DNA from: Maribacter arenosus
Lineage (GTDB): Bacteria; Bacteroidota; Bacteroidia; Flavobacteriales; Flavobacteriaceae
Direction: 5' to 3'
Assembly (NCBI RefSeq): GCF_014610845.1
Contig: NZ_JABTCG010000001.1
Coordinates: 930,001-994,000 of the forward strand
Length of the DNA: 64,000 nucleotides
The position numbers were made by a program, and so were the translations under genes. Positions 1 through 64,000 of this stretch are shown in pieces. The notes below the pieces were generated by a model. It saw only the letters and a list, made by a program, of their open reading frames with translations. It made no database searches and was not told the origin of the DNA. The first letter of the stretch is position 1, and each line of letters begins with the position of its first letter.

Positions 1-1074
1 GTCCATGAAAAAGAATTTTATAAGAATACAGAAGTCTTTCGATGTTATGTTTCCGACACATCAAAAAGTCCAAATTTTCTCGGTAGGTTATTTGGCTTTT
101 TTTCATTTGTTTTTTCTAGTACCTGGGCAGGTTTATTTAAAGTCAGGGGGAAATATGATCTAATGCTCGTTACTTCTCCCCCATTATTCGTTGCCATTCC
201 CGCTTATATTTTGTCATCTGTTAAAAGAATACCCTTAATTTTTGAAGTACGGGATTTATGGCCGGAGTCCGCCATAGATACGGGTGTCATAAGCAATCCC
301 TTTTTGATAAAATTTTCGTATTGGTTTGAAAAGACCATTTACAAAAAAGCAAAGTTAATAAATGTTCTGACACCCGCATTCAGGGAAAAATTAATAAAAG
401 ACAAGAATATACCGACTGAAAAGATAATCTATATACCTAACGCTGCTGATTTTTCTGTAGCAGATAAAGTAATGGCCGATTTTGACGCCAAAAAATTTAG
501 AATAGAGGAAGGTATCGATGATAAGTTTGTTGTAACCTATATAGGCGCCCATGGAATTGCAAATCATTTGATTCAACTCATCGAGGCTGCTGAAAGGTTG
601 CAAGACACCAATGTGCTGTTTCAACTTGTAGGTGAGGGTATGACCAAAAACTCACTAATGGAAGCAGTTAAAGCAAAAAAGCTACAAAATGTTCGCTTTA
701 TAGGTCATGTAAATAAATCGATGGCATTCAAATACATATTGGCCTCCGATGTGGGAACTTCCGTATTAAAAAAAGTCGATACCTTTAAAACTATTTATTC
801 CAATAAGACGTTCGATTATATGTCCTGTAAAAAACCTGTTTTATTGGCCATAGATGGTGTTTCGAGACAATTGGTTGTTGAGGATGCTAAATGTGGGGTA
901 TTTGCGGAACCAGAGAATGCCGATGATATTGCGGAAAAAGTTAGGCAGTATATTCGAGGTGATTTTGATATGAAAGAACAAGGGGAAAACGGTTATTTAT
1001 ATGCCAAGGAGCATTTTGATAGAGAAAAATTGGGACTTAAATACCTAAAGGAAATGCAAAGATTATTAAAGTAA
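1..1074 (+). CDS. Glycosyltransferase family 4 (GT-B), 5' end outside window
   Basis: The reading frame is open from base 1 to the stop at 1072-1074, so the gene starts upstream of the window. The first in-frame ATG (163) is internal, because the coding sequence before it reads as normal protein. The visible part carries the EVRDLWPES motif seen in WbuB-type GT4 enzymes, which sits at the domain junction. It also has the C-terminal nucleotide-sugar-binding Rossmann half, with a VGEG turn and an NKTFDYMSCKKPVL segment matching the usual 'K-x-x-EYM-x-x-GKP' donor-binding region. Such enzymes transfer an activated sugar to a lipid-linked acceptor on the cytoplasmic face of the membrane. The position just before wecB-wecC places it in surface-polysaccharide synthesis. 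Its sugar specificity cannot be told from sequence. Confidence 0.88.
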   Translation, partial: VHEKEFYKNTEVFRCYVSDTSKSPNFLGRLFGFFSFVFSSTWAGLFKVRGKYDLMLVTSPPLFVAIPAYILSSVKRIPLIFEVRDLWPESAIDTGVISNPFLIKFSYWFEKTIYKKAKLINVLTPAFREKLIKDKNIPTEKIIYIPNAADFSVADKVMADFDAKKFRIEEGIDDKFVVTYIGAHGIANHLIQLIEAAERLQDTNVLFQLVGEGMTKNSLMEAVKAKKLQNVRFIGHVNKSMAFKYILASDVGTSVLKKVDTFKTIYSNKTFDYMSCKKPVLLAIDGVSRQLVVEDAKCGVFAEPENADDIAEKVRQYIRGDFDMKEQGENGYLYAKEHFDREKLGLKYLKEMQRLLK

Positions 1075-1128
1075 TTGTACCTGCAATAAAATTTACAACT
1101 TCAAATAATAAGCCTATAAAATTAAAGA

Positions 1129-2250
1129 ATGAAAAAGAAAAATCTAATTATTTTCGGCACCCGTCCAGAAGCCATTAAGATGGCCCCTTTGGTAAAAGAG
1201 TTTTTAAAAAACCCAACTTTTGAAACAAAGGTTTGTGTTACCGCACAACATCGAGAAATGCTCGATCAGGTGCTGGATTTCTTTGAAATAGTACCGGATT
1301 ATGATTTGAATCTAATGAAACCAGGCCAGAACCTCTACGGTTTAACTGCGGCCATAATTACTGGGTTACAACCCGTTCTCGAAGATTTTAAACCGGATTA
1401 TGTATATGTTCATGGGGATACCACCACCACCATGGGATCAAGTATTGCGGGCTTCTATTCCGGGGCAAAAATTTGTCATGTAGAAGCCGGGTTACGAACT
1501 TTTAACAAGCAATCCCCTTTTCCTGAGGAAATCAATAGAACAATTACAGGACATGTTGCGGATTATCATTTTGCCCCAACACAAACTTCGTTCGACAATT
1601 TACGGAATGAGGGCATTTCCAAAGAAAATATTTTAATCACCGGCAATACGGTTATTGATGCACTTTTCGAAAGCGTTTCCAAAGTTGACAACCTCGAGGA
1701 TCCTGAAATTATACATCTAAAGCGCGAGCTGGATTTTACTAAAAGGATCATATTGGTCACAGGACATCGAAGGGAAAATCACGGGCAAGGATTTATCAAT
1801 ATTTGTAATGCCTTAAAAGAAATCGGGGAAAGGGTAGATAATGTACAGATCATTTATCCGGTGCATTTAAATCCAAAAGTACAGAAACCGGTATATGATA
1901 TTTTAGGAAAGCAAGACAATATAAAATTAATCGCCCCATTGGCATACCCCGCCTTTGTTTGGCTCATGAACAAATGCGAGCTCGTGATCACTGATAGTGG
2001 TGGCGTACAGGAAGAAGCCCCAAGTTTGGGCAAACCCGTTCTCGTTATGCGTGACACCACCGAAAGGCCCGAAGCTGTGGATGCCGGTACGGTAATCCTA
2101 GTGGGTACCGATACCAAAAAAATTGTGAGTGAGACCATAGATCTTATGGGCAATACAGAGCGATATAAAAATATGAGCAGACTTCATAACCCGTATGGGG
2201 ATGGAAAGGCGAGTAAAAGAATTGTGGAATTTATACAAAATTTGAATTAA
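1129..2250 (+). CDS. wecB: UDP-N-acetylglucosamine 2-epimerase (non-hydrolysing)
   Basis: This enzyme interconverts UDP-GlcNAc and UDP-ManNAc in the cytoplasm. At 373 residues it has normal family length. Diagnostic motifs are [12 protein letters not shown] (about 10-21), HGDTTTT (about 95-101), EAGLRT (about 119-124), FPEEINR (about 131-137), GHRREN, and the C-terminal TDSGGVQEE plus RDTTERPEA loops that bind UDP. The stop codon overlaps the start of the next gene by one base (TAATG), so the two are translationally coupled. Together with that dehydrogenase it would supply UDP-ManNAcA for a surface glycan. The ATG at 1129 is directly followed by the canonical N-terminal strand. Confidence 0.96.
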
Positions 2251-3461
2251 TGAACAATCCAGAAGTAGTAATGATCGGGCTTGGCTATATTGGCCTGCCA
2301 ACAGCAGCTTTAATAGCTGAAGGAGGAACCTATGTACATGGTGTCGACATCAACCAAAATGTGGTGGATACCATCAATAGGGGTGAAATCCATATCGTGG
2401 AACCTTCTTTGGATAAATCGGTATCGAATGCGGTAAGTAAAGGGTTTTTAAAAGCTGCAACAACACCCGTAGTGGCAAACACCTACTTAATTGTTGTACC
2501 TACCCCTTTTAAAGACAAAAATGAACCGGATATTTCTTTCGTCCATGCTGCGACCACTGCAATACTTCCTTTGCTGAAAGAAGGTGATTTGTATATCATC
2601 GAATCTACCTCCCCCATAGGTACTACGGAAAAGATGATGACCTATATCTATGAAGAACGTCCCGAACTCAATGGAAAATTGCATATTGCTTATTGCCCTG
2701 AACGCGTATTGCCAGGGAATGTGATGTATGAATTGGTGCACAACGACCGTGTTATTGGAGGAATTGATGGGAAATCTACAGAAAAAGCCGTTGCTTTTTA
2801 TGCTAAATATGTAAAGGGTGAATTGCATAAAACCAATGCGCGGACAGCCGAAATGTGCAAATTGGTGGAAAACTCATCCAGGGATGTTCAAATAGCCTTT
2901 GCCAACGAATTGTCGTTGATTTGCGATAAAGCTGATATCAATGTTTGGGAATTGATAAACTTGGCCAACAAGCACCCTAGGGTAAACATTTTACAGCCCG
3001 GATGTGGGGTTGGTGGTCATTGTATCGCCGTGGACCCTTACTTCATTGTAGCCGATTACCCCATGGAATCTAAAATAATAGGGACTGCGAGGGAGGTGAA
3101 TAATTATAAATCATTTTGGTGTGCAGAAAAGGTCCAAAATACCAAGCTGCAATTTGAATTGCAACATGGTAGAAAGCCCAAAATTGCATTGATGGGTCTG
3201 GCTTTTAAACCGGATATTGATGATTTAAGGGAGTCTCCGGCCAAATATATTGTACAACGTGTATTACAAAATGCGAATAATGAAGAGTATTATATTGTAG
3301 AACCCAATATACATGAACATAACGTATTTAAACTCACAGACTATAAAACGGCTTTTGAAAAGGCCGATATCGCTGTTTTTCTTGTGGCTCATAAAGAGTT
3401 TAAGTCCTTAACCAAAACCCCTGATAAGGTGGTATTGGATTTTTGCGGAATCTATAAGTAA
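2250..3461 (+). CDS. wecC: UDP-N-acetyl-D-mannosamine dehydrogenase
   Basis: An NAD-dependent nucleotide-sugar dehydrogenase that oxidises UDP-ManNAc twice to UDP-ManNAcA. The 403-residue protein has the N-terminal GLGYIGLP dinucleotide-binding loop (10-17), VPTPF, ESTSPIGTTE, and the catalytic segment GCGVGGHCIAVDP with the nucleophile at Cys258. The C-terminal LMGLAFKPDIDDLRESPA region is the UDP-binding domain. GGHC after the nucleophile loop is the WecC-type version rather than the UDP-glucose dehydrogenase type. Its start overlaps the epimerase stop by one base, so the pair forms one operon. A UDP-GlcNAcA-forming dehydrogenase is less likely because of the adjacent 2-epimerase. Confidence 0.94.
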   Translation: MNNPEVVMIGLGYIGLPTAALIAEGGTYVHGVDINQNVVDTINRGEIHIVEPSLDKSVSNAVSKGFLKAATTPVVANTYLIVVPTPFKDKNEPDISFVHAATTAILPLLKEGDLYIIESTSPIGTTEKMMTYIYEERPELNGKLHIAYCPERVLPGNVMYELVHNDRVIGGIDGKSTEKAVAFYAKYVKGELHKTNARTAEMCKLVENSSRDVQIAFANELSLICDKADINVWELINLANKHPRVNILQPGCGVGGHCIAVDPYFIVADYPMESKIIGTAREVNNYKSFWCAEKVQNTKLQFELQHGRKPKIALMGLAFKPDIDDLRESPAKYIVQRVLQNANNEEYYIVEPNIHEHNVFKLTDYKTAFEKADIAVFLVAHKEFKSLTKTPDKVVLDFCGIYK

Positions 3462-3576
3462 CAACTTATATTAAAGTGGAATATGGTGTTATAGTAAATG
3501 CAAAAAACAAGAATTGCATTTGGCAATAATTCTACGTTAAAAGACGATTTTTAATTAATGTTCGTTATGTTAAGAG

Positions 3577-5334
3577 TTGGCAATCAAACTAGTTAGAAAC
3601 CAAATAAAAGTGAAAGATTTTTTACAACTTAAAAAAAACCTTAAAAAAGACTTTTCCAGTTTAAAAACTATCAAATTGGCGGTCTTAGGGGATACTGCTA
3701 CCCAATTTTTAACTCAAGCTTTGAGGGGTTTAGGCTATGACCATGGTTTCAACCTTGAAATATGGGAGGCCGATTTTAATCAGATCGAAAGACAAGTATA
3801 TGATCTTTCCTCTGATTTGTTCGAATTTAAGCCAGATTTGGTTCTTATATTTCAATCTTCCCATAAATTATTGGGGAAATACAATAAACTGGATCCAGAA
3901 AAACAGACTTCCTTGGCAACTGATGAGTTGGATGCCATTGATACGATGTATTCCAATATCACGAATCACCTTTCAGCCAAAATAATATATTACAATTATA
4001 CTGAAATTGATGATTCCATTTTTGGGAATTATGCCAATAAAACAGAAGCCTCTTTTCTATTTCAATTACGAAAACTCAATTATGAGTTGATGGTAATGGC
4101 CTCAAAAAAACCAAATTTGTATTTATGTGATCTTTCTACTTTACAAAATCAAGAGGGAAAAAGATGTGTTTTTCAGCCCTCTATGTACGTTAGCACGGAA
4201 ATGGTTTTAAGTATCGATATCTTACCTTATGTAGCGGAAAAATCAATTGATTTGATCAAAGCCATCAATGGCAAGATCAAAAAATGTGTGATTCTTGATT
4301 TGGATAATACGACGTGGGGAGGAGTTATCGGCGATGATGGTTTAGAGAATATTCAAATAGGTAATTTGGGAATTGGAAAAGCTTTTTCCGAATTCCAATA
4401 TTGGATCAAAAAATTAAAGAACAGAGGAATTATCGTTGCTGTTTGCAGTAAAAATACAGAGTCTATTGCAAAGGAACCCTTTGAAAAACACCCTGATATG
4501 GTGTTGCGATTGACGGATATTTCTGTTTTCATCGCCAACTGGGAAAATAAAGTAGATAATATACGGCAAATACAAAGCATTCTGAACATCGGTTTTGATT
4601 CTATGGTCTTTTTGGATGACAACCCTTTTGAACGCAATATAGTTCGGGAAAACATTCCGGATATTTGTATTCCTGAATTACCCGAAGACCCCGCCAATTA
4701 TTTGGAATATTTATACGGGTTGAATCTTTTTGAAACCGTTTCTTTTTCAAATGAAGACGCAGAACGAACCAAACTCTATCAAATTGAAGCTGAGAGAGTG
4801 AAGGTCCAGAAAAAATTCACGAATGAGGATGATTTCTTGGCCAATTTGGATATGACATCGGAAATAAAACCTTTTAATAAATTCAATAGGCCAAGAGTAG
4901 CCCAATTATCCCAACGAACAAATCAATTTAATCTGAGGACAATTCGTTATTCGGAAGGGGATATTGAACGAATTTCCAAATCCAAGGATTATGCTACATT
5001 TACATTTACGCTTGAGGATAAATTTGGGGATAATGGATTGATATGTGTAATAATCTTACACAAAGAAGATAAAGAATCCTTATTCATAGATACTTGGTTT
5101 ATGAGTTGTAGGGTACTAAAACGGGATATGGAAAATTTTGTACTGAATACAATCCTAGATTATGCAAAAGAAAACGGATTTTTATATATTAAAGGGGAAT
5201 ACATCCCAACGGCAAAGAATGCGATGGTAAAAGACCTTTATCCAGATTTTGGGTTTAAGAAAAATGACCCTTATTATATCCTAGAAGTAAAGAATGCCAA
5301 AATTAAAACAAGCCATATTAAAATCAAGAAATAG
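3577..5334 (+). CDS. FkbH-like HAD-IIIC phosphatase/acyltransferase
   Basis: A three-part protein of up to 585 residues. The N-terminal region (about 30-230) resembles an SGNH-hydrolase-like fold, with LAVLGDTATQ near residue 34. A HAD phosphatase core follows, with the nucleophile motif DLDNT at 241-245, SKN at 291-293 and FLDDNP at 345-350. The C-terminal part (about 430-575) looks like a GNAT-type domain. Characterised relatives (FkbH, OzmB) dephosphorylate 1,3-bisphosphoglycerate and load the glyceryl group on an acyl carrier protein. That chemistry is plausible here because an acyl carrier protein follows at once. There is no ATG near the 5' end. TTG at 3577 is the first possible start, just after an in-frame stop, and GTG at 3610 is a good alternative. 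The DNA is more AT-rich than wecBC. The substrate is inferred. Confidence 0.87.
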   Translation: MAIKLVRNQIKVKDFLQLKKNLKKDFSSLKTIKLAVLGDTATQFLTQALRGLGYDHGFNLEIWEADFNQIERQVYDLSSDLFEFKPDLVLIFQSSHKLLGKYNKLDPEKQTSLATDELDAIDTMYSNITNHLSAKIIYYNYTEIDDSIFGNYANKTEASFLFQLRKLNYELMVMASKKPNLYLCDLSTLQNQEGKRCVFQPSMYVSTEMVLSIDILPYVAEKSIDLIKAINGKIKKCVILDLDNTTWGGVIGDDGLENIQIGNLGIGKAFSEFQYWIKKLKNRGIIVAVCSKNTESIAKEPFEKHPDMVLRLTDISVFIANWENKVDNIRQIQSILNIGFDSMVFLDDNPFERNIVRENIPDICIPELPEDPANYLEYLYGLNLFETVSFSNEDAERTKLYQIEAERVKVQKKFTNEDDFLANLDMTSEIKPFNKFNRPRVAQLSQRTNQFNLRTIRYSEGDIERISKSKDYATFTFTLEDKFGDNGLICVIILHKEDKESLFIDTWFMSCRVLKRDMENFVLNTILDYAKENGFLYIKGEYIPTAKNAMVKDLYPDFGFKKNDPYYILEVKNAKIKTSHIKIKK

Positions 5335-5338
5335 AGGT

Positions 5339-5581
5339 ATGATAAGAGAAGAAATGTTAAAACAAATAAATGAAATTTTTATTGACACCTTGGACAATGA
5401 AGATATAGTTGTTGAAGAATCTACCAAAGCTGAAGATGTGGATGACTGGGATTCCTTAACGCACATATTGTTGGTCGTGGCCATTGAAAAACATTTCAAG
5501 ATCAGTTTTAAATCCAATGAAATCCAAAATTGGAACGACGTAGGTGAAATGATGGATTGTATACAAGAAAAAGGAATATGA
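5339..5581 (+). CDS. Acyl carrier protein 1 (partner of FkbH-like protein)
   Basis: A small acidic four-helix protein of 80 residues whose DWDSLTHI motif holds the phosphopantetheine attachment serine (Ser39 counted from ATG 5339). It should carry an acyl thioester for the neighbouring enzymes in the cytoplasm. The open frame begins further upstream at ATG 5294, inside the FkbH-like gene. ATG 5339, or ATG 5354 preceded by AAGAGAAG, gives the normal carrier-protein length (80 or 75 residues) and avoids a 41-base overlap. The stop overlaps the next gene's ATG (ATGA), which indicates translational coupling. A 4'-phosphopantetheinyl transferase is not encoded in this window. Confidence 0.88.
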   Translation: MIREEMLKQINEIFIDTLDNEDIVVEESTKAEDVDDWDSLTHILLVVAIEKHFKISFKSNEIQNWNDVGEMMDCIQEKGI

Positions 5582-5976
5582 TTTTTAAAGTAAAGGATAC
5601 CTTTAAAGAATTATTTATCGTAAACAAAGAAACTTATGAGGGGTTTATCCATGTTTTCAAGGACAATAACCCCCTACATACGAATCAGCAATTTGCTATT
5701 GATAAAGGATTTGATGGCGTAGTGATGCACGGGAATATTTTAAATGGCTTTTTATCCTATTTTATTGGTGAAAAACTACCAACAAAGGATGTCATAATCC
5801 ATTCCCAAGAGATTCAATTTAAAAATGCGGTTTACTTAAATGATGAATTACAATTTAATGCCGAAGTTATCGGGATGTATGAATCGGTGAAAGCGGTGGA
5901 GTTTAAGTATAATTTTACAAATAGAAACGCTCAAATTGTTGCCAAAGGCAAATTCCAAATAGGTGTAATAAAATGA
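5578..5976 (+). CDS. MaoC-type (R)-specific enoyl-acyl hydratase / dehydratase
   Basis: A single hot-dog-fold protein of 132 residues from the ATG at 5578, which overlaps the carrier-protein stop as ATGA. A TTG 21 bases earlier also opens the frame but is less likely. The hydratase-2 motif is clear as DNNPLH with Asp29 and His34, followed by GFDGVVMHGNILNG as in PhaJ and MaoC enzymes. These enzymes reversibly hydrate a trans-2-enoyl thioester to an (R)-3-hydroxyacyl thioester. The glycine that usually precedes the catalytic aspartate is lysine here. With the reductase just downstream it would process a beta-carbon on a carrier-protein-bound acyl chain. Whether the substrate is ACP- or CoA-linked is inferred from context. 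Confidence 0.85.
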   Translation: MIFKVKDTFKELFIVNKETYEGFIHVFKDNNPLHTNQQFAIDKGFDGVVMHGNILNGFLSYFIGEKLPTKDVIIHSQEIQFKNAVYLNDELQFNAEVIGMYESVKAVEFKYNFTNRNAQIVAKGKFQIGVIK

Positions 5977-6695
5977 ATATATTAATCACAGGCGGCGGTT
6001 CAGGATTGGGAGAAGCAATTACAAGGGTTCTTGCAAAAGATGCAACGAACACGATTTATTTTACATTTTCGAATTCGGAAAAAAACGCTAGAAAACTCAT
6101 AATGGATTTCAGTAATACAAAATCCATCAAATGTGATTTCAAAAAGGAATCTGAAGTCGATTCCCTTGTTAATACCATTGGTTCTCTGAATATCGACGTC
6201 TTGATCAACAATGCATACCATGATAATGCCACTCGAACCCATTTTTATAAAATACCCCAGGAGGACTTTACCACTGATTTCAACAATAATATTATCCCGA
6301 CAATACGCATTGCACAGGCTGCTATTGCCCTTTTCAGAAAGAAAAAAAGCGGGAAATTGATTACCGTTTTAACCTCAGGCTTAGCAAACACACCTCCACT
6401 TGGCTGGGCGTGCTATACCGCAAATAAAGCCTACTTGGGGTCTTTGGTAAAATCTTGGGCAAGTGAAAACATAAAATTCAATATAACTTCCAATGCCGTT
6501 TCCCCCTCATTCATGCAGACAAGTTTAACATCCGAAATTGACCATAGAATTATAGATCAAATGATCGCCGATCATCCTTTGAAAAAACTATTAACGGTTG
6601 AGGAGGTTGCCGAAACTATACTTTTTTTAACAAAAGCTTCATCACACATCAATGGTGTTGACATCTTAATGAACCATGGAATTAATATCAAATAA
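5973..6695 (+). CDS. SDR-family oxidoreductase (FabG-like)
   Basis: A classical short-chain dehydrogenase/reductase of 240 residues. The cofactor loop is TGGGSGLG (6-13), NNAY carries Asn80, and the catalytic set is Ser135, Tyr148 and Lys152 in the YTANK motif. It most resembles 3-oxoacyl-ACP reductases in overall layout, but it could also reduce a sugar or another keto group. The start ATG overlaps the stop of the MaoC gene (ATGA), and only three bases separate its stop from the next start. It is therefore part of one polycistronic unit with the acyl-carrier genes. Reduction of the beta-keto product of the neighbouring synthase is the most economical role. Confidence 0.87.
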   Translation: MNILITGGGSGLGEAITRVLAKDATNTIYFTFSNSEKNARKLIMDFSNTKSIKCDFKKESEVDSLVNTIGSLNIDVLINNAYHDNATRTHFYKIPQEDFTTDFNNNIIPTIRIAQAAIALFRKKKSGKLITVLTSGLANTPPLGWACYTANKAYLGSLVKSWASENIKFNITSNAVSPSFMQTSLTSEIDHRIIDQMIADHPLKKLLTVEEVAETILFLTKASSHINGVDILMNHGINIK

Positions 6696-6698
6696 ATT

Positions 6699-7769
6699 AT
6701 GAATCTATCGTTTAGCAATAAGAAAATTACAGGTATTCTTACAGTTTTACCAAAAAATGAAGTCAATTTTGAGGATGAAATTGACAATTATGATTTTACA
6801 CATCGGCAATCCATGAAACTCAAATTGGTCATGGGTTTTGATAAACGTAGAGTAGTAAATAAGGGTACAACAATTTCAGATTTATGTGTATCGGGTTTGA
6901 ATTATCTATTCGATAAAAAACTACTGCATAAAAATGATATTGACGCTTTAATCGTGGTCACGGTATCCCCAGATCATTTTATGCCCCCAACAAGTCATAT
7001 TATTCATGGTAGACTTGGTTTAAAGCAAGATATCTACTGCACCGATATTACCCAAGGGTGTGCTGGCTATCCAATTGGTTTAAATCAAGCCTTTATGTTG
7101 CTTGAACAAGATGAAATCAACAAAGTAGTGGTGCTTAATGCCGATATCATGAGTACGAAAGTATCGAAAAATGATAGGAGTAGTAGACCTATAATTGGGG
7201 ATGCGGCATCAATTACCATTGTTGAGAATGATTCGAATGGCAAAACTATATATGGTTCCATAAAGGCTGAAGGCGCAGGGGCAGACGCCTTGATTATTCC
7301 TGCAGGGGCTTTTAAACTGCCTTCCTCTGAAATGACCGCAAAATTGGAGAAAGATAAATCGGGGAATCTAAAATCATTGGACCATGTAGACATGAAAGGT
7401 GACGAAGTCTTTAATTTTGTTCAAAAAGAAGTTCCTCCAATGATCGATAATTTATTGGATAAGGCGGGTTCATCAAAAGAGGACGTAGATTATTTCATGT
7501 TTCATCAGCCTAATAAATTCATGTTAAAACAACTTGCAAATCAGATGGGTGTTTCAGAAATAAAGGTCCCAAATAACGTTGTTGAAAATTTTGGTAATGC
7601 CAATAGTGTTACAATACCTACGGCAATTACATTTAATTTGGGAAGTAAATTAAAAAATGAATCTTTTCTTATTTGCATGGCAGGGTTTGGAGTTGGATTA
7701 AGTTGGTCTTCGCTTTTAATGGAAATGAGTAATTTAGACTTTTGCGAAACTATTGATTACGATAATTAA
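6699..7769 (+). CDS. 3-oxoacyl-ACP synthase III-like (KAS III) enzyme
   Basis: A 356-residue thiolase-fold condensing enzyme. The catalytic triad expected of FabH is visible: Cys121 in TQGCAGYPIG, His269 in FHQPNKFM and Asn300 in NFGNANS. FabH condenses a starter acyl-CoA with malonyl-ACP. This paralogue lies in a polysaccharide locus between an SDR and a second acyl carrier protein, so it probably makes one specific short acyl chain rather than serving general fatty-acid synthesis. It could equally catalyse acyl transfer, as some FabH-like enzymes do. The coding DNA is notably AT-rich; I count 35 G+C in the 120 bases 7561-7680. Confidence 0.87.
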   Translation: MNLSFSNKKITGILTVLPKNEVNFEDEIDNYDFTHRQSMKLKLVMGFDKRRVVNKGTTISDLCVSGLNYLFDKKLLHKNDIDALIVVTVSPDHFMPPTSHIIHGRLGLKQDIYCTDITQGCAGYPIGLNQAFMLLEQDEINKVVVLNADIMSTKVSKNDRSSRPIIGDAASITIVENDSNGKTIYGSIKAEGAGADALIIPAGAFKLPSSEMTAKLEKDKSGNLKSLDHVDMKGDEVFNFVQKEVPPMIDNLLDKAGSSKEDVDYFMFHQPNKFMLKQLANQMGVSEIKVPNNVVENFGNANSVTIPTAITFNLGSKLKNESFLICMAGFGVGLSWSSLLMEMSNLDFCETIDYDN

Positions 7770-7772
7770 ACT

Positions 7773-7988
7773 ATGGAAAACTATATATCAATAATATCTG
7801 AAATCTTGGAAGTAGAAACTGTTGAACTCAGTGATGAACTAAACTCTTTCGAAGCATGGGATTCATTGGCAGTTTTATCTATAATCGCTTTTTGTGATTC
7901 GGAATATAGTGTGGCCTTATCGGCAGAGGAAATCAATAACTCAGGAACTATTTTGGGGCTAAAGGAGCTAATAGAAGGTAAAATGTAG
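7773..7988 (+). CDS. Acyl carrier protein 2
   Basis: A 71-residue acidic protein starting three bases after the KAS III-like gene. The AWDSL motif places the phosphopantetheine serine at residue 31, and a helix-rich, Glu-rich C-terminus follows. It differs clearly in sequence from the first carrier protein of the cluster, so the two are unlikely to be recent duplicates and may hold different acyl groups, for example starter and extender, or glyceryl and acyl. It is the last gene of the tightly packed run that starts at 3577; a 323-base gap follows. Confidence 0.85.
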   Translation: MENYISIISEILEVETVELSDELNSFEAWDSLAVLSIIAFCDSEYSVALSAEEINNSGTILGLKELIEGKM

Positions 7989-8311
7989 TGTAAGCGATGC
8001 AACCATTTATGTCGGATATTTATAAAAACCCTTTTTTTTATGAAAGCCAAAAGTGCAGATTATGAGTAGCCTATAAAAAAGGACGTACAAATAGTTTGTC
8101 CTAAAACCGAAGAAATTATACTTTAACAACAGGTATAATTAGAGTTAAGCCAATGAAGATTGGTAAATATATAACATAGAAATTGCGACTATTAGATAAG
8201 ATTTTATACTACATTATTATTTTAAACCTATTCTTTTAAAAATTGAATTGCCATTTCCAATAATAAAAAGTAGATTTGGGTTAAATACAATCGCTAAAGC
8301 ATATTAGGAAT
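7989..8311 (+). other. 323-base gap between carrier protein 2 and PglD-like gene
   Basis: AT-rich DNA with no convincing gene. It contains a short open stretch from ATG 8009 (18 codons) that looks like a decayed or chance ORF. A weak hairpin is formed by AGGAC (8080-8084) and GTCCT (8098-8102). The rest may hold the promoter of the downstream acyltransferase, but I see no clear TAnnTTTG element. Confidence 0.4.
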
Positions 8312-8977
8312 ATGAGAAACGTAATTATTTTAGGTACCGGTGGAGGTGCCTCGGAAGTAACATTTTTTATCGAAGACAATAATACCAAAGTACCTGAAGG
8401 GGAAAGAATTAATATTTTGGGTTATATCGATTATGCAGAAAATGTAAAGCCGCATTATGACCGATATAATTTCGAGGCTCCTGTTTTATGCGATATTGAT
8501 GCTTACGAACCAAAACCTGATGAGGAGGTCTTGATTGCGATTATGGATATCGCTTTTAGAGAGAAAATGATAAAGGCCTTATTGGCCAAGAAGGCTAAAA
8601 TCGGTAGTTTTATCCACCATAGCGTTGTACTTCCTAAAAATCTTAATATCGGTGAAGGAAATATAGTAGGCCCATTTTGTATGTTGGAGAAATATGCCAC
8701 CATAGGTAGTTACAACTTGCTTACGGCCTATTGTTTTATCGCTCATGATTGTGTTGTGGGGGACAATAACTTTTTTTCAGTAGCAGGTGTTGCCGGATCG
8801 GTCAAAGTGGGTAATAACAATTACTTCGGAATTAGATCATTTGCAATTCCAGGTGTTGAGATCGGCAACAATAATGTGATCCAAGCCGGAATGACCGTGG
8901 ATAAAAATGTCAAAGACGATACAACGGTTTTCTATCGCTTTAAAGAAAAAGTTATGGCGATTCCTAAAGTAAATTAA
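8312..8977 (+). CDS. PglD/NeuD-like sugar O/N-acyltransferase (left-handed beta-helix)
   Basis: A 221-residue protein with an N-terminal nucleotide-sugar-binding Rossmann-like part (ILGTGGGASE near residue 6). About 100 residues of hexapeptide repeats follow, such as IGEGNIVGP, IGSYNLL, VGDNNFF, VGNNNYF and IGNNNVI, and these form a left-handed beta-helix. Relatives (PglD, NeuD, WeeI) transfer acetyl from acetyl-CoA to an amino sugar or sialic acid. Its place at the end of the polysaccharide locus fits glycan acylation. Because a carrier-protein-based acyl pathway lies just upstream, an acyl group other than acetyl is possible, but that is speculation. No aminotransferase is visible nearby. 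Confidence 0.87.
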   Translation: MRNVIILGTGGGASEVTFFIEDNNTKVPEGERINILGYIDYAENVKPHYDRYNFEAPVLCDIDAYEPKPDEEVLIAIMDIAFREKMIKALLAKKAKIGSFIHHSVVLPKNLNIGEGNIVGPFCMLEKYATIGSYNLLTAYCFIAHDCVVGDNNFFSVAGVAGSVKVGNNNYFGIRSFAIPGVEIGNNNVIQAGMTVDKNVKDDTTVFYRFKEKVMAIPKVN

Positions 8978-9016
8978 ATACAGGTTTAAAACAGAAACAG
9001 ATGTCAACGTTATTGG

Positions 9017-9703
9017 TTATTTCTGTTTATGAAAGCCGGCATAAAACCTTTCTTCCTTTTTTAAAGCCTTATAATTAGGGTCGTTGAATCCAGCTTTTAT
9101 CATCAATTCATTTACTTTATCAATATCGTAATCTACCCTATGTAAGGAAATATTCCCATTTTCAACTAGGGCAAATGCCGCTTTTGGGTTTCGATCTCTA
9201 GGTTGACCTACGGAACCTGGATTACAGTAGAGTTTATCTTTGTACACCTGCAACGTTTGAATATGGGTATGACCAGACATAAATATTTCACCTTCAATTC
9301 TTGAAAAATATTCTTCGCTCGGTACCTTTAAATATTCATCAATGGGATCGGACCATCCGCCATGAACCATATGAATGTTGCCAACAAACCGTTGTATGGC
9401 ACTCGACCGAAGCCATTTAATATTTTTATCGGTAATTACTTCCCTTTGATAAATTAGGCAATCATTAACACTGCTAGATCGAGGGCAAAAACCACCACTG
9501 GCCAAATACCAATCATGATTGCCCATTAAATTCGGGATTTCCCTTTTTTGGAGTTCTTCACAACATTCATTGACCTGGGAATAATATCCAACGACATCTC
9601 CCAAACTATAAATTTCCGAGACTCCCAATCTGTCCAATTCGGAAAGAACCGATTTTAAAGCCTCATAATTGCCATGTATATCTGATATTACCCCTATTTT
9701 CAC
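9017..9703 (-). CDS. Metallophosphoesterase (YfcE/MJ0936-type)
   Basis: A compact calcineurin-like phosphoesterase of about 228 residues. The metal-binding blocks occur in order: DIHGN, GDVVGYY, GNHDWY, VHGGW and SGHTHIQ, followed by NPGSVGQPR. Enzymes of this group hydrolyse phosphodiesters or phosphomonoesters with two metal ions; the physiological substrate is unknown. GTG at 9703 gives the usual N-terminus (M-KIGVISDIHGN). TTG at 9721 would add six residues. The start lies in one arm of an inverted repeat (see the site at 9701-9761). It converges with the acyltransferase gene at 8977. Confidence 0.85.
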   Translation of the reverse strand: MKIGVISDIHGNYEALKSVLSELDRLGVSEIYSLGDVVGYYSQVNECCEELQKREIPNLMGNHDWYLASGGFCPRSSSVNDCLIYQREVITDKNIKWLRSSAIQRFVGNIHMVHGGWSDPIDEYLKVPSEEYFSRIEGEIFMSGHTHIQTLQVYKDKLYCNPGSVGQPRDRNPKAAFALVENGNISLHRVDYDIDKVNELMIKAGFNDPNYKALKKEERFYAGFHKQK

Positions 9704-9761
9704 ACGTTCAAATTTTAGCAATTATTTAATTTTATGATAATTATCAAATTGAGAACGTGTG
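9701..9761. promoter_or_regulatory. Nested inverted repeat over the phosphoesterase start
   Basis: CACACGTTC (9701-9709) and GAACGTGTG (9753-9761) are perfect 9-base inverted arms. Inside them, AATTAT (9720-9725) and ATAATT (9737-9742) form a second dyad. On the minus strand the right-hand arm of the RNA hairpin contains the GTG start codon at 9703. It could act as an operator or hide the start in the mRNA. Neither role is proven. Confidence 0.4.
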
Positions 9762-9847
9762 CAACCACTCGATGCATTCGCTCTCACATTAAAAATTCTA
9801 AACATTCCCTTTTGTGAAAAAATGTTTAAAATTTATTAATGTTCGTT

Positions 9848-10810
9848 TCATGAATAAAAAATAAAATCCTCTACATATCTAATCGCTTTTCCTTGTTTAA
9901 TTTTTGGCTGTTTTGGAATTTTACCTTCCAAATAATATTCAATGGCCATGATGGCATCATTATAGCCAAAGGCACTCCTCATCGATGTAGATGCGGAAAA
10001 ACGTGGATTGATCTCTAAAAGTTGACACACCCCATTGTGAATCCTGAACTGAAAGTTCGTGGGTCCCATTGGTTTTAAAATTTTACAAATACCCAATACG
10101 GCTTCTTCGATTTGTTTACTCTCAAACACCTCTGCCTCATTGGTATATCCTTCCTTCGATAATTTTCTTTTAAAAGTTATTATGGCATAATATCCCCCCT
10201 TTCCGTCACAAAACGCACCCGTTGTGAACTCTTCATCATCCTGTCCAACTATAGGTTGAACCATCAGATGGTTGCCAATTTCGGCTTTGTGAAGATTAAA
10301 GGTATCTTCATCCTTTACCTTGACAATCCCTTTAGAGGCAAAACCCTTTCGCGGTTTTAATAACAATGGCAAACCAAATTCCTTTACCAATTCATCAAAA
10401 TCAGATGAAAGCGAACTGGGAATGGCATACGGACAGTTGTTGCTTTTCAGCACTTGATAAAATTCCCATTTATCATTGCATAAATGAACCAAATCAAAAT
10501 TATTCAAAACCAATTTAGCTCCTGTCAACTCTATTTGTTTTCTGTTATTGGATAGAAAATGGACGTCTTCGTCGAAACTTGGAATGACTAAATCTACATG
10601 GTGATCTTTAATAACTTTAATAATCCAATCAATATAACCCTCTGAACCACTAAATGGGGCATGGATACAAACATCGGTAAAGGCCGGGGCAATGGAATTT
10701 TCATGAATTGTTGATCCAATTAAATTAAAGGGTTTTTTCGTACCTCTAATTGATTTTAGAATTCCATAGCCAATTAGTGAACTGGCTCCTGTTACGAAAA
10801 TATTTTTCAT
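9848..10810 (-). CDS. ATP-grasp family ligase (carbamoyl-phosphate-synthase-like)
   Basis: A 320-residue protein with an N-terminal Rossmann-like pre-ATP-grasp part (FVTGASSLIGYGI, 5-17) and an ATP-grasp fold. The ATP-binding lysine lies in LLLKPRKGFASKG (Lys152) and the Mg-binding segment EINPRFS at 266-272. The family joins a carboxylate, through an acyl phosphate, to an amine or thiol. Stand-alone members near glycan loci may attach amino acids to sugars or make short peptides, but no specific substrate can be read here. It stands alone, with 126 bases to the phosphoesterase and 161 bases to the OmpA-like gene. Its position at the edge of the polysaccharide locus is suggestive only. Confidence 0.83.
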   Translation of the reverse strand: MKNIFVTGASSLIGYGILKSIRGTKKPFNLIGSTIHENSIAPAFTDVCIHAPFSGSEGYIDWIIKVIKDHHVDLVIPSFDEDVHFLSNNRKQIELTGAKLVLNNFDLVHLCNDKWEFYQVLKSNNCPYAIPSSLSSDFDELVKEFGLPLLLKPRKGFASKGIVKVKDEDTFNLHKAEIGNHLMVQPIVGQDDEEFTTGAFCDGKGGYYAIITFKRKLSKEGYTNEAEVFESKQIEEAVLGICKILKPMGPTNFQFRIHNGVCQLLEINPRFSASTSMRSAFGYNDAIMAIEYYLEGKIPKQPKIKQGKAIRYVEDFIFYS

Positions 10811-10971
10811 AGGTCTTTATAAAGTTGATCCTAGTTTTTATAAGCTACTTAAGCTTTTAGAATAAATCTTAAACAAATTTATAGTTATTATTTCCCCCTA
10901 CAATGATACTAATCAATTTCTATAAACAAATCATTGTTCCGTATTCCTTTAGCTAACATATTAGTATTAGC

Positions 10972-12153
10972 TCAATAGCTTATCACCTTAAACGCCGACC
11001 TCCTATTCTGTCTGTGCTTTTCTTCGGAACATCGAATATGGTCCTTGCATTCATTGATCAATTCGGTCTCACCAAAAGCCTCCCCTACTAGCCTAGCCCC
11101 ATCTATTCCTTTCTGTTCAACCAAATACGCTTTGGTATGTTGCATCCTTTTTTCGGAGAGCCACATATTGTATTTTTCTGGACCCCTGGAATCGGTATGG
11201 GAGCCGATTTTTAAGGTCACAGATGGATTCTCTTGCAGGATCAAGGCCAACCTATCCAATAACCCCTTGTAGGGTTTGTTTAAATAGGAAGAATCAAAAT
11301 CAAAATAGACATGACCCAAAGCATTTATAGCATCCTCCAATTGTTGTCTTCTCTGTTTCTCGGCATCCAACTTCTCTTTTTCCAAAGCTGTGAGTCTTGC
11401 TTTTTCCTTTTCTTGGGCCAATCGTTCAGCCATAGCCGCTTCGTCCTTGGCTCTTTGCACGGCAGATAAGGAATCGGCAACACGTTGCTTGTCATTTTCC
11501 ATAGCCGTGATCAGGGCTAATTTTTCCTCCCCTTTTTTAGAAAGGCCTTTTTCCACATCAAATCTATAAACAACTCCCGCAGAATGCTGTAATTGCTTTG
11601 TTGTACCTTCTTTAATACCCCATTTCCCCATGGTGTTGAAATTTGCTCCCCACCTATCGCTGAACCAAGTATTAAAGCCAAAACCAGCATTTGCTGTAGA
11701 CCTACCTACATTACCAATAGAACTATATCCCGCGCCAACATGAAGATAAGGGTCGAACCAGTTGGTTTCTCCGATCAATTTATTTAAATCGTAACTTATT
11801 TTTCCATCAATGGCAAAGTAATCACGTGGCGCAGTATTTATAGCTCCATCAATGATCTTTCCAACCTTATATTTATTATAGGTACCTATGGCCTCTATAC
11901 CCAGTCCATTCTTGAAAAACCTACCTATACTGATTCTGGATGGATAAGGCACTGCGTTCCATGTATCTTTGATATCCAAGAAGGTTTCACCAAATGGTGT
12001 AGCCGTATCGTCCACTATATTTAAGCCGAGTCCTAAGACCCAAGAACTTTGGACAATACTGTCTTTTGAAGTGAGCTGTATATCTTCTTGGGATAAAATC
12101 GGAGTGGTGGCAAGCATTAGCAATACCAATACACATAGCGTATAATTTTTCAT
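10972..12153 (-). CDS. OmpA-family outer-membrane protein
   Basis: A 393-residue exported protein with a clear signal peptide (hydrophobic 5-20, TPILSQ cleavage region). Residues from about 30 to 195 are rich in alternating aromatic and glycine residues typical of an eight-stranded beta-barrel. A charged, Glu/Lys/Ala-rich coiled coil of about 65 residues follows (205-270). The C-terminal OmpA peptidoglycan-binding domain (about 280-390) shows YFDFDSSYL, IGSHTDSRGPEKYN and LSEKRMQHT. It would anchor the outer membrane to the cell wall. It is monocistronic. The long coiled coil between barrel and OmpA domain is more extended than in E. coli OmpA and may work as a periplasmic spacer. Confidence 0.92.
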   Translation of the reverse strand: MKNYTLCVLVLLMLATTPILSQEDIQLTSKDSIVQSSWVLGLGLNIVDDTATPFGETFLDIKDTWNAVPYPSRISIGRFFKNGLGIEAIGTYNKYKVGKIIDGAINTAPRDYFAIDGKISYDLNKLIGETNWFDPYLHVGAGYSSIGNVGRSTANAGFGFNTWFSDRWGANFNTMGKWGIKEGTTKQLQHSAGVVYRFDVEKGLSKKGEEKLALITAMENDKQRVADSLSAVQRAKDEAAMAERLAQEKEKARLTALEKEKLDAEKQRRQQLEDAINALGHVYFDFDSSYLNKPYKGLLDRLALILQENPSVTLKIGSHTDSRGPEKYNMWLSEKRMQHTKAYLVEQKGIDGARLVGEAFGETELINECKDHIRCSEEKHRQNRRSAFKVISY

Positions 12154-12273
12154 AGGTTAAGATTTTGGACTTCAGGGAGTAAAGTAATGGGTAAGTTGAA
12201 ATCTTAACAAATAAGTTGTTTGAAAAGCCTAGAATTTCGGTAGAATGCGCGAAATGGTGTCCCTAAGTTGATT

Positions 12274-12741
12274 TTATTGCTCCTTTTCAAAGGAAATCCT
12301 CTTGTGTGTCAATGGCATTTTATAGACACTAAAAGGACTTACCAGTGCTGTGGAAGCACTCTTTTCTTTCGTTGTTTCTATAGCTGTTGTCTTCAGTATC
12401 AATTCTTCATCGTTCTCAGCAGCCAACGATAGTGATACCTGCCTCCCAACGGACTGCTCACCACTACAAAGGATCAATATCATTTCCTGGGCAAAGTCAA
12501 CCTCTGGGACCGGTATTCCCGGTTTACGGGTCCTATTTACTTTTGAAAAGAATTTTTGTAGGGTTTTGCTATCCTTTATAATCAGGGTATCCGGGGTAAT
12601 GGAACCGCTATAATTATCTTGAAGCACCAAAGTGAGTGAACCAAAATCGTCGTTTTGCCCATCCCCATTTTCCATAGCGGCCTTTTTTTGTCCTTTACAG
12701 GAAAAAAGAATAGCAAAAATAATCAGTGTCAAATATCTCAT
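12274..12741 (-). CDS. Predicted lipoprotein, possibly PrcB-like domain
   Basis: A 155-residue protein with a lipoprotein signal peptide; the lipobox LFSC ends at Cys15. The mature part is a small beta-rich domain with the pattern DFAQEMILILCSGEQ..., which loosely recalls PrcB_C-type domains that assist proteases. This resemblance is by eye only and uncertain. It starts one base after the bshA stop on the same strand, so the two are almost certainly co-transcribed. That link is interesting because BshA is cytoplasmic whereas this protein should sit on a membrane. No catalytic residues are evident. Confidence 0.72.
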   Translation of the reverse strand: MRYLTLIIFAILFSCKGQKKAAMENGDGQNDDFGSLTLVLQDNYSGSITPDTLIIKDSKTLQKFFSKVNRTRKPGIPVPEVDFAQEMILILCSGEQSVGRQVSLSLAAENDEELILKTTAIETTKEKSASTALVSPFSVYKMPLTHKRISFEKEQ

Positions 12742-12742
12742 C

Positions 12743-13888
12743 CTATTTTAAAGTCTCGTTCAAACGGGTATTATAGGCCTTCAAGTAAATCGATTCATAT
12801 AAAGGTAGTACATTTAGAATATCAAATTTCGCCGCTACTCTTGCTGCATTGTCCTTAAAACGCTCCAAGGTAGCTTCATCCTTTAAAATTTTCAAGGCAT
12901 TGCTTGCCATATCTTCTACATCCCCTACATTGCTTAAAAAGCCAGTAACACCATGAATATTAACCTCTGGAATACCTCCAGCATTGGTTGAAATAACGGG
13001 TACCCTATTGATCATGGCTTCTAAAGCTGCCAATCCAAAACTTTCCGATTTGGATGGTAAAAGGAACAAATCTGAAAAACATAGTATCCTATCTATTTCA
13101 TTACTGTTACCTAGAAAATGTACCTTATCCATAATCCCTAACTGCTCGCATAGGAACTCGGCATTCTCTTTTTCGGGACCTTCACCGACCATGACCAATT
13201 TTGAGGGAATTTCCTGCTGTATCTTATTGAAGATATGGATGACATCGGGGATATGCTTTACCGCTCTAAAATTGCTTATATGGGTGATAATCCGCTCGTG
13301 TTCTTCAGCCATTAACGACCTTTGACAATCTGTAAACGAAGTGCTATACTTATTTTTATCGATAAAATTAGGTACTACCTCAATCTCTTTTTCAATATCA
13401 AAGAATTCAAGGGTACGCTGTTTTAAATTCTCTGAAACCGCTGTGACTACATCGGATTGGTTGATACTGAAATTAACGGCGGTCTTATAAAATGGATGTT
13501 TTCCCACTAGCGTTATGTCCGTTCCATGTAATGTCGTAATCATTGGCAGGTATATTCCCTCTTCCTCCAACATTTTTTTAGCCATATAGCCCGCATAGGC
13601 ATGTGGAATGGCATAGTGTACATGCAATAAATCTATCCCGTACAATTTGACGGTATCTACCAATTTACTGGATAAAGCCAATTCATAGGGTTGATAGTGG
13701 AATAAAGGATATTCCGGTACATGAACCTCATGAAAGTGAATTCGATGGCTCAACAAGTCTAAACGTACCGGTTGGCGATACGTTACAAAATGCACTTCAT
13801 GGCCCCTATCGGCCAATGCAATTCCTAATTCCGTGGCCACGACACCACTTCCACCAAACGTTGGGTAACAAACAATCGCTATCTTCAT
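12743..13888 (-). CDS. bshA: N-acetyl-alpha-D-glucosaminyl L-malate synthase (bacillithiol)
   Basis: A GT4 glycosyltransferase of 381 residues. BshA couples UDP-GlcNAc to L-malate, the first step of bacillithiol synthesis, in the cytoplasm. Typical BshA features are the N-terminal CYPTFGGSGVVATELG loop, HVHYAIPHAYAG, TLHGTDITLVG and the donor-site E-x7-E pattern in SESFGLAALEAM. Length and motifs match the BshA group rather than generic GT4 enzymes. It is followed by a lipoprotein gene one base away, and it lies 132 bases downstream of the GH3 fusion gene. BshB and BshC are not in this window. Confidence 0.92.
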   Translation of the reverse strand: MKIAIVCYPTFGGSGVVATELGIALADRGHEVHFVTYRQPVRLDLLSHRIHFHEVHVPEYPLFHYQPYELALSSKLVDTVKLYGIDLLHVHYAIPHAYAGYMAKKMLEEEGIYLPMITTLHGTDITLVGKHPFYKTAVNFSINQSDVVTAVSENLKQRTLEFFDIEKEIEVVPNFIDKNKYSTSFTDCQRSLMAEEHERIITHISNFRAVKHIPDVIHIFNKIQQEIPSKLVMVGEGPEKENAEFLCEQLGIMDKVHFLGNSNEIDRILCFSDLFLLPSKSESFGLAALEAMINRVPVISTNAGGIPEVNIHGVTGFLSNVGDVEDMASNALKILKDEATLERFKDNAARVAAKFDILNVLPLYESIYLKAYNTRLNETLK

Positions 13889-14020
13889 TGGATAAATTTA
13901 ATCAAATCGTATGGTATGTCGATATCCCATCGTTTTATTTACAAAAAGTTTAAGAAGTTCCCGATTTCATTTGAAGAGAATATTGCAATTTTAGGAAAAT
14001 GGAAAGGAACATTTTGAGGT

Positions 14021-16933
14021 TTAATTAATGAGAGCGTCGTAAATAGCTTGTTGGATTCTTGTCCGAAGCGCAGATTTAACTAATAGTGTATTTGATGCTG
14101 ATGGATAAGTTCTATTGGATAAAAAGACATAGACCAACTCCTCATCAGGGTCCGCCCAGGTATATGTTCCTGTAAAACCGCTATGACCGAAACTCTTTCT
14201 AGAAACACATCCGCATGTCGGTCCCTTATCCTTTAATTGTGGCTTGTCAAAACCCACACCTCTTCTCACATTTTTATCACAAAAGTAACAGGTATTGAAT
14301 TTCTTGATGGTCCTGGAATCCAAAAACCGTGTACCCCCGTACTCCCCACCTTGTAGGTACAACTGCATAATCTTGGCAACATCATTGGCATTACTGAACA
14401 GACCTGCATGCCCTCCTACCCCACCTTGCATGGCTGCGCCCATATCATGTACGTAACCCTGCACAGTTTGGTATCGGTAGTATTTATCTTCCTCGGTGGG
14501 TACTATTCGATTTTTAGGGAATTTTTCCAGCGGATTGTAACTTGTGTTATTGGCCCCAAGGGGTTTAAAAAGAAAATCATCGGCCAACTTGTCCAAAGGC
14601 GTTTTATATGCATCTTCAATATACTTTTTCATCACATAATAGGCAACATCACTGTAGCGGTACCGGTTCGATTTAAGATCTTGACGCCCAATCCGATTAT
14701 AAATAGTGTCCTTAAAGGCATCAGCTAAAAATAGATTATCGGTAACCTTGATCGTAAAACCCGCTATCGGTTTATTTCTATAAAATTCAGAAGAGGGTTT
14801 TCTTTTTTCATCCAATGTATTGACATAGAAGGCTATCCAGGCCGGTAGCCGTCCATAATGGGACAGGGCCTTTAAAACCGTGACGTTCTTTAGTGCCGTT
14901 TCCGAATATTCTGGTATCAATTCCTGAAAGGTATCGTTCAAAGCGATTTTCCCGGTTTCCTCCATCTTCATCAATAAAGGTAAGGTCGCTAAGATTTTGG
15001 TCAAGGAAGCTAGGTCATATATATTTTCAGTATTGATTTCCGTCTTAGATTCATAAGTCGGGTACCCAAACCCTTTGTTATAGACTACTTTTCCCCTACG
15101 AGCTATAAGTACTTGTGCACCTGGGAACATAAGCGAATCTAAACCATCCTTAACCAATCTATCGACTTCACCTAATTTCCCAGAACTCAGCCCTACGCGT
15201 TCAGGAAAACTATACCCAAGTCGTTTTAAGGAACTTATCTGCACATTGGTATTGACAGGGAAATCAGCATGTGCCGAAACCGGTAAAACGCCTTTCGAAG
15301 CTATACCCCCAAAAATAAGCTGGGCGGATTTTTGTTGTGCAAGGACGCTGTTTTGATAAGCAACCACAACAGCATCTATATTAGTAAAGGAACTTATGTC
15401 CATGAGGGCATACGGTTTGGTAAATACAGCTAATACAAGGTTCGATGACCGTTCATCTGCAATCCCTTGTAGCCATTCCAGCTCTTGTTTAGAGAATTTG
15501 TAAGGTTTCCAAGGGCTTTCATTACTTTTATGATGCCCTATGATAATGAGATTGTACGATTTTAATTTTTCTTTTAAAGTCGCTAGGTCTTTACCATTCA
15601 CTTGGGTGACCTCTGCATATTTGTTCAATTCATCGATAAATGGTTTGTTATCGGCATCGCCAAACTTTACATAAGCAATCTTTTTGTTTTCCAACTTTTT
15701 AATGCCCAAAAGATAAAACTTGTTTTTTACTACAGTTATAGCTTTTTCAATGGCCTCTTCATACACCAAATCACTTTGAATATCATTCAGGTCTTCGTAT
15801 AAACCATTGATTTCAATAGGTTTATACTTATTCAGCCCAACCTTATATTTGGCCTGGAGTATCTTTTTGACGGAATTGGCCAATCTTTGCTCCGTGATTC
15901 TACCTCGTTCATAAGCCTTCAATAGCTTTTTCTTTGCGTTGGCTACCTCAGTGGGCATCAATAAAATATCATTGCCTGCCAGGAAAGCGGCCAATTCAAC
16001 ATCACCATCCTTACCATGGTTGGTAACCCCTGTCATATTCAAGGCATCGGTGAACACCAAGCCATCGAATCCCATCTGCTCTTTAAGAATCCCTGAAATT
16101 ATTTGTTCGGACAGGGATGAGGGCCAATCTTCTTTGATTTCCAGACTCGGAACGTTTAAATGTGCTACCATCACACTGCTCAGTCCCGCTTTGATCAATT
16201 TTCTATAGGGATAAAGTTCAAGACTATCTAACCTTTCTTTTGAAAAGTCGATCAATGGTAAGGCATGGTGGGAATCTGTTGCCGTATCGCCATGTCCGGG
16301 AAAATGCTTTCCACTAGAGAGGACCCCTGCACCTTCCATACCCTTCATAAAGGCAATACCCTTATCGGCCACATTATCCCGGTCCTCACCGAAAGAACGG
16401 TTACCGATAATAGGATTGAGCGGATTTGTATTTATGTCAATATCCGGCGCGAAGTTAATATGTACCCCCAATCTCTTGGCATGCAACCCAATTTGTCGCC
16501 CTACTTTTTCAACAATCGAATTATCGGTAATGGCCCCTAAAGTCATATTCCATGGAAAGGCATAGGTAGAATCCAATCGCATGGCCAATCCCCACTCTGC
16601 ATCCATTCCCACTAGTAAAGGTATATTCGATTCTGCTTGAAAGGAATTGGTTAGCTTAGCCTGTCGTACAGGTCCTCCTGTCGAAAAAATCACACCTCCG
16701 ATATGATGTTCCTTTATCAGTGCCTTGATTTTATCTATACTGGCCTTTTCTTGGCTCGATGCCACACTAACCATAAACAATTGTCCCAATCGTTCATCTA
16801 GGGTCATGGCATCATATTTGGCATTTACCCAATTTTGCTGCCCCAAAGTATCTTTTACCACCAATGGGTTATACTGTGCATTGGCACCTATAACTATTAA
16901 TAAGAAGAATGAAATAATGCTATATAATCGCAT
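14021..16933 (-). CDS. Beta-N-acetylhexosaminidase (GH3, NagZ-like) fused to serine hydrolase
   Basis: A two-domain exported protein of 970 residues. ATG 16933 gives a clean signal peptide ending near GANAQ; TTG 16942 would add three residues. Residues from about 40 to 370 form a GH3 NagZ-type barrel with KHFPGHGDT (about 209-217), the nearby DSH that supplies the acid/base histidine, and FTDALNM with the nucleophile aspartate. A GH3 C-terminal sandwich domain follows. The last 370 residues form a class-C beta-lactamase-like hydrolase, with SLTK as the Ser-x-x-Lys site, YSD in place of the usual YxN, and HSGFTG near the end. Together these could trim GlcNAc-containing muropeptides in the periplasm. 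The fused architecture is common in Bacteroidota. No transglycosylase or permease is adjacent. Confidence 0.9.
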   Translation of the reverse strand: MRLYSIISFFLLIVIGANAQYNPLVVKDTLGQQNWVNAKYDAMTLDERLGQLFMVSVASSQEKASIDKIKALIKEHHIGGVIFSTGGPVRQAKLTNSFQAESNIPLLVGMDAEWGLAMRLDSTYAFPWNMTLGAITDNSIVEKVGRQIGLHAKRLGVHINFAPDIDINTNPLNPIIGNRSFGEDRDNVADKGIAFMKGMEGAGVLSSGKHFPGHGDTATDSHHALPLIDFSKERLDSLELYPYRKLIKAGLSSVMVAHLNVPSLEIKEDWPSSLSEQIISGILKEQMGFDGLVFTDALNMTGVTNHGKDGDVELAAFLAGNDILLMPTEVANAKKKLLKAYERGRITEQRLANSVKKILQAKYKVGLNKYKPIEINGLYEDLNDIQSDLVYEEAIEKAITVVKNKFYLLGIKKLENKKIAYVKFGDADNKPFIDELNKYAEVTQVNGKDLATLKEKLKSYNLIIIGHHKSNESPWKPYKFSKQELEWLQGIADERSSNLVLAVFTKPYALMDISSFTNIDAVVVAYQNSVLAQQKSAQLIFGGIASKGVLPVSAHADFPVNTNVQISSLKRLGYSFPERVGLSSGKLGEVDRLVKDGLDSLMFPGAQVLIARRGKVVYNKGFGYPTYESKTEINTENIYDLASLTKILATLPLLMKMEETGKIALNDTFQELIPEYSETALKNVTVLKALSHYGRLPAWIAFYVNTLDEKRKPSSEFYRNKPIAGFTIKVTDNLFLADAFKDTIYNRIGRQDLKSNRYRYSDVAYYVMKKYIEDAYKTPLDKLADDFLFKPLGANNTSYNPLEKFPKNRIVPTEEDKYYRYQTVQGYVHDMGAAMQGGVGGHAGLFSNANDVAKIMQLYLQGGEYGGTRFLDSRTIKKFNTCYFCDKNVRRGVGFDKPQLKDKGPTCGCVSRKSFGHSGFTGTYTWADPDEELVYVFLSNRTYPSASNTLLVKSALRTRIQQAIYDALIN

Positions 16934-17040
16934 ATTGGACAAGTCTAAGGAAATAACTTAAAAGCAAAAAAAATATTGCATTTCATCGGATTCCATATCT
17001 ATTCGGAATTGGAACTTACAAATACAATACCAAAAAAACA

Positions 17041-17523
17041 TTACATAAATCGGCCATGCCAGCTTTCGGAAGCAGGAACCTCCCAATGTTCTAAATATTC
17101 CCCCTTATTGGTCACCAAGTTATTAAATACTATGGTGTTCTTTGAAACCGCCTTTTGTTTGGCCATTTTCTTAAAATCATTCAACGGCTTATAGGCTACA
17201 TATTCCCCTTGTTTATAAGATACGTTCATCTTATCCAATAACTCCACATTATATTTCTTTTCCAATTGTTGGATAAAATGTACCGATGCATCGATAGAAC
17301 ATCCGGAAGCCGAAGTTTGTGTTTGATCCAAAGCCAAGATAATAAATCGGTTGTACCGTATTTCGTAACCTGCCTTTAAATCGCTTCCGTGGGTGGTCCA
17401 TTCCTCTATGAACGCATCCAACTCCTGTCTAATCTCATGCAATTCATTCTCCGTAAAACTTCGACTGGCCTGATAGACCCATAGTCTGGATGAATCTGGC
17501 AACGTATTGAATGCTACTAACAT
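17041..17523 (-). CDS. Conserved Bacteroidota protein of unknown function
   Basis: A soluble 160-residue protein without signal peptide or membrane segment. It contains conserved-looking aromatic positions (WVYQASR, FIEEWTTHG, and HGRFM at the C-terminus) and one cysteine in SGCSIDAS. Proteins of this kind are often labelled 'ABC transporter ATPase' in flavobacterial genomes, but there is no Walker A or B motif here, so that label would be wrong. It lies 41 bases downstream of the iron-sulfur protein gene on the same strand and could share its transcript. I do not recognise a catalytic activity. Confidence 0.75.
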   Translation of the reverse strand: MLVAFNTLPDSSRLWVYQASRSFTENELHEIRQELDAFIEEWTTHGSDLKAGYEIRYNRFIILALDQTQTSASGCSIDASVHFIQQLEKKYNVELLDKMNVSYKQGEYVAYKPLNDFKKMAKQKAVSKNTIVFNNLVTNKGEYLEHWEVPASESWHGRFM

Positions 17524-17564
17524 AGAAATTGGTTTTGGGTATTATGGTTAATAGTCAATTTAAT

Positions 17565-18365
17565 TTAGAGATCCCCGGCTTTGGCAATCAGTTCGGCTAT
17601 ATCCATGACCGCTATATTGTTCTCTTTTTCTTTGCTTTTGACCCCATCGGTCATCATTGTGTTACAAAAGGGACAGGCAGCGGCAATAATTTCCGGGTTT
17701 GTCTCCAATGCTTGTTCTGTTCGTTCCACATTAATGTCCTTATCCCCTTTTTCAGGTTCCTTGAACATTTGGGCACCCCCGGCCCCACAACATAAGCCAT
17801 GGGATCTGCAGCTTTTCATTTCAACCAATTCGGCATCCAACTTTCTGATCAGCTCCCGCGGGGCTTCATAGACATTATTGGCCCTGCCTAAATAGCAGGG
17901 GTCATGAAAAGTAATCCTTTTTCCTTTGAATGAGCCACCCTCCAAACTAATTCGACCTTCATCCAACAATTGCTTTAAAAATTGGGTATGGTGCAATACT
18001 TGATAATTGCCTCCCAGTCCGGGGTATTCGTTTTTTAAGGTATTAAAGCAATGGGGACAAGCTGTGACCACTTTATTCACCCCATAACCGTTCATAACCT
18101 CAATATTCGTAACCGCCTGCATCTGGAACAAAAACTCATTTCCAGCCCTTTTGGCAGGGTCCCCGGTACAACTCTCCTCGGTTCCCAATACGGCAAAAGA
18201 AACATTGGCCTTTGTAAGGATTTTCACAAATGCCTTTGTTATTTTCTTTGCCCGATCGTCAAAACTGCCGGCACAGCCCACCCAAAATAAAACTTCAGGT
18301 TGCTTTCCCGAGGCGAAAAGTTCTGCCATTGTCGGTACTTTCATTTCACTTCCCATACTAAGCAT
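17565..18365 (-). CDS. HdrB/GlpC-like CCG-domain iron-sulfur protein
   Basis: A 266-residue cytoplasmic protein with two cysteine-rich CCG domains. The first has WVGCAGS followed by ACPHCFNT. The second has HDPCYLGR, the signature GLCCGAGG and ACPFCNTM. In heterodisulfide reductase HdrB/HdrD these domains hold a special [4Fe-4S] cluster for thiol or disulfide chemistry, and in GlpC and LutA they take part in electron transfer. It ends a two-gene unit with the membrane ferredoxin-like gene, whose stop lies nine bases upstream. The partner substrate in aerobic Bacteroidota is not established. The start at 18365 is the first ATG; an internal ATG follows at codon 4. Confidence 0.88.
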   Translation of the reverse strand: MLSMGSEMKVPTMAELFASGKQPEVLFWVGCAGSFDDRAKKITKAFVKILTKANVSFAVLGTEESCTGDPAKRAGNEFLFQMQAVTNIEVMNGYGVNKVVTACPHCFNTLKNEYPGLGGNYQVLHHTQFLKQLLDEGRISLEGGSFKGKRITFHDPCYLGRANNVYEAPRELIRKLDAELVEMKSCRSHGLCCGAGGAQMFKEPEKGDKDINVERTEQALETNPEIIAAACPFCNTMMTDGVKSKEKENNIAVMDIAELIAKAGDL

Positions 18366-18374
18366 CGTTATTTT

Positions 18375-19721
18375 CTAGGATTCGTCTTTCCAATTCAATC
18401 TATCCATTTGATTGAAAGGCCAAGGTGCTCCATTATTCTCTATATTGCCCATCATATTATTCAAATCAGATGGTGCAGCGGATTGTTCCATTACAAGATA
18501 TTGCCTCATATCGATAATGATGGACAAGGGATCAATACTAACAGGGCAGGCTTCGGTACAGGCATTGCATGAGGTACAGGCCCATAGTTCTTCCCTAGTG
18601 ATGTAGTCATCCAATAATTGTTTGCCATCATCGACAAATTTTCCTTGGTTGGCATCTAAATTCTTACCCACCTCTTCTAACCTATCCCGAGTATCCATCA
18701 TTATCTTGCGCGGGGAAAGCTTCTTTCCTGTTAGATTCGCCGGACATTCACTGGTGCAGCGACCACATTCTGTACAGGTGTATGCATTCAACAACTGTAC
18801 CCAGTTTAAATCAGTGACATCGGATGCACCGAATTTTTCAGGTTCTGAGGTATCTGCCTCTGCGGTCGAAGAATCCTCAGTGGGTGCGGCAAATGGATCC
18901 GCATCGGGGTCCATCATCAACCTCACTTCCGCTGTCACCGAACCCAAATTTTCTAATTTTCCTTTTGGTTCCAACTTACCATAATACGTATTGGGAAAGG
19001 CCAACAGAATATGTAAGTGTTTGGAATAGTAGAGATAATTTAAAAAGAAGAGGATGCCAACAATATGCAACCACCATGCACTTCGTTCAATAATAAGTAA
19101 GGTTTGAGTTGACAATCCATCAAAAAAGGGCACCATAAACTGACTTATGGGAAAGGAACCTGCCTCTACATAATGTGCTACCCCAAGTTGTTGCAATTTG
19201 AAATCAGCCGCGTTCATGGTCAAAAACAGGAACATTAATACCAATTCGATGTAAAGGATCATGTTAGCATCATTTTTGGGCCATCCCTTCATTTCTGGAT
19301 TCATAAACCGTTGTAGTTTAATAATGTTTCTACGGATCCAAAAAACTATTACAGCGACAATGACCAAAAAGGCCAATATCTCGAAAGAAGCGATCAGGAT
19401 ATCATATAGGCTGCCAAGTCCCGCAAATATCCTATGTGTGCCTAAAAGTCCATCGATTATGATTTCAAGTACCTCTAGATTTATAATTATAAAGCCGACA
19501 TAGACCAGAAGATGCAGTATGCCAGGAATAGGCCTTACGACCATTTTTGACTGGCCCAAGGCGATTCTGACCATATTCGTCCAACGTTGGGGCTTATTAT
19601 CATTGACCTCAATGGCCTTGCCCAACTTGATATTCCGAATTAGTTTTTTTACGTTACGGGCAAAAAAAACAATACCTGCAGTAAGGATTAGGGCAAATAG
19701 TATATTGGGAAGATACTCCAT
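18375..19721 (-). CDS. Membrane-bound HdrC/NarI-like ferredoxin subunit
   Basis: A 448-residue protein with an N-terminal membrane part of about five to six helices (about 5-230) resembling the NarI/DsrM b-type cytochrome. It has several histidines, for example in ILHLLVYVG and WWLHIVG, that could bind haem. The soluble C-terminal part has two [4Fe-4S] motifs: Cys316-x2-Cys319-x2-Cys322-x3-Cys326 and Cys382-x2-Cys385-x2-Cys388-x3-Cys392. An acidic, low-complexity linker lies at about 270-300. The layout predicts electron transfer between the quinone pool and the CCG protein encoded next to it. Its start abuts the stop of the MCE gene with no gap, so the three genes look co-transcribed. Confidence 0.87.
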   Translation of the reverse strand: MEYLPNILFALILTAGIVFFARNVKKLIRNIKLGKAIEVNDNKPQRWTNMVRIALGQSKMVVRPIPGILHLLVYVGFIIINLEVLEIIIDGLLGTHRIFAGLGSLYDILIASFEILAFLVIVAVIVFWIRRNIIKLQRFMNPEMKGWPKNDANMILYIELVLMFLFLTMNAADFKLQQLGVAHYVEAGSFPISQFMVPFFDGLSTQTLLIIERSAWWLHIVGILFFLNYLYYSKHLHILLAFPNTYYGKLEPKGKLENLGSVTAEVRLMMDPDADPFAAPTEDSSTAEADTSEPEKFGASDVTDLNWVQLLNAYTCTECGRCTSECPANLTGKKLSPRKIMMDTRDRLEEVGKNLDANQGKFVDDGKQLLDDYITREELWACTSCNACTEACPVSIDPLSIIIDMRQYLVMEQSAAPSDLNNMMGNIENNGAPWPFNQMDRLNWKDES

Positions 19722-20690
19722 TTATGGTTGTTCTATTTTTTCGGCAGGGTCATTTTCAGGTAGGGTATAATCCTTTTGTTTTTTTCCGAAAACCGAAACA
19801 TTGACATATCTTTTAGGGTTCAGACGAAAATCCTGTAAGAGCAGATCCAATTCCTTCGAGGCATTGTTCAAATTATTATATAACTGCTCATCTTTCATAA
19901 GTTTACCCATTGTACCATCGCCATGTTCTATCTGGCCGAGTATCTTATCCAAATTAGAGACTGTAGATTCCAAACTCGCCAATGTGCGTCCAAGCCCCGC
20001 ATTATTCAATGAATCGGAAAGTTTTGCAAAATTGGAAGAAAGTTCATTGAAATTGGTCAAAGAACTATCAAGCTTACCTTGGTTTTTCTGCAATAGTTGA
20101 TTAAGGATATCCGCACTTCCCTCTAAACTTTTCATAAGTCCATTTAACCCTGCAATAGATTCCCTTAATTCATTTTTCGTCTTTGCATCCAAAACCTGAT
20201 TAACACTGATCAACAAGCTATCTGCATTGGTAAAGGCCCCCTCTATCTTTTGTTGCAAAGGGGTAAGTTTTTGTTGCACCAGTTCCGTCAGTCCAGGTCG
20301 TATCTCAGTGACCAGTGTATCTCCCGATTGTGCATTGGGGGCTCCATCAAAAACAGGCCTTATTTGAATTCCTTTCCCGCCGATAATACCCGTGTCATAC
20401 AACTCCGCCTTACTGTTCCTGGAAAAATTAAATTCGTTATTGACAGAGAATGTTACCAATAGGCTGCCCGATGAATCCTTGAACTTAATATCATTGACAA
20501 TCCCCACGTTATAACCGTTTATCGAAACCTGGGTACCCGGTTGAAGACCGCCAACATGGGCGTAAACCGCATAAAACGTCTTGCTGTTATCGAATAAAGG
20601 TGTTGATTTTAAATAGCTAAATCCTAATATAAAAAGTAGGATTCCCCCAACTACGATTATTCCTGTCTTAATTTCCCTGGATACTTTCAA
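19722..20690 (-). CDS. MCE (MlaD-like) lipid-transport protein
   Basis: A 322-residue protein with one N-terminal transmembrane helix (about 10-28) and a single MCE domain (about 35-115) that includes GGLQPGTQVSINGYNVGIV. A long helical C-terminal region follows. MlaD-like proteins form hexameric rings that shuttle phospholipids between membranes, normally with an MlaE permease and MlaF ATPase; neither is encoded nearby. The C-terminus ends in a short polar tail. Upstream is the cell-wall amidase gene (55 bases away) and downstream the Fe-S membrane protein, which it abuts. The shared strand suggests an envelope operon. Confidence 0.88.
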   Translation of the reverse strand: MKVSREIKTGIIVVGGILLFILGFSYLKSTPLFDNSKTFYAVYAHVGGLQPGTQVSINGYNVGIVNDIKFKDSSGSLLVTFSVNNEFNFSRNSKAELYDTGIIGGKGIQIRPVFDGAPNAQSGDTLVTEIRPGLTELVQQKLTPLQQKIEGAFTNADSLLISVNQVLDAKTKNELRESIAGLNGLMKSLEGSADILNQLLQKNQGKLDSSLTNFNELSSNFAKLSDSLNNAGLGRTLASLESTVSNLDKILGQIEHGDGTMGKLMKDEQLYNNLNNASKELDLLLQDFRLNPKRYVNVSVFGKKQKDYTLPENDPAEKIEQP

Positions 20691-20745
20691 ATGGATTGGT
20701 TTATCGTTACTAACAAAATTAGAAATAAAATCGAGACTGCTGTTA

Positions 20746-22056
20746 TTATTCCGAAACGTATTTCAGGGCTTCTTTTAGCGGTACTCTTACACCTTCTTTA
20801 TAGGCTACTATATAAGAACTTGTATACCCTTTTGCATCGGCGTTCGATTTTAGCAATTTTGCCTCATCATACGCAGTGGTACTCCCATACATATATCGAA
20901 AGAGATTTTTATACGGCTCTCGTGATATTTTACCAAGTCCTTTGAAATTTTGGGGAATTAATTCCAAATCTTTGGTGCTTGCCATAATTTGAACTTTAAA
21001 TGTCACCTTGAGTACATTTTCGGTGGTTTTCGGTTGTGTTTCTTTGACAACCGTCTCCTTTTTAACCTCGGAATTCCCTACTACGGTTTTTGGGGTCTCC
21101 ATAGATTCTTTTATCACGGGGTTGTCCTCTAACCCATTCGAACTAGCATCAAGATTTTCTTCATTCTCAGGTGGTGTTGAAATAGTTACAGGCTTTTCGG
21201 TTTCTATTGGTTCTGTTACTACCTCATTTTGGGCGATTTCCTTTTTCGCAGCCTCCATAGGTTGATCGGGTACACCTTTATGGACACTGTTTTTATAATT
21301 GAGTATCGCTTCTGCAATAGCCCTTCCCATTTGTACCTGACCATTTTTTGAATTTAAATAAGCACCTTCGTCTTTATTGGTAAGAAAACCAGTTTCCACC
21401 AATACACTGGGCATAAAGGTTTGATGCAGCACTATAAAACCCGCTTGTTTAACTTTACGGTTCACACGTTTTAATTGCCCCGTAAAATTATCCTGTATCA
21501 TTTTTGCCAAGGCAATACTTTGGTCTAAAAACTCTTCTTGCATAATCGTCAGTCCTATAATCGATTCTGGAGAGTTGATATCATAATCCGCGTATCTGAC
21601 TTCATAATTATCCTCAAGATAAATTACCGAGTTTTCCTTCTTCGCAATCTCAAAGTTTTGCTTATTGGCATGTAATCCCAAAACAAAGGTCCCTGCACCG
21701 TGGGCATCGGAAGAATGTGAATCACAGTGCACCGAAACGAATAAGTCTGCATTCGCCTTATTGGCAATTTCACCCCGAACGAATAAATCTACAAATGAGT
21801 CATCCTTTCTCGTGTAAATAACCTTTATATCGGGATTGGCTTCCAAGAGCCTACCTACATTCAATACAATGTTCAAGGCTATGTTCTTTTCAAGGTATCC
21901 ATTGCCCAAATTGCCAGGGTCATGCCCACCATGACCGGCATCCAATACAACTACAAACTTTCCATCATTCCTTTGCGGGCCATTATCCTTTCTAAAAGCG
22001 GAAAGCACTAAAGGTATAAGAATCAAAGCGGTAAGAAAAAAACGGTTCATGTTCAT
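20746..22056 (-). CDS. N-acetylmuramoyl-L-alanine amidase with SPOR-like C-terminus
   Basis: A secreted zinc amidase of 436 residues from ATG 22056; TTG 22062 and ATG 22050 are alternatives. A signal peptide lies at 5-21. The Amidase_3 domain (about 33-245) shows DAGHGGHDPG with the first zinc ligand His42, VSVHCDSH with the second histidine, and VLVETGFLTN with the catalytic glutamate. A Pro/Glu/Thr-rich linker of about 90 residues (255-345) leads to a C-terminal SPOR-like domain (FKVQIMAST and following), which would bind denuded glycan at division sites. The enzyme cleaves the bond between MurNAc and the stem peptide. It is divergent from lptD across about 130 bases. Confidence 0.91.
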   Translation of the reverse strand: MNMNRFFLTALILIPLVLSAFRKDNGPQRNDGKFVVVLDAGHGGHDPGNLGNGYLEKNIALNIVLNVGRLLEANPDIKVIYTRKDDSFVDLFVRGEIANKANADLFVSVHCDSHSSDAHGAGTFVLGLHANKQNFEIAKKENSVIYLEDNYEVRYADYDINSPESIIGLTIMQEEFLDQSIALAKMIQDNFTGQLKRVNRKVKQAGFIVLHQTFMPSVLVETGFLTNKDEGAYLNSKNGQVQMGRAIAEAILNYKNSVHKGVPDQPMEAAKKEIAQNEVVTEPIETEKPVTISTPPENEENLDASSNGLEDNPVIKESMETPKTVVGNSEVKKETVVKETQPKTTENVLKVTFKVQIMASTKDLELIPQNFKGLGKISREPYKNLFRYMYGSTTAYDEAKLLKSNADAKGYTSSYIVAYKEGVRVPLKEALKYVSE

Positions 22057-22132
22057 ATTCAAAAGATGATTTGAGGATCTTTAATTGGTTAAAATTATTG
22101 TAATACCCTGTAAGGGGAACAAAAAATATATG

Positions 22133-22140
22133 TAAGTTTG
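22133..22140 (+). promoter_or_regulatory. Candidate -7 element (TAnnTTTG) for lptD
   Basis: TAAGTTTG matches the Bacteroidota -7 consensus exactly, but no convincing -33 TTTG is seen. It overlaps the TTG at 22138, which argues against that codon as the start of the next gene and favours TTG 22189. Confidence 0.35.
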
Positions 22141-22188
22141 ATTTCCATAAAGTCAAGCCAAACCTTTACAAAAATAGGATATATAGCC

Positions 22189-24891
22189 TTGCAATCAAAT
22201 AAACACTATTTACTTTTCCTATTACTACTTATTATTGGTGGCCTTTCTGGACGCGCTCAGGAAGATAAAATTGTGCCTTTGCCCATTAAAGCGGTTGAGG
22301 ATACCATAGTAGCACCCCTTCTTACAAAGGCTGAATACAACAAAAAGTTCATAAATGATTCTACAGTCGTTGATACCGTAAAAACAAAACCTCCCTTATT
22401 ACTCGATATTATAGAATATAAGGCGAAGGATTATGTAAAACTCAGTCAGCAGGAACAAAAAATCTATCTCTACAATGAAGCTGAAATAAAATATCAGGAT
22501 ACCGAGCTCAAGGCCGGTATTATTGTCATGGATTATGTGAAGAACGAGGTATATGCCGGACGCATTAAGGATTCTATTGGGAATTATTCGCAGCTACCCT
22601 ATTTTAAACAAGGAGAGAATGAGGTTATCCCAGACTCGATTCGATTTAATTTTGATACCCAAAAAGCCATCATATGGAATTCCCGGACAGAACAACAAGC
22701 CGGTTTAGGGCAACTGGGCAGTGATGCTATGAAAGTTTATGCCAACATTACCAAAAAGGAAAACGATTCGGTCTATTTTTTAAAAGAAGCTAAAATAACC
22801 ACTTCGACAGACACTATAAATCCTGATTATTATATCAGGGTCCGTAAGGCGAAATTTGTGCCTAAGAAGAAAGTTATCGCTGGGTATAGCAACTTATACA
22901 TCGCCGATGTACCAACTCCCATTGCCTTGCCATTTGCCTACTTTCCGCTGACTGTCGGCAGGTCTGCCGGCATTATGATGCCTACCTTTGGCAACCAGGC
23001 CGACAGGGGGTATTTTCTTCAGGATATGGGATATTATGTACCCTTGGGCGATTATGCCGATATTTTAGTGACCGGGGATTTTTATACCAATGGAAGTTGG
23101 GGTTTCAAGACCCAATCGATCTATACCAAACGCTATAAATATAGTGGGAACATTAATTTCAGGTTCGAAAATTTGGTCACCAGTCAAAAAGGATTCAGCG
23201 ATTATAGCCTCACCAAAAACTGGAACATACAAATGTCACACTCCCAAGATACCAAGGCAAGTCCCAATTCAAGGTTTTCGGCATCTGTAAACATGGGGAG
23301 CAGTGAATATTATCGAAATTCCTTACAACAACGAAACTTGCCGAGCACCCAAAACAATACTTTGTCTTCCTCTATATCCTATTCCAAGACTTTTCCTGCC
23401 TACCCTTCGGTGAACATGAGTTTAACGGCCACCCATAGCCAAAATACCAATACCAAAACAATTGATATGACCCTGCCAACCTTACAGGCAAGTATGGAGC
23501 GTATTTTCCCATTCGCCAAACGTGATGGTATAAAAAAAGGGATTATTCAAAATATCAATTTTCAGTACGATTTAAATGCCGCGAACAGGATATCGACCAC
23601 TGATGATGATTTCTTAAAGGCCGAAATGTTCGATGGAGCCAAAATCGGGGCCAAACACCAAATTCCAATCACTACCAATTTTAAAGTAGCGAAATTTTTT
23701 AGTGTTAGTGTTGGAGGGAGCTATGAAGATGTGTGGACCCTGCAAACCTTTGATAAAAGATACGACGAAGATCTTGAAGAGGTAGTTACGGATACTATCA
23801 GTGGTTTTGACCGATTTAATAAATATAATTTGAGTGCAAGTATAGGTACCACTCTATATGGTACATTCAACTTTGGTGAGGATAAAAAAATACAGGCCAT
23901 TCGCCATGTAATGCGCCCTTCCTTGAGTTATGGCTATGCCCCTTCATTTGAACAGTTCTATGATGAGTATATTGATGGAGACGGGGACGTGGTTCAATTC
24001 ACACGATTCCAAAACACGCTCTATGGCTCGCCTAGTCTAAGCAAATCGAACAGTCTTAGCTTTTCCTTGGCCAATACCCTTGAAGCCAAAGTAAGGGACA
24101 AGGATTCAACGGCCACCGAACCAAAAAAAGTACCTATTTTAAGTAACTTCAATATTTCAACAGGATATAATTTTGAATCGGATTCCTTGAAATTGAGCCC
24201 CCTTAGTGTCAATGGTGGCACCAATCTACTCGATAATAAGATGTCGGTGAATTTCTCAGCAGGCCTTGATCCCTATGCCATTGACAATAATGGCAGGCGA
24301 ATAAACACCCTTAACATCAATAATGGTGGAAGCCTCTTGCGTTTGACCCGTGCGAACTTTAATGTTGGATATTCCTTGAGTAATGAGACATTTAAGAAAG
24401 ATAAGGACAAGGATGACAAAGACGAGGATGTAAATCAATTCGATTATGTGGCCCAAAGTGGAGGTCGAACGGACGACCTCTTTGGAAGGGCGGATAGTTT
24501 TCAGGATAACCCTATGAGGGAAGATAAAGCAGGCGAGGATGTGGAAAATCCCATTTTCGGTACAAAATTACCTTGGAATCTTAGATTGGCCTATTCAGCC
24601 TCTTACTCCAATTCCGCGAGACAAAATGAATTTAGCAGTCACTCATTAATGTTCTCTGGCGATATTGAACTATCGCCAAGATGGAAGGTTGGTGGCTCAT
24701 CGGGTTATGATTTCAAAGGCAAAGGATTTACGCTGACCCAATTGCGTTTTGAACGCGATTTAAAGAGTTTTGTTATGCGTTTCAATTGGACGCCCTTTGG
24801 CACCTACAAAAGGTGGTATTTCTTTATCGGGATCAAGAGCTCTATTCTTAGTGACTTAAAATGGGAAAATAGAAGCCAACGGTCAAGGTGA
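22189..24891 (+). CDS. LptD-like LPS-assembly outer-membrane protein
   Basis: A large outer-membrane beta-barrel protein of about 900 residues. TTG 22189 yields a signal peptide with a long leucine stretch ending at SGRAQ. TTG 22138 opens the frame earlier but overlaps a promoter-like element. After the signal comes an OstA/LptA-like jellyroll (about 70-210), with segments such as KYQDTELKAGIIVMDY. A long barrel follows with alternating aromatic strands, and the chain ends in a basic tail. LptD inserts LPS into the outer leaflet together with LptE. The Bacteroidota version lacks the strict cysteine pattern of E. coli LptD, and I see no such cysteines here. Divergence from the amidase gene and ridA next door are frequent in this lineage. 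Confidence 0.88.
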   Translation: MQSNKHYLLFLLLLIIGGLSGRAQEDKIVPLPIKAVEDTIVAPLLTKAEYNKKFINDSTVVDTVKTKPPLLLDIIEYKAKDYVKLSQQEQKIYLYNEAEIKYQDTELKAGIIVMDYVKNEVYAGRIKDSIGNYSQLPYFKQGENEVIPDSIRFNFDTQKAIIWNSRTEQQAGLGQLGSDAMKVYANITKKENDSVYFLKEAKITTSTDTINPDYYIRVRKAKFVPKKKVIAGYSNLYIADVPTPIALPFAYFPLTVGRSAGIMMPTFGNQADRGYFLQDMGYYVPLGDYADILVTGDFYTNGSWGFKTQSIYTKRYKYSGNINFRFENLVTSQKGFSDYSLTKNWNIQMSHSQDTKASPNSRFSASVNMGSSEYYRNSLQQRNLPSTQNNTLSSSISYSKTFPAYPSVNMSLTATHSQNTNTKTIDMTLPTLQASMERIFPFAKRDGIKKGIIQNINFQYDLNAANRISTTDDDFLKAEMFDGAKIGAKHQIPITTNFKVAKFFSVSVGGSYEDVWTLQTFDKRYDEDLEEVVTDTISGFDRFNKYNLSASIGTTLYGTFNFGEDKKIQAIRHVMRPSLSYGYAPSFEQFYDEYIDGDGDVVQFTRFQNTLYGSPSLSKSNSLSFSLANTLEAKVRDKDSTATEPKKVPILSNFNISTGYNFESDSLKLSPLSVNGGTNLLDNKMSVNFSAGLDPYAIDNNGRRINTLNINNGGSLLRLTRANFNVGYSLSNETFKKDKDKDDKDEDVNQFDYVAQSGGRTDDLFGRADSFQDNPMREDKAGEDVENPIFGTKLPWNLRLAYSASYSNSARQNEFSSHSLMFSGDIELSPRWKVGGSSGYDFKGKGFTLTQLRFERDLKSFVMRFNWTPFGTYKRWYFFIGIKSSILSDLKWENRSQRSR

Positions 24892-24929
24892 TGAATATTT
24901 TGACGGCTGATGTTGGGTTGATGGTATAC

Positions 24930-24957
24930 GTCGAATGTCAAAAGTCGAATGTCGAAA
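24930..24957. repeat. Two-copy 14-base tandem repeat
   Basis: GTCGAATGTC occurs at 24930-24939 and again at 24944-24953, each followed by (A/G)AAA, so the unit is 14 bases. It lies in the 263-base gap between lptD and ridA, which otherwise shows no gene. The function is unknown. Confidence 0.6.
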
Positions 24958-25154
24958 ATTGGTACCTGCATGAGGATGGGTGACGGTAAGCAGAAGTCAG
25001 AAGGCAGCACTTAAGCTGAAGCATTTAACGAAACCAATAGATCCTAAATTTAATTAAATACTTTATACGTTCACCTTTGTTGCTTCTACGCTCCCTAACA
25101 GCGAATTAAAAACGAATATTTATTTTAGCTCAGAACTTAAACGATACACTACCT

Positions 25155-25535
25155 ATGAAGAAAATAATCAATACTAAAAATGCCCCAGCACCGATAGGAC
25201 CCTACAACCAAGCTATTCTTACTGGTAATACCCTATATATTTCTGGTCAAATACCGCTCGATCCGGCTACTGGGAAGCTCATAGAAGGCGATATAGCCAA
25301 AGAAACCAAACAATGCATGGAAAACCTCAGCGCTATTCTTAACGAGGCAGGTATGACTTTTGAAAATGTGGTCAAATCCTCGATATTCATCAGTGACATG
25401 AACCAATTTTCAGAAATAAATACGGTTTATGCCAGTTACTTCGATGCTGCCAATGCTCCCGCTAGGGAAACTGTGGAAGTGGCAAACTTGCCAAAATTCG
25501 TAAATGTAGAAATATCTATGATCGCTGTTCTGTAG
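25155..25535 (+). CDS. ridA: RidA-family reactive imine/enamine deaminase
   Basis: A 126-residue YjgF/YER057c/UK114 protein of standard length. RidA hydrolyses enamine and imine intermediates released by PLP enzymes such as serine/threonine dehydratase. Characteristic segments are APIGPYNQA near the N-terminus, LYISGQIPLDP, and the C-terminal PARETVEVANLP that contains the catalytic arginine of the family, followed by VEISMIAV. It stands alone on the plus strand, convergent with the phosphofructokinase gene. A tandem repeat and a likely terminator follow it. Confidence 0.94.
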   Translation: MKKIINTKNAPAPIGPYNQAILTGNTLYISGQIPLDPATGKLIEGDIAKETKQCMENLSAILNEAGMTFENVVKSSIFISDMNQFSEINTVYASYFDAANAPARETVEVANLPKFVNVEISMIAVL

Positions 25536-25560
25536 TCAGTGGACAGTAGCTAGTAGCCAG

Positions 25561-25588
25561 TTGGCAGTTGGCAGTTGGCAGTTGGCAG
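25561..25588. repeat. Heptamer tandem repeat (TTGGCAG x4)
   Basis: Four exact copies of TTGGCAG run from 25561 to 25588, with a degenerate partial copy just before. A 7-base unit does not keep frame, and it lies between convergent genes. It could change copy number by slippage. Confidence 0.85.
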
Positions 25589-25641
25589 TAGTAAATAAAT
25601 AATTATTGAGCTTGGGTATCGGTTTTGCCTTATATGAAAAT

Positions 25642-25682
25642 GAAAAATCAAGCTTAACCACTAGTGCCAAACTTGATTTTTC
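25642..25682. terminator. Hairpin between convergent ridA and PFK gene
   Basis: GAAAAATCAAG (25642-25652) pairs perfectly with CTTGATTTTTC (25672-25682), an 11-base stem with a 19-base loop and T/A runs in each direction. It is placed to stop transcription from both convergent genes. Confidence 0.6.
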
Positions 25683-25744
25683 CTGATTGCCTGTACCGAA
25701 AATCCCTTCGTTTTCAGAGTCTTCCCCTTTAACGCAAATCGATA

Positions 25745-26947
25745 TCAGTCATTGGTCATAATAAACAGTGGAAGCATCTCAAAGTTTTTATAATAGGGAT
25801 GCAGTTTTGGACGATTATAGAACTTTTCTACATTCACAAACTTTTTGGTTTCTGTAACAACTTCTATAGGGACATGGTCATAACGTCCATTTTTTAATAC
25901 TACCATGCGTCCGTCTATTCCTTTCAATAATAGATCGAGCGCAAGATTCCCATAGGCCGTTGGCACCACAGAATCAATAAAATCGGGGTCTCCACAGCGT
26001 ACCATGTACCCAAGCTTCTGATTGATTACATTTACTTGGCTTCCTTTATTATATTTAGGCGAGATCTTTTTTAATGCAAGTGAGACTTCATCCCCAATTC
26101 CACCAAGTTTAGCATGTCCAAAAGCATCTTTTTCCATCCCTTCAAATTTCATTTCACCACCTTCGAAAGTTGCCCCTTCGGAAATAAGAACAATAGAATA
26201 ATTACTAGGGTTTTTATTCCTGTCTTCGGTGAGTAATTCTGCTAGGAGTTCAATATTAAAGGGCACCTCGGGTATCAGACATCTATTGGCTGCTCCGGCC
26301 AAAGTGGGTAACATGGCCGTAAACCCGGCATAACGTCCAAATACTTCCAATACCAGGAATCTTTCGTGCGAGCCTGCCGCAGTCCGGAGACTGTTTGTGA
26401 GACTAATGGTTCTTGTAACACATGTACTGAATCCAATGCAGTAATCCGTTCCGGGTACATCATTATCCATGGTTTTAGGAATGGCCATGACTTTTACGCC
26501 CAGTTTAAAAAGATGTACGGCATAACTAAGCGTATCGTCACCTCCAATAGCGATTAAATAGTCCACGCCCAGCCAATCAAGATTTTTGATGACCTCTGGT
26601 GTAAGATCATTCAGTTCTTTATTATATGCATCCCTTAAATGTGCGGGGACCATGAGTTTCGATACATGACTTGGCCTAGTCCTTGAGGTATGCAGGAAAG
26701 TCCCCCCGGTTCTTGCAGCTTTATTCACCACGACCTGCGACAATTCGTTAAAGTTATTACTATTATCGTGTTTGCTGTTTCTGACAATATCTATTAAACC
26801 TCCCCAACCCCTTCTAAATCCTATTACCTTATACCCTTCGCGAATAGCTCTGAACGTAACCGCTCTAATAGCAGGATTGAGTCCAGGGACATCTCCACCG
26901 CCAGTTAAAATACCAATAGTTCCTTTGATTTTATTTACTTGTGCCAT
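25745..26947 (-). CDS. 6-phosphofructokinase with pyrophosphate-type signature
   Basis: A 400-residue PFK-family enzyme that phosphorylates fructose 6-phosphate. The N-terminal ILTGGGDVPGLNPAI loop starts the family fold. Two positions that decide phosphoryl donor in this family read GGDDT (135-139) and PKTMDND (157-163). They put Asp138 and Lys158 where ATP-dependent enzymes have Gly and Gly, which is the pattern of PPi-dependent enzymes. A PPi-linked, reversible reaction is therefore predicted. The protein is longer than the second PFK at 30245 and is not in its operon. ATP use cannot be excluded without assay. Confidence 0.9.
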   Translation of the reverse strand: MAQVNKIKGTIGILTGGGDVPGLNPAIRAVTFRAIREGYKVIGFRRGWGGLIDIVRNSKHDNSNNFNELSQVVVNKAARTGGTFLHTSRTRPSHVSKLMVPAHLRDAYNKELNDLTPEVIKNLDWLGVDYLIAIGGDDTLSYAVHLFKLGVKVMAIPKTMDNDVPGTDYCIGFSTCVTRTISLTNSLRTAAGSHERFLVLEVFGRYAGFTAMLPTLAGAANRCLIPEVPFNIELLAELLTEDRNKNPSNYSIVLISEGATFEGGEMKFEGMEKDAFGHAKLGGIGDEVSLALKKISPKYNKGSQVNVINQKLGYMVRCGDPDFIDSVVPTAYGNLALDLLLKGIDGRMVVLKNGRYDHVPIEVVTETKKFVNVEKFYNRPKLHPYYKNFEMLPLFIMTND

Positions 26948-27116
26948 AATATATATGTATTTAAATGCCTATTCAAAATCGCAACCAAAAAAGGTATGTT
27001 AAAGTACTAAATAATGCTGATAATCTTATTAACATTTCCTAAAAAAAACCTTAGAAATGGAGCATTAAAACGGCTTTATCGCCGTATCTTTAGTTGTAGT
27101 TTAAAACAGTACTATT

Positions 27117-28169
27117 ATGTCATTAAATATTGATAAAATTTTAGGCAAAGAAGCTGGTTACCTGTTAGATCATAAGTGTAACACGGTAAAGAAAGAACAT
27201 TTACATCTACCCGGTCCCGATTATGTGGATCGTGTTATGACAACCTCGGACAGAAACCCTGTCGTACTTCGAAATATGCAAACGCTTTTTAATCATGGGC
27301 GTATGGGGGGTACCGGATACCTCTCTATTCTCCCTGTAGATCAAGGTATTGAGCATACAGCAGGTGCCTCGTTCGCACCAAACCCTATTTATTTTGATCC
27401 TGGAAAGATTGTTGAACTTGCCATTGAAGGAGGTTGTAATGCCGTGGCATCCACCCTTGGTGTCCTTGGGTCGGTTTCAAGGAAATATGCCCACAAGATC
27501 CCATTTCTTCTAAAATTGAATCATAATGAACTTCTTACATATCCCAATAAGTTTGATCAAATCATGTTTGCCAGTGTAAATCAAGCCTTTGAGATGGGCT
27601 GTGTAGCGGTCGGGGCAACCATATATTATGGTTCGGAAGAGAGTTCCCGTCAAATTCAGGAAGTTACCGAAGCTTTCGAATATGCACATGAATTGGGGAT
27701 GGTAACCGTACTTTGGGCATACCTGCGTAATCCCGCTTTTAAAAAGGATGGAAAAGATTATCACGTATCCGCAGATGTAACCGGACAAGCCAATCATTTG
27801 GCCGCCACCATTCAAGCGGACATTGTAAAACAAAAACAAGCGGAAAACAATGGCGGTTTCAAGGCAATCAATTTTGCTAAAACACATGACAAAGTATATT
27901 CCGAATTGACCTCAGACCATCCAATCGATCTTACACGCTATCAAGTTATGAATTGCCTTATGGGCAGGGCTGGACTAATAAATTCCGGTGGGTCTTCGGG
28001 TCAAAATGATTTGGCACAGGCTGTTAAAACAGCTGTAATCAATAAGCGTGCAGGCGGTATGGGGCTGATTTCAGGTCGAAAGGCATTCCAAAAACCCATG
28101 GCAGAAGGTGTAGAACTTCTAAATGCCATCCAGGACGTGTATTTGGATAAGAAAATCACTATTGCATAA
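27117..28169 (+). CDS. fbaB: Class I fructose-bisphosphate aldolase (FbaB/DhnA type)
   Basis: A 350-residue Schiff-base aldolase that cleaves or forms fructose 1,6-bisphosphate. Family features include [10 protein letters not shown] (about 71-80), KLNHNELL, an aromatic WAYLRNP strand, and the likely Schiff-base lysine Lys238 in the segment ADIVKQK. The C-terminal NSGGSSG and [12 protein letters not shown] loops bind phosphate. It is divergent from the PPi-type PFK gene (169 bases between) and ends in a strong terminator at 28186. An imperfect dyad ACGGC/GCCGT (27070-27085) precedes the start. Confidence 0.93.
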
Positions 28170-28185
28170 TACACTAAATAGTATA

Positions 28186-28227
28186 AAAAATAAAGCCCTG
28201 ACAGTCCGCTGTCAAGGCTTTATTTTT
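28186..28227. terminator. Strong bidirectional terminator after aldolase gene
   Basis: A long hairpin: 12 base pairs of A/T-rich outer stem including AAAGCC/GGCTTT, one mismatch, then GACAG-type inner pairs around a TCCG loop. A T-run follows on the plus strand and an A-run precedes it. It suits termination of both the aldolase gene and the convergent kinase gene. Confidence 0.85.
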
Positions 28228-28289
28228 GGAAGTCAAAGAAATGACCTCCCTTCATTGAAGTACTGTACTTATTACATTTAAACCGACAC

Positions 28290-29141
28290 TTAGAGGTTTT
28301 CTAGGTGAAATTCCACTAACCCTTCGATGGGCCTTTGACGAATTACCCCAACAATCAAATCATTTCGTTCAAGTACCGCAGTTAGTTCATCCTTCAAAAA
28401 ATGGGCGATACTACCGACAAAGTTGATTGGGACTTTCGTTGCCAATTCAAATTGCATAATATAATTGTTGATGAATTGCTGAAAACCTTTATCTATGACA
28501 CCTTTGCTATAAGGATGATCTTTATTTTCGATCAAGAACCTTGCAAAAGTGGCCAAATAGGTATTAGGGTTGGGTTGTTTGTATAGGTTTTCCTTGATAA
28601 CATCTGCCTCAAGATCATACTCTTTCGCAAACTTTATTCCCAAATCTTGCGGCATTTTATGAAAATAATAATCCCTTATAAGTTTTCGACCAAAAAAATT
28701 GCCGCTACCATCATCCATTGGAATATAGCCTAAGGAAATTACTTTTTGAAAAAGCTGGCGACCATCATAATAACAACAATTGGAGCCTGTACCTAGAATA
28801 CAAACGATACCTTGGTGACCGATTTTGGTCGTCGAATAAATCGCAGCATACGTATCTTCCCTCACTTCAGTTTTGGCATTCGGAAAGAATTCGTTGAATA
28901 TTTCCTTAAGAAATTTTTTCATACGATCTGTACCACAACCAGCCCCATAGAAGTATAAATGACTTACATTTTCCTTATTTTTTGAAAGCTCAAAATTATT
29001 GGCCAAACGATCCTCGATTACAGAACGAGTCAATACCTCTGGGCTTAACCCTAAGGTTTGGGTCATAAATAATTGTTTTCCTTTTTCATCAAGAGCTATC
29101 CAATCGGACTTTGTAGCACCACTATCAACAATTAATATCAT
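28290..29141 (-). CDS. BadF/GlcNAc-kinase-like ATPase
   Basis: A 283-residue member of the ASKHA sugar-kinase fold. The phosphate-1 loop is VDSGATKSDW at the N-terminus, YGAGCG follows, and ILGTGSNCCYY then MDDGSGNFFG make up the second phosphate and adenosine regions. This set matches eukaryotic-type N-acetylglucosamine kinases and the BadF ATPase group. The likely role is phosphorylation of GlcNAc (or a related amino sugar) from cell-wall recycling, which would fit murQ elsewhere in the window. It lies downstream of gapA on the same strand, but a hairpin at 29159-29199 separates them. Another sugar substrate is possible. Confidence 0.82.
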   Translation of the reverse strand: MILIVDSGATKSDWIALDEKGKQLFMTQTLGLSPEVLTRSVIEDRLANNFELSKNKENVSHLYFYGAGCGTDRMKKFLKEIFNEFFPNAKTEVREDTYAAIYSTTKIGHQGIVCILGTGSNCCYYDGRQLFQKVISLGYIPMDDGSGNFFGRKLIRDYYFHKMPQDLGIKFAKEYDLEADVIKENLYKQPNPNTYLATFARFLIENKDHPYSKGVIDKGFQQFINNYIMQFELATKVPINFVGSIAHFLKDELTAVLERNDLIVGVIRQRPIEGLVEFHLENL

Positions 29142-29158
29142 AGGTCAATATTTAAATA

Positions 29159-29199
29159 CAATCCTGAAAATCAATGGTGTCATTAAATTTTCAGGATTG
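29159..29199 (-). terminator. Hairpin downstream of GAPDH gene
   Basis: CAATCCTGAAAAT (29159-29171) pairs perfectly with ATTTTCAGGATTG (29187-29199), a 13-base stem with a 15-base loop, located 22 bases past the GAPDH stop on the minus strand. The run of T after it is short, so some read-through into the kinase gene is possible. Confidence 0.6.
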
Positions 29200-29220
29200 C
29201 TTGAATATAATCAATTAGAC

Positions 29221-30225
<1,005 letters not shown>

Positions 30226-30244
30226 TTACTTATTTAGATTAAAA

Positions 30245-31228
30245 CTATGTTGACATTATTTCTGAAACCCTAATGAGTTCCTTATCAATTTTTGTATGGC
30301 CTTTTATGGCCTTGTTTATAGGAGTAAGAATAAGTTGATTATCCTGGACCCCAACCATAAGGTTGGTCTTACCTTCCAATAGGGCCTCTACAGCCCTTAC
30401 ACCCATTCTACTGGCTAAAACACGATCATAACACGATGGTGCCCCACCACGTTGCATATGTCCGAGTACAGATACCCTCACCTCATAATCTGGGAAATTG
30501 GCCTCGACGTATTCCTTTAGTTCAAATATATTCTTCCCGGTCTTATCACCTTCTGCAACAATTACTATACTAGATGATTTTCCTGATGACCTGCTTCTTT
30601 TCAAGGACTCCAATAATCTTTCCCTTCCTAAATTTTCTTCCGGAATCAAAATTTCCTCGGCTCCTGCCCCAACGCCTGCATTAAGGGCAATATGACCTAC
30701 ATCACGACCCATTACCTCTACGAAGAACAGTCTATTATGTGAGCTGGCAGTATCCCGAATTTTATCTATGGCCTCAACAACGGTATTCAATGCCGTATCG
30801 AAGCCCAATGTGAATGTTGTTCCAAAGATATCATTGTCTATGGTACCTGGGATCCCTATAACGGGGAAACCAAATTCCTGGTTAAAGATCATGGCACCGG
30901 TAAAACTACCGTCACCACCAATTACCACAAATGCATCGATTCCTGCAGCCTGAAGTTGATCATAAGCCTTTTTACGGCCTTCTTTGGTCCTGAATTCCTC
31001 ACACCTGGCCGTTTTTAGAATTGTACCCCCTTTATTAATAATGTTGTGGACACTTCTTGCATTCATGAGCTTAAAATCGCCCTTGATCATTCCCTGATAG
31101 CCCCAATAAATACCCACACACTCAACGTTCAAATATGCGCATGTTCTTACAACAGATCGTATTGCCGCGTTCATACCCGGAGAATCCCCACCGGATGTAA
31201 AAACACCTATTTTTTTAATATTCGCCAT
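30245..31228 (-). CDS. pfkA: ATP-dependent 6-phosphofructokinase
   Basis: A 327-residue PFK of bacterial PfkA length. The donor-site motifs read GGDGS (104-108) and PGTIDND (127-133), the ATP-dependent pattern. VFTSGGDSPGMNAAIR starts the fold and EVMGRDVGHIAL belongs to the substrate site. It is the first gene of a two-gene unit with gapA. Its upstream region contains two overlapping TAnnTTTG elements and an AAAACGTTTT palindrome. The window thus encodes both an ATP-type and a PPi-type PFK. Confidence 0.95.
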   Translation of the reverse strand: MANIKKIGVFTSGGDSPGMNAAIRSVVRTCAYLNVECVGIYWGYQGMIKGDFKLMNARSVHNIINKGGTILKTARCEEFRTKEGRKKAYDQLQAAGIDAFVVIGGDGSFTGAMIFNQEFGFPVIGIPGTIDNDIFGTTFTLGFDTALNTVVEAIDKIRDTASSHNRLFFVEVMGRDVGHIALNAGVGAGAEEILIPEENLGRERLLESLKRSRSSGKSSSIVIVAEGDKTGKNIFELKEYVEANFPDYEVRVSVLGHMQRGGAPSCYDRVLASRMGVRAVEALLEGKTNLMVGVQDNQLILTPINKAIKGHTKIDKELIRVSEIMST

Positions 31229-31245
31229 CCAAAAATTTAAGCCAA

Positions 31246-31262
31246 CAAAATTAACAAACTTA
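31246..31262 (-). promoter_or_regulatory. Two overlapping TAnnTTTG elements upstream of pfkA
   Basis: Read on the minus strand, TAAGTTTG (31262-31255) and TAATTTTG (31253-31246) both fit the Bacteroidota -7 consensus exactly. They end 18 bases before the pfkA start. No good -33 TTTG is seen. Confidence 0.3.
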
Positions 31263-31385
31263 TTCCGAAAAAAGAACTCCTTGAGCTCATATTATCATCG
31301 ATATGTTAGACTAAAACGTTTTTAGTGAAAAATATTCCCGGCAGCGTTTTAAATAGCACATTAGAAAGGGGAATTGTTTAAAAAA

Positions 31386-34300
31386 TCAAAGCCCTTTTGA
31401 TTTTTCCTGGAAGCGCAGAAGACTATCCCTGCCCATCACTTCAACAGGTGCGGATTCTTTTGCAATTTGCTTCTCTTTGGCCTTTTTACCCCCGAACATT
31501 TTTTGCATGAGTTCCTTAAAGCTATTGAAATCTACCTCGTAGGACAAACCTGCTCCTTGAGTGTAGCCTTGGCGGTCTCCTAAAAACGCCTGGATCTCAT
31601 TTTCCCTATTGAAGAATTTAGCACTTAGGGTCCCTTCTTCGTTCAGAAGCAACTGAAGTTCAAAATCGCCCGTTACGACCGTTTCCGTAGCACCCCCTAC
31701 CGGAACCCTAGCTTGGCCATTTATAAGGATGCGATCACTGATTTGAGTTGATACCGTTACCCCAATCCTATTTTCAGTTTCAATGTCCGTACTGGCATCC
31801 TGTATGCCTTGTTCATAAGAAAGCCCCAAATCGAACTTGTCGTTACCCCCACTGAGGACTTGATTCAACAATCCAGAAGCAGATTGAATTAGATTACCCG
31901 TTACCGCTTGTGAATTAATACCGCTTTGTTCATTTACAAAAGTACCTTGGGCCAGCAGGAAAATGGCATTTTTCTCTTCAACTTGTGGGTCTTGTAGCCG
32001 ATATTCCAACTCTGATTGGATAATTGAACTTGTACCTGGGAATTCGATACTAAAATCGATTTCCGGACTCTGTAGTTCATCGGTCAACTGGATAACCACG
32101 TCTGTTGGTATTCTTCGTGTATAGCCAGAATTTTCGAGTAACGGAGCAGGATTCGCATTTAAAGAATATACCGCTTCCATGTTCAATTGTGCGGAGAGTG
32201 GGTCACGGTCCCAGACAATGGTGCCACCAGGTTTTACTTTGAACGTTTTATTGATTACGCCCCCGAATTTATAATTGAACTCTCCGGTCACCACAACAAA
32301 ATCGCCGAACATCTCAAATTTGTCTTTCGTATCGATACGTATGAGCAATAGCCCCTCGCCCGTTCCTTTTAATGAACTGCCTGTTTTCTGGTCAGTAACG
32401 ATCTCCACCTCGGCATCGGGGGTTACGTCGAGGTTGAATTCCATCTCCAGCCCCTGTATTTCTTCTAAAACCCGCTGCACATTTTCAGGATTGACTTCTT
32501 CTTTTTCAATAAATTTTATATATGAATAATCACCAACTGTTGCGACATCACTTAAAGGTATTTTAAGGGAGGTGCCTTTTGCAGTTTTTCCATCCACATT
32601 GATGGTCAATGCCTTGGTGGGTCCGAAAATACGTCCGAATCCATTTAAAAACCCTGTTCCGTAATACAGAACCTCTTCCTCAAAAGGGGTATCTAAAATC
32701 AAAAAACGGTCATTGTTCGTGTCAACATTCAAATCCAACACCCAGTCCTTGAAAAAACTATGGGTGATTGCACCGTCTAATGTAGCTTTCGTGTTTCTGG
32801 CCACATCGGTGATATTTATCTTTTCAAAATTGAAAGACTGCTTGGATAACCTGACACGGGAATTTTGCGCAAAACCATAATCAACATTTAAATAAGGAAT
32901 CGCAATACCTGCATTATCAAGGGTCAACAAACCACTGAAATCAGGATTGTCGATATCCCCTGTGAATTTGGCACTGCCGAATAAATCCCCTCGAATATTC
33001 GTAATCACTCCTTCACCCAACGGACTGAAAGGTTCGAGATTAAACCCATTGAAATTCGCGATGAGATTGGCTTGGGGCAATTCCGTCTTGTTTTGGATAT
33101 TGCCAATGACACTGAGCCTTTCAACCCCCTTATCGGTAATCTGGGTATTTACCACGAAATCGGTAAGATCACGATTACCTACTATTCCAATGGTTAAATC
33201 TCCGATTCTGAAGCCGTTTACGGAAAAATCGGTAATCCCTAAGTTGGAAGATGGCAAATACACGTCATCCTTTTGCAATACGTTCAAAGTACCATTTACC
33301 TCCCCTTCCAGTCGTAAACTATCAATGGCCGGTGTTATTTTGTCCAGGGATACGATCTTGAATTGAAGTTCTAGGTCTTTATAGGTCGAATCTGCCAACT
33401 GCCCCTTTAATCGAATTTGTTCATATTGGCTGTTATTCATCACAATCTCCTCGATAACGATACTATCAAGGGTCTTGTTGATGATCACCTTGTTCTTATT
33501 ATTGCCTTCCCTATTTAGTATCCAGGTATTGTTCTTAAAACTAATGTCGGAAGTTTTCAGGCCAATAACCGACCTGTTCTGTTTATTGAAGGTATGATAA
33601 AAATTAAGGTTATAACTATCATTATATTCGCTCCCTCCTTTAAATTCCGCCCTAAAGAAAAGCGTATCCTTCAATGTGGTATTGATCAAATTAAAATCCT
33701 TTAGATCATAATAATTCGTCGATAAATCCCCCACTGATATAAATGTATTGAACAATGGGTTCTTATTGTCGATTTTTATGTCTATGTTATCTGCTTCATT
33801 GCCAAATGCAACAATGCTGGGCGATTTGAAGGTCAACTTAAAATCACCTTCATCGGCTACGATATTACCGCGGATAAACGTATTGGCATCGAACTTGACT
33901 TGTGGAAAGAACACATCTACTATCTTATTGTATATCTTAAAGTTAAAGGCAAGCGTTTGACCTTTTGAAATACTAAATGGCTTATAGTTGGTATAAATAC
34001 TTCCCAAGGAGTTTTGAATTAGTTGCCCTAATTCCTTAACCCGGAAATTTCCTTTCATATAGCCCGTGATGATATCAGGCGAATTGATATCAATGGTGCG
34101 AATGGAATCATTTTCGAAGGACGAAGAAACCTTAAAATCATCAAAATAATAAGTGTCGTTCTTATTTTGAAAAATGGTTTTGGTGAAATTCATGTCGCCC
34201 ACAATATTGTCCAATGAGTTACCTGAAATGTCAATATTCACATTTCCCTTGAAAATTGATACACTATCGTTTATAAAGTTCAACTTCTTTAAATCGGCAT

Positions 34301-35816
34301 ACTCGACATTGGCTATAAAATTGAAGTTGTTACGGTCCTCCCCAAAATCTGCCAATCCTTTAAAGTTGAATTTTAAATTATCATCATTACTAAAGATCGA
34401 ACCATCGAACAGTTGTTCTTTCAGAATACCTGAAACTTTAAGGTCCTTATAATCATAATCATTGAAATTAATCGAATAAATCTCGCCGATCACTTCAGTA
34501 TTCAACTTTTCCTTGACAAAACCTTTACCTTCAACATTAAAATCAAGGGTGGTCGTCCCAAATCTCTTATCATTAACGAACTTGCCCAGGTCAAAATCGA
34601 TTAAAGAGACAAACCCGTTATACGCGGCGTTTTCAATATTATTGAAGTCCGTCAATTCAAGATCGGCATAGCTACTCCCTATAGCCGTATTAAGATTCAC
34701 CTTGGTTTTGACCGAACTTTCTGTAACAGTGGCGTCACCCCTGATAGTAAACTGCCCAAATTTACTGAAGGTAGAAGACAAGGTATTGCTGCCCATATAA
34801 TTGGGCATCAAAGCACGTAACTCATAATAAGTACTGGTTACATTCTTCATTTGGGCATCCATGACGAACGGCTCATCTTTGGTAAAGAGGTTTTTAAAGT
34901 TAAAATTCCCACGTATACCCGTATTCTCGGATAATAAGAAAAGGTCCTCCGTGTTCAAGTCGTTCAGCACCCCATTTACCTTTGCCGAGAACGAAACCGA
35001 TATCCCTTTCCCAAATTGATCATAAAGCAGGTTTACTTCATTCAAGGCCACGTTCGAATCAGTGAACTCAGCGGTTACCTTTACCTTGTTTAAAAAATCC
35101 TTAAAATCCTTCCTTTCGTAATCAAAAACCAGATTTCCTACCAATTGGGAACCCAAGGTTTCAATGCCCAACGTGTCGAAACGCATTTGCTGTTTAGTGT
35201 AGCTGAACTTAGTGGCAAGCTTTTTTACCTCGATGTTGCGTTTGTCCTTAAACGACATAGCGTTTATGGCCGTTGAAACGTCGGGTCCCAAGATTAAAAA
35301 ATCCGTTGAGGAAATATTCAAATCCCTGAAGTTCAATGTTTCAGGACGCTCCAAGTTTTCGTCGATCAGTTTAAAGGAACTATTGGCGATCTTTACATTG
35401 GTCGATGAGAAAAAGAAAGGAGGTGTTCCTGGTTTTCTTGGCTGTTTATCATCAAGTTTATCGATAAAGACTTCCAAATTAGTACTTGTAGTATCTTTAT
35501 AGGTCTTTAGTTTAAAATTGAGTCTTTCGATATCGATATGCCCAAATTGGAGCTTTCCCTTGGCCAAATTACGGGCACTTAAAATCGAAGTGCCTAATTC
35601 GTTGATGTAAAACAAGGTGTCTTTTTGGTAATCCTCGATATAGATACCTTTGATGGCCACATCCCAAGAGATCAAGGAAAGCCGAATTTCATCGATATTG
35701 ATATTTGTGCCAAACTCCTTGTTTATCGAATTTGTAGCGTATTTGGCTAATCGGGTCTGCACAAAGGGCATAGAAAGTACTATGGTGCCCAATACACAAA
35801 TGAGCAATACCACCAA
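31386..35816 (-). CDS. tamB: TamB-like translocation/assembly or lipid-transfer protein
   Basis: A 1476-residue inner-membrane-anchored AsmA-like protein. It has one N-terminal hydrophobic helix, then more than a thousand residues of short beta strands (DFKGLADFG, LNVDTNNDRFLIL and similar). The C-terminal DUF490/TamB domain includes FGGVINKTFKVKPGGTIVWDRDPLSAQLN-type segments and ends in a Lys-rich tail. TamB-family proteins form long grooves that bridge the periplasm and move phospholipid or help fold outer-membrane proteins. The only canonical start is TTG 35816, which leaves the helix without its usual basic flank. The frame stays open upstream as far as the stop codon at 35880-35882 and encodes such a flank (HISPIRKLRKILVRILL) without ATG, GTG or TTG. 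It is divergent from tsaD. Confidence 0.88.
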   Translation of the reverse strand: MVVLLICVLGTIVLSMPFVQTRLAKYATNSINKEFGTNINIDEIRLSLISWDVAIKGIYIEDYQKDTLFYINELGTSILSARNLAKGKLQFGHIDIERLNFKLKTYKDTTSTNLEVFIDKLDDKQPRKPGTPPFFFSSTNVKIANSSFKLIDENLERPETLNFRDLNISSTDFLILGPDVSTAINAMSFKDKRNIEVKKLATKFSYTKQQMRFDTLGIETLGSQLVGNLVFDYERKDFKDFLNKVKVTAEFTDSNVALNEVNLLYDQFGKGISVSFSAKVNGVLNDLNTEDLFLLSENTGIRGNFNFKNLFTKDEPFVMDAQMKNVTSTYYELRALMPNYMGSNTLSSTFSKFGQFTIRGDATVTESSVKTKVNLNTAIGSSYADLELTDFNNIENAAYNGFVSLIDFDLGKFVNDKRFGTTTLDFNVEGKGFVKEKLNTEVIGEIYSINFNDYDYKDLKVSGILKEQLFDGSIFSNDDNLKFNFKGLADFGEDRNNFNFIANVEYADLKKLNFINDSVSIFKGNVNIDISGNSLDNIVGDMNFTKTIFQNKNDTYYFDDFKVSSSFENDSIRTIDINSPDIITGYMKGNFRVKELGQLIQNSLGSIYTNYKPFSISKGQTLAFNFKIYNKIVDVFFPQVKFDANTFIRGNIVADEGDFKLTFKSPSIVAFGNEADNIDIKIDNKNPLFNTFISVGDLSTNYYDLKDFNLINTTLKDTLFFRAEFKGGSEYNDSYNLNFYHTFNKQNRSVIGLKTSDISFKNNTWILNREGNNKNKVIINKTLDSIVIEEIVMNNSQYEQIRLKGQLADSTYKDLELQFKIVSLDKITPAIDSLRLEGEVNGTLNVLQKDDVYLPSSNLGITDFSVNGFRIGDLTIGIVGNRDLTDFVVNTQITDKGVERLSVIGNIQNKTELPQANLIANFNGFNLEPFSPLGEGVITNIRGDLFGSAKFTGDIDNPDFSGLLTLDNAGIAIPYLNVDYGFAQNSRVRLSKQSFNFEKINITDVARNTKATLDGAITHSFFKDWVLDLNVDTNNDRFLILDTPFEEEVLYYGTGFLNGFGRIFGPTKALTINVDGKTAKGTSLKIPLSDVATVGDYSYIKFIEKEEVNPENVQRVLEEIQGLEMEFNLDVTPDAEVEIVTDQKTGSSLKGTGEGLLLIRIDTKDKFEMFGDFVVVTGEFNYKFGGVINKTFKVKPGGTIVWDRDPLSAQLNMEAVYSLNANPAPLLENSGYTRRIPTDVVIQLTDELQSPEIDFSIEFPGTSSIIQSELEYRLQDPQVEEKNAIFLLAQGTFVNEQSGINSQAVTGNLIQSASGLLNQVLSGGNDKFDLGLSYEQGIQDASTDIETENRIGVTVSTQISDRILINGQARVPVGGATETVVTGDFELQLLLNEEGTLSAKFFNRENEIQAFLGDRQGYTQGAGLSYEVDFNSFKELMQKMFGGKKAKEKQIAKESAPVEVMGRDSLLRFQEKSKGL

Positions 35817-35867
35817 GAGTATTCTAACCAGTATTTTTCTCAGTTTTCTGATAGGGCTTATATGTTT

Positions 35868-35875
35868 TACCTTTG
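35868..35875 (+). promoter_or_regulatory. Candidate -7 element (TACCTTTG) for tsaD
   Basis: An exact TAnnTTTG match 25 bases before GTG 35901. It lies after ATG 35862, so transcripts from here would not contain that ATG; this supports GTG 35901 as the tsaD start. The -33 region (TTTTCTG at 35844-35850) is a poor match. Confidence 0.4.
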
Positions 35876-35900
35876 TACTTCAATTTTTATTCCAAACCGG

Positions 35901-36923
35901 GTGGAAAAAGAAACCATTTATATTCTTGCCATAGAATCATCCTGTGATGACACTTCTGCGGCCGTATTATGCAATGACAAAGTCATAAGCAATGTTGTTG
36001 CAACTCAAAAAATCCATGAGGAATATGGGGGTGTTGTACCCGAACTTGCCTCTAGGGCACACCAGCAAAATATTGTGCCTGTGGTGCACCAAGCTTTATT
36101 GAGAGCAAATATCGACAAAAAACAATTATCAGCCATAGCTTTTACTCGCGGACCGGGACTTATGGGGTCTTTATTGGTAGGGACCTCTTTCGCCAAGTCT
36201 TTGGCCCTCGGGCTGCACATACCTTTAATCGAGGTGAACCATATGCAAGCGCATATTCTGGCACATTTTATCGCCGATGAAAGCAGTTCGAAACCACGAT
36301 TCCCCTTTTTGGCAATGACCATAAGCGGTGGCCATACACAAATTGTTAAGGTGAATGACTATTTTGATATGGAAATCCTCGGTGAAACCTTGGATGATGC
36401 TGTAGGTGAGGCTTTCGATAAAAGTGCCAAAATCCTTGGTCTTCCTTATCCAGGGGGTCCTTTGGTAGATAAAAATGCCCAACAAGGTAATCCCCGTAAA
36501 TTCCCATTTCCAAAACCCAAGGTAGACGATTTGAATTTTAGTTTCAGTGGATTAAAAACCAGCATACTGTATTTTATTCAAAGGGAAACCAAGGACAACC
36601 CAAACTTCGTGTTGGAAAACCTGAACGATATATGTGCTTCAATTCAGTACACGATCATCAATATTTTGATGGATAAGCTAAAAAAAGCAGTAAAAAAAAC
36701 AGGCATAAAACAAGTGGCCATTGGCGGTGGGGTATCCGCTAATTCAGGAATACGCATCGCTTTGAAAAATGCAGAAAAAAAATACGGGTGGACTACATAT
36801 ATTCCTAAATTTGAGTATTGCACCGATAATGCCGCGATGATCGGCATTGTGGGTTACTATAAATATCAAAAACAGCTATTCGCTTCCCAGGATGTTACTG
36901 CTAAAGCCAGATATATTATTTAA
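35901..36923 (+). CDS. tsaD: tRNA N6-adenosine threonylcarbamoyltransferase
   Basis: A 340-residue ASKHA-fold enzyme that transfers threonylcarbamoyl from TC-AMP to A37 of ANN-decoding tRNAs, working with TsaB and TsaE. Signature elements are LAIESSCDDTSAAV near the N-terminus, the metal ligands His114 and His118 in NHMQAH, ISGGHTQ, and the C-terminal GGGVSANSGIR and CTDNAAMIG. I chose GTG 35901 rather than ATG 35862 because it gives the normal N-terminus and lies downstream of a promoter-like element. It heads a run of closely spaced genes on the plus strand. Confidence 0.95.
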   Translation: MEKETIYILAIESSCDDTSAAVLCNDKVISNVVATQKIHEEYGGVVPELASRAHQQNIVPVVHQALLRANIDKKQLSAIAFTRGPGLMGSLLVGTSFAKSLALGLHIPLIEVNHMQAHILAHFIADESSSKPRFPFLAMTISGGHTQIVKVNDYFDMEILGETLDDAVGEAFDKSAKILGLPYPGGPLVDKNAQQGNPRKFPFPKPKVDDLNFSFSGLKTSILYFIQRETKDNPNFVLENLNDICASIQYTIINILMDKLKKAVKKTGIKQVAIGGGVSANSGIRIALKNAEKKYGWTTYIPKFEYCTDNAAMIGIVGYYKYQKQLFASQDVTAKARYII

Positions 36924-36934
36924 AAAGTAGTGGT

Positions 36935-37285
36935 ATGGCCTATAATGAAGATTTGGAAAAAAGATTGGATGCGGCATTGGACGTATTTCCTAAAAATATT
37001 ACCGATCACTTTTCGAAAAAGAAAATGTTCGGGGGTCTTGCCTATCTCTTCAAGGGGAAAATGACCGTAGGGGTCATAAAAAACGATCTTATGGTACGTA
37101 TAATCGGTCCTAAAATAGATGAAAAATTAAAAATGGATGCCGTTCGTCCCATGGATTTCGCCAAGAGGCCTATGAAGGAATTCGTTTATGTGTCCGCAAA
37201 AGGATATGACACCGAAGAGCAGCTACAACATTGGATTGAATTGGGCCTTGAACATGCCCAGAATAAATTACGAATCACCAAATAG
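36935..37285 (+). CDS. TfoX/Sxy N-terminal domain protein
   Basis: A 116-residue protein that is essentially a single TfoX_N domain, with KKMFGGLAYLFKGKM and GVIKNDLMVRI as the characteristic strands. In Gammaproteobacteria TfoX/Sxy promotes competence gene expression with CRP, but those have a second domain and this short form does not. It begins 11 bases after tsaD and ends 15 bases before rsmE, so it is most likely in the same operon. Its role in Bacteroidota is unknown. Confidence 0.85.
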   Translation: MAYNEDLEKRLDAALDVFPKNITDHFSKKKMFGGLAYLFKGKMTVGVIKNDLMVRIIGPKIDEKLKMDAVRPMDFAKRPMKEFVYVSAKGYDTEEQLQHWIELGLEHAQNKLRITK

Positions 37286-37300
37286 AAATTATAATTAATT

Positions 37301-38008
37301 ATGCAATTATTTTATAACCCAAAGTTGGACAACAGTGCTTCCCAATTCGTTTTTACGCCCGAAGAGAGCCATCATATTGTAAAAGTTTTACGTAAAAAAG
37401 AAGGCGATAAAGTGCTTATTACCAATGGCAAAGGCTATATTTTTGATGCAGAGATCATCACCGCCGATACTAAGAAATGTAAGGCCCAGATAATAGCGAC
37501 CACAAAAAAACATCGAAAGATGTACTGGTTTCATCTCGTCGTAGCGCCTACAAAAAGCAATGATCGATTCGAATGGTTTTTGGAAAAAGCCACGGAAATT
37601 GGCGTGGACGAAATCACGCCCATCATCTGTGAACGATCAGAGCGTAAGATCGTAAAACCAGAACGTATGGAGAAGGTACTACAATCCGCGATGAAGCAGT
37701 CCATGCAGGCCTATTTACCTAAGCTTAACCCTGTTACTACCTATGAGGAGTTCATCGCCCAAGACAGGGAAGGACTCTTGTTCATAGCGCATTGCGATGA
37801 GGACGAAAAGATGGAACTTAAAAGACGGGTTGCCCCGGACAAAGACGTGACCATTCTCATCGGCCCTGAAGGGGATTTCTCCAGGAATGAAATAGACAAG
37901 GCCTATAAAAAGGGTTTTCTTCCAATTTCCTTGGGTCAGAACAGACTACGTACGGAAACAGCGGCGATTGTGGCCTGCACAACGGTAAACTTGATCAATA
38001 ACGGATAG
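37301..38008 (+). CDS. rsmE: 16S rRNA m3U1498 methyltransferase
   Basis: A 235-residue SPOUT-family enzyme that methylates N3 of U1498 in 16S rRNA using SAM. It has an N-terminal PUA-like domain (about 1-70, with SHHIVKVLRKKEGDKV), then the trefoil-knot domain. The SAM site shows LIGPEGDFSRNEI and the C-terminal SLGQNRLRTETAA, both diagnostic. It belongs to the run that starts with tsaD and is followed by a DUF4159 gene 23 bases later. Confidence 0.95.
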   Translation: MQLFYNPKLDNSASQFVFTPEESHHIVKVLRKKEGDKVLITNGKGYIFDAEIITADTKKCKAQIIATTKKHRKMYWFHLVVAPTKSNDRFEWFLEKATEIGVDEITPIICERSERKIVKPERMEKVLQSAMKQSMQAYLPKLNPVTTYEEFIAQDREGLLFIAHCDEDEKMELKRRVAPDKDVTILIGPEGDFSRNEIDKAYKKGFLPISLGQNRLRTETAAIVACTTVNLINNG

Positions 38009-38031
38009 ATTCATCTTTGTATATTTAAGGA

Positions 38032-38682
38032 ATGGGATATTCAAGATTTATTAGTATTCTCCTTTTATTTGCCCAAATAAGCTTGGCCAATGCGCAAGAA
38101 ATCGCCATTCTCAAATACAAAGGCGGTGGGGATTGGTACGCAAATCCAACGGCATTGCCCAATTTAATACGCTTTTGCAATAGCAATATCGATACAAAAA
38201 TCAAAGAACAACCCGAAACAGTGGAAGTGGGCGATGTTACCCTCTTTCAATACCCTTATGTACATATGACCGGTCATGGCAATGTGTTGTTCTCCCAGGA
38301 AGAAGCCGACAATTTAAGAACTTACCTGCTTTCCGGCGGTTTTTTGCATATTGATGACAATTATGGCATGGAACCATATTTACGTAAGGAAATCGCAAAG
38401 GTTTTTCCCGATGAAACCATGGAAGAATTGGGTGTGGATCATCCTATTTTTTCCCAGGAGTATACCTTTTCGGAGGGCTTACCTAAAATACATGAGCACG
38501 AAGGAAAACGACCCCAAGCCTTCGGTATCGTTCATGAAGGCAGGTTGGTCCTTTTGTTCACCTATGAATCCGATTTGGGCGATGGGTGGGAAGACCCCTC
38601 CGTGCATAATGATCCTGAATCCATCAGGACTAAAGCATTACAAATGGGGGCGAATATCATATCTTATGCATTTAAAAACTAA
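38032..38682 (+). CDS. Secreted DUF4159 protein
   Basis: A 216-residue protein with a signal peptide (hydrophobic 5-20, LANAQ cleavage). The remainder matches DUF4159: KYKGGGDWYANP at the N-terminus of the domain, YVHMTGHGNV, and GGFLHIDDNYGM. The fold resembles glutamine-amidotransferase-like domains, but no catalytic Cys is evident in the usual place. It lies between rsmE and the AI-2E-type transporter gene, three bases before the latter. The function is unknown. In some Bacteroidota this domain is associated with gliding or batCDE-type loci, but none is seen here. Confidence 0.83.
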   Translation: MGYSRFISILLLFAQISLANAQEIAILKYKGGGDWYANPTALPNLIRFCNSNIDTKIKEQPETVEVGDVTLFQYPYVHMTGHGNVLFSQEEADNLRTYLLSGGFLHIDDNYGMEPYLRKEIAKVFPDETMEELGVDHPIFSQEYTFSEGLPKIHEHEGKRPQAFGIVHEGRLVLLFTYESDLGDGWEDPSVHNDPESIRTKALQMGANIISYAFKN

Positions 38683-38685
38683 ACA

Positions 38686-39774
38686 ATGACAGCCAAAACC
38701 ATAGCAGACGGTATTTTAAGGGCGATTGCCATACTTTCGGGCATTACACTCCTATTGCTCTTCTTATACAAAATACAATCCGTATTGGTGTATTTGGCTA
38801 TTGCATTGGTAGCCTCGCTTTTAGGCAGGCCCATAGTCTTGTTTTTGAGAAGAAGACTTAAATTCAATAACACCTTGGCCGTTATCGTGGCCATGCTGTT
38901 ACTCATCGGGGTCATCGCAGGGATCATCGCTTTATTTATTCCACTTTTGGTGGCGCAAGGCCAAAATCTCTCCTTATTGGATATTGAAGCTTTACAAGCC
39001 AATGTTGAGAATTTGTACAGGCAGGTAACCGAATATTTAGGACTGAGTCCATTCGAAATTGAACAGGGAATAAAAAACTCAAAAGTATTCACCAATTTGA
39101 ATTTTAGCTTTATTCCCGATTTCTTGAATTCATTTGTGAGCGTTCTTGGCAGTTTGAGTATCGGCTTGTTCTCTGTACTATTCATTGCGTTTTTCTTTTT
39201 AAAGGACAGTAAACTATTCGAACAAGGCCTATTGGTTTTTGTGCCCGACAATAAAGAAAGTCGTTTAAAGAAATCGATGGATACGATTAAGGACTTACTG
39301 TCTAGATACTTTTTGGGACTGGTTTTACAAATAATGATATTGTTCGTTATTTACTCGATTGTCTTGTTCATTTTCGGTATAGAAAATGCCATCGTAATCG
39401 CCTTTTTATGCGCCCTCCTGAACCTGATTCCCTACGTGGGTCCGATCATCGGTGGAATCCTTATGATGACCTTGACTATGACCAGTAATTTGGGGTCCGA
39501 TTTCAGCACGGTAATCCTGCCAAAAACCATCTATGTTATGATCGGTTTTATCATAGGGCAATTGATCGATAATTTCTTCTCCCAACCTTATATTTTTTCC
39601 AATAGTGTAAAGTCACATCCTTTGGAAATTTTCTTGGTAATCATCATAGGAGGATTACTGTTCGGGATTACCGGAATGATCATAGCGGTACCCGGATACA
39701 CCTCGATAAAAGTGATTTTAAAGGAGTTTTTAGCGGAAAACAAGATTGTAAAATCCTTGACCAAAAACTTATAG
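38686..39774 (+). CDS. AI-2E-family (YhhQ/TqsA-type) transporter
   Basis: A polytopic membrane protein of 362 residues with about eight hydrophobic segments in the family pattern: two to three N-terminal helices (about 10-95), a soluble stretch (about 100-150), then five helices. It includes the conserved C-terminal region NLIPYVGPIIGGI and GGLLFGITGMIIAVP. Family members export small molecules or act as Na+/H+ antiporters; autoinducer transport is documented only for TqsA. The ATG lies three bases after the DUF4159 stop, so the pair is coupled. The substrate is unknown. Confidence 0.88.
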   Translation: MTAKTIADGILRAIAILSGITLLLLFLYKIQSVLVYLAIALVASLLGRPIVLFLRRRLKFNNTLAVIVAMLLLIGVIAGIIALFIPLLVAQGQNLSLLDIEALQANVENLYRQVTEYLGLSPFEIEQGIKNSKVFTNLNFSFIPDFLNSFVSVLGSLSIGLFSVLFIAFFFLKDSKLFEQGLLVFVPDNKESRLKKSMDTIKDLLSRYFLGLVLQIMILFVIYSIVLFIFGIENAIVIAFLCALLNLIPYVGPIIGGILMMTLTMTSNLGSDFSTVILPKTIYVMIGFIIGQLIDNFFSQPYIFSNSVKSHPLEIFLVIIIGGLLFGITGMIIAVPGYTSIKVILKEFLAENKIVKSLTKNL

Positions 39775-39781
39775 TTTTACT

Positions 39782-40975
39782 TTGAATAAAAATATTTTAA
39801 ATACTGGTGTTCAAGATTTTATATTGAAATATTTGAATACTGACATCATGTCAGTCATACTTAAAAAAAGTCCATTTCCAGAAATTACGCCCCAAGAGCT
39901 GGCCGAACAGATCCAGGCGAAAAAAAAATGTGAAAAAAAGCTACCTACCTGGTTCCAAACTCCTAAAATCTATTACCCCAATAAGTTAAATATAGAGCAA
40001 TCTTCATCAGAAATCGCTGCTGAAAACAAGGCGGAATTAGTAGGTGGAAAAACGCTGGTTGACCTTACCGGAGGAATGGGTGTTGACACCTATGCTTTCA
40101 GCAAGAAAATAGAAAAGGTTTACTACTGCGAAATCGATGAAAATCTATCAGAAATCGCGGCTTATAATTTCGGTGTTTTGGGGGTTGAAAATGTGGTGGT
40201 CACTTCTATGGATGGATTTGAATTTTTGCGTTGTTCAAACCGTGAATTCGACTGGTTGTATCTAGACCCCTCTCGAAGGTTAGAAAATAAAAACAAAGTG
40301 TTTTTACTTTCAGATTGTACACCAAATGTCGTTGAGCATTTACCCCTACTTTTTGAGCACTCTAAACAGATTTTGGTAAAGACTTCCCCCTTGTTGGATC
40401 TGACCAATGGCTTACATCAACTAACAAATGTAAAAGAGATCCATATCGTGGCGGTTAAAAATGAGGTCAAGGAAGTGCTTTGGGTGCTTCAAAGGGGATA
40501 TCTCGGCAAAATAGGGGTTAAGACGATAAATATTATGGAACCAAAAGTCCAAAGCTTTGATTTTTACCTTTCAGAAGAGAAAAACACCACTCCCCTATTA
40601 GGACCACCCCTTACTTTTTTATACGAACCCAATACAGCGGTATTAAAGGCAGGTGCATTTAAACTCCTTTCCAAAAAACTAATGGTATATAAGTTGCATG
40701 ATCATTCCCATTTATATACGTCTAGGAAGCAGGTTGAATTCCCTGGCAGGGTGTTTTATATTGACAAGGTTATTCCTTATCGTAAAAAAGAACTCAAATC
40801 CTTAATGGGTACGCAGGCGAATATCACCGTAAGGAACTTTCCTGAAAGTGTTTCCACCATTCGAATAAAATACAAAATAAGGGATGGCGGGGATGTGTAC
40901 CTTTTTTTCACCAAGCTACAAAATGATCAACTTGCCATAATCAAGGCTTCAAAAAACATTCCGATGAATATATAA
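39782..40975 (+). CDS. Class I SAM-dependent methyltransferase, THUMP-like
   Basis: A 397-residue protein starting at TTG 39782, seven bases after the transporter stop. Residues from about 95 to 200 form a class I methyltransferase fold with VDLTGGMGVDTYAF as the SAM-binding loop, the acidic CEIDENL strand end and a WLYLDPSRR motif. A C-terminal THUMP-like domain follows (about 280-395). Bacteroidota carry this architecture widely, and RNA methylation is the general expectation. DPSR is close to the DPPY-type catalytic motif of N-methyltransferases but is not the same. The exact substrate is undetermined. Confidence 0.83.
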   Translation: MNKNILNTGVQDFILKYLNTDIMSVILKKSPFPEITPQELAEQIQAKKKCEKKLPTWFQTPKIYYPNKLNIEQSSSEIAAENKAELVGGKTLVDLTGGMGVDTYAFSKKIEKVYYCEIDENLSEIAAYNFGVLGVENVVVTSMDGFEFLRCSNREFDWLYLDPSRRLENKNKVFLLSDCTPNVVEHLPLLFEHSKQILVKTSPLLDLTNGLHQLTNVKEIHIVAVKNEVKEVLWVLQRGYLGKIGVKTINIMEPKVQSFDFYLSEEKNTTPLLGPPLTFLYEPNTAVLKAGAFKLLSKKLMVYKLHDHSHLYTSRKQVEFPGRVFYIDKVIPYRKKELKSLMGTQANITVRNFPESVSTIRIKYKIRDGGDVYLFFTKLQNDQLAIIKASKNIPMNI

Positions 40976-41320
40976 TGAATCTATTTATCGTATTTAGCTC
41001 ATAAATAGTCCTGTTGAAATCTTTCAGTTGGCTCCTATTTAAACTAGTGTTTTAACTCGTCAGAACAGCCTATAAGCGCCTGCAACACCCCAAAAACATT
41101 ACGAAAACGTTTGCGTAGCTGTTTTAGTTCAACCGATCGAGACCCTTTTTTCCAAGACAAATAATACCAATATTTGACAAAATATGACGTGGATTTTTAT
41201 TTATTGACATGTATTTTTGTTAATATTACCATAAATTTTTGCGGACTATAAAATTGTGGTACTCGAAAATTTGTTTTTATTTACTTAAACTTTAATTTAA
41301 ACTAACAAACATCAAGGATT
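40976..41320 (+). other. 345-base region upstream of SusC
   Basis: No gene is seen. Contents: an 8-base AT-rich hairpin CTATTTAT/ATAAATAG (40981-41008) just after the methyltransferase stop, the LacI-type palindrome at 41101-41116, and very AT-rich DNA before the SusC start that probably carries its promoter. I could not fix a -7/-33 pair. Confidence 0.5.
41101..41116. promoter_or_regulatory. LacI-family operator-like palindrome upstream of susC
   Basis: ACGAAAACGTTTGCGT is a near-perfect 16-base palindrome centred on CG, with one mismatch between the half sites. It has the AAACGTTT core typical of LacI/PurR-type operators. It is about 205 bases before the SusC start. No LacI-type regulator is encoded in the window. 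Confidence 0.45.
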
Positions 41321-44300
41321 ATGGATCAAAAACGCGATTACAAATCGTTAAAGCCCAAAAGGAGTCTTATCTCTATTGGTTATGGGCTTTTAACTTTCCT
41401 AATTTGTTTAAGCGCCCAAATGGCTTTAGCAAATTCGGAAACATCATTTTTAAAGGTTGAATTAGACAACACCTTTCAATCAACAATTACTGGAATGGTC
41501 TCCGATCAAAACGGACCATTGCCCGGAGCGAGTGTTGTAGTAAAAGGTACGACCCAAGGAACGCAAACCGATTTTGATGGTAACTTTACCATTGAAGCGG
41601 ATAGTGATGCCGTTTTGGTCATCAGTTATATTGGCTATGCCACACAGGAAGTTGCCGTAAATGGTAATACTACAATCAATGTGGTATTGGTTGAAGACGC
41701 AAGCCAATTGGAAGAGGTTGTTGTTGTGGGTTATGGCACCCAGACAAGAGGGGACATTACAGGTTCTGTAGCTTCCGTGGATATGGGTGAAGCACTAAAA
41801 GCACCTACCAGAAACGCCGCCGAAGCTTTACAAGGTAGGGCATCCGGTGTTACTGTAGTTAATAACAACACACCAGGGGCAGCTCCAAAAATCAATATTC
41901 GTGGTTTTGGAACAACGAACAATACAGATCCCTTGTATATTATTGATGGGGTACAAACAGACGACGCCAACTTCTTGAACAATATCAACCCTGCCGATAT
42001 TGATCAGATGAACGTATTAAAAGATGGTGCCGCGGCGATTTATGGTGCTAGGGCATCCAACGGGGTTGTAATTATTACTACAAAAGGTGGTGGTTACAAT
42101 ATGGATACCGCTGAGATATCAGTGGATATGTATACTGGTTTTTCCCAAATCGCAAATGCGCCAGATTTATTGAATCCGCAGCAACATGCGGATATGCTGT
42201 TTCAAAGTTTAACAAATGACGGGGCTGTAATTTCCCATGGGCAATATGATCCCAATGGCACCGGTGTCTTTACCGTACCAACCTCTATTATTGGATATAC
42301 CAGGGTTCAATCCTATAACCCGATTGTATTTGCGGCTCCAGGTGTCTATACCGCTACTGTAAAACCAGGAGGTACTGATTGGATCGATGAGCTTTCCCGT
42401 ACGGCACCAATATCCAACTTTTCTGTATCGGTGGCCAACGGCACTGCTTCCGGTAAGTATTTTATGTCTGTCGGTTATTTAGCCAGTGACGGTATTCTTA
42501 ATAATACAGGGTTTGATCGTGTAAGCACCCGATTGAATTCAGAGTTTAAAATTGGAGAGAAGTTAAGAATAGGGGAACACCTGAATGTTTCTTATTCAAA
42601 TACCAAAACAGGCAACAACGAGGCCTTCGAGATGGCAATGAGAATATCACCCTTAATACCTGTTAGGGATGACGATGGGGAGTTTGCTGGGGTAGCAGGG
42701 CCAAGTCTAAGTAATTCAAGAAACCCGGTTGCCCTTAACTATAGGGCTAGAAATGACTATAACAAACGATATGCCGTCTTTGGGGATGTTTACCTAACCT
42801 ATGATATATTGGATGAGATAACGTTCAAAACAACTTTGGCCGGTGGTTTTAATACTTTTGACAATAGGGCATTTACCTCATTGGATCCTGAGTTTGGGGA
42901 ACCAATCTCGGAGAGATCATTGACCGAACAGGATCAAACCAGTTATAACTGGATTTGGACCAATACCTTGAATTATAATAAGACTTTTGGCGACCATACC
43001 GTAAATGCCTTGATTGGTATTGAAGCACTGAAAGGCTCAGGCAAGGGGAAACAAATTACCCGTTCTGGTTATTTGTTCGAAGATCCTGATTTTTATTTGC
43101 TTAGCAATGGTACAGGGGCTCCCAATGTCAATTACGCCTATGATGGCTTTAATTCCTTGTTCTCGGTATTTGGGACCGCCAATTATTCCTATTTGGACAA
43201 ATACTTTTTAACCGCTACAATTCGTCGTGATGAGTCTTCCAGATTCGTTGGGGACAATAAGAGCGATATATTTCCATCATTCAGTGCGGGTTGGTTGATC
43301 AGTGAAGAGGATTTTTATCCAGCGGATGCTTTTGTTGAACGTTTAAAGTTAAAAGGATCTTGGGGTAAATTAGGAAATCAATCCTTACCGGTTGATAACC
43401 CAACTGCCAATATTTCAATATTAAGCGACCAATATGCCAACTATGCCTTAAGTGGTGGTAGTATTGCCACAGGCGCCATATTAAGCCAAGTGGGTAACAC
43501 CGACCTTAAATGGGAAACCAGTGAAACCACGAATGTTGGTATTGAAACTTTGATGCTCGATAACAAATTAACGTTTGATTTCGAATATTTTAACATCACC
43601 ACAAAAGATTTGATAACCCAGGATTTCAGTGCAATCAGTTCAACGGCAATCGATGCCAGTGCACCTTATGTGAATCTTGGAAATGTAAAAAATACCGGAT
43701 TTGACATAGGAATCGGGTATAGTGATAAAACCGATAATGGTTGGTCCTATGGCGTAAGCGCAAATATATCCCATTATAAGAATGAAGTTACCGAATTGAT
43801 CGATGGTGCACCAGTAACAGGGACTGGAGAGGCTCTAAGAGGACAAACACCAACAAGAACAGAAGTTGGCGAGCCCATGTCCTTTTTCTATGGACGTAAT
43901 GTAATCGGATTCACCGATACAGGAAGATTTCAGTATGAGGATGTAAACGGTGATGGCACTGTTAATGATGATGACCGAACCAAAATCGGTTCCCCCCATC
44001 CTGATTTCACTTACGGAATCAATTTAAATACAGCCTATAAAGGGTTTGATCTATCCTTGTTCTTTAACGGTTCACAAGGAAACGACATTTACAATTTCAA
44101 TAAATTCTATACCGATTTTCCATCTTTTGTTGGTGGAAATAGAAGTACTAGGGTGTTGGATTCTTGGACCCCAACCAATACGAATGCTACGTTACCGGCA
44201 TTATCAACAACAATTACCAATAATGAAGGAGATCCCAATTCATATTATGTGGAAGATGGATCCTATTTAAGATTGAAAAATACGCAGATTGGATATACCT

Positions 44301-44515
44301 TACCACAGGATGTCATCGATAAAATTGGAATGAAATCTTTACGTCTATACGTACAAGCTACCAATTTATTCACAATTACAGGGTATGAGGGTGCCGATCC
44401 CGAAATCGTGTCAAACGTACCTGGTGGTGAAAGCGCCAACTTAAGTTTAGGTATTGATGGTAGGGTTTATCCTGCTTCAAGGATATTTACTTTGGGTGCA
44501 AATATTAAATTCTAA
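41321..44515 (+). CDS. SusC/RagA-type TonB-linked outer-membrane transporter
   Basis: A 1064-residue outer-membrane importer of glycan or other oligomers. A signal peptide spans about 20-40. A carboxypeptidase-D-like regulatory domain (about 50-125, with TGMVSDQNGPLPGASVVVKG) follows. Next are the LEEVVVVGYGTQ segment and the plug domain (about 140-255, with IRGFGT and IYGARASNGVV). The 22-strand barrel runs to the C-terminus, ending in a beta-strand with terminal Phe. Energy comes from TonB. The SusD partner gene follows after 10 bases. The substrate is unknown, but a neighbouring sulfatase hints at a sulfated glycan. Confidence 0.96.
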   Translation: MDQKRDYKSLKPKRSLISIGYGLLTFLICLSAQMALANSETSFLKVELDNTFQSTITGMVSDQNGPLPGASVVVKGTTQGTQTDFDGNFTIEADSDAVLVISYIGYATQEVAVNGNTTINVVLVEDASQLEEVVVVGYGTQTRGDITGSVASVDMGEALKAPTRNAAEALQGRASGVTVVNNNTPGAAPKINIRGFGTTNNTDPLYIIDGVQTDDANFLNNINPADIDQMNVLKDGAAAIYGARASNGVVIITTKGGGYNMDTAEISVDMYTGFSQIANAPDLLNPQQHADMLFQSLTNDGAVISHGQYDPNGTGVFTVPTSIIGYTRVQSYNPIVFAAPGVYTATVKPGGTDWIDELSRTAPISNFSVSVANGTASGKYFMSVGYLASDGILNNTGFDRVSTRLNSEFKIGEKLRIGEHLNVSYSNTKTGNNEAFEMAMRISPLIPVRDDDGEFAGVAGPSLSNSRNPVALNYRARNDYNKRYAVFGDVYLTYDILDEITFKTTLAGGFNTFDNRAFTSLDPEFGEPISERSLTEQDQTSYNWIWTNTLNYNKTFGDHTVNALIGIEALKGSGKGKQITRSGYLFEDPDFYLLSNGTGAPNVNYAYDGFNSLFSVFGTANYSYLDKYFLTATIRRDESSRFVGDNKSDIFPSFSAGWLISEEDFYPADAFVERLKLKGSWGKLGNQSLPVDNPTANISILSDQYANYALSGGSIATGAILSQVGNTDLKWETSETTNVGIETLMLDNKLTFDFEYFNITTKDLITQDFSAISSTAIDASAPYVNLGNVKNTGFDIGIGYSDKTDNGWSYGVSANISHYKNEVTELIDGAPVTGTGEALRGQTPTRTEVGEPMSFFYGRNVIGFTDTGRFQYEDVNGDGTVNDDDRTKIGSPHPDFTYGINLNTAYKGFDLSLFFNGSQGNDIYNFNKFYTDFPSFVGGNRSTRVLDSWTPTNTNATLPALSTTITNNEGDPNSYYVEDGSYLRLKNTQIGYTLPQDVIDKIGMKSLRLYVQATNLFTITGYEGADPEIVSNVPGGESANLSLGIDGRVYPASRIFTLGANIKF

Positions 44516-44525
44516 AAAAAAAGTC

Positions 44526-46217
44526 ATGAAAAGAACAATTGCTTATTTTATTTTGCTAGTTACCATATTAGCATGTAGTAGCGATTTTACCGAGTCACCG
44601 GCAGTTGGTGCACTTAGTGATCAATCGCTGAAGAACGAGACCGGGGTGAATTTGTTGCTTACCGGTGCCTATTCTGCCATCGATGGTGTCAGAAATAATG
44701 GATTTGGTGAAGGTTGGGCAACCTCTGGAGACAACTGGATTATGGATGTATTGGCAGATGATGCCCATAAAGGAAGTACTGATGGTGACCAACCCGAACT
44801 CTATAATATCGAAACCATGAACTGGTCTTCCGGTAGTTCTTATTTCTTAGGAAAATGGGGCGTAATATTTGCTGGTGTCAATAGGGCCAATGCGGTAATC
44901 GCATTGATCAACACGATTGAGGAAGGTGATTTCTCGGCACAATTGGCGGAAGCGCGCTTTTTAAGAGGGCATTATAATTTTGAACTTCAAAAAATGTGGG
45001 GCAATGTTCCATACATCTCTGAAGAGAATTATGCCGCTACCGAATTCAACCAGCCTAACCCTGGACCTATTTGGGATCAGATCGAGGCCGATTTTCAATA
45101 TGCCATTGATAATTTACCTACTGCCCAATCACTGGTTGGCAAACCAACAGCATGGGCAGCGAAGGCATTTTTGGGGAAAGCACATTTACACCAATCTGAG
45201 TGGGATACTGCTTTTACCCTATTGAATGATGTTGTTGTTAACGGACCGTATGATTTACTACCTGATTTTGTTGATAATTTCAGATTGGCGGGTGATAATA
45301 GCGTAGAATCCATTTTTGCAATTCAGTTTACTACCGATGATGGACAATCCTATAACGCGAATGTTCAGGGAGCTTTAAATTTCCCTAACCCAGGACCATT
45401 TGGTTCTTGTTGTGGTTTTTATCAGCCTACCCAGGATCTGTTGAATGCTTTTAAAACCGATGGCACAGGATTACCATTATTGGATACATACAATGATTCC
45501 GATGTGAATAGTGATTTCGCCATTGATTCCAGTGCACCATTTACGCCTTTTGCCGGACCTTTAGATCCAAGAGCGGATTATACCGTTGGTAGAAGGGGTA
45601 TCGACTATAACGGGTATGGTGAACATGTTGGTAATGATTGGATCCGTGCTGAGTATAGCGATATTTCCGGTTCCTATTTACCCAAGAAAAATGTGTATTG
45701 GTCCGGTGAGACTGCTAACCAAGCCACAGGTGGTTGGGGACAGCAGCTTTCTGGCGTCAATTACCACATTATGCGTTTCGCAGATGTACTTTTGATGGCC
45801 GCAGAAGCTGCCGTTGAAAAAAGTAGCCCAGATTTGGCGTTGGCACTTACCTATGTTAACAGAGTACGTGACAGAGCCAAAAATTCGAACTATGTACAAG
45901 CTGTAGATGGTTCAGGTGATGCTGCCAATTATCAAATTGAGCCTTATACTGCATTTGGTGATGTAGCTAGTGCTAGAGCCGCGGTTCGTTTCGAACGACG
46001 TCTTGAACTAGGTATGGAGGGACATCGTTTATTCGATCTAAGAAGATGGGGTAATTTTGTGGAAGTAATGACTGAATATGCGACCAATGAAGGGCGTACC
46101 ATTACACCTTTCGGACAAGAAGTGGGCACCTATGAAGAGAAACATTACAGATTCCCAATTCCTGTTAATGCTATAGATTTAAGTGGTGGGATTTTAACTC
46201 AAAATCCTGGGTACTAA
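44526..46217 (+). CDS. SusD/RagB-type surface glycan-binding lipoprotein
   Basis: A 563-residue lipoprotein that caps the SusC barrel and captures ligand at the cell surface. The true start is ATG 44526: it is followed by a lipoprotein signal with lipobox TILAC (Cys17), whereas the open frame upstream to 44454 overlaps susC. Typical SusD blocks are visible: LLLTGAYSAID, ARFLRGHYNFELQKMWGNVPYI, AKAFLGKAHLHQ, and near the end RFERRLELGMEGHRLFDLRRWG. The tail YRFPIPVNAIDLSGGILTQN matches the standard C-terminus. A terminator follows at 46255. Confidence 0.96.
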   Translation: MKRTIAYFILLVTILACSSDFTESPAVGALSDQSLKNETGVNLLLTGAYSAIDGVRNNGFGEGWATSGDNWIMDVLADDAHKGSTDGDQPELYNIETMNWSSGSSYFLGKWGVIFAGVNRANAVIALINTIEEGDFSAQLAEARFLRGHYNFELQKMWGNVPYISEENYAATEFNQPNPGPIWDQIEADFQYAIDNLPTAQSLVGKPTAWAAKAFLGKAHLHQSEWDTAFTLLNDVVVNGPYDLLPDFVDNFRLAGDNSVESIFAIQFTTDDGQSYNANVQGALNFPNPGPFGSCCGFYQPTQDLLNAFKTDGTGLPLLDTYNDSDVNSDFAIDSSAPFTPFAGPLDPRADYTVGRRGIDYNGYGEHVGNDWIRAEYSDISGSYLPKKNVYWSGETANQATGGWGQQLSGVNYHIMRFADVLLMAAEAAVEKSSPDLALALTYVNRVRDRAKNSNYVQAVDGSGDAANYQIEPYTAFGDVASARAAVRFERRLELGMEGHRLFDLRRWGNFVEVMTEYATNEGRTITPFGQEVGTYEEKHYRFPIPVNAIDLSGGILTQNPGY

Positions 46218-46254
46218 TCAGATCGATTTCATTGATTGAAATTATATTTTGTAG

Positions 46255-46282
46255 AAAAAGGCATTTTTTTAAATGCCTTTTT
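46255..46282 (+). terminator. Rho-independent terminator after SusD gene
   Basis: AAAAAGGCATTT (46255-46266), a TTTT loop, and AAATGCCTTTTT (46271-46282) form a perfect 12-base stem followed by more T. It separates the susCD operon from the FG-GAP gene at 46352. Confidence 0.9.
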
Positions 46283-46351
46283 TTATTTCCATAAATCACG
46301 ATTTTGTAGTTCTTTTGCCTTTCACATAGTAGACCATATTTTATTCCTCTA

Positions 46352-49300
46352 ATGAAAAAACTTAAGTATTTATCCCTAGTTTTATTTACAGTACTTGCCT
46401 GTAGTAAAAAGAACAACACCCTGTTCTCAAAAATAGCGGCAGACAAATCCGGGATAACCTTCAATAATAAAATTGTTGAAACCGACAGCTTTAACATTTT
46501 GAATGTGGAATATATTTTCAATGGTGGCGGAGTCGCCGTGGGAGATTTTAATAATGATAATATCCCTGATCTATTTTTTACCGGCAATCAAGTGCCTAAT
46601 AAATTGTATTTGAACCAAGGCCAACTAAAATTCAAGGATATTTCCGAAGAAGCTGGTATTGAAGCCAAGGACAAATGGGTCACTGGAATTTCCGTAATAG
46701 ACATCAACAGTGATGGGCTTTTGGATGTATATCTCTGTGCGGCCATGCTACCTTCAGATAAAGAAAAGGCAAATATGCTCTTCGTGAACCAAGGCATAGA
46801 CGAAAAAGGGGTTCCCTCTTTCAAAGAAATGGCCGAGGAATATGGGATAGCCGATTCTGGAAATAGTATGAACGCCACATTTTTCGATTATGACAAAGAT
46901 GGTTTATTAGACCTGTATGTCTTGAACAATGTTGATATTCATGAACTACCGTCAAATTATAGAAAGAAAATAACAGATGGTTCAGCACAAAGTAACGATA
47001 GGTTATATCGTAACAACGGGGACAATACCTTTACCGATGTGACCCTAAATGCGGGCATCACCATCGAAGGTTATGGTCTTGGTCTTGCCATCGCCGATAT
47101 GAACTTTGATGGTTGGACCGATATCTATGTAAGCAATGATTACCTAACCAACGATGTACTTTATATAAACAATGGCGACGGCACTTTCTCGAACAACATA
47201 GATCAGAATACCAAACATCAAAGTAAATTTTCGATGGGAAATGACATTTCTGATTTTAATAATGATGGCTTTTTGGATATCATGACCCTGGATATGTTGG
47301 GTGAAACCAATTACAGATTAAAAACGACCATTCGGGATACAAAATATAACGATTATGCCTTAAACGATAAGTTTGGTTATGAATACCAGTATATGCGAAA
47401 TATGCTGCAAATGGGACAGGGTATTGGTATACCTTCCAGCGAAATTGGACTTATGGCCGGGGTAGCGAAAACAGACTGGAGCTGGTCCCCTTTGTTCGTT
47501 GATATGGACAATGATGGTCATAGGGATTTGTTGATTACCAACGGATTTCCACGTGATATTACCGACCTTGACTTTGGGGATTTCAAATTCAATGTACAAC
47601 GTTACTTAAGTCCTATCCATATCCTTGATTCCATTCCCGTGGTTAAAATCCCTAATTATGCTTATAAAAATGAACAAAATGGACGATTCAGCGATGTTGG
47701 CCGTGAGTGGGGCCTTAGCATTCCGTCATTTTCCAATGGAGCGGTTTTTGCCGATTTGGACAATGATGGGGATATGGACTATGTGGTGAATAACATCAAT
47801 GACGAAGCCTTCCTTTTTGAAAATACCCTGAACAATGAACAACATGTAACCCATAACTACATGATGGTTAAATTAAAAGGGCCTAAAACAAATGCCTCCG
47901 GGATTGGAGCAAAAATTGTGGTCCGATTTTCCGATGGAACATTCCAATTTCATGAACATCGATTGAATAGAGGGTATATGTCCTCGATTCACGATATTGC
48001 CCATTTTGGTCTAGGAAAGACAAACGAGATCGAGTCGCTTGAAATTCTATGGCCCGATGGTAAATTCCAGGCACTCTCGAAAATAAAGGGAAACCAAACC
48101 ATACACGCAAACTATGTGGATGCCAAGACGATGAACACCGATGATCTTTCATTTCCATTGACATTTAAAAACCCAGCACCGATTTACACAGAAGTTGCAC
48201 AAAATATTGGTATCGATTATACCCATCAAGAAAAAGACATGATCGATTTTAATGTGCAACGAACCCTACCCCATAAACTGACCCAAAATGGACCATGTTT
48301 GGTTGCGGGTGATCTTAATGGCGATGGTACCGAGGATTTTATCGTGGGAAGCGCATCTGGATATTCCCCAGTAGTCTTTTTACAGAAAAAGGATGGGTCT
48401 TTTACCAGCGCACCCTTATTCAGTGGTGAAATCGACAAAAAATATGAAGAAGAGGCCATGGCGCTCTTCGATTTAGAGAATGATGGCGACCTTGACCTCT
48501 ATCTGGTTTCAGGTAGCAATGAGTTTGATAAGGAAAGTAATCTTTATGATGACCGATTAATGATCAATGATGGGAACGGGAATTTTTCATTCGCTCCTGA
48601 TAAAATGCCCAAAATTAGGGCTAGTGGATCCGTGGTGAAGGCACATGATTTTGATATGGACGGATTCATCGACCTATTTATTGGCGGAAGAACAGCATTT
48701 GCCGAATACCCGATTCCTGAGAAGAGCTACCTCCTTAAAAACGTTGAAGGGGTCCTTAAGGACATGACCGAAACGATGTGCCCCTCGTTAAATACTATTG
48801 GCATGGTCACAGACGCTACGTGGGCAGATATCGACCAAGACGGACTCAGTGATCTTATTTTGGTAGGGGAATTTATGCCCATCACCGTTTTTAAGAACGA
48901 AAAAACGACTTTCAGTAAGTTGGAGGAAACGGGATTGGACAGTCTCTTAGGGTGGTGGGAGAGCCTATTGACCCATGATTTTGATGGAGATGGGGATATG
49001 GATTTAGTCGCAGGCAATTTAGGGACGAATAATTTTTATCAACCCTCAAAAGAAAAGTCCGTAACCCTGTTGGCCAAGGATTTTGATAAGAACGGATTCA
49101 TAGACCCCATACTCTTTTCCTACGTTAGGAGTGATTTTGATGATGATTCCTATAAATCTTACCCTGTGAATTTTTGGGGAGACCTATACAAACAAAGTCC
49201 ATTATTTAGATCAAAATATAATTATTATAGGGAATATGCAGTCGCAACGCAGCAAAATCTATTATCCCCTGAAGAACTGAAAGATGCTACCGAATTGGTC

Positions 49301-49681
49301 TTCAATTACGATAAGACCACCTATTTTGAAAATAATGGGAATGGCAATTTCGTGCCGCGACCATTGCCTTGGGAGGCACAAGTAGCCCCTATTAATCGAT
49401 TTACGGTTACTGATTACAATGCAGACGGCAATACTGATTTGTTATTGATTGGGAACAACTACGGGAATGAAGTGTTCATTGGCCGATATGATGCCTTCAA
49501 TGGAGGGTTGCTAAAAGGTGATGGCCAAGGAAATTTTGAAATGATCAGCCCCTTGGAAAGTGGATTCTTGGTTCCCGGGGACGCCAAGGATATGATTACC
49601 CTTAAAAATGCCCAAGGTTATAACGACTACATCATAGTGACCCAAAACAGGGATAAAATAAAGGTCTTTCAAAAAAAATGA
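46352..49681 (+). CDS. FG-GAP/VCBS repeat lipoprotein with UnbV/ASPIC domain
   Basis: A 1109-residue surface lipoprotein (lipobox TVLAC, Cys17). The first half has at least seven FG-GAP/VCBS-type calcium-binding units of the form D-x-(N/D)-x-D-G-x-x-D, such as DFNNDNIPD, DINSDGLLD, DYDKDGLLD and DMDNDGHRD. An ASPIC/UnbV domain sits at about 500-590 (GIGAKIVVRFSDG and LEILWPDGK). A second series of about seven repeats follows, for example DLENDGDLD, DFDMDGFID and DFDGDGDMD. The whole is probably two seven-bladed propellers around UnbV. Such proteins often accompany SusCD pairs in flavobacteria, but their task is not established; ligand binding or scaffolding at the surface is plausible. Confidence 0.88.
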   Translation: MKKLKYLSLVLFTVLACSKKNNTLFSKIAADKSGITFNNKIVETDSFNILNVEYIFNGGGVAVGDFNNDNIPDLFFTGNQVPNKLYLNQGQLKFKDISEEAGIEAKDKWVTGISVIDINSDGLLDVYLCAAMLPSDKEKANMLFVNQGIDEKGVPSFKEMAEEYGIADSGNSMNATFFDYDKDGLLDLYVLNNVDIHELPSNYRKKITDGSAQSNDRLYRNNGDNTFTDVTLNAGITIEGYGLGLAIADMNFDGWTDIYVSNDYLTNDVLYINNGDGTFSNNIDQNTKHQSKFSMGNDISDFNNDGFLDIMTLDMLGETNYRLKTTIRDTKYNDYALNDKFGYEYQYMRNMLQMGQGIGIPSSEIGLMAGVAKTDWSWSPLFVDMDNDGHRDLLITNGFPRDITDLDFGDFKFNVQRYLSPIHILDSIPVVKIPNYAYKNEQNGRFSDVGREWGLSIPSFSNGAVFADLDNDGDMDYVVNNINDEAFLFENTLNNEQHVTHNYMMVKLKGPKTNASGIGAKIVVRFSDGTFQFHEHRLNRGYMSSIHDIAHFGLGKTNEIESLEILWPDGKFQALSKIKGNQTIHANYVDAKTMNTDDLSFPLTFKNPAPIYTEVAQNIGIDYTHQEKDMIDFNVQRTLPHKLTQNGPCLVAGDLNGDGTEDFIVGSASGYSPVVFLQKKDGSFTSAPLFSGEIDKKYEEEAMALFDLENDGDLDLYLVSGSNEFDKESNLYDDRLMINDGNGNFSFAPDKMPKIRASGSVVKAHDFDMDGFIDLFIGGRTAFAEYPIPEKSYLLKNVEGVLKDMTETMCPSLNTIGMVTDATWADIDQDGLSDLILVGEFMPITVFKNEKTTFSKLEETGLDSLLGWWESLLTHDFDGDGDMDLVAGNLGTNNFYQPSKEKSVTLLAKDFDKNGFIDPILFSYVRSDFDDDSYKSYPVNFWGDLYKQSPLFRSKYNYYREYAVATQQNLLSPEELKDATELVFNYDKTTYFENNGNGNFVPRPLPWEAQVAPINRFTVTDYNADGNTDLLLIGNNYGNEVFIGRYDAFNGGLLKGDGQGNFEMISPLESGFLVPGDAKDMITLKNAQGYNDYIIVTQNRDKIKVFQKK

Positions 49682-49763
49682 CCATAGAGGCAACTGCATA
49701 AGAATACGCTATTAAATATTCCACAACTGTGCAGCTAGAACGATTATATCAGTAATACTCGAA

Positions 49764-51272
49764 TCAGTATTCATTACTATGTTTATAATCCCCAAAACGA
49801 TATTTTACCGTGCGCTTAAGCGGAATCTGCATCCCATTGGTGTTTTCCAACCAATCATAAATTGCCATTGACATTTTTTTGGCAATCTCCTGTTTATCGG
49901 GGTCAGCGATTAAATTGTACATCTCATCGGGATCATTCTGAAGATCATAAAGTTCATTACGATCCCAAATTCCATGGTATTTAATATACTTATATCGATC
50001 CGTTCGCATACCAAAAACCGTAGGGGTCATGGGAAAGTCATATTCCCAATAGTATTCGTAGAAAATTTCACTTCGGGAAGGTGCATTCATGTCTCCCGTA
50101 ACTATTGGAATAAATGATACGCCCGGCATATTTGCGGGTTGTTCTATTCCTGCTACTGCCAAAACGGTTGGCCCAATGTCAATATTCTGTACCATTTGTT
50201 CCGGTGTCTTACCCCCTTCAAAAAGCTCTGGACAGCGAACCAATAAGGGCACTTTGACCGATTCTTCATAGAAATGTCTTTTATCGATCAGTCCGTGTTC
50301 CCCCCAACTAAATCCATTATCTCCCATATAAATAACCAAGGTGGACTCATCTAAGCCTTCTTGTTTCAAATAATCCATGACGGTGCCGATACTTTCATCG
50401 ACCCCCAACAATGTTTCGCAATAGTCGACCACCATATCATAAATCCCATTATTTTCATGGTACATATAATCAACTCCGTGCCAGCTGATACGCTGATCAG
50501 CAACCCATTGCGGCCATTTCAGATCACGGTATTTTCCTGTTTTGGTTTGATCATATGTCGGTGGTAACGCTATTTTCTTCCCCTTATATTTCCCTTTATG
50601 CCGTCTTGCGGGTTTAAAAGCCGCATGTACCGCCTTATGGGATAAATACAAAAAGAATGGTTTGTCATTATCCCGTTTATCTAACCAATCCACTGCATGT
50701 TCGGTTAACAGGTCCGTGATATAAGTAGAGTCTTTGTAAGCCACACGGGTACCATTGATATTCAATGTGGGATTGTAGTATACGCCTTGTCCTGGAAAAC
50801 TCTCCCAATGGGTAAATCCTGGCTGGGGTTCGTCTCCATGGTCTCCCATATGCCATTTGCCAAAAAAACCGGTCTGATACCCAGCTTTTTCCAAGTATTG
50901 TGGAAAATAGGTGAGATTTCCGGGATCAGGTGCCTGATTATCAACTATCGTGTGGGAGTGCGAGAATTGTCCGGTCAAAATAGAAGCCCTACTTGGTGAG
51001 CAAAGGGAAGTTGTGACAAATGCATTGGGCAGATAAGCTCCTTCTATTGCCAGTTTGTCCATATTCGGGGTTTCCAACCAAGGTACTTTTCCAGTAAAGC
51101 CCATATAGTCATACCTATGATCATCGGTCAATATAAAGATGACGTTTCTGGGTTTCTTTTTTTTGGAGATTACAGGATCGGTATTTAGAGAAGTATTGTC
51201 GGTTATTTCATTACAATAACCATGGCTGAAAAGAAATATAAACCCTAAAAAAATGATGGCGCTCTTAAGCAT
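49764..51272 (-). CDS. Exported type I sulfatase (formylglycine-dependent)
   Basis: A 502-residue sulfatase with a signal peptide (about 1-20). The active-site motif CSPSRASILTG begins at Cys91, the residue converted to formylglycine, so maturation would need an anaerobic or FGE-type maturase. The metal-binding pair Asp50-Asp51 lies in LTDDHRYD. Further family blocks are FFGKWHMGD, YMGDNGFSWGEHGL and the C-terminal YDLQNDPDEMYNL. It hydrolyses sulfate esters, most likely on a marine glycan given the SusCD genes 4 kb away. It is the second gene of a two-gene operon with the esterase. It converges on the FG-GAP gene. Confidence 0.94.
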   Translation of the reverse strand: MLKSAIIFLGFIFLFSHGYCNEITDNTSLNTDPVISKKKKPRNVIFILTDDHRYDYMGFTGKVPWLETPNMDKLAIEGAYLPNAFVTTSLCSPSRASILTGQFSHSHTIVDNQAPDPGNLTYFPQYLEKAGYQTGFFGKWHMGDHGDEPQPGFTHWESFPGQGVYYNPTLNINGTRVAYKDSTYITDLLTEHAVDWLDKRDNDKPFFLYLSHKAVHAAFKPARRHKGKYKGKKIALPPTYDQTKTGKYRDLKWPQWVADQRISWHGVDYMYHENNGIYDMVVDYCETLLGVDESIGTVMDYLKQEGLDESTLVIYMGDNGFSWGEHGLIDKRHFYEESVKVPLLVRCPELFEGGKTPEQMVQNIDIGPTVLAVAGIEQPANMPGVSFIPIVTGDMNAPSRSEIFYEYYWEYDFPMTPTVFGMRTDRYKYIKYHGIWDRNELYDLQNDPDEMYNLIADPDKQEIAKKMSMAIYDWLENTNGMQIPLKRTVKYRFGDYKHSNEY

Positions 51273-51304
51273 TCTTAGTATTGTTTTTAGGCTATTAAAT
51301 ATAG

Positions 51305-52024
51305 TTAATTATTCCTTTTTTGTTGTAGCAACCACCTGTATAATTCCTCGGTCTGATAGGCTTTGACCCAAGAATCATGACCAACATCGGGATACCTTGT
51401 AAACTTGACATCATGACCCATTTTTTGTAACTGCCCAACCATCGTTTCTGATTCAGAAATGGGTATGGATCGGTCTTCTTCACCATGAAATACCCAAATA
51501 GGCATATTTTTATCGATCCAGGACGCATACGGTACGGGGGTCATGCCACAAACCACGGCTAAGGCAGCAAATTTCTCTGGGTATTGTACGGCCATCTCCC
51601 AAGCTGCACCTCCTCCCCTGCTTAACCCTGTCAAATAAATCCTTTTTGGGTCTACCCTATTATGGGCTACAATGGTATCCAATAATTGCACAACGGCCCT
51701 GGTGTTCCACCATTTTTTTTTATCCGGATTTTGTGGCGCCAATATTAAAAATGGGAATTGCTTTCCTTCGGCAATCATTTTAGGAGGCCCATTCGTCTTT
51801 AGTGTAGCTAGCGTATCGCCCGATTCCCCACCTCCGTGTAAAAACAAAAGCAACGGAAACTTTTCCTTTGCTTTTGTTTCATAGTCTTCCGGATAGTATA
51901 GGTAATATCCTAGTTTTTGGACATTTACCGTCTTCATTTCCCCCTCTAGCAGCTGTGATTTTTTTTGGGCCGAACACCCTTGTGATAACAAAAGGAATGA
52001 TAATAATACCAGATAGTTCTTCAT
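51305..52024 (-). CDS. Alpha/beta-hydrolase (phospholipase/carboxylesterase-like) lipoprotein
   Basis: A 239-residue alpha/beta-hydrolase with a lipoprotein signal (SQGC, Cys17). The oxyanion-hole loop FLHGGGESGD (about 61-70) precedes the nucleophile elbow GLSRGGG with Ser135. Asp184 in FHGEEDRSIP and His216 in DVGHDSW complete the triad. Size and motifs resemble feruloyl/acetyl-xylan-type or PHB-depolymerase-like esterases associated with polysaccharide utilisation. It starts the operon that continues into the sulfatase 32 bases later, so it may remove ester groups from the same glycan. The substrate is inferred only. Confidence 0.85.
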   Translation of the reverse strand: MKNYLVLLSFLLLSQGCSAQKKSQLLEGEMKTVNVQKLGYYLYYPEDYETKAKEKFPLLLFLHGGGESGDTLATLKTNGPPKMIAEGKQFPFLILAPQNPDKKKWWNTRAVVQLLDTIVAHNRVDPKRIYLTGLSRGGGAAWEMAVQYPEKFAALAVVCGMTPVPYASWIDKNMPIWVFHGEEDRSIPISESETMVGQLQKMGHDVKFTRYPDVGHDSWVKAYQTEELYRWLLQQKRNN

Positions 52025-52147
52025 TAAGGTAAGGTACTATTTTATTCCTATATTCTGGATATCCTGAAAATTGAAAAAAGAAAATCTATCTGTTTAAAAT
52101 AGAAAAGATCGATAAAATCGACCTTAACCTATATCATTATTACTATT

Positions 52148-55100
52148 TTATCTATACAATGTAAAATGGCCTACATAGCGGATTTTACTCTTGTCGTTCG
52201 CGTTGACAACATACCAATAATCCCCTGTCGGTACAGGACTACCATCGTAATTACCGTCCCAATTTAGAATCTGGTCCAAAATAGCCACCACCCTACCATA
52301 ACGATCATATATCTTCACTTCGATGTTAGGGAAGAATTCCCGGTTCTTTGGAGCCCATACGTCATTATTATTATCACCGTCAGGAGTAAAGAAATTTGGG
52401 ATCTCCAACATTCCCGTAAACTCGAACGGAACCGTTACAATGGCAACACAACCATTTTGATCTACGACCCTAACCGTAACTGTTGTACTTTCATTGGTCG
52501 TATATACATTTTCGCTACCATAAGATTCGCCTTGGAAGAAATACTCATAGCCTCCAAAACCACCATCGGCAGTTGCCGTTAACTCATTAGGTCCGGTTTT
52601 CACGGCACTTATCGTAAGGGGATCATAACTTTCAAGGGTAAACTCCTCAAAACTGGTACAACCATTCTCATGATAGATATATACCGTATGGTCCCCAGCA
52701 GGAAGGTCTCCCCATGTCGTTTGGGTATCAGCTTGGTTTACATCGTCAACATCAAGAGAGAATAACAGTCTTGGCAATAAGCTACTATCTTGCATTTCAA
52801 CAGATACCGTACTGTTCGGAAATATACCTTCACAACCATATTGTACAATGGTTTCAGCAGTCAGATCAACCCCGATTTCAATAGGAATAAGGGTGTCGGT
52901 ACCGCACATGTTGGCATCTTGGACAAAAACAATATAGGTTTCCCCTCCGATTAAACCATCAAAATAGAGACTATCATTACGGGCAAAAACCTCGCTACCA
53001 TCAGAATTTGGACCTACCAACATGGTCTCATAATAGGAGACCATAGTTACCGGATCAACAAATGGCGTACCCCCTGATATGGATAATTGGGCGGTACCAT
53101 CGGCATAACCGATACAGGTTTCTGGAGTAGTGGAAACATTATCGATATTTATCTCATCGGGCTCTGTAACGGTAAGGGTTTGTTTTTCAAAACACCCGTT
53201 CTCATCCTGTATCAATATTTCGTAACTTCCGGCTGCCAGTTCTTCAAAAGTATAGCTACCTGGGTTCGATGGGTCACTAAAGAATTCATTGAAATGGGGT
53301 TCTATGGCAAATTGGATAAGTCCAACGCCTCCACTAGTAACCTCAATCTGGATCGCTCCATCCTCATCCCCAAAACAACTTACAGGAATTGGGGTGGCAT
53401 TGAATAATATCGGCTCTGGCCTTACGATTTCAAAAGGACCTGCAATATCGCTACAATTTATACCACTTGTTACTGCAATATAGTATGTTGAGCCTGCATC
53501 CAGTCCTTCAAAGGTACCATAATCCTGTGGCCCTCTAATTAAACTGGCCGAAGCCGACGGACTAAAAGCATCGATAGGATCACCATCGTACAAATAGAAT
53601 TGATTGTCACCAACACCGCCATTGATGAACGATTCGATCCTTCCATCAAGTTCAGAGGCACATGAAATGTCATCCGGTTGATTTGGCAATAATGTAATCC
53701 CCGTGGCATCGGTCATCGTTATACCATTCGAGGTGACGGCAGGGCAAATATTCAAGGCATTTTTCTTTCTAACATCGAATTGATACGTAATTCCTGCCAC
53801 ACCGGGGAACAATTCAGAAGTTCCTGTCATATCGGTATAAATGCCTACAGGGACGCCATTTTCAAGGGCCAAATATTCATAGGTGAATAATGGATCGGGA
53901 TTTTCTATGGTCAATCGTATTTCTCCGAGGCCACCACATCCAGGTACCCGGGTTTGAACCAATTTAGGTCGCACCGGTGGTGGCGGGTCAACATAATATG
54001 GTTCGGTCACGAACAAACAATCAAAACTTGATGAAACCTCTATGGCATACCATCCTTCACTTATAAATCCACCACTTGCACCAATAAACGTTGGTGTGTT
54101 CTGTAGACCACTGGCAGAGGCGATATCCGTATTATCATTACTGTTCAAATAAAGCAAGCGATAGTTGTAACCAGCGCCAGGATATCCACCTGTTGCTCCG
54201 GCAATGGCTGTAATTATATCCCCAGAAGTAGGATCGTAAGCCTCAAGGACCGCATTGTTACCTCCAGGACACTGCAAAGATAAAGGCTCTCTAATTCCTG
54301 CATCGATTTGAGGTACAGGCGGCAGATTTATTTCAAAAGTATCCGTGCAACCTTCAACATCGCGTATTTCAACCTGATAATCCCCACTTGGTAGGTTGGT
54401 AAATATTCTAGTATTAGAGAATGCCACCAATTCGGTAGGATAGGTCGCACCACCATCTGAGCTGACCAATAGTCTGTAGTCATAAGGCGAACCATCCCAT
54501 CCTCCTTGACCTATGGCTTCAATCTGACCCGTATCATCATTACATCCCGTATTCCCTACTTCTATAGCATCTACCTGAAGCGGACCGTTAGGTGTTCTAA
54601 TCGTTGCAGAATTACTATCCCCTGAACAGAAAGGAAGTTCATCCGAAACCACCTCAACAAAGAAATTACCCCCTGTTAACCCTGTAATACGGGCTGGATC
54701 TCCGTTAATATCAGGAAAATTATTCGTGTCGAAACTACCTGTGGCCAGAACCGTTGTTTTTCCCGGGTCACTGCTGCTATAGACATTGTAGGTATACATT
54801 CCTACATAGTCCGAAACTTCAATAAATAGCTCCCCATCATTACCTGGGACAAAACAACTTACTGCTTTCGCCTCACTAATGACTACGGTAGGGCTAATTG
54901 GCTCAATTACCGTATGTACTGGCATTGGATAGGTACACCCACCTATGTTGTCGGTAACCTCGAAAATATAATCTCCAACTGCAGGCAAATAAATATCAAC
55001 ATAATCATTGCCGGCTGTATTTGTAACCGGTGTTACGGGTGCCACGGATATGGTAGACACGGTGAAATCGGTCGTTCCTATTACTTGTATCCTAACGCGC

Positions 55101-58100
55101 TCATCATCCCTACAATTCAATGGGTCTACTTCTGTGATGGTAGAAGTTATATCCCCTGGTGGATCAATAGGTGGTAGGTCGAAAGTGGTTTGACAGCCAT
55201 TACCATCGATCGCATAAACGGTTATTGTTTGGGTTGACCCATTATCAACAATTTCGAAAGTATCCGATGATTGGTAATTTGTAAATCCTGTTATGCTATA
55301 CTGGTAACCACTTCCTACGGTTCCAGGATTGGAAGGATCTACAGCTACCGTAATTATGGTAGAGCTATAACGGTTTGCGCCATTTTCACATGTGAATGGT
55401 GGCGCGCTAGCGGTAATCGCAAAATCCTCAGGATTATCAATAAAGTGAATTGCTGACAATGCAGAACAACCCCGTGGAGTCAATACCTCCACTTGATAAT
55501 TGGCCTCTGGTAGATTTGAAAACGAACCTGTATTGTTTCTTGTTACTTCTGTACTGGTATCTGTATTGGTCAAAATGAACTCAATAGGCGTATCAACTAT
55601 ACTGGTCGGATCTAGAATAATATCCAAACCTCCATCATTTACATTGTAACAACTGATATCCCTTGGGATTTCCGCTGTAATTAAAGGAGGTACAGCAGCA
55701 ATCAAATCAATGGTATCCGTAGCGGTACATAAGGTTTCAGTATCTGTAACTACCACTTGGTACTGTCCTGATCCATACCCGGAAAAAACACCGGTCGTAT
55801 TATCATCGATATAAGTTCCTACGCCATCTTGTAACTCATAATTGTATGTGGTACCACTACCTCCATTGACCGTGGCCGTCAAAATTCCGTCGGCGGCCAA
55901 ACAGGTTGGTGCTGAGGTAAATGAAACCGAAACCGATAAGAATTCATAAACCCTTGCGGTATTTTGTCCCGTACAACCATTGGCATCGACCACGTCGACG
56001 ATATAATCACCAGGGGAACTTACATTGAAGGTATATTCATAAACCAAACCGTTCAGCACACCATATTGCGAATCACCACCCAGAGTGAAAAGGGGCGTAT
56101 CAACCGTATTGGGTACACTAACCGTAATATCAAAAGAGGTCGATGTTACAATACACTGATTGTCAACATTTGTAGTAATCAAAGGTGCTGCATCGATAGG
56201 TATTATACTTGCTATAGCAAACGAGCTACAACCGCTGCTGTCCATTACATACACATCATAATCACCTGCCGGACCAAAGAAAGTAGTCTCAGTACCATAA
56301 TCTGTGCCTGCTGGGATATTACCCTGGGGCATAAAGGCATAAGTGTATGGTCCACCATCGCCTCCACGACCTTGAACTGTAATTGATCCATCAGCATTAC
56401 AATTGGCAGGTGTTAGATCAAGGATATCAATAGCCGGCAGATTCTGATCGATGGTCACCGCACTGGCATCGGTACAGGTGTCGGTTAAATTGGTTACTAT
56501 GATCTGATAATCCCCTGCAGGGGTAAAATAACTACCCGTATGTGGATCGGTAGTGGTTGTAACCGAAGGTTCCAAATCTATTCTTAACCCTGTTTGTTCA
56601 TCCAAGAGTTCAATCCGCAATTGATCGCCTATTATGAATCCCGTTATCGAATATAGGATTTCGCCATCAGGATTGGGGAAACATGCCGCTGGATTAGAAC
56701 TGGCGGTTACATCCAAAAGGGAAGGACCTTCAATCGGAGGAATTTCTTGTTGGTAAATACATCCTGTAACCAGATCCCTTACATCAACGGTATAAGCTAC
56801 TCCGTATTGAATACCATCGGTAGCATTGCTAAAGGTATGGTCGTTTGCACCAGGTGTATTATTTAAAGGATAAAATGCAGGCTGATGTTCCAATTTTATC
56901 TCGTAAGAACCCGATCCACCACTAACACTTACCGCATAAGTAAACCCGGTATCATCACAAATTATAGGAACTGGCGGAGGAATAGGGGTTATAACCACCT
57001 CATTGGTCGTTATGGTCACAAAATCTTCATCAATACATCCATAGGCATCCACTGTGATTACCCTATAGTCGCCAGGTATCAAGGCTGGATCCGTTATATC
57101 TAAGGGTAGCGCACCAAGTCCAACGTTATCCTGTCTCGTAATTTGATTGCCCAAAAGATCCTCAATGACAAAACTGAAGTCCGGCGTACCATCGGTCACA
57201 CTATTAATCCGAATTCCACCACTTACGACCGTCGTTGAACAAACCGCCTGTATTTCCGAGACATTTGAATCAGGTGGTGGGGTGCTATCCAATAGAATAT
57301 CAACCGTACCATTATATTCACATCCCCTGGCATCTCGAATAACCACAGGATAAGTGCCTACGGCCAAATTGGAGAACGAGCGCTGGTCACTGAATCCTAG
57401 GTTGTTAAAATTGATTTCATAAGGGGGTATACCGTCGGTGGCATCCGGTGTAATTACTACCCTACCATTAGCTACATTACCACAGCTAACTGGAAATATT
57501 TCCAGTGTTGGAGGTAATAGTGAAATTGGTGGAGCCAAATTAACGGGACTGGAATCCGCAGTACATCCTTCATTATCCACTACTCTAAAAACATAGTCCC
57601 CAGGAGTAGTCGTATCATAAATAAAATTTGTCGAGGTCAAGGGTACTGGCCCAGAAAATGTTACCCCATTATCAGAACTAACCTCATATTGTTTTGTTCC
57701 TGCACCAGCCGTATATCCGCCGGCTACAATTACCCGAATTTGCCCTGGAGCACCACCACATGGTATTTCAGAAACTATATTGGTATATACCCTTAGTTGT
57801 GGATTAATGGTAACATTGATGTTGTCCCTACAATTGTTACTGTCCCTAACTTCCACCGAGTAGCTGCCCGGGTTTAGACCGGTGAAATTTGGAGCCGCTT
57901 GCCAAGAGCCTCCATTAACACGGTATTCATGACTTGCCAATGGAGCTGTACCTGCAGTTGAGGTGACGGCTATAGTTGCCCCAGTTCCAGGAACATAGCA
58001 GAAATCAGAAGCAGCTGCATCCAAGGATATCGTCGGGGCATTAAGGGGTGTTAGATCAAAATTGAAAGTCGTGGTACAACCTTCAGAATCCTCAACAGAT

Positions 58101-60682
58101 AAGGTATAGGTGCCCGCCACTGATAGATTACTAAAAGTTCTTCCAGATCGGGGACCGATTGGTGGGCCTGAAGGAGGTGTTAAGGTATAACTATAGGTTC
58201 CCCAACCCCCTGTAGCATTGGCCACTACCCTGCCTCGATTGTTGTTGGCACAACTCATGGGTGTAACAACACTGGTGCTCAAGTCTATTGGTGCCGCTTG
58301 TTGGATATCGAATGAAGCGGTATCGGTACATCCCGTATCGGCATCGGTAACGATAATAGTATAGGTGCCCGCGCCTGAAGGAGGCAATACAACTTCCAAA
58401 TCATTTTGCGGACCTCCAGAGAAAAGTCCACCATTGATATCCCAAGTATAGTTATTGGCGAAACCATCGATCAAAAAGGTTCCCGAACCATCGGTAGCTC
58501 CATCACAAACTTTTAGATCACCACCTGATTTAACCCTAGCCCTAATGGAGCTGATTTGGGCTGGAATAAACGCCTCGGTATAGGTGCAATTATTGGCATC
58601 TGTTATTTGGAAAATATAGGAGGTATTGGTACTCAACCCTATAAAAGTATCGCTAGCCCCGTTATCGATGATAAGGGGGCTTATTACCGAATAATTGGTA
58701 ATTGGGGCATTACTGGTGGGTGTCAATTGTACATCCGAAGTCCCTAATGAACAATTAATGTTGCTTTGCACAAAGGTAAGATCCGTCGGTGGATCAACAT
58801 CCAATATGGTAATGGGCGTCAATTCCAATCGGCATCCTCCTCCATCTTCGATCATAGGGGTATAGGTACCCGTTGACAGATTAGGATACGAAGTGATTCC
58901 TGTAAAATTCAATCCGTCAATACTAAACACATATCCACTACCAGATCCTCCTGTAAAAGGACCGACAAAATCTATCTGACCTCCATTGACCCCTCCGCTT
59001 CCATCACATGTGCGGTCGGAAATCTTGGTTGCAGAACCTGAAATTACACCAACACTGGAAACCGTTACATCAGGCAAGGGCATTGTACATTCAAATCCTC
59101 CTTGTTGGTATCGTACTTCCAATTGGTTATAGAGTGTACCAGCGGGGGTAGCTGGGACTGAAATCTCAGAAGTAGTCTCCCAAGGGTCAGAACTATTCAC
59201 CCTAAATGAGAGGTTGTAACCACGCGCATCGGAAACATTGAAATTGATTTTCGCACCTCCATTGGAGCAAGTACCATCCGTTCCACTAGCTGATACCACT
59301 GGCGGTAGTAATGTTTCGACACTAGCCGATGCGGTAATCGTACAATTATTACTGTCGGTAATTAAAAAATTATAGGTACCGGCACTTGTTACCGTATATG
59401 TGGTAGTACCCGTATAAGAAGGTTGTGAAGGGCCGCCATTTACGGTAAATGTATAAGGTGCGGACCCACCGGAAGTATCAACGGTAATATCAACATCCGA
59501 AATAATATTGGGGGCAATAGAACACCCAAAGCTACTATTGACCTCTGTTGAGGCATCAAGGGGCGACAATCCATTCCCTATTACAATAGGGTTGCCAGAA
59601 TCATCCAAACTTTCCCTTGGAGGGTCTATACCATTCAAAGGATCTCCAGTACATTGTTGTGTCTCGACCTGTACGGTATACGTACCAAAACCTACCGCTG
59701 AAAAGGTATAAGGATTTGTAGAAACAAAGGCCGTAAACTCTTGGGCAACACCATTCTCATCCAATAAAGTGTACTTATAAGGACCAGGAACATTGTTCGC
59801 AGTTACCGTTATCGACCCTGTTTGTCCAAAACACTGGGCATCAACAAAGGTGACCCCTATATCAATGTCCAATTGATTAATGGTTATGGGTGCATAAGGA
59901 TATTCGCAAGCGTCAGGTGTATTCTGTAAACGTGCTAAAACGTTATAGGTGCCCGGAGTTAAATTATTAAATATAGGGCCTTGCCATGGGCCAAAACCAC
60001 TACCATTGTCAATACTGAATTCATATGCGCTTGAAAGATTCGTAATTTGAATCCTTCCCGGTACCCCACAGATGTAATCCTGCTTTACAAACGTCTGGGT
60101 AATCGTACTTTTCTTTACTTTGAAGTAATAATATGGGCCTGATCCGTTTGCCCGAACCCTGAATTCAGCACCAGTGGTAGAGGGAATAGTGCTTGCATCA
60201 ATAGTGAAATTTTGTGAGGTACTGATTTGGGTATAGCACGAATTATTGGTATCTGGACAATCCTCGTTGATATCCGCAGAACAAGATCCTCCTAAAACTT
60301 CCCAGGATACCGAACCAAAAGGTCCACCTGCCAAGGAGACTACCCTATCATCGGAATCACCGCAAAGATTGAATCTTGCGACCGTACTTCCGTCGTTGGG
60401 ACACCCTACCTCTTCATCAGCTCCCTGAATGATGGTCATGAACATGGGTAACGGAGCCATCGCCGTTGCCGTTTTATAATCCTCAACAATAATTGGGGTA
60501 ACATCTAAAACTGCACTTTCGGATGACGACTTTGAAATTTCCGGGGAAACAGCTTCCTTAATAGCTTCAGAAATCCCGGCCAACACATTGTAGTCGTGAT
60601 TGGCAATAGCCGAAGTACAAACTGCTGAAAGTAGTACCAGCAATAAGGCATACAAAATATGCCGTGGGCTTTTTGGGAGCAT
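52148..60682 (-). CDS. Giant SprB-like repeat adhesin with T9SS type B sorting domain
   Basis: A 2844-residue secreted protein. A signal peptide (about 1-27) is followed by some 25 to 30 irregular immunoglobulin-like SprB/PKD-type modules of about 75-100 residues. Each has a cysteine near its start and the pattern PYxYT...L..G.Y.V.V.D..GC; examples are GGWGTYSYTL and LAAGSYEILIQDENGC. The C-terminal ~85 residues form a CHU_C/type B sorting domain with NFFTPDGDNNNDVW, KIYDRYGRVV and PTGDYWYVV, ending in FTLYR. SprB-like proteins are exported by the type IX system and carried along the cell surface during gliding, or act as adhesins. It is monocistronic. No SprC/D-like or PorP partner lies next to it. 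Confidence 0.93.
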   Translation of the reverse strand: MLPKSPRHILYALLLVLLSAVCTSAIANHDYNVLAGISEAIKEAVSPEISKSSSESAVLDVTPIIVEDYKTATAMAPLPMFMTIIQGADEEVGCPNDGSTVARFNLCGDSDDRVVSLAGGPFGSVSWEVLGGSCSADINEDCPDTNNSCYTQISTSQNFTIDASTIPSTTGAEFRVRANGSGPYYYFKVKKSTITQTFVKQDYICGVPGRIQITNLSSAYEFSIDNGSGFGPWQGPIFNNLTPGTYNVLARLQNTPDACEYPYAPITINQLDIDIGVTFVDAQCFGQTGSITVTANNVPGPYKYTLLDENGVAQEFTAFVSTNPYTFSAVGFGTYTVQVETQQCTGDPLNGIDPPRESLDDSGNPIVIGNGLSPLDASTEVNSSFGCSIAPNIISDVDITVDTSGGSAPYTFTVNGGPSQPSYTGTTTYTVTSAGTYNFLITDSNNCTITASASVETLLPPVVSASGTDGTCSNGGAKINFNVSDARGYNLSFRVNSSDPWETTSEISVPATPAGTLYNQLEVRYQQGGFECTMPLPDVTVSSVGVISGSATKISDRTCDGSGGVNGGQIDFVGPFTGGSGSGYVFSIDGLNFTGITSYPNLSTGTYTPMIEDGGGCRLELTPITILDVDPPTDLTFVQSNINCSLGTSDVQLTPTSNAPITNYSVISPLIIDNGASDTFIGLSTNTSYIFQITDANNCTYTEAFIPAQISSIRARVKSGGDLKVCDGATDGSGTFLIDGFANNYTWDINGGLFSGGPQNDLEVVLPPSGAGTYTIIVTDADTGCTDTASFDIQQAAPIDLSTSVVTPMSCANNNRGRVVANATGGWGTYSYTLTPPSGPPIGPRSGRTFSNLSVAGTYTLSVEDSEGCTTTFNFDLTPLNAPTISLDAAASDFCYVPGTGATIAVTSTAGTAPLASHEYRVNGGSWQAAPNFTGLNPGSYSVEVRDSNNCRDNINVTINPQLRVYTNIVSEIPCGGAPGQIRVIVAGGYTAGAGTKQYEVSSDNGVTFSGPVPLTSTNFIYDTTTPGDYVFRVVDNEGCTADSSPVNLAPPISLLPPTLEIFPVSCGNVANGRVVITPDATDGIPPYEINFNNLGFSDQRSFSNLAVGTYPVVIRDARGCEYNGTVDILLDSTPPPDSNVSEIQAVCSTTVVSGGIRINSVTDGTPDFSFVIEDLLGNQITRQDNVGLGALPLDITDPALIPGDYRVITVDAYGCIDEDFVTITTNEVVITPIPPPVPIICDDTGFTYAVSVSGGSGSYEIKLEHQPAFYPLNNTPGANDHTFSNATDGIQYGVAYTVDVRDLVTGCIYQQEIPPIEGPSLLDVTASSNPAACFPNPDGEILYSITGFIIGDQLRIELLDEQTGLRIDLEPSVTTTTDPHTGSYFTPAGDYQIIVTNLTDTCTDASAVTIDQNLPAIDILDLTPANCNADGSITVQGRGGDGGPYTYAFMPQGNIPAGTDYGTETTFFGPAGDYDVYVMDSSGCSSFAIASIIPIDAAPLITTNVDNQCIVTSTSFDITVSVPNTVDTPLFTLGGDSQYGVLNGLVYEYTFNVSSPGDYIVDVVDANGCTGQNTARVYEFLSVSVSFTSAPTCLAADGILTATVNGGSGTTYNYELQDGVGTYIDDNTTGVFSGYGSGQYQVVVTDTETLCTATDTIDLIAAVPPLITAEIPRDISCYNVNDGGLDIILDPTSIVDTPIEFILTNTDTSTEVTRNNTGSFSNLPEANYQVEVLTPRGCSALSAIHFIDNPEDFAITASAPPFTCENGANRYSSTIITVAVDPSNPGTVGSGYQYSITGFTNYQSSDTFEIVDNGSTQTITVYAIDGNGCQTTFDLPPIDPPGDITSTITEVDPLNCRDDERVRIQVIGTTDFTVSTISVAPVTPVTNTAGNDYVDIYLPAVGDYIFEVTDNIGGCTYPMPVHTVIEPISPTVVISEAKAVSCFVPGNDGELFIEVSDYVGMYTYNVYSSSDPGKTTVLATGSFDTNNFPDINGDPARITGLTGGNFFVEVVSDELPFCSGDSNSATIRTPNGPLQVDAIEVGNTGCNDDTGQIEAIGQGGWDGSPYDYRLLVSSDGGATYPTELVAFSNTRIFTNLPSGDYQVEIRDVEGCTDTFEINLPPVPQIDAGIREPLSLQCPGGNNAVLEAYDPTSGDIITAIAGATGGYPGAGYNYRLLYLNSNDNTDIASASGLQNTPTFIGASGGFISEGWYAIEVSSSFDCLFVTEPYYVDPPPPVRPKLVQTRVPGCGGLGEIRLTIENPDPLFTYEYLALENGVPVGIYTDMTGTSELFPGVAGITYQFDVRKKNALNICPAVTSNGITMTDATGITLLPNQPDDISCASELDGRIESFINGGVGDNQFYLYDGDPIDAFSPSASASLIRGPQDYGTFEGLDAGSTYYIAVTSGINCSDIAGPFEIVRPEPILFNATPIPVSCFGDEDGAIQIEVTSGGVGLIQFAIEPHFNEFFSDPSNPGSYTFEELAAGSYEILIQDENGCFEKQTLTVTEPDEINIDNVSTTPETCIGYADGTAQLSISGGTPFVDPVTMVSYYETMLVGPNSDGSEVFARNDSLYFDGLIGGETYIVFVQDANMCGTDTLIPIEIGVDLTAETIVQYGCEGIFPNSTVSVEMQDSSLLPRLLFSLDVDDVNQADTQTTWGDLPAGDHTVYIYHENGCTSFEEFTLESYDPLTISAVKTGPNELTATADGGFGGYEYFFQGESYGSENVYTTNESTTVTVRVVDQNGCVAIVTVPFEFTGMLEIPNFFTPDGDNNNDVWAPKNREFFPNIEVKIYDRYGRVVAILDQILNWDGNYDGSPVPTGDYWYVVNANDKSKIRYVGHFTLYR

Positions 60683-60745
60683 AGGTTAAGTCAGTTTTGG
60701 CAAGAATATCCTAGAATTGGGGATTAAGTATATTCTTTAGCGTAA

Positions 60746-60777
60746 TTGTTTAAACTTATATTTTCTATTTATCTTTA
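60746..60777 (+). promoter_or_regulatory. Candidate promoter for sugar dehydrogenase
   Basis: TTG at 60746-60748 and TATCTTTA at 60770-60777 resemble the Bacteroidota -33 and -7 elements (consensus TTTG and TAnnTTTG) with 21 bases between. The start codon follows 43 bases after the -7-like element. Confidence 0.3.
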
Positions 60778-60820
60778 GGCCGAAAGCCTTTCATATAATA
60801 TTTAATTTTAACGTCAAATT

Positions 60821-61942
60821 ATGAAAAATAGTATTATATACTTCTATTTATTCGTTGTAACGCTTAATTTATCATGCGCCCAGGATGCTGAAAATAAAGT
60901 AAATACGCCTAATGAGGTTCCTTTTTCCGCTGAGCTTTTCGTCGATGGACTCCAAATTCCATGGGCAATGGCTTTTCTCCCAGATGGTAGTATGCTGATT
61001 ACCGAAAAATCCGGTAGTATCATTCATTTTAAAGATGGACAAAAAACATCTGTGGCCAATGTTCCTCCAGTATATGTTAGGGGACAAGGCGGTTTGCTGG
61101 ATATATTTTTACATCCTGATTACAAGAACAATGGTTGGATTTATTTTACATACGCTTCCGAGGAAGGGGATGAAAAAGGAGGGCACACAGCTTTGATGCG
61201 TGCAAAGCTAAAAGATAATGCTCTGGTAGACAATGAATTACTTTATAAGGCGGGTCCAAATACAACCAAAGGCCAACATTTTGGCTCACGCATTGCCTTC
61301 GATAATGATGGATACCTTTATTTCTCCATCGGTGAACGTGGAGCGCGCGATGAAAATCCTCAGGACATCACTAGGGATGGTGGTAAAATCTATAGATTGA
61401 ATGATGATGGAAGTATTCCTGAAGACAACCCTTTTGTAGGTGAAGAAGGTACAAAAACGGCCATTTATAGTTATGGACATCGGAATCCACAAGGTTTGGT
61501 AAAACATCCGGAAACCGGTGAAATCTGGGACCATGAACATGGCCCTAAGGGTGGCGACGAAATCAATATCATCGAGAAAGGGGCCAATTATGGATGGCCT
61601 GTAATAACTTATGGGATTAACTATAGTGGAACCCCGATTACCGATAAAACCGAAATGGAGGGAATGGAACAGCCTATTTATTATTGGGTACCTTCCATCG
61701 CCCCGAGTGGGATGGCCTTTGTAACTTCTGACAAATACCCTGATTGGAAGGGAAGTTTACTTGTTGGTTCCCTGGCATTTCAATATTTGGAACGATTGAC
61801 CTTGGAGGGTACCAAAGTTGTCAATCGTGAGAAATTGTTGGAAGATATGGGAAGGGTCCGCGATGTACGCCAAGGACCTGATGGATTTATTTACGTGGCT
61901 ATAGAAGGGAAAGGAATTTATAGATTGACACCAAAATCCTGA
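60821..61942 (+). CDS. PQQ-dependent sugar dehydrogenase (soluble aldose dehydrogenase-like) lipoprotein
   Basis: A 373-residue six-bladed propeller enzyme. The lipobox LSC ends at Cys19. The family pattern is clear: PWAMAFLPDGSMLITEKSG in the first blade, GQGGLLDIFLHPDY, then YGHRNPQGL and WDHEHGPKGGDEINII, which line the PQQ and sugar pocket in soluble glucose dehydrogenase and YliI-type enzymes. It oxidises aldose sugars on the cell surface or in the periplasm, passing electrons to a cytochrome. A cytochrome c gene begins seven bases downstream. PQQ biosynthesis genes are absent here, so the cofactor may be taken up. Confidence 0.93.
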   Translation: MKNSIIYFYLFVVTLNLSCAQDAENKVNTPNEVPFSAELFVDGLQIPWAMAFLPDGSMLITEKSGSIIHFKDGQKTSVANVPPVYVRGQGGLLDIFLHPDYKNNGWIYFTYASEEGDEKGGHTALMRAKLKDNALVDNELLYKAGPNTTKGQHFGSRIAFDNDGYLYFSIGERGARDENPQDITRDGGKIYRLNDDGSIPEDNPFVGEEGTKTAIYSYGHRNPQGLVKHPETGEIWDHEHGPKGGDEINIIEKGANYGWPVITYGINYSGTPITDKTEMEGMEQPIYYWVPSIAPSGMAFVTSDKYPDWKGSLLVGSLAFQYLERLTLEGTKVVNREKLLEDMGRVRDVRQGPDGFIYVAIEGKGIYRLTPKS

Positions 61943-61949
61943 TCGATTT

Positions 61950-62351
61950 ATGAAGCAATTGGTTCTTACCTATTTGGTAGGTATTTTATGTGTTGGAATA
62001 ACACTTGGTCAGGATTTAGAACTTGAAGAAAGCATACAACGCGGCAGTGAGATATATATCGATTTCTGTATTACTTGCCATAAGGGCGATGGGAAAGGTG
62101 TAAAATATACATTTCCGCCTTTGGCCCAATCGGATTATCTACTGCAAAATCGAGAGGCGAGTATTAGAGGAATTAAATACGGTAATGATGGGGAAATGGT
62201 CGTAAATGGGGTTACCTATAACAATACAATGGACCAAATGGGATTGGATGACGAGGAAATTGCCGATGTTATGAACTACATTTTGAATTCTTGGGGCAAT
62301 TCTTCTAACGAACGGGTCACAATCAAGGAAGTGGAAGCGGTGACAAAATAG
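61950..62351 (+). CDS. Periplasmic cytochrome c
   Basis: A 133-residue exported mono-haem cytochrome c. A signal peptide spans about 1-20. The haem-attachment motif C-I-T-C-H lies at residues 40-44, followed by GDGKG, and the likely methionine ligand is in the YNNTMDQMG segment. Its start is seven bases after the sugar dehydrogenase stop, so the two are translated from one transcript. The natural reading is that it accepts electrons from the dehydrogenase and passes them to the terminal oxidase. It ends four bases from convergent murQ. Confidence 0.93.
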   Translation: MKQLVLTYLVGILCVGITLGQDLELEESIQRGSEIYIDFCITCHKGDGKGVKYTFPPLAQSDYLLQNREASIRGIKYGNDGEMVVNGVTYNNTMDQMGLDDEEIADVMNYILNSWGNSSNERVTIKEVEAVTK

Positions 62352-62355
62352 CCGT

Positions 62356-63168
62356 TCAATGACCTTCCGCATCTAAGGCCTTCTTTACCGAGCCATGTTT
62401 TTTGAGCAATAGTTCTGCCTCGTTGTAATCTACACCCAATCCTTCAACCAAATATCGGGTACCTCGGTCTACAAGTTTTGTATTCGTCAATTGCATATTC
62501 ACCATTTTATTGCCCTTTACACGTCCTATTTTTATCATCAAAGCCGTGGTAATCATGTTTAAAACAAGTTTTTGGGAAGTACCACTTTTCATGCGTGTAC
62601 TTCCCGTAACAAACTCTGGGCCTACACTTACTTCAATCGGGATGTCTGCAACAACGGCTAAAGGGGATCCTGGATTATTGGTAATACCTGCAGTGAGCAA
62701 TCCATGTTTCTTTGCCTCTTCCAGTCCACCGATGACATAAGGGGTTGTGCCTGAGGCGGCAATACCAACAATTACATCATTTTTGGTTACTTCATACTTT
62801 TTTAAATCAAGCCAAGCTTGGTTCTTGTCATCCTCTGCATTTTCGACAGCCTTTCTGATAGCGGCATCCCCACCAGCAATCAATCCTATCACGCGATCAT
62901 AGGGCATACCGAAAGTGGGAGGGATTTCGGAAGCATCCAAAATACCAAGTCTTCCACTGGTCCCCGCTCCTATATAAAATAATCGTCCTCCTTTCTCAAA
63001 ACGTTCAACCAACGCATTGACTAGTTTGGTAATCTGCGGAATGACGAGAGCGACAGCTGCTGCAACCTTTTGATCTTCATTATTCATATTTTCAAGAATT
63101 GAAGATGTCTCCATGGCCTCTAAATGGTCATAATTAGAAGGGGTTTCGGTAATCTTTTCATACTTCAT
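62356..63168 (-). CDS. murQ: N-acetylmuramic acid 6-phosphate etherase
   Basis: MurQ cleaves the lactyl ether of MurNAc-6-phosphate to give GlcNAc-6-phosphate and D-lactate in peptidoglycan recycling. The 270-residue protein is a SIS-domain enzyme of usual length. IGAGTSGRLGILDASEIPPTFG is the family signature and STRMKSGTSQKL a second one. ATG 63168 gives the normal N-terminus; ATG 63174 and TTG 63183 are alternatives, and the last would overlap the upstream gene. It follows the DeoR-family gene by about 11 bases, so that protein may regulate it. Confidence 0.95.
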   Translation of the reverse strand: MKYEKITETPSNYDHLEAMETSSILENMNNEDQKVAAAVALVIPQITKLVNALVERFEKGGRLFYIGAGTSGRLGILDASEIPPTFGMPYDRVIGLIAGGDAAIRKAVENAEDDKNQAWLDLKKYEVTKNDVIVGIAASGTTPYVIGGLEEAKKHGLLTAGITNNPGSPLAVVADIPIEVSVGPEFVTGSTRMKSGTSQKLVLNMITTALMIKIGRVKGNKMVNMQLTNTKLVDRGTRYLVEGLGVDYNEAELLLKKHGSVKKALDAEGH

Positions 63169-63179
63169 AGTCATAAATA

Positions 63180-63929
63180 TCAAATAAGATGGACATTGTT
63201 ATTCCTAAAAAGTTTCAGTTGGTCATCATCTGGCGACAACTCCGTGATCATGGTATTAATGGCGTTCATATCACACGTTTTGTACCTATGTCTTGAATTC
63301 AATTTTTCGGATATGCACAAAAGTACCGTTTTTTTCGAGGCCTGCACAACAGCTTTTTTAACTTGTACGATATCCCAATCGAACTCCGTGAGTCCATACG
63401 AAGCATCGACGTAACCCGTACCTATAAAACTATAATCTACTTTGATTTCAGAAAGTGTATGGGTGGGGGTGGACCCTATTGCCATTTGTGGTTCTTTGGA
63501 TATCGTACCTCCAATGAATATAACATCCACATTGGGCTTACTGTTCAATTCCATGGCCACTGGCAGACTTAATGTAAAACAGGTTAATTTTAAATTCGCA
63601 GGGATAATTCGCGCCAATTCCATGCACGTGGTACCCCCATCAATAAAAATGACACCTTCATTCTTAAGCAAAGATGCTGCTTTCTCCGCAATGGTTATTT
63701 TTTGGGAAAGGGCATAGATATTGGTATTTCTGGTACTACTACTGGTGAATCCCAAAGAAATGGCTCCCCCGTGTACTTTTCTTAATTTATTCTCCTTGTC
63801 CAATTCTTTGACATCCCTACGTGCCGTATCGATCGAAACATCCAATATCTCCGCGATATCGGTAAGCAAGATCCTATTGTGCAATTCAACCTGGGACAAT
63901 ATGGCCTGATGGCGCTCTTCTTTTAACAT
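63180..63929 (-). CDS. DeoR/GlpR-family transcription regulator
   Basis: A 249-residue repressor from ATG 63929; ATG 63938 is equally possible, and the open frame reaches the window edge. An N-terminal winged helix contains LTDIAEILDVSIDTARRDV and RKVHGGA, which are diagnostic for the DeoR family. The C-terminal DeoRC sugar-phosphate-sensing domain shows IFIDGGTTCMELA, FIGGT and FIGTGYVDASYGLTEFD. It probably senses a phosphorylated amino sugar. Its gene is directly upstream of murQ in the same direction, which suggests control of MurNAc or GlcNAc catabolism. The effector is inferred. Confidence 0.9.
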   Translation of the reverse strand: MLKEERHQAILSQVELHNRILLTDIAEILDVSIDTARRDVKELDKENKLRKVHGGAISLGFTSSSTRNTNIYALSQKITIAEKAASLLKNEGVIFIDGGTTCMELARIIPANLKLTCFTLSLPVAMELNSKPNVDVIFIGGTISKEPQMAIGSTPTHTLSEIKVDYSFIGTGYVDASYGLTEFDWDIVQVKKAVVQASKKTVLLCISEKLNSRHRYKTCDMNAINTMITELSPDDDQLKLFRNNNVHLI

Positions 63930-64000
63930 AAATCTCATTCTTGATAGCACAAAGATAACAAAAGTATTTAATTGCAATTTTATTCCGTTTTTAAAATATT

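Follow-up and report, generated by a model that had tools for sequence, protein, structure and literature searches.

Acyl groups on surface polysaccharides influence serotype and recognition, and to our knowledge the biosynthesis of unusual short ones is understood for few. The closest described system to the one analysed here is the O-polysaccharide R1 cassette of Flavobacterium psychrophilum (wfpC-wfpG, with pglE/pglF), which comprises two KAS, an ACP, a reductase and a PglD homologue and, in the accessible text of PMC6519341, has 3,5-dihydroxyhexanoyl as its product. The flagellin glycan locus of Campylobacter jejuni includes cj1302, which carries an FkbH domain, and its sugars include dimethylglyceryl-pseudaminic acid (excerpts of PMC7099621). 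An (S)-3-hydroxybutanoyl group on a QuiNAc4N residue is listed in the available part of PMC3210612, in which glyceric or glyceroyl groups were not matched.

The window analysed here is a stretch of 64,000 nt of Maribacter arenosus DNA, in which the six predicted ORFs of a cassette (fkbH, acp1, maoC, sdr, kas3 and acp2) all lie on the + strand. From gene content and the comparison of loci, the cassette is best read as two modules, a fixed kas3-acp2 chassis and an exchangeable starter loader upstream of it, and its product is probably an unusual short hydroxy-acid formed on carrier proteins and put onto a surface sugar.

Layout and setting of the cassette

The relevant features are as follows.

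1129..2250, + strand: wecB, UDP-GlcNAc 2-epimerase; part of the left flank, which is shared with G006 and G629, two relatives with an A-domain loader (TIGR00236, 502.6 bits, cut-off 210)
2250..3461, + strand: wecC, UDP-ManNAc dehydrogenase; the exchanged DNA has its left boundary at the wecC stop codon (NF008286, 538 bits, cut-off 459)
3577..5334, + strand: fkbH, predicted to load ACP with glyceryl from 1,3-bisphosphoglycerate (PF21211, 1.1e-77; TIGR01686, 296.5 bits; 3SLR match, 2.5e-151)
5339..5581, + strand: acp1, loader carrier protein with DSL motif (ACP models, best E 3e-7, under curated cut-offs)
5578..5976, + strand: maoC, hot-dog dehydratase/hydratase (PF01575, 5e-11)
5973..6695, + strand: sdr, FabG-like ketoreductase (PF13561, 4.2e-34)
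6699..7769, + strand: kas3, KAS III, Cys-His-Asn triad intact; first gene of the chassis (PF08541/PF08545)
7773..7988, + strand: acp2, second carrier protein (DSL motif, length, conserved place)
8312..8977, + strand: PglD/NeuD-like N-acyltransferase, likely the last step (TIGR03570, 111 bits, cut-off 160.8)

The sequence-only reading had described six intact genes in this order within a polysaccharide locus, and the ORFs, the family models and the recurrence of the order elsewhere agree with it. Its account of the packing needs one correction: acp1/maoC and maoC/sdr do overlap by ATGA, and 3-base gaps do precede kas3 and acp2, but the fkbH/acp1 gap is 4 bases. The fkbH frame ends at 5334 and has candidate starts at TTG 3577 or GTG 3610, and the PglD-like acyltransferase gene follows 323 bp 3' of the cassette. 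A promoter scan found 25 candidates against 26.3 expected, and a terminator scan 6 against 3.8. The GC content of the cassette is low, and since several neighbouring genes are low too this was not taken as evidence of transfer.

The motifs, earlier described as intact in each gene, were recovered in alignments for the HAD, KAS III, MaoC and SDR families. FkbH scores 296.5 bits to TIGR01686 (cut-off 146.65) and 1.1e-77 to FkbH_N, with the HAD motifs DLDNT, CSKN and DDNP intact on alignment to 3SLR. The N and C domains of KAS III are matched at 2e-12 and 2e-19, and its triad, Cys121-His269-Asn300, is of the type expected for decarboxylating KAS III and is kept in 22/22 kas3 loci. In a fold search, the first 33 of the 50 matches listed were KAS III/FabH entries, with PqsD, BioZ and OleA ranking lower among the 50. 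All six aligned MaoC orthologues carry D-x-N-[PS]-L-H, the best PDB sequence match being 3-hydroxyacyl-thioester dehydratase 2 (3ir3), and YxxxK is likewise found in 6/6 aligned SDR orthologues (family E 4e-34; CylG and FabG among 4 PDB matches at 1e-20); these residues of KAS III, MaoC and SDR are presumably the catalytic ones. No Pfam or NCBIfam model matched acp2 at E <= 0.001; it was assigned because it carries a DSL motif, has the length of a carrier protein and keeps its position across loci. For the hexapeptide protein at 8312, UDP-N-acetylbacillosamine N-acetyltransferase (PglD, 3bss) was third among the PDB sequence matches (3e-13), and His145-Asp146 is kept in 8/8 aligned sequences. 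A flexirubin-type pathway was considered and rejected: the SDR matches FlxB weakly and no such partner was present among the proteins scanned.

The polysaccharide context, with wecBC and a PglD-like acyltransferase, was confirmed, wecB and wecC both exceeding their NCBIfam equivalog cut-offs. Upstream lie genes for a polysaccharide tyrosine autokinase (TIGR01007, over cut-off), a flippase-family protein (PF13440), a sugar-phosphotransferase-like protein (under cut-off), a NeuD-family protein (over cut-off), DegT aminotransferases and a PglF-like dehydratase (PF02719). The PglF-like/DegT pair (PF02719, 2.8e-122; DegT, 1.6e-88) is about 17-20 kb upstream of fkbH, and its best NCBIfam models, PseB and LegC-type, are under their cut-offs, so that the pair is a putative source of a UDP-4-amino-4,6-dideoxy sugar. 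The locus also encodes a canonical NeuD-family acetyltransferase, about 26 kb away. This second enzyme, the distance of the pair, and the position of the PglD-like protein under the NeuD cut-off (TIGR03570) were counted against the sugar-target step proposed below.

Chassis and loaders across kas3 loci

Twenty-two kas3 loci were compared, the M. arenosus stretch included, after removal of L040 (the same locus as L037) and L006-L009 (short copies of L035-L038). The chassis is fixed: acp2 adjoins kas3 in 20/22 loci, and a carrier is present upstream in 21/22. In L041 kas3 has neither carrier beside it and in L094 acp2 is missing; both were counted against the general reading given below. The loader is FkbH in five loci, an amino-acid adenylation-type domain in ten, and of other or mixed type in seven. 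Within about 6 kb of kas3 an N-acyltransferase homologue occurs in 20/22 loci (NeuD 13, PseH-like GNAT with DegT 5, AAC(3)-family 2). The order in L092, pglC-A domain-ACP-kas3-acp2-sdr-mbl-NeuD-pglE-pglF, was counted as support for a sugar target. Two KAS genes occur in L042, L047 and L048, and one in the M. arenosus cassette. In the KAS III tree, the five FkbH-type rows fall in two places, as a group of three (88/94, not starred) and a group of two. The small protein of the A-domain loci has a predicted structure with a mean pLDDT of 47. Among the ten loci whose sole loader is an A domain, nine show no SDR match close to kas3, and any beta-keto product there would depend on a reductase encoded at another site; this too was counted against the general reading.

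Close relatives carry different loaders at one and the same site. Homology by blastn to the M. arenosus stretch covers 1127-3460 and 6699-7990 in L038, with nothing between, and 4-3460 and 6768-7988 in L091; in both it ends at the wecC stop and picks up again where kas3 starts or no more than 70 bp from there, a different loader lying between, and both are again syntenic downstream from 9081. Two other loci are matched on both sides of maoC-sdr: L086 (3542-5562 and 6698-7987) keeps fkbH-acp1 without maoC-sdr, and L036 (3541-5563 and 6711-7975) also has no maoC-sdr. Related bacteria thus appear, on these alignments, to exchange only the starter-loading half, and the decoration would change accordingly.

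The six genes had been proposed as one unit, and this is abandoned: fkbH-acp1, maoC-sdr and kas3-acp2 were each found without the others, which rules out a single indivisible system. Scattered genes that are not co-inherited in relatives had been named as grounds for giving up the earlier reading, and this was half borne out, since the modules occur apart. A second contig, L039, has all six genes in the same order (fkbH partial). This recurrence, with kas3-acp2 adjacency in 20/22 loci, makes the order more than chance. If true, a fixed KAS III-ACP chassis with a swappable loader would explain how the acyl group alone can change on otherwise similar glycans, and it would predict one defined acyl-ACP per loader type.

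Proposed route and alternatives

In its general form, which does not cover the exact acyl group, the reading of the cassette as a loader, a KAS III extension and an N-acyl glycan decoration is modestly favoured. FkbH would very probably transfer glyceryl from 1,3-bisphosphoglycerate to ACP1; such loading had been proposed before and is supported from the family (FkbH_N, and TIGR01686 over cut-off). It is possible, with some reserve, that MaoC would then dehydrate C2-C3 of glyceryl-ACP1 to enolpyruvyl/pyruvyl-ACP1 and that the SDR would reduce the keto group to lactyl-ACP1. The chassis would reasonably be expected to condense the ACP1 starter with malonyl-ACP2 to a C5 chain, e.g., 4-hydroxy-3-oxo- or 3,4-dihydroxypentanoyl-ACP2. 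A gamma-hydroxy-beta-keto thioester could cyclise, which was counted against this extension product. The PglD-like enzyme is a good candidate for N-acylation of a nucleotide 4-amino-deoxysugar with the extended chain, and this sugar might be the PglF-like/DegT product of the same locus. Glycan acyl decoration, the outcome expected earlier, is supported as probable, PglD being among the PDB matches of the 8312 protein.

The placing of MaoC and SDR before extension comes from loci elsewhere. A maoC orthologue (E <= 1e-18) was found in 5/376 genomes of the order, and fkbH was present in 5/5 of these, the background being 18/395 genomes in the phylum sample. Counts from the large samples may be low, since each genome contributed at most its few top-scoring candidates. 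The phylum sample held 17 other genomes with an fkbH match, of which neighbourhoods were examined for 12. Three of the five genomes, all of one genus, have an fkbH-acp-maoC-sdr-MBOAT operon, and no KAS was detected in these operons by tblastn with two KAS references over 16-18 kb stretches. Because the pair recurs with FkbH in an operon without KAS, glyceryl-ACP itself may be the substrate of MaoC and SDR, ahead of extension, with lactyl-ACP as a plausible product; lactyl loading in bryostatin is a possible precedent. The earlier acyl-ACP line with FkbH glyceryl loading is supported, with the change that, on the KAS-less operons, MaoC and SDR possibly come before extension, not after it. Several observations were counted against this step: the restriction of three of the five maoC-fkbH genomes to one genus; G048, in which maoC-sdr is not adjacent to fkbH; L104, in which fkbH shares its strand with a kasD-like gene some 5.5 kb away; and G320 (L068), a fourth species of the MBOAT-operon genus, whose fkbH-acp has no maoC-sdr alongside, so that fkbH may be common in that genus regardless of maoC.

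The alternative nearest to the earlier order has MaoC and SDR acting after KAS III in fatty-acid style: KAS III lengthens glyceryl to a C5 beta-keto unit, which the SDR then reduces and MaoC dehydrates, so that 3,4,5-trihydroxypentanoyl or 4,5-dihydroxypent-2-enoyl results. Both genes adjoin kas3, and MaoC and FabG-like SDR families usually use 3-hydroxy- and 3-oxoacyl thioesters, as their PDB matches reflect; against this, three genomes of a single genus have the pair after fkbH-acp in a KAS-less operon, and in L086 kas3 occurs with no such pair, so this order seems rather unlikely. More doubtful still is a KAS III acting as a transacylase, which would hand the glyceryl or lactyl of ACP1 on to ACP2 or the sugar with no added carbon and leave an N-glyceroyl or N-lactoyl glycan. 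CerJ and ChlB3 are KAS III-fold acyltransferases, the observed loaders would each acylate a first carrier, and the missing SDR near kas3 in 9/10 A-domain-only loci would fit, but the full triad in 22/22 loci is that expected for decarboxylative condensation, KAS III/FabH entries fill the first 33 structure matches listed with PqsD, BioZ and OleA lower among the 50, and the FkbH-ACP-MBOAT operons show no KAS by tblastn.

Agg4/Agg5-like partners are not present in every tetronate cluster. A pathway to a tetronate or other free small molecule, with the sugar genes mere neighbours, is very improbable: FkbH, ACP and a FabH-like enzyme do form the conserved tetronate gene set in the accessible parts of PMC7489565 and PMC4979870, and the cassette has all three, but no Agg4/Agg5-like acyltransferase/dehydratase (agglomerin, spirotetronate types) was present among the 10 proteins scanned, those of the cassette and its surroundings, the cassette has a second dedicated ACP, and aminosugar N-acyltransferase homologues are linked to kas3 in 20/22 loci.

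Returning to loading followed by KAS III extension, a more specific joint reading can be put forward tentatively. FkbH-ACP-MaoC-SDR might constitute an undescribed route from 1,3-bisphosphoglycerate through pyruvyl-ACP to lactyl-ACP, and interchangeable 2-hydroxyacyl/aminoacyl loaders (FkbH by itself, with an epimerase-like VOC as lies beside it in L036, or with MaoC-SDR, and DltA-like A domains) might serve one fixed KAS III-ACP-acyltransferase chassis in Bacteroidota and beyond. If true, hydroxyacyl decorations would gain a glycolytic route instead of an acyl-CoA route, and the surface glycans of these organisms a combinatorial acyl variation.

Comparison with known systems

In Vibrio cholerae O1, rfbKLMNO add a tetronate to perosamine, an ACP and an AMP ligase feeding a sugar N-acyltransferase much as the A-domain loaders would here; we know of no KAS III in that system. 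The C. jejuni flagellin glycan locus presumably includes FabH2 and extra ACPs. Like the M. arenosus locus it has an fkbH-domain gene, cj1302; its sugars bear a group derived from glyceric acid, and the part of PMC7099621 available does not tie cj1302 to the making of that group. The Dlt-like FkbH-ACP-MBOAT loci share fkbH-acp1 and, in three genomes, maoC-sdr, but they have no kas3, and their MBOAT would export the acyl group instead of a transferase placing it on a nucleotide sugar (L067 MBOAT: TIGR04091 DltB, 161 bits, under the cut-off of 375; L105 MBOAT: PF03062, 3e-14). Tetronate operons (Mad7/Mad8/Mad16, RK-682, agglomerin) likewise encode an FkbH-like protein, a stand-alone ACP and a FabH-like protein, but there, according to excerpts of PMC7489565 and PMC4979870, the FabH-like enzyme frees a polyketide as tetronate, whereas in M. 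arenosus a second ACP and a sugar N-acyltransferase come next. FkbH-MaoC-SDR is not described in the accessible portions of PMC7489565, PMC4552970, PMC10143770, PMC4979870 and PMC7099621.

The sequence-only reading knew of no described system with exactly this set. In the open-licence literature searched, no description of the six genes with FkbH was found, but a relative in kind does exist in the F. psychrophilum R1 cassette; the word FkbH is absent from the main text of PMC6519341. That cassette has two different KAS genes, whereas M. arenosus has one KAS III, two ACPs, a glycolytic starter loader and MaoC. Common to both, on the accessible text of PMC6519341, are KAS, ACP, ketoreductase and a PglD homologue in a flavobacterial polysaccharide locus, the M. 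arenosus counterparts being locus-specific (acp2 by motif and place only; the PglD homologue under the TIGR03570 cut-off) and accompanied by a PglF/PglE-like pair. Among F. psychrophilum strains the R-group genes vary and the rest of the locus is alike (PMC6519341, in part), which resembles the loader exchange seen around the M. arenosus chassis.

The cassette and its polysaccharide setting

All six genes are arranged in tandem on the + strand (3577–7988), within a 1.14-Mb contig of the 4.17-Mb genome, and the family names given them by the sequence-only reading agree with both family matches and motifs. The packing it described, 3-base gaps or ATGA overlaps, is found at four junctions, the fkbH–acp1 gap being 4 bases; from fkbH through acp1, maoC, sdr and kas3 to acp2, the spacings are 4 bases, two ATGA overlaps, 3 and 3 bases. 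The start codon of fkbH is TTG 3577 or GTG 3610. A family-model search returned no match for acp2, which is called a carrier protein because of its DSL motif, its length and its conserved position. The GC content of the cassette genes (0.32–0.37, versus 0.40 for wecB/wecC and for the window) says little, because other neighbours also lie at 0.36–0.38.

wecB and wecC are immediately 5' of fkbH, and 323 bases 3' of acp2 is a gene for a PglD/NeuD-like hexapeptide acyltransferase (8312–8977). Upstream are genes for a flippase-family protein, DegT aminotransferases, a WbqC protein, a PglF-like dehydratase, a polysaccharide tyrosine autokinase and glycosyltransferases (assigned by eye beyond the window), as well as a sugar-phosphotransferase-like protein together with a canonical NeuD-family acetyltransferase. 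Given the flippase, autokinase and sugar genes and the adjoining wecB/wecC, the polysaccharide setting already proposed is therefore sound. Two further ORFs were noted in the window:

163–1074, truncated glycosyltransferase ORF at the left end; the full ORF begins 171 bases before the window (1830–3074 of L004, own-genome surroundings)
52148–60682, minus strand, ORF of 2844 codons

A constant chassis with changing loaders

Orthologues of kas3 (E <= 1e-60) were found in 1 of 395 phylum-sample, 9 of 397 family-sample and 5 of 12 genus genomes, and those of fkbH (E <= 1e-60) in 18 of the 395 phylum-sample genomes, own genome included in each count and only the best few candidates scored per genome in the large samples; both are accessory genes. 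A second copy of the six-gene order occupies a short contig (L039, 1–3584) binned as an Oleispira MAG, and its KAS, 87% identical to the window's, suggests mis-binning or transfer.

Across 22 distinct kas3 loci, window included, the Cys-His-Asn triad is always intact. There is an upstream carrier in 21, which in FkbH-type loci may be separated from kas3 by maoC-sdr or a VOC gene, and acp2 follows in 20 (exceptions L041 and L094). Only L041 (2230–3730) departs fully from the carrier-KAS-carrier arrangement: it has an A domain, but kas3 there has no carrier on either side. Loaders and acyltransferases were called by tblastn with reference proteins over about 6 kb around kas3. An N-acyltransferase homologue is nearby in 20/22 loci (NeuD in 13, PseH-like GNAT with DegT in 5, AAC(3)-family in L047 and L094), the other two, L039 and L048, being contigs of less than 3.7 kb. 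The loader is FkbH in five (window, L036, L037, L039, L086), an A domain alone in ten, an A domain plus GNAT or second KAS in three, GNAT on contigs ending upstream in two, and a second KAS in two. It is the kas3-acp2 chassis, rather than the whole set, that is fixed.

The one A domain tested, from L038, matched the amino-acid adenylation model at 338 bits (cut-off 317), its likeness to DltA being below cut-off. One or two small proteins without clear family stand beside the A-domain loader in 6/10 loci (L035, L038, L045, L087, L088, L091); the one tested, with working label snoaL, matched only Pfam Ykof, below cut-off. As a guess, an alanyl starter plus acetoacetyl may cyclise in A-domain loci to the known 3-hydroxy-2,3-dimethyl-5-oxoprolyl group. 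AAC(3)-family (PF02522) and metallo-beta-lactamase-fold proteins also occur inside acyl-glycan cassettes (L042 10031–11535, L046 10031–11506, L094; by family scan for the L042 pair, by similarity for the others), and our guess is that they act as sugar N-acyltransferase and thioesterase rather than in resistance.

The window and L038, a locus from the same genus, are homologous at 1127–3460, 6699–7990, 8237–8977, 9081–9702 and 9846–13887. Nothing aligns from the wecC stop (3460) to the kas3 start (6699), an interval that in L038 contains an A domain, an ACP and two small genes without a clear family. L091, from another genus of the family, matches at 4–3460, then from 6768 onward and in parts of the right flank common to L038, and carries another A-domain loader in the gap. 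L086 matches the window at 3542–5562 and 6698–7987, and L036 at 3541–5563 and 6711–7975; both lack maoC-sdr, L036 having a VOC gene instead. At the limits used, both flanking genes occur in 1 of 11 other genus genomes, namely G006, and the case for a single site thus depends on two relatives. These alignments are evidence of loader exchange on the 5' side of a KAS III-ACP chassis that stays fixed.

Proposed chemistry and sugar target

The intact triad, PDB sequence matches and fold matches of a structure model (pLDDT 78.8) point to a FabH-type condensing class for the KAS III. Given carriers on both sides, the simplest reading is that it would condense a starter, held on one, with malonyl-ACP2 on the other; that it acts instead as a transacylase is less probable.

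Of 376 genomes of the order, five, counting the window's own, have a maoC orthologue (E <= 1e-18), and each of the five also has fkbH. In another genus, three species (L067, L104, L105) share the operon fkbH-acp-maoC-sdr-MBOAT, after which comes a gene for a protein of some 310 residues that looks SGNH-like by eye; the L105 copy had no Pfam match at 1e-6. A search of these operons gave no KAS; in L104 a kasD-like gene lies at a distance of about 5.5 kb. In G048, maoC-sdr adjoins an MBOAT gene and fkbH-acp is on a separate contig. Because three of the five genomes belong to a single genus, another species of which (L068) has fkbH-acp with no adjoining maoC-sdr, independent support is thin. From gene sets and family chemistry we infer a route from glyceryl-ACP to lactyl-ACP: MaoC would dehydrate glyceryl-ACP (C2-H, C3-OH) to enolpyruvyl/pyruvyl-ACP, a usual step for MaoC-type enzymes acting on 3-hydroxyacyl thioesters, and the FabG-like SDR could reduce this to lactyl-ACP.

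fkbH-ACP lies near MBOAT genes, in a Dlt-like layout, in L067 and L105 (MBOAT by family models), L095 and L097 (annotation), L068, L073 and L104 (similarity) and L072 (by eye); such loci may serve the export of esters, glyceryl or modified, to surface polymers. A VOC protein lies about 4 kb or less from fkbH in 8 of 22 fkbH loci, some of them on plasmids of Sinorhizobium meliloti and of a Rhodobacteraceae bacterium. The best NCBIfam match was methylmalonyl-CoA epimerase in 8/8 tested, all below cut-off, and the protein is possibly an alpha-epimerase of glyceryl-ACP.

Table. VOC proteins near fkbH (locus, coordinates)
L036, 9572–9994
L037, 10540–10956
L074, 6141–6557
L075, 9543–9920
L076, 8429–8818
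L077, 7405–7791
L095, 11359–11787
L097, 3798–4265

L092 has its cassette and NeuD-like gene flanked by homologues of pglC on one side and of pglE-pglF on the other, as expected if NeuD stands in for PglD on a UDP-4-amino sugar. The sugar target in the window genome is not fixed, because its PglF/PglE-like genes are about 17–20 kb, and a second, canonical NeuD-family gene about 26 kb, before fkbH. The two PglD/NeuD-family genes of the locus, one canonical (L002, own-genome surroundings, 16503–17114; 200 bits) and one divergent (window 8312–8977; 111 bits, below cut-off), could encode competitors for one 4-amino sugar.

Relation to known systems

The cassette is real and ordered, and belongs with known acyl-ACP decoration cassettes; what is new is that its glycolytic FkbH loader is combined with MaoC-SDR, together with the evidence that loaders change while the KAS III-ACP chassis downstream of them does not. 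According to PMC6519341, Flavobacterium psychrophilum has wfpC and wfpE (KAS), wfpD (ACP), wfpF (reductase) and wfpG (PglD homologue), predicted to build and transfer the 3,5-dihydroxyhexanoyl R1 group, and its strains differ in R-group genes in an otherwise similar locus. FkbH domains are predicted glycerate loaders for aeruginosin-type peptides (PMC10143770). Open-licence papers that name FkbH together with polysaccharide are one on Campylobacter jejuni, where the flagellar glycan locus has the fkbH-domain gene cj1302 and dimethylglyceryl-pseudaminic acid occurs (PMC7099621), one about a cyanobacterium's natural products (PMC7600079) and one about pathway reconstruction. Tetronate operons have FkbH, an ACP and a FabH-like enzyme in common with the cassette (PMC7489565, PMC4979870).
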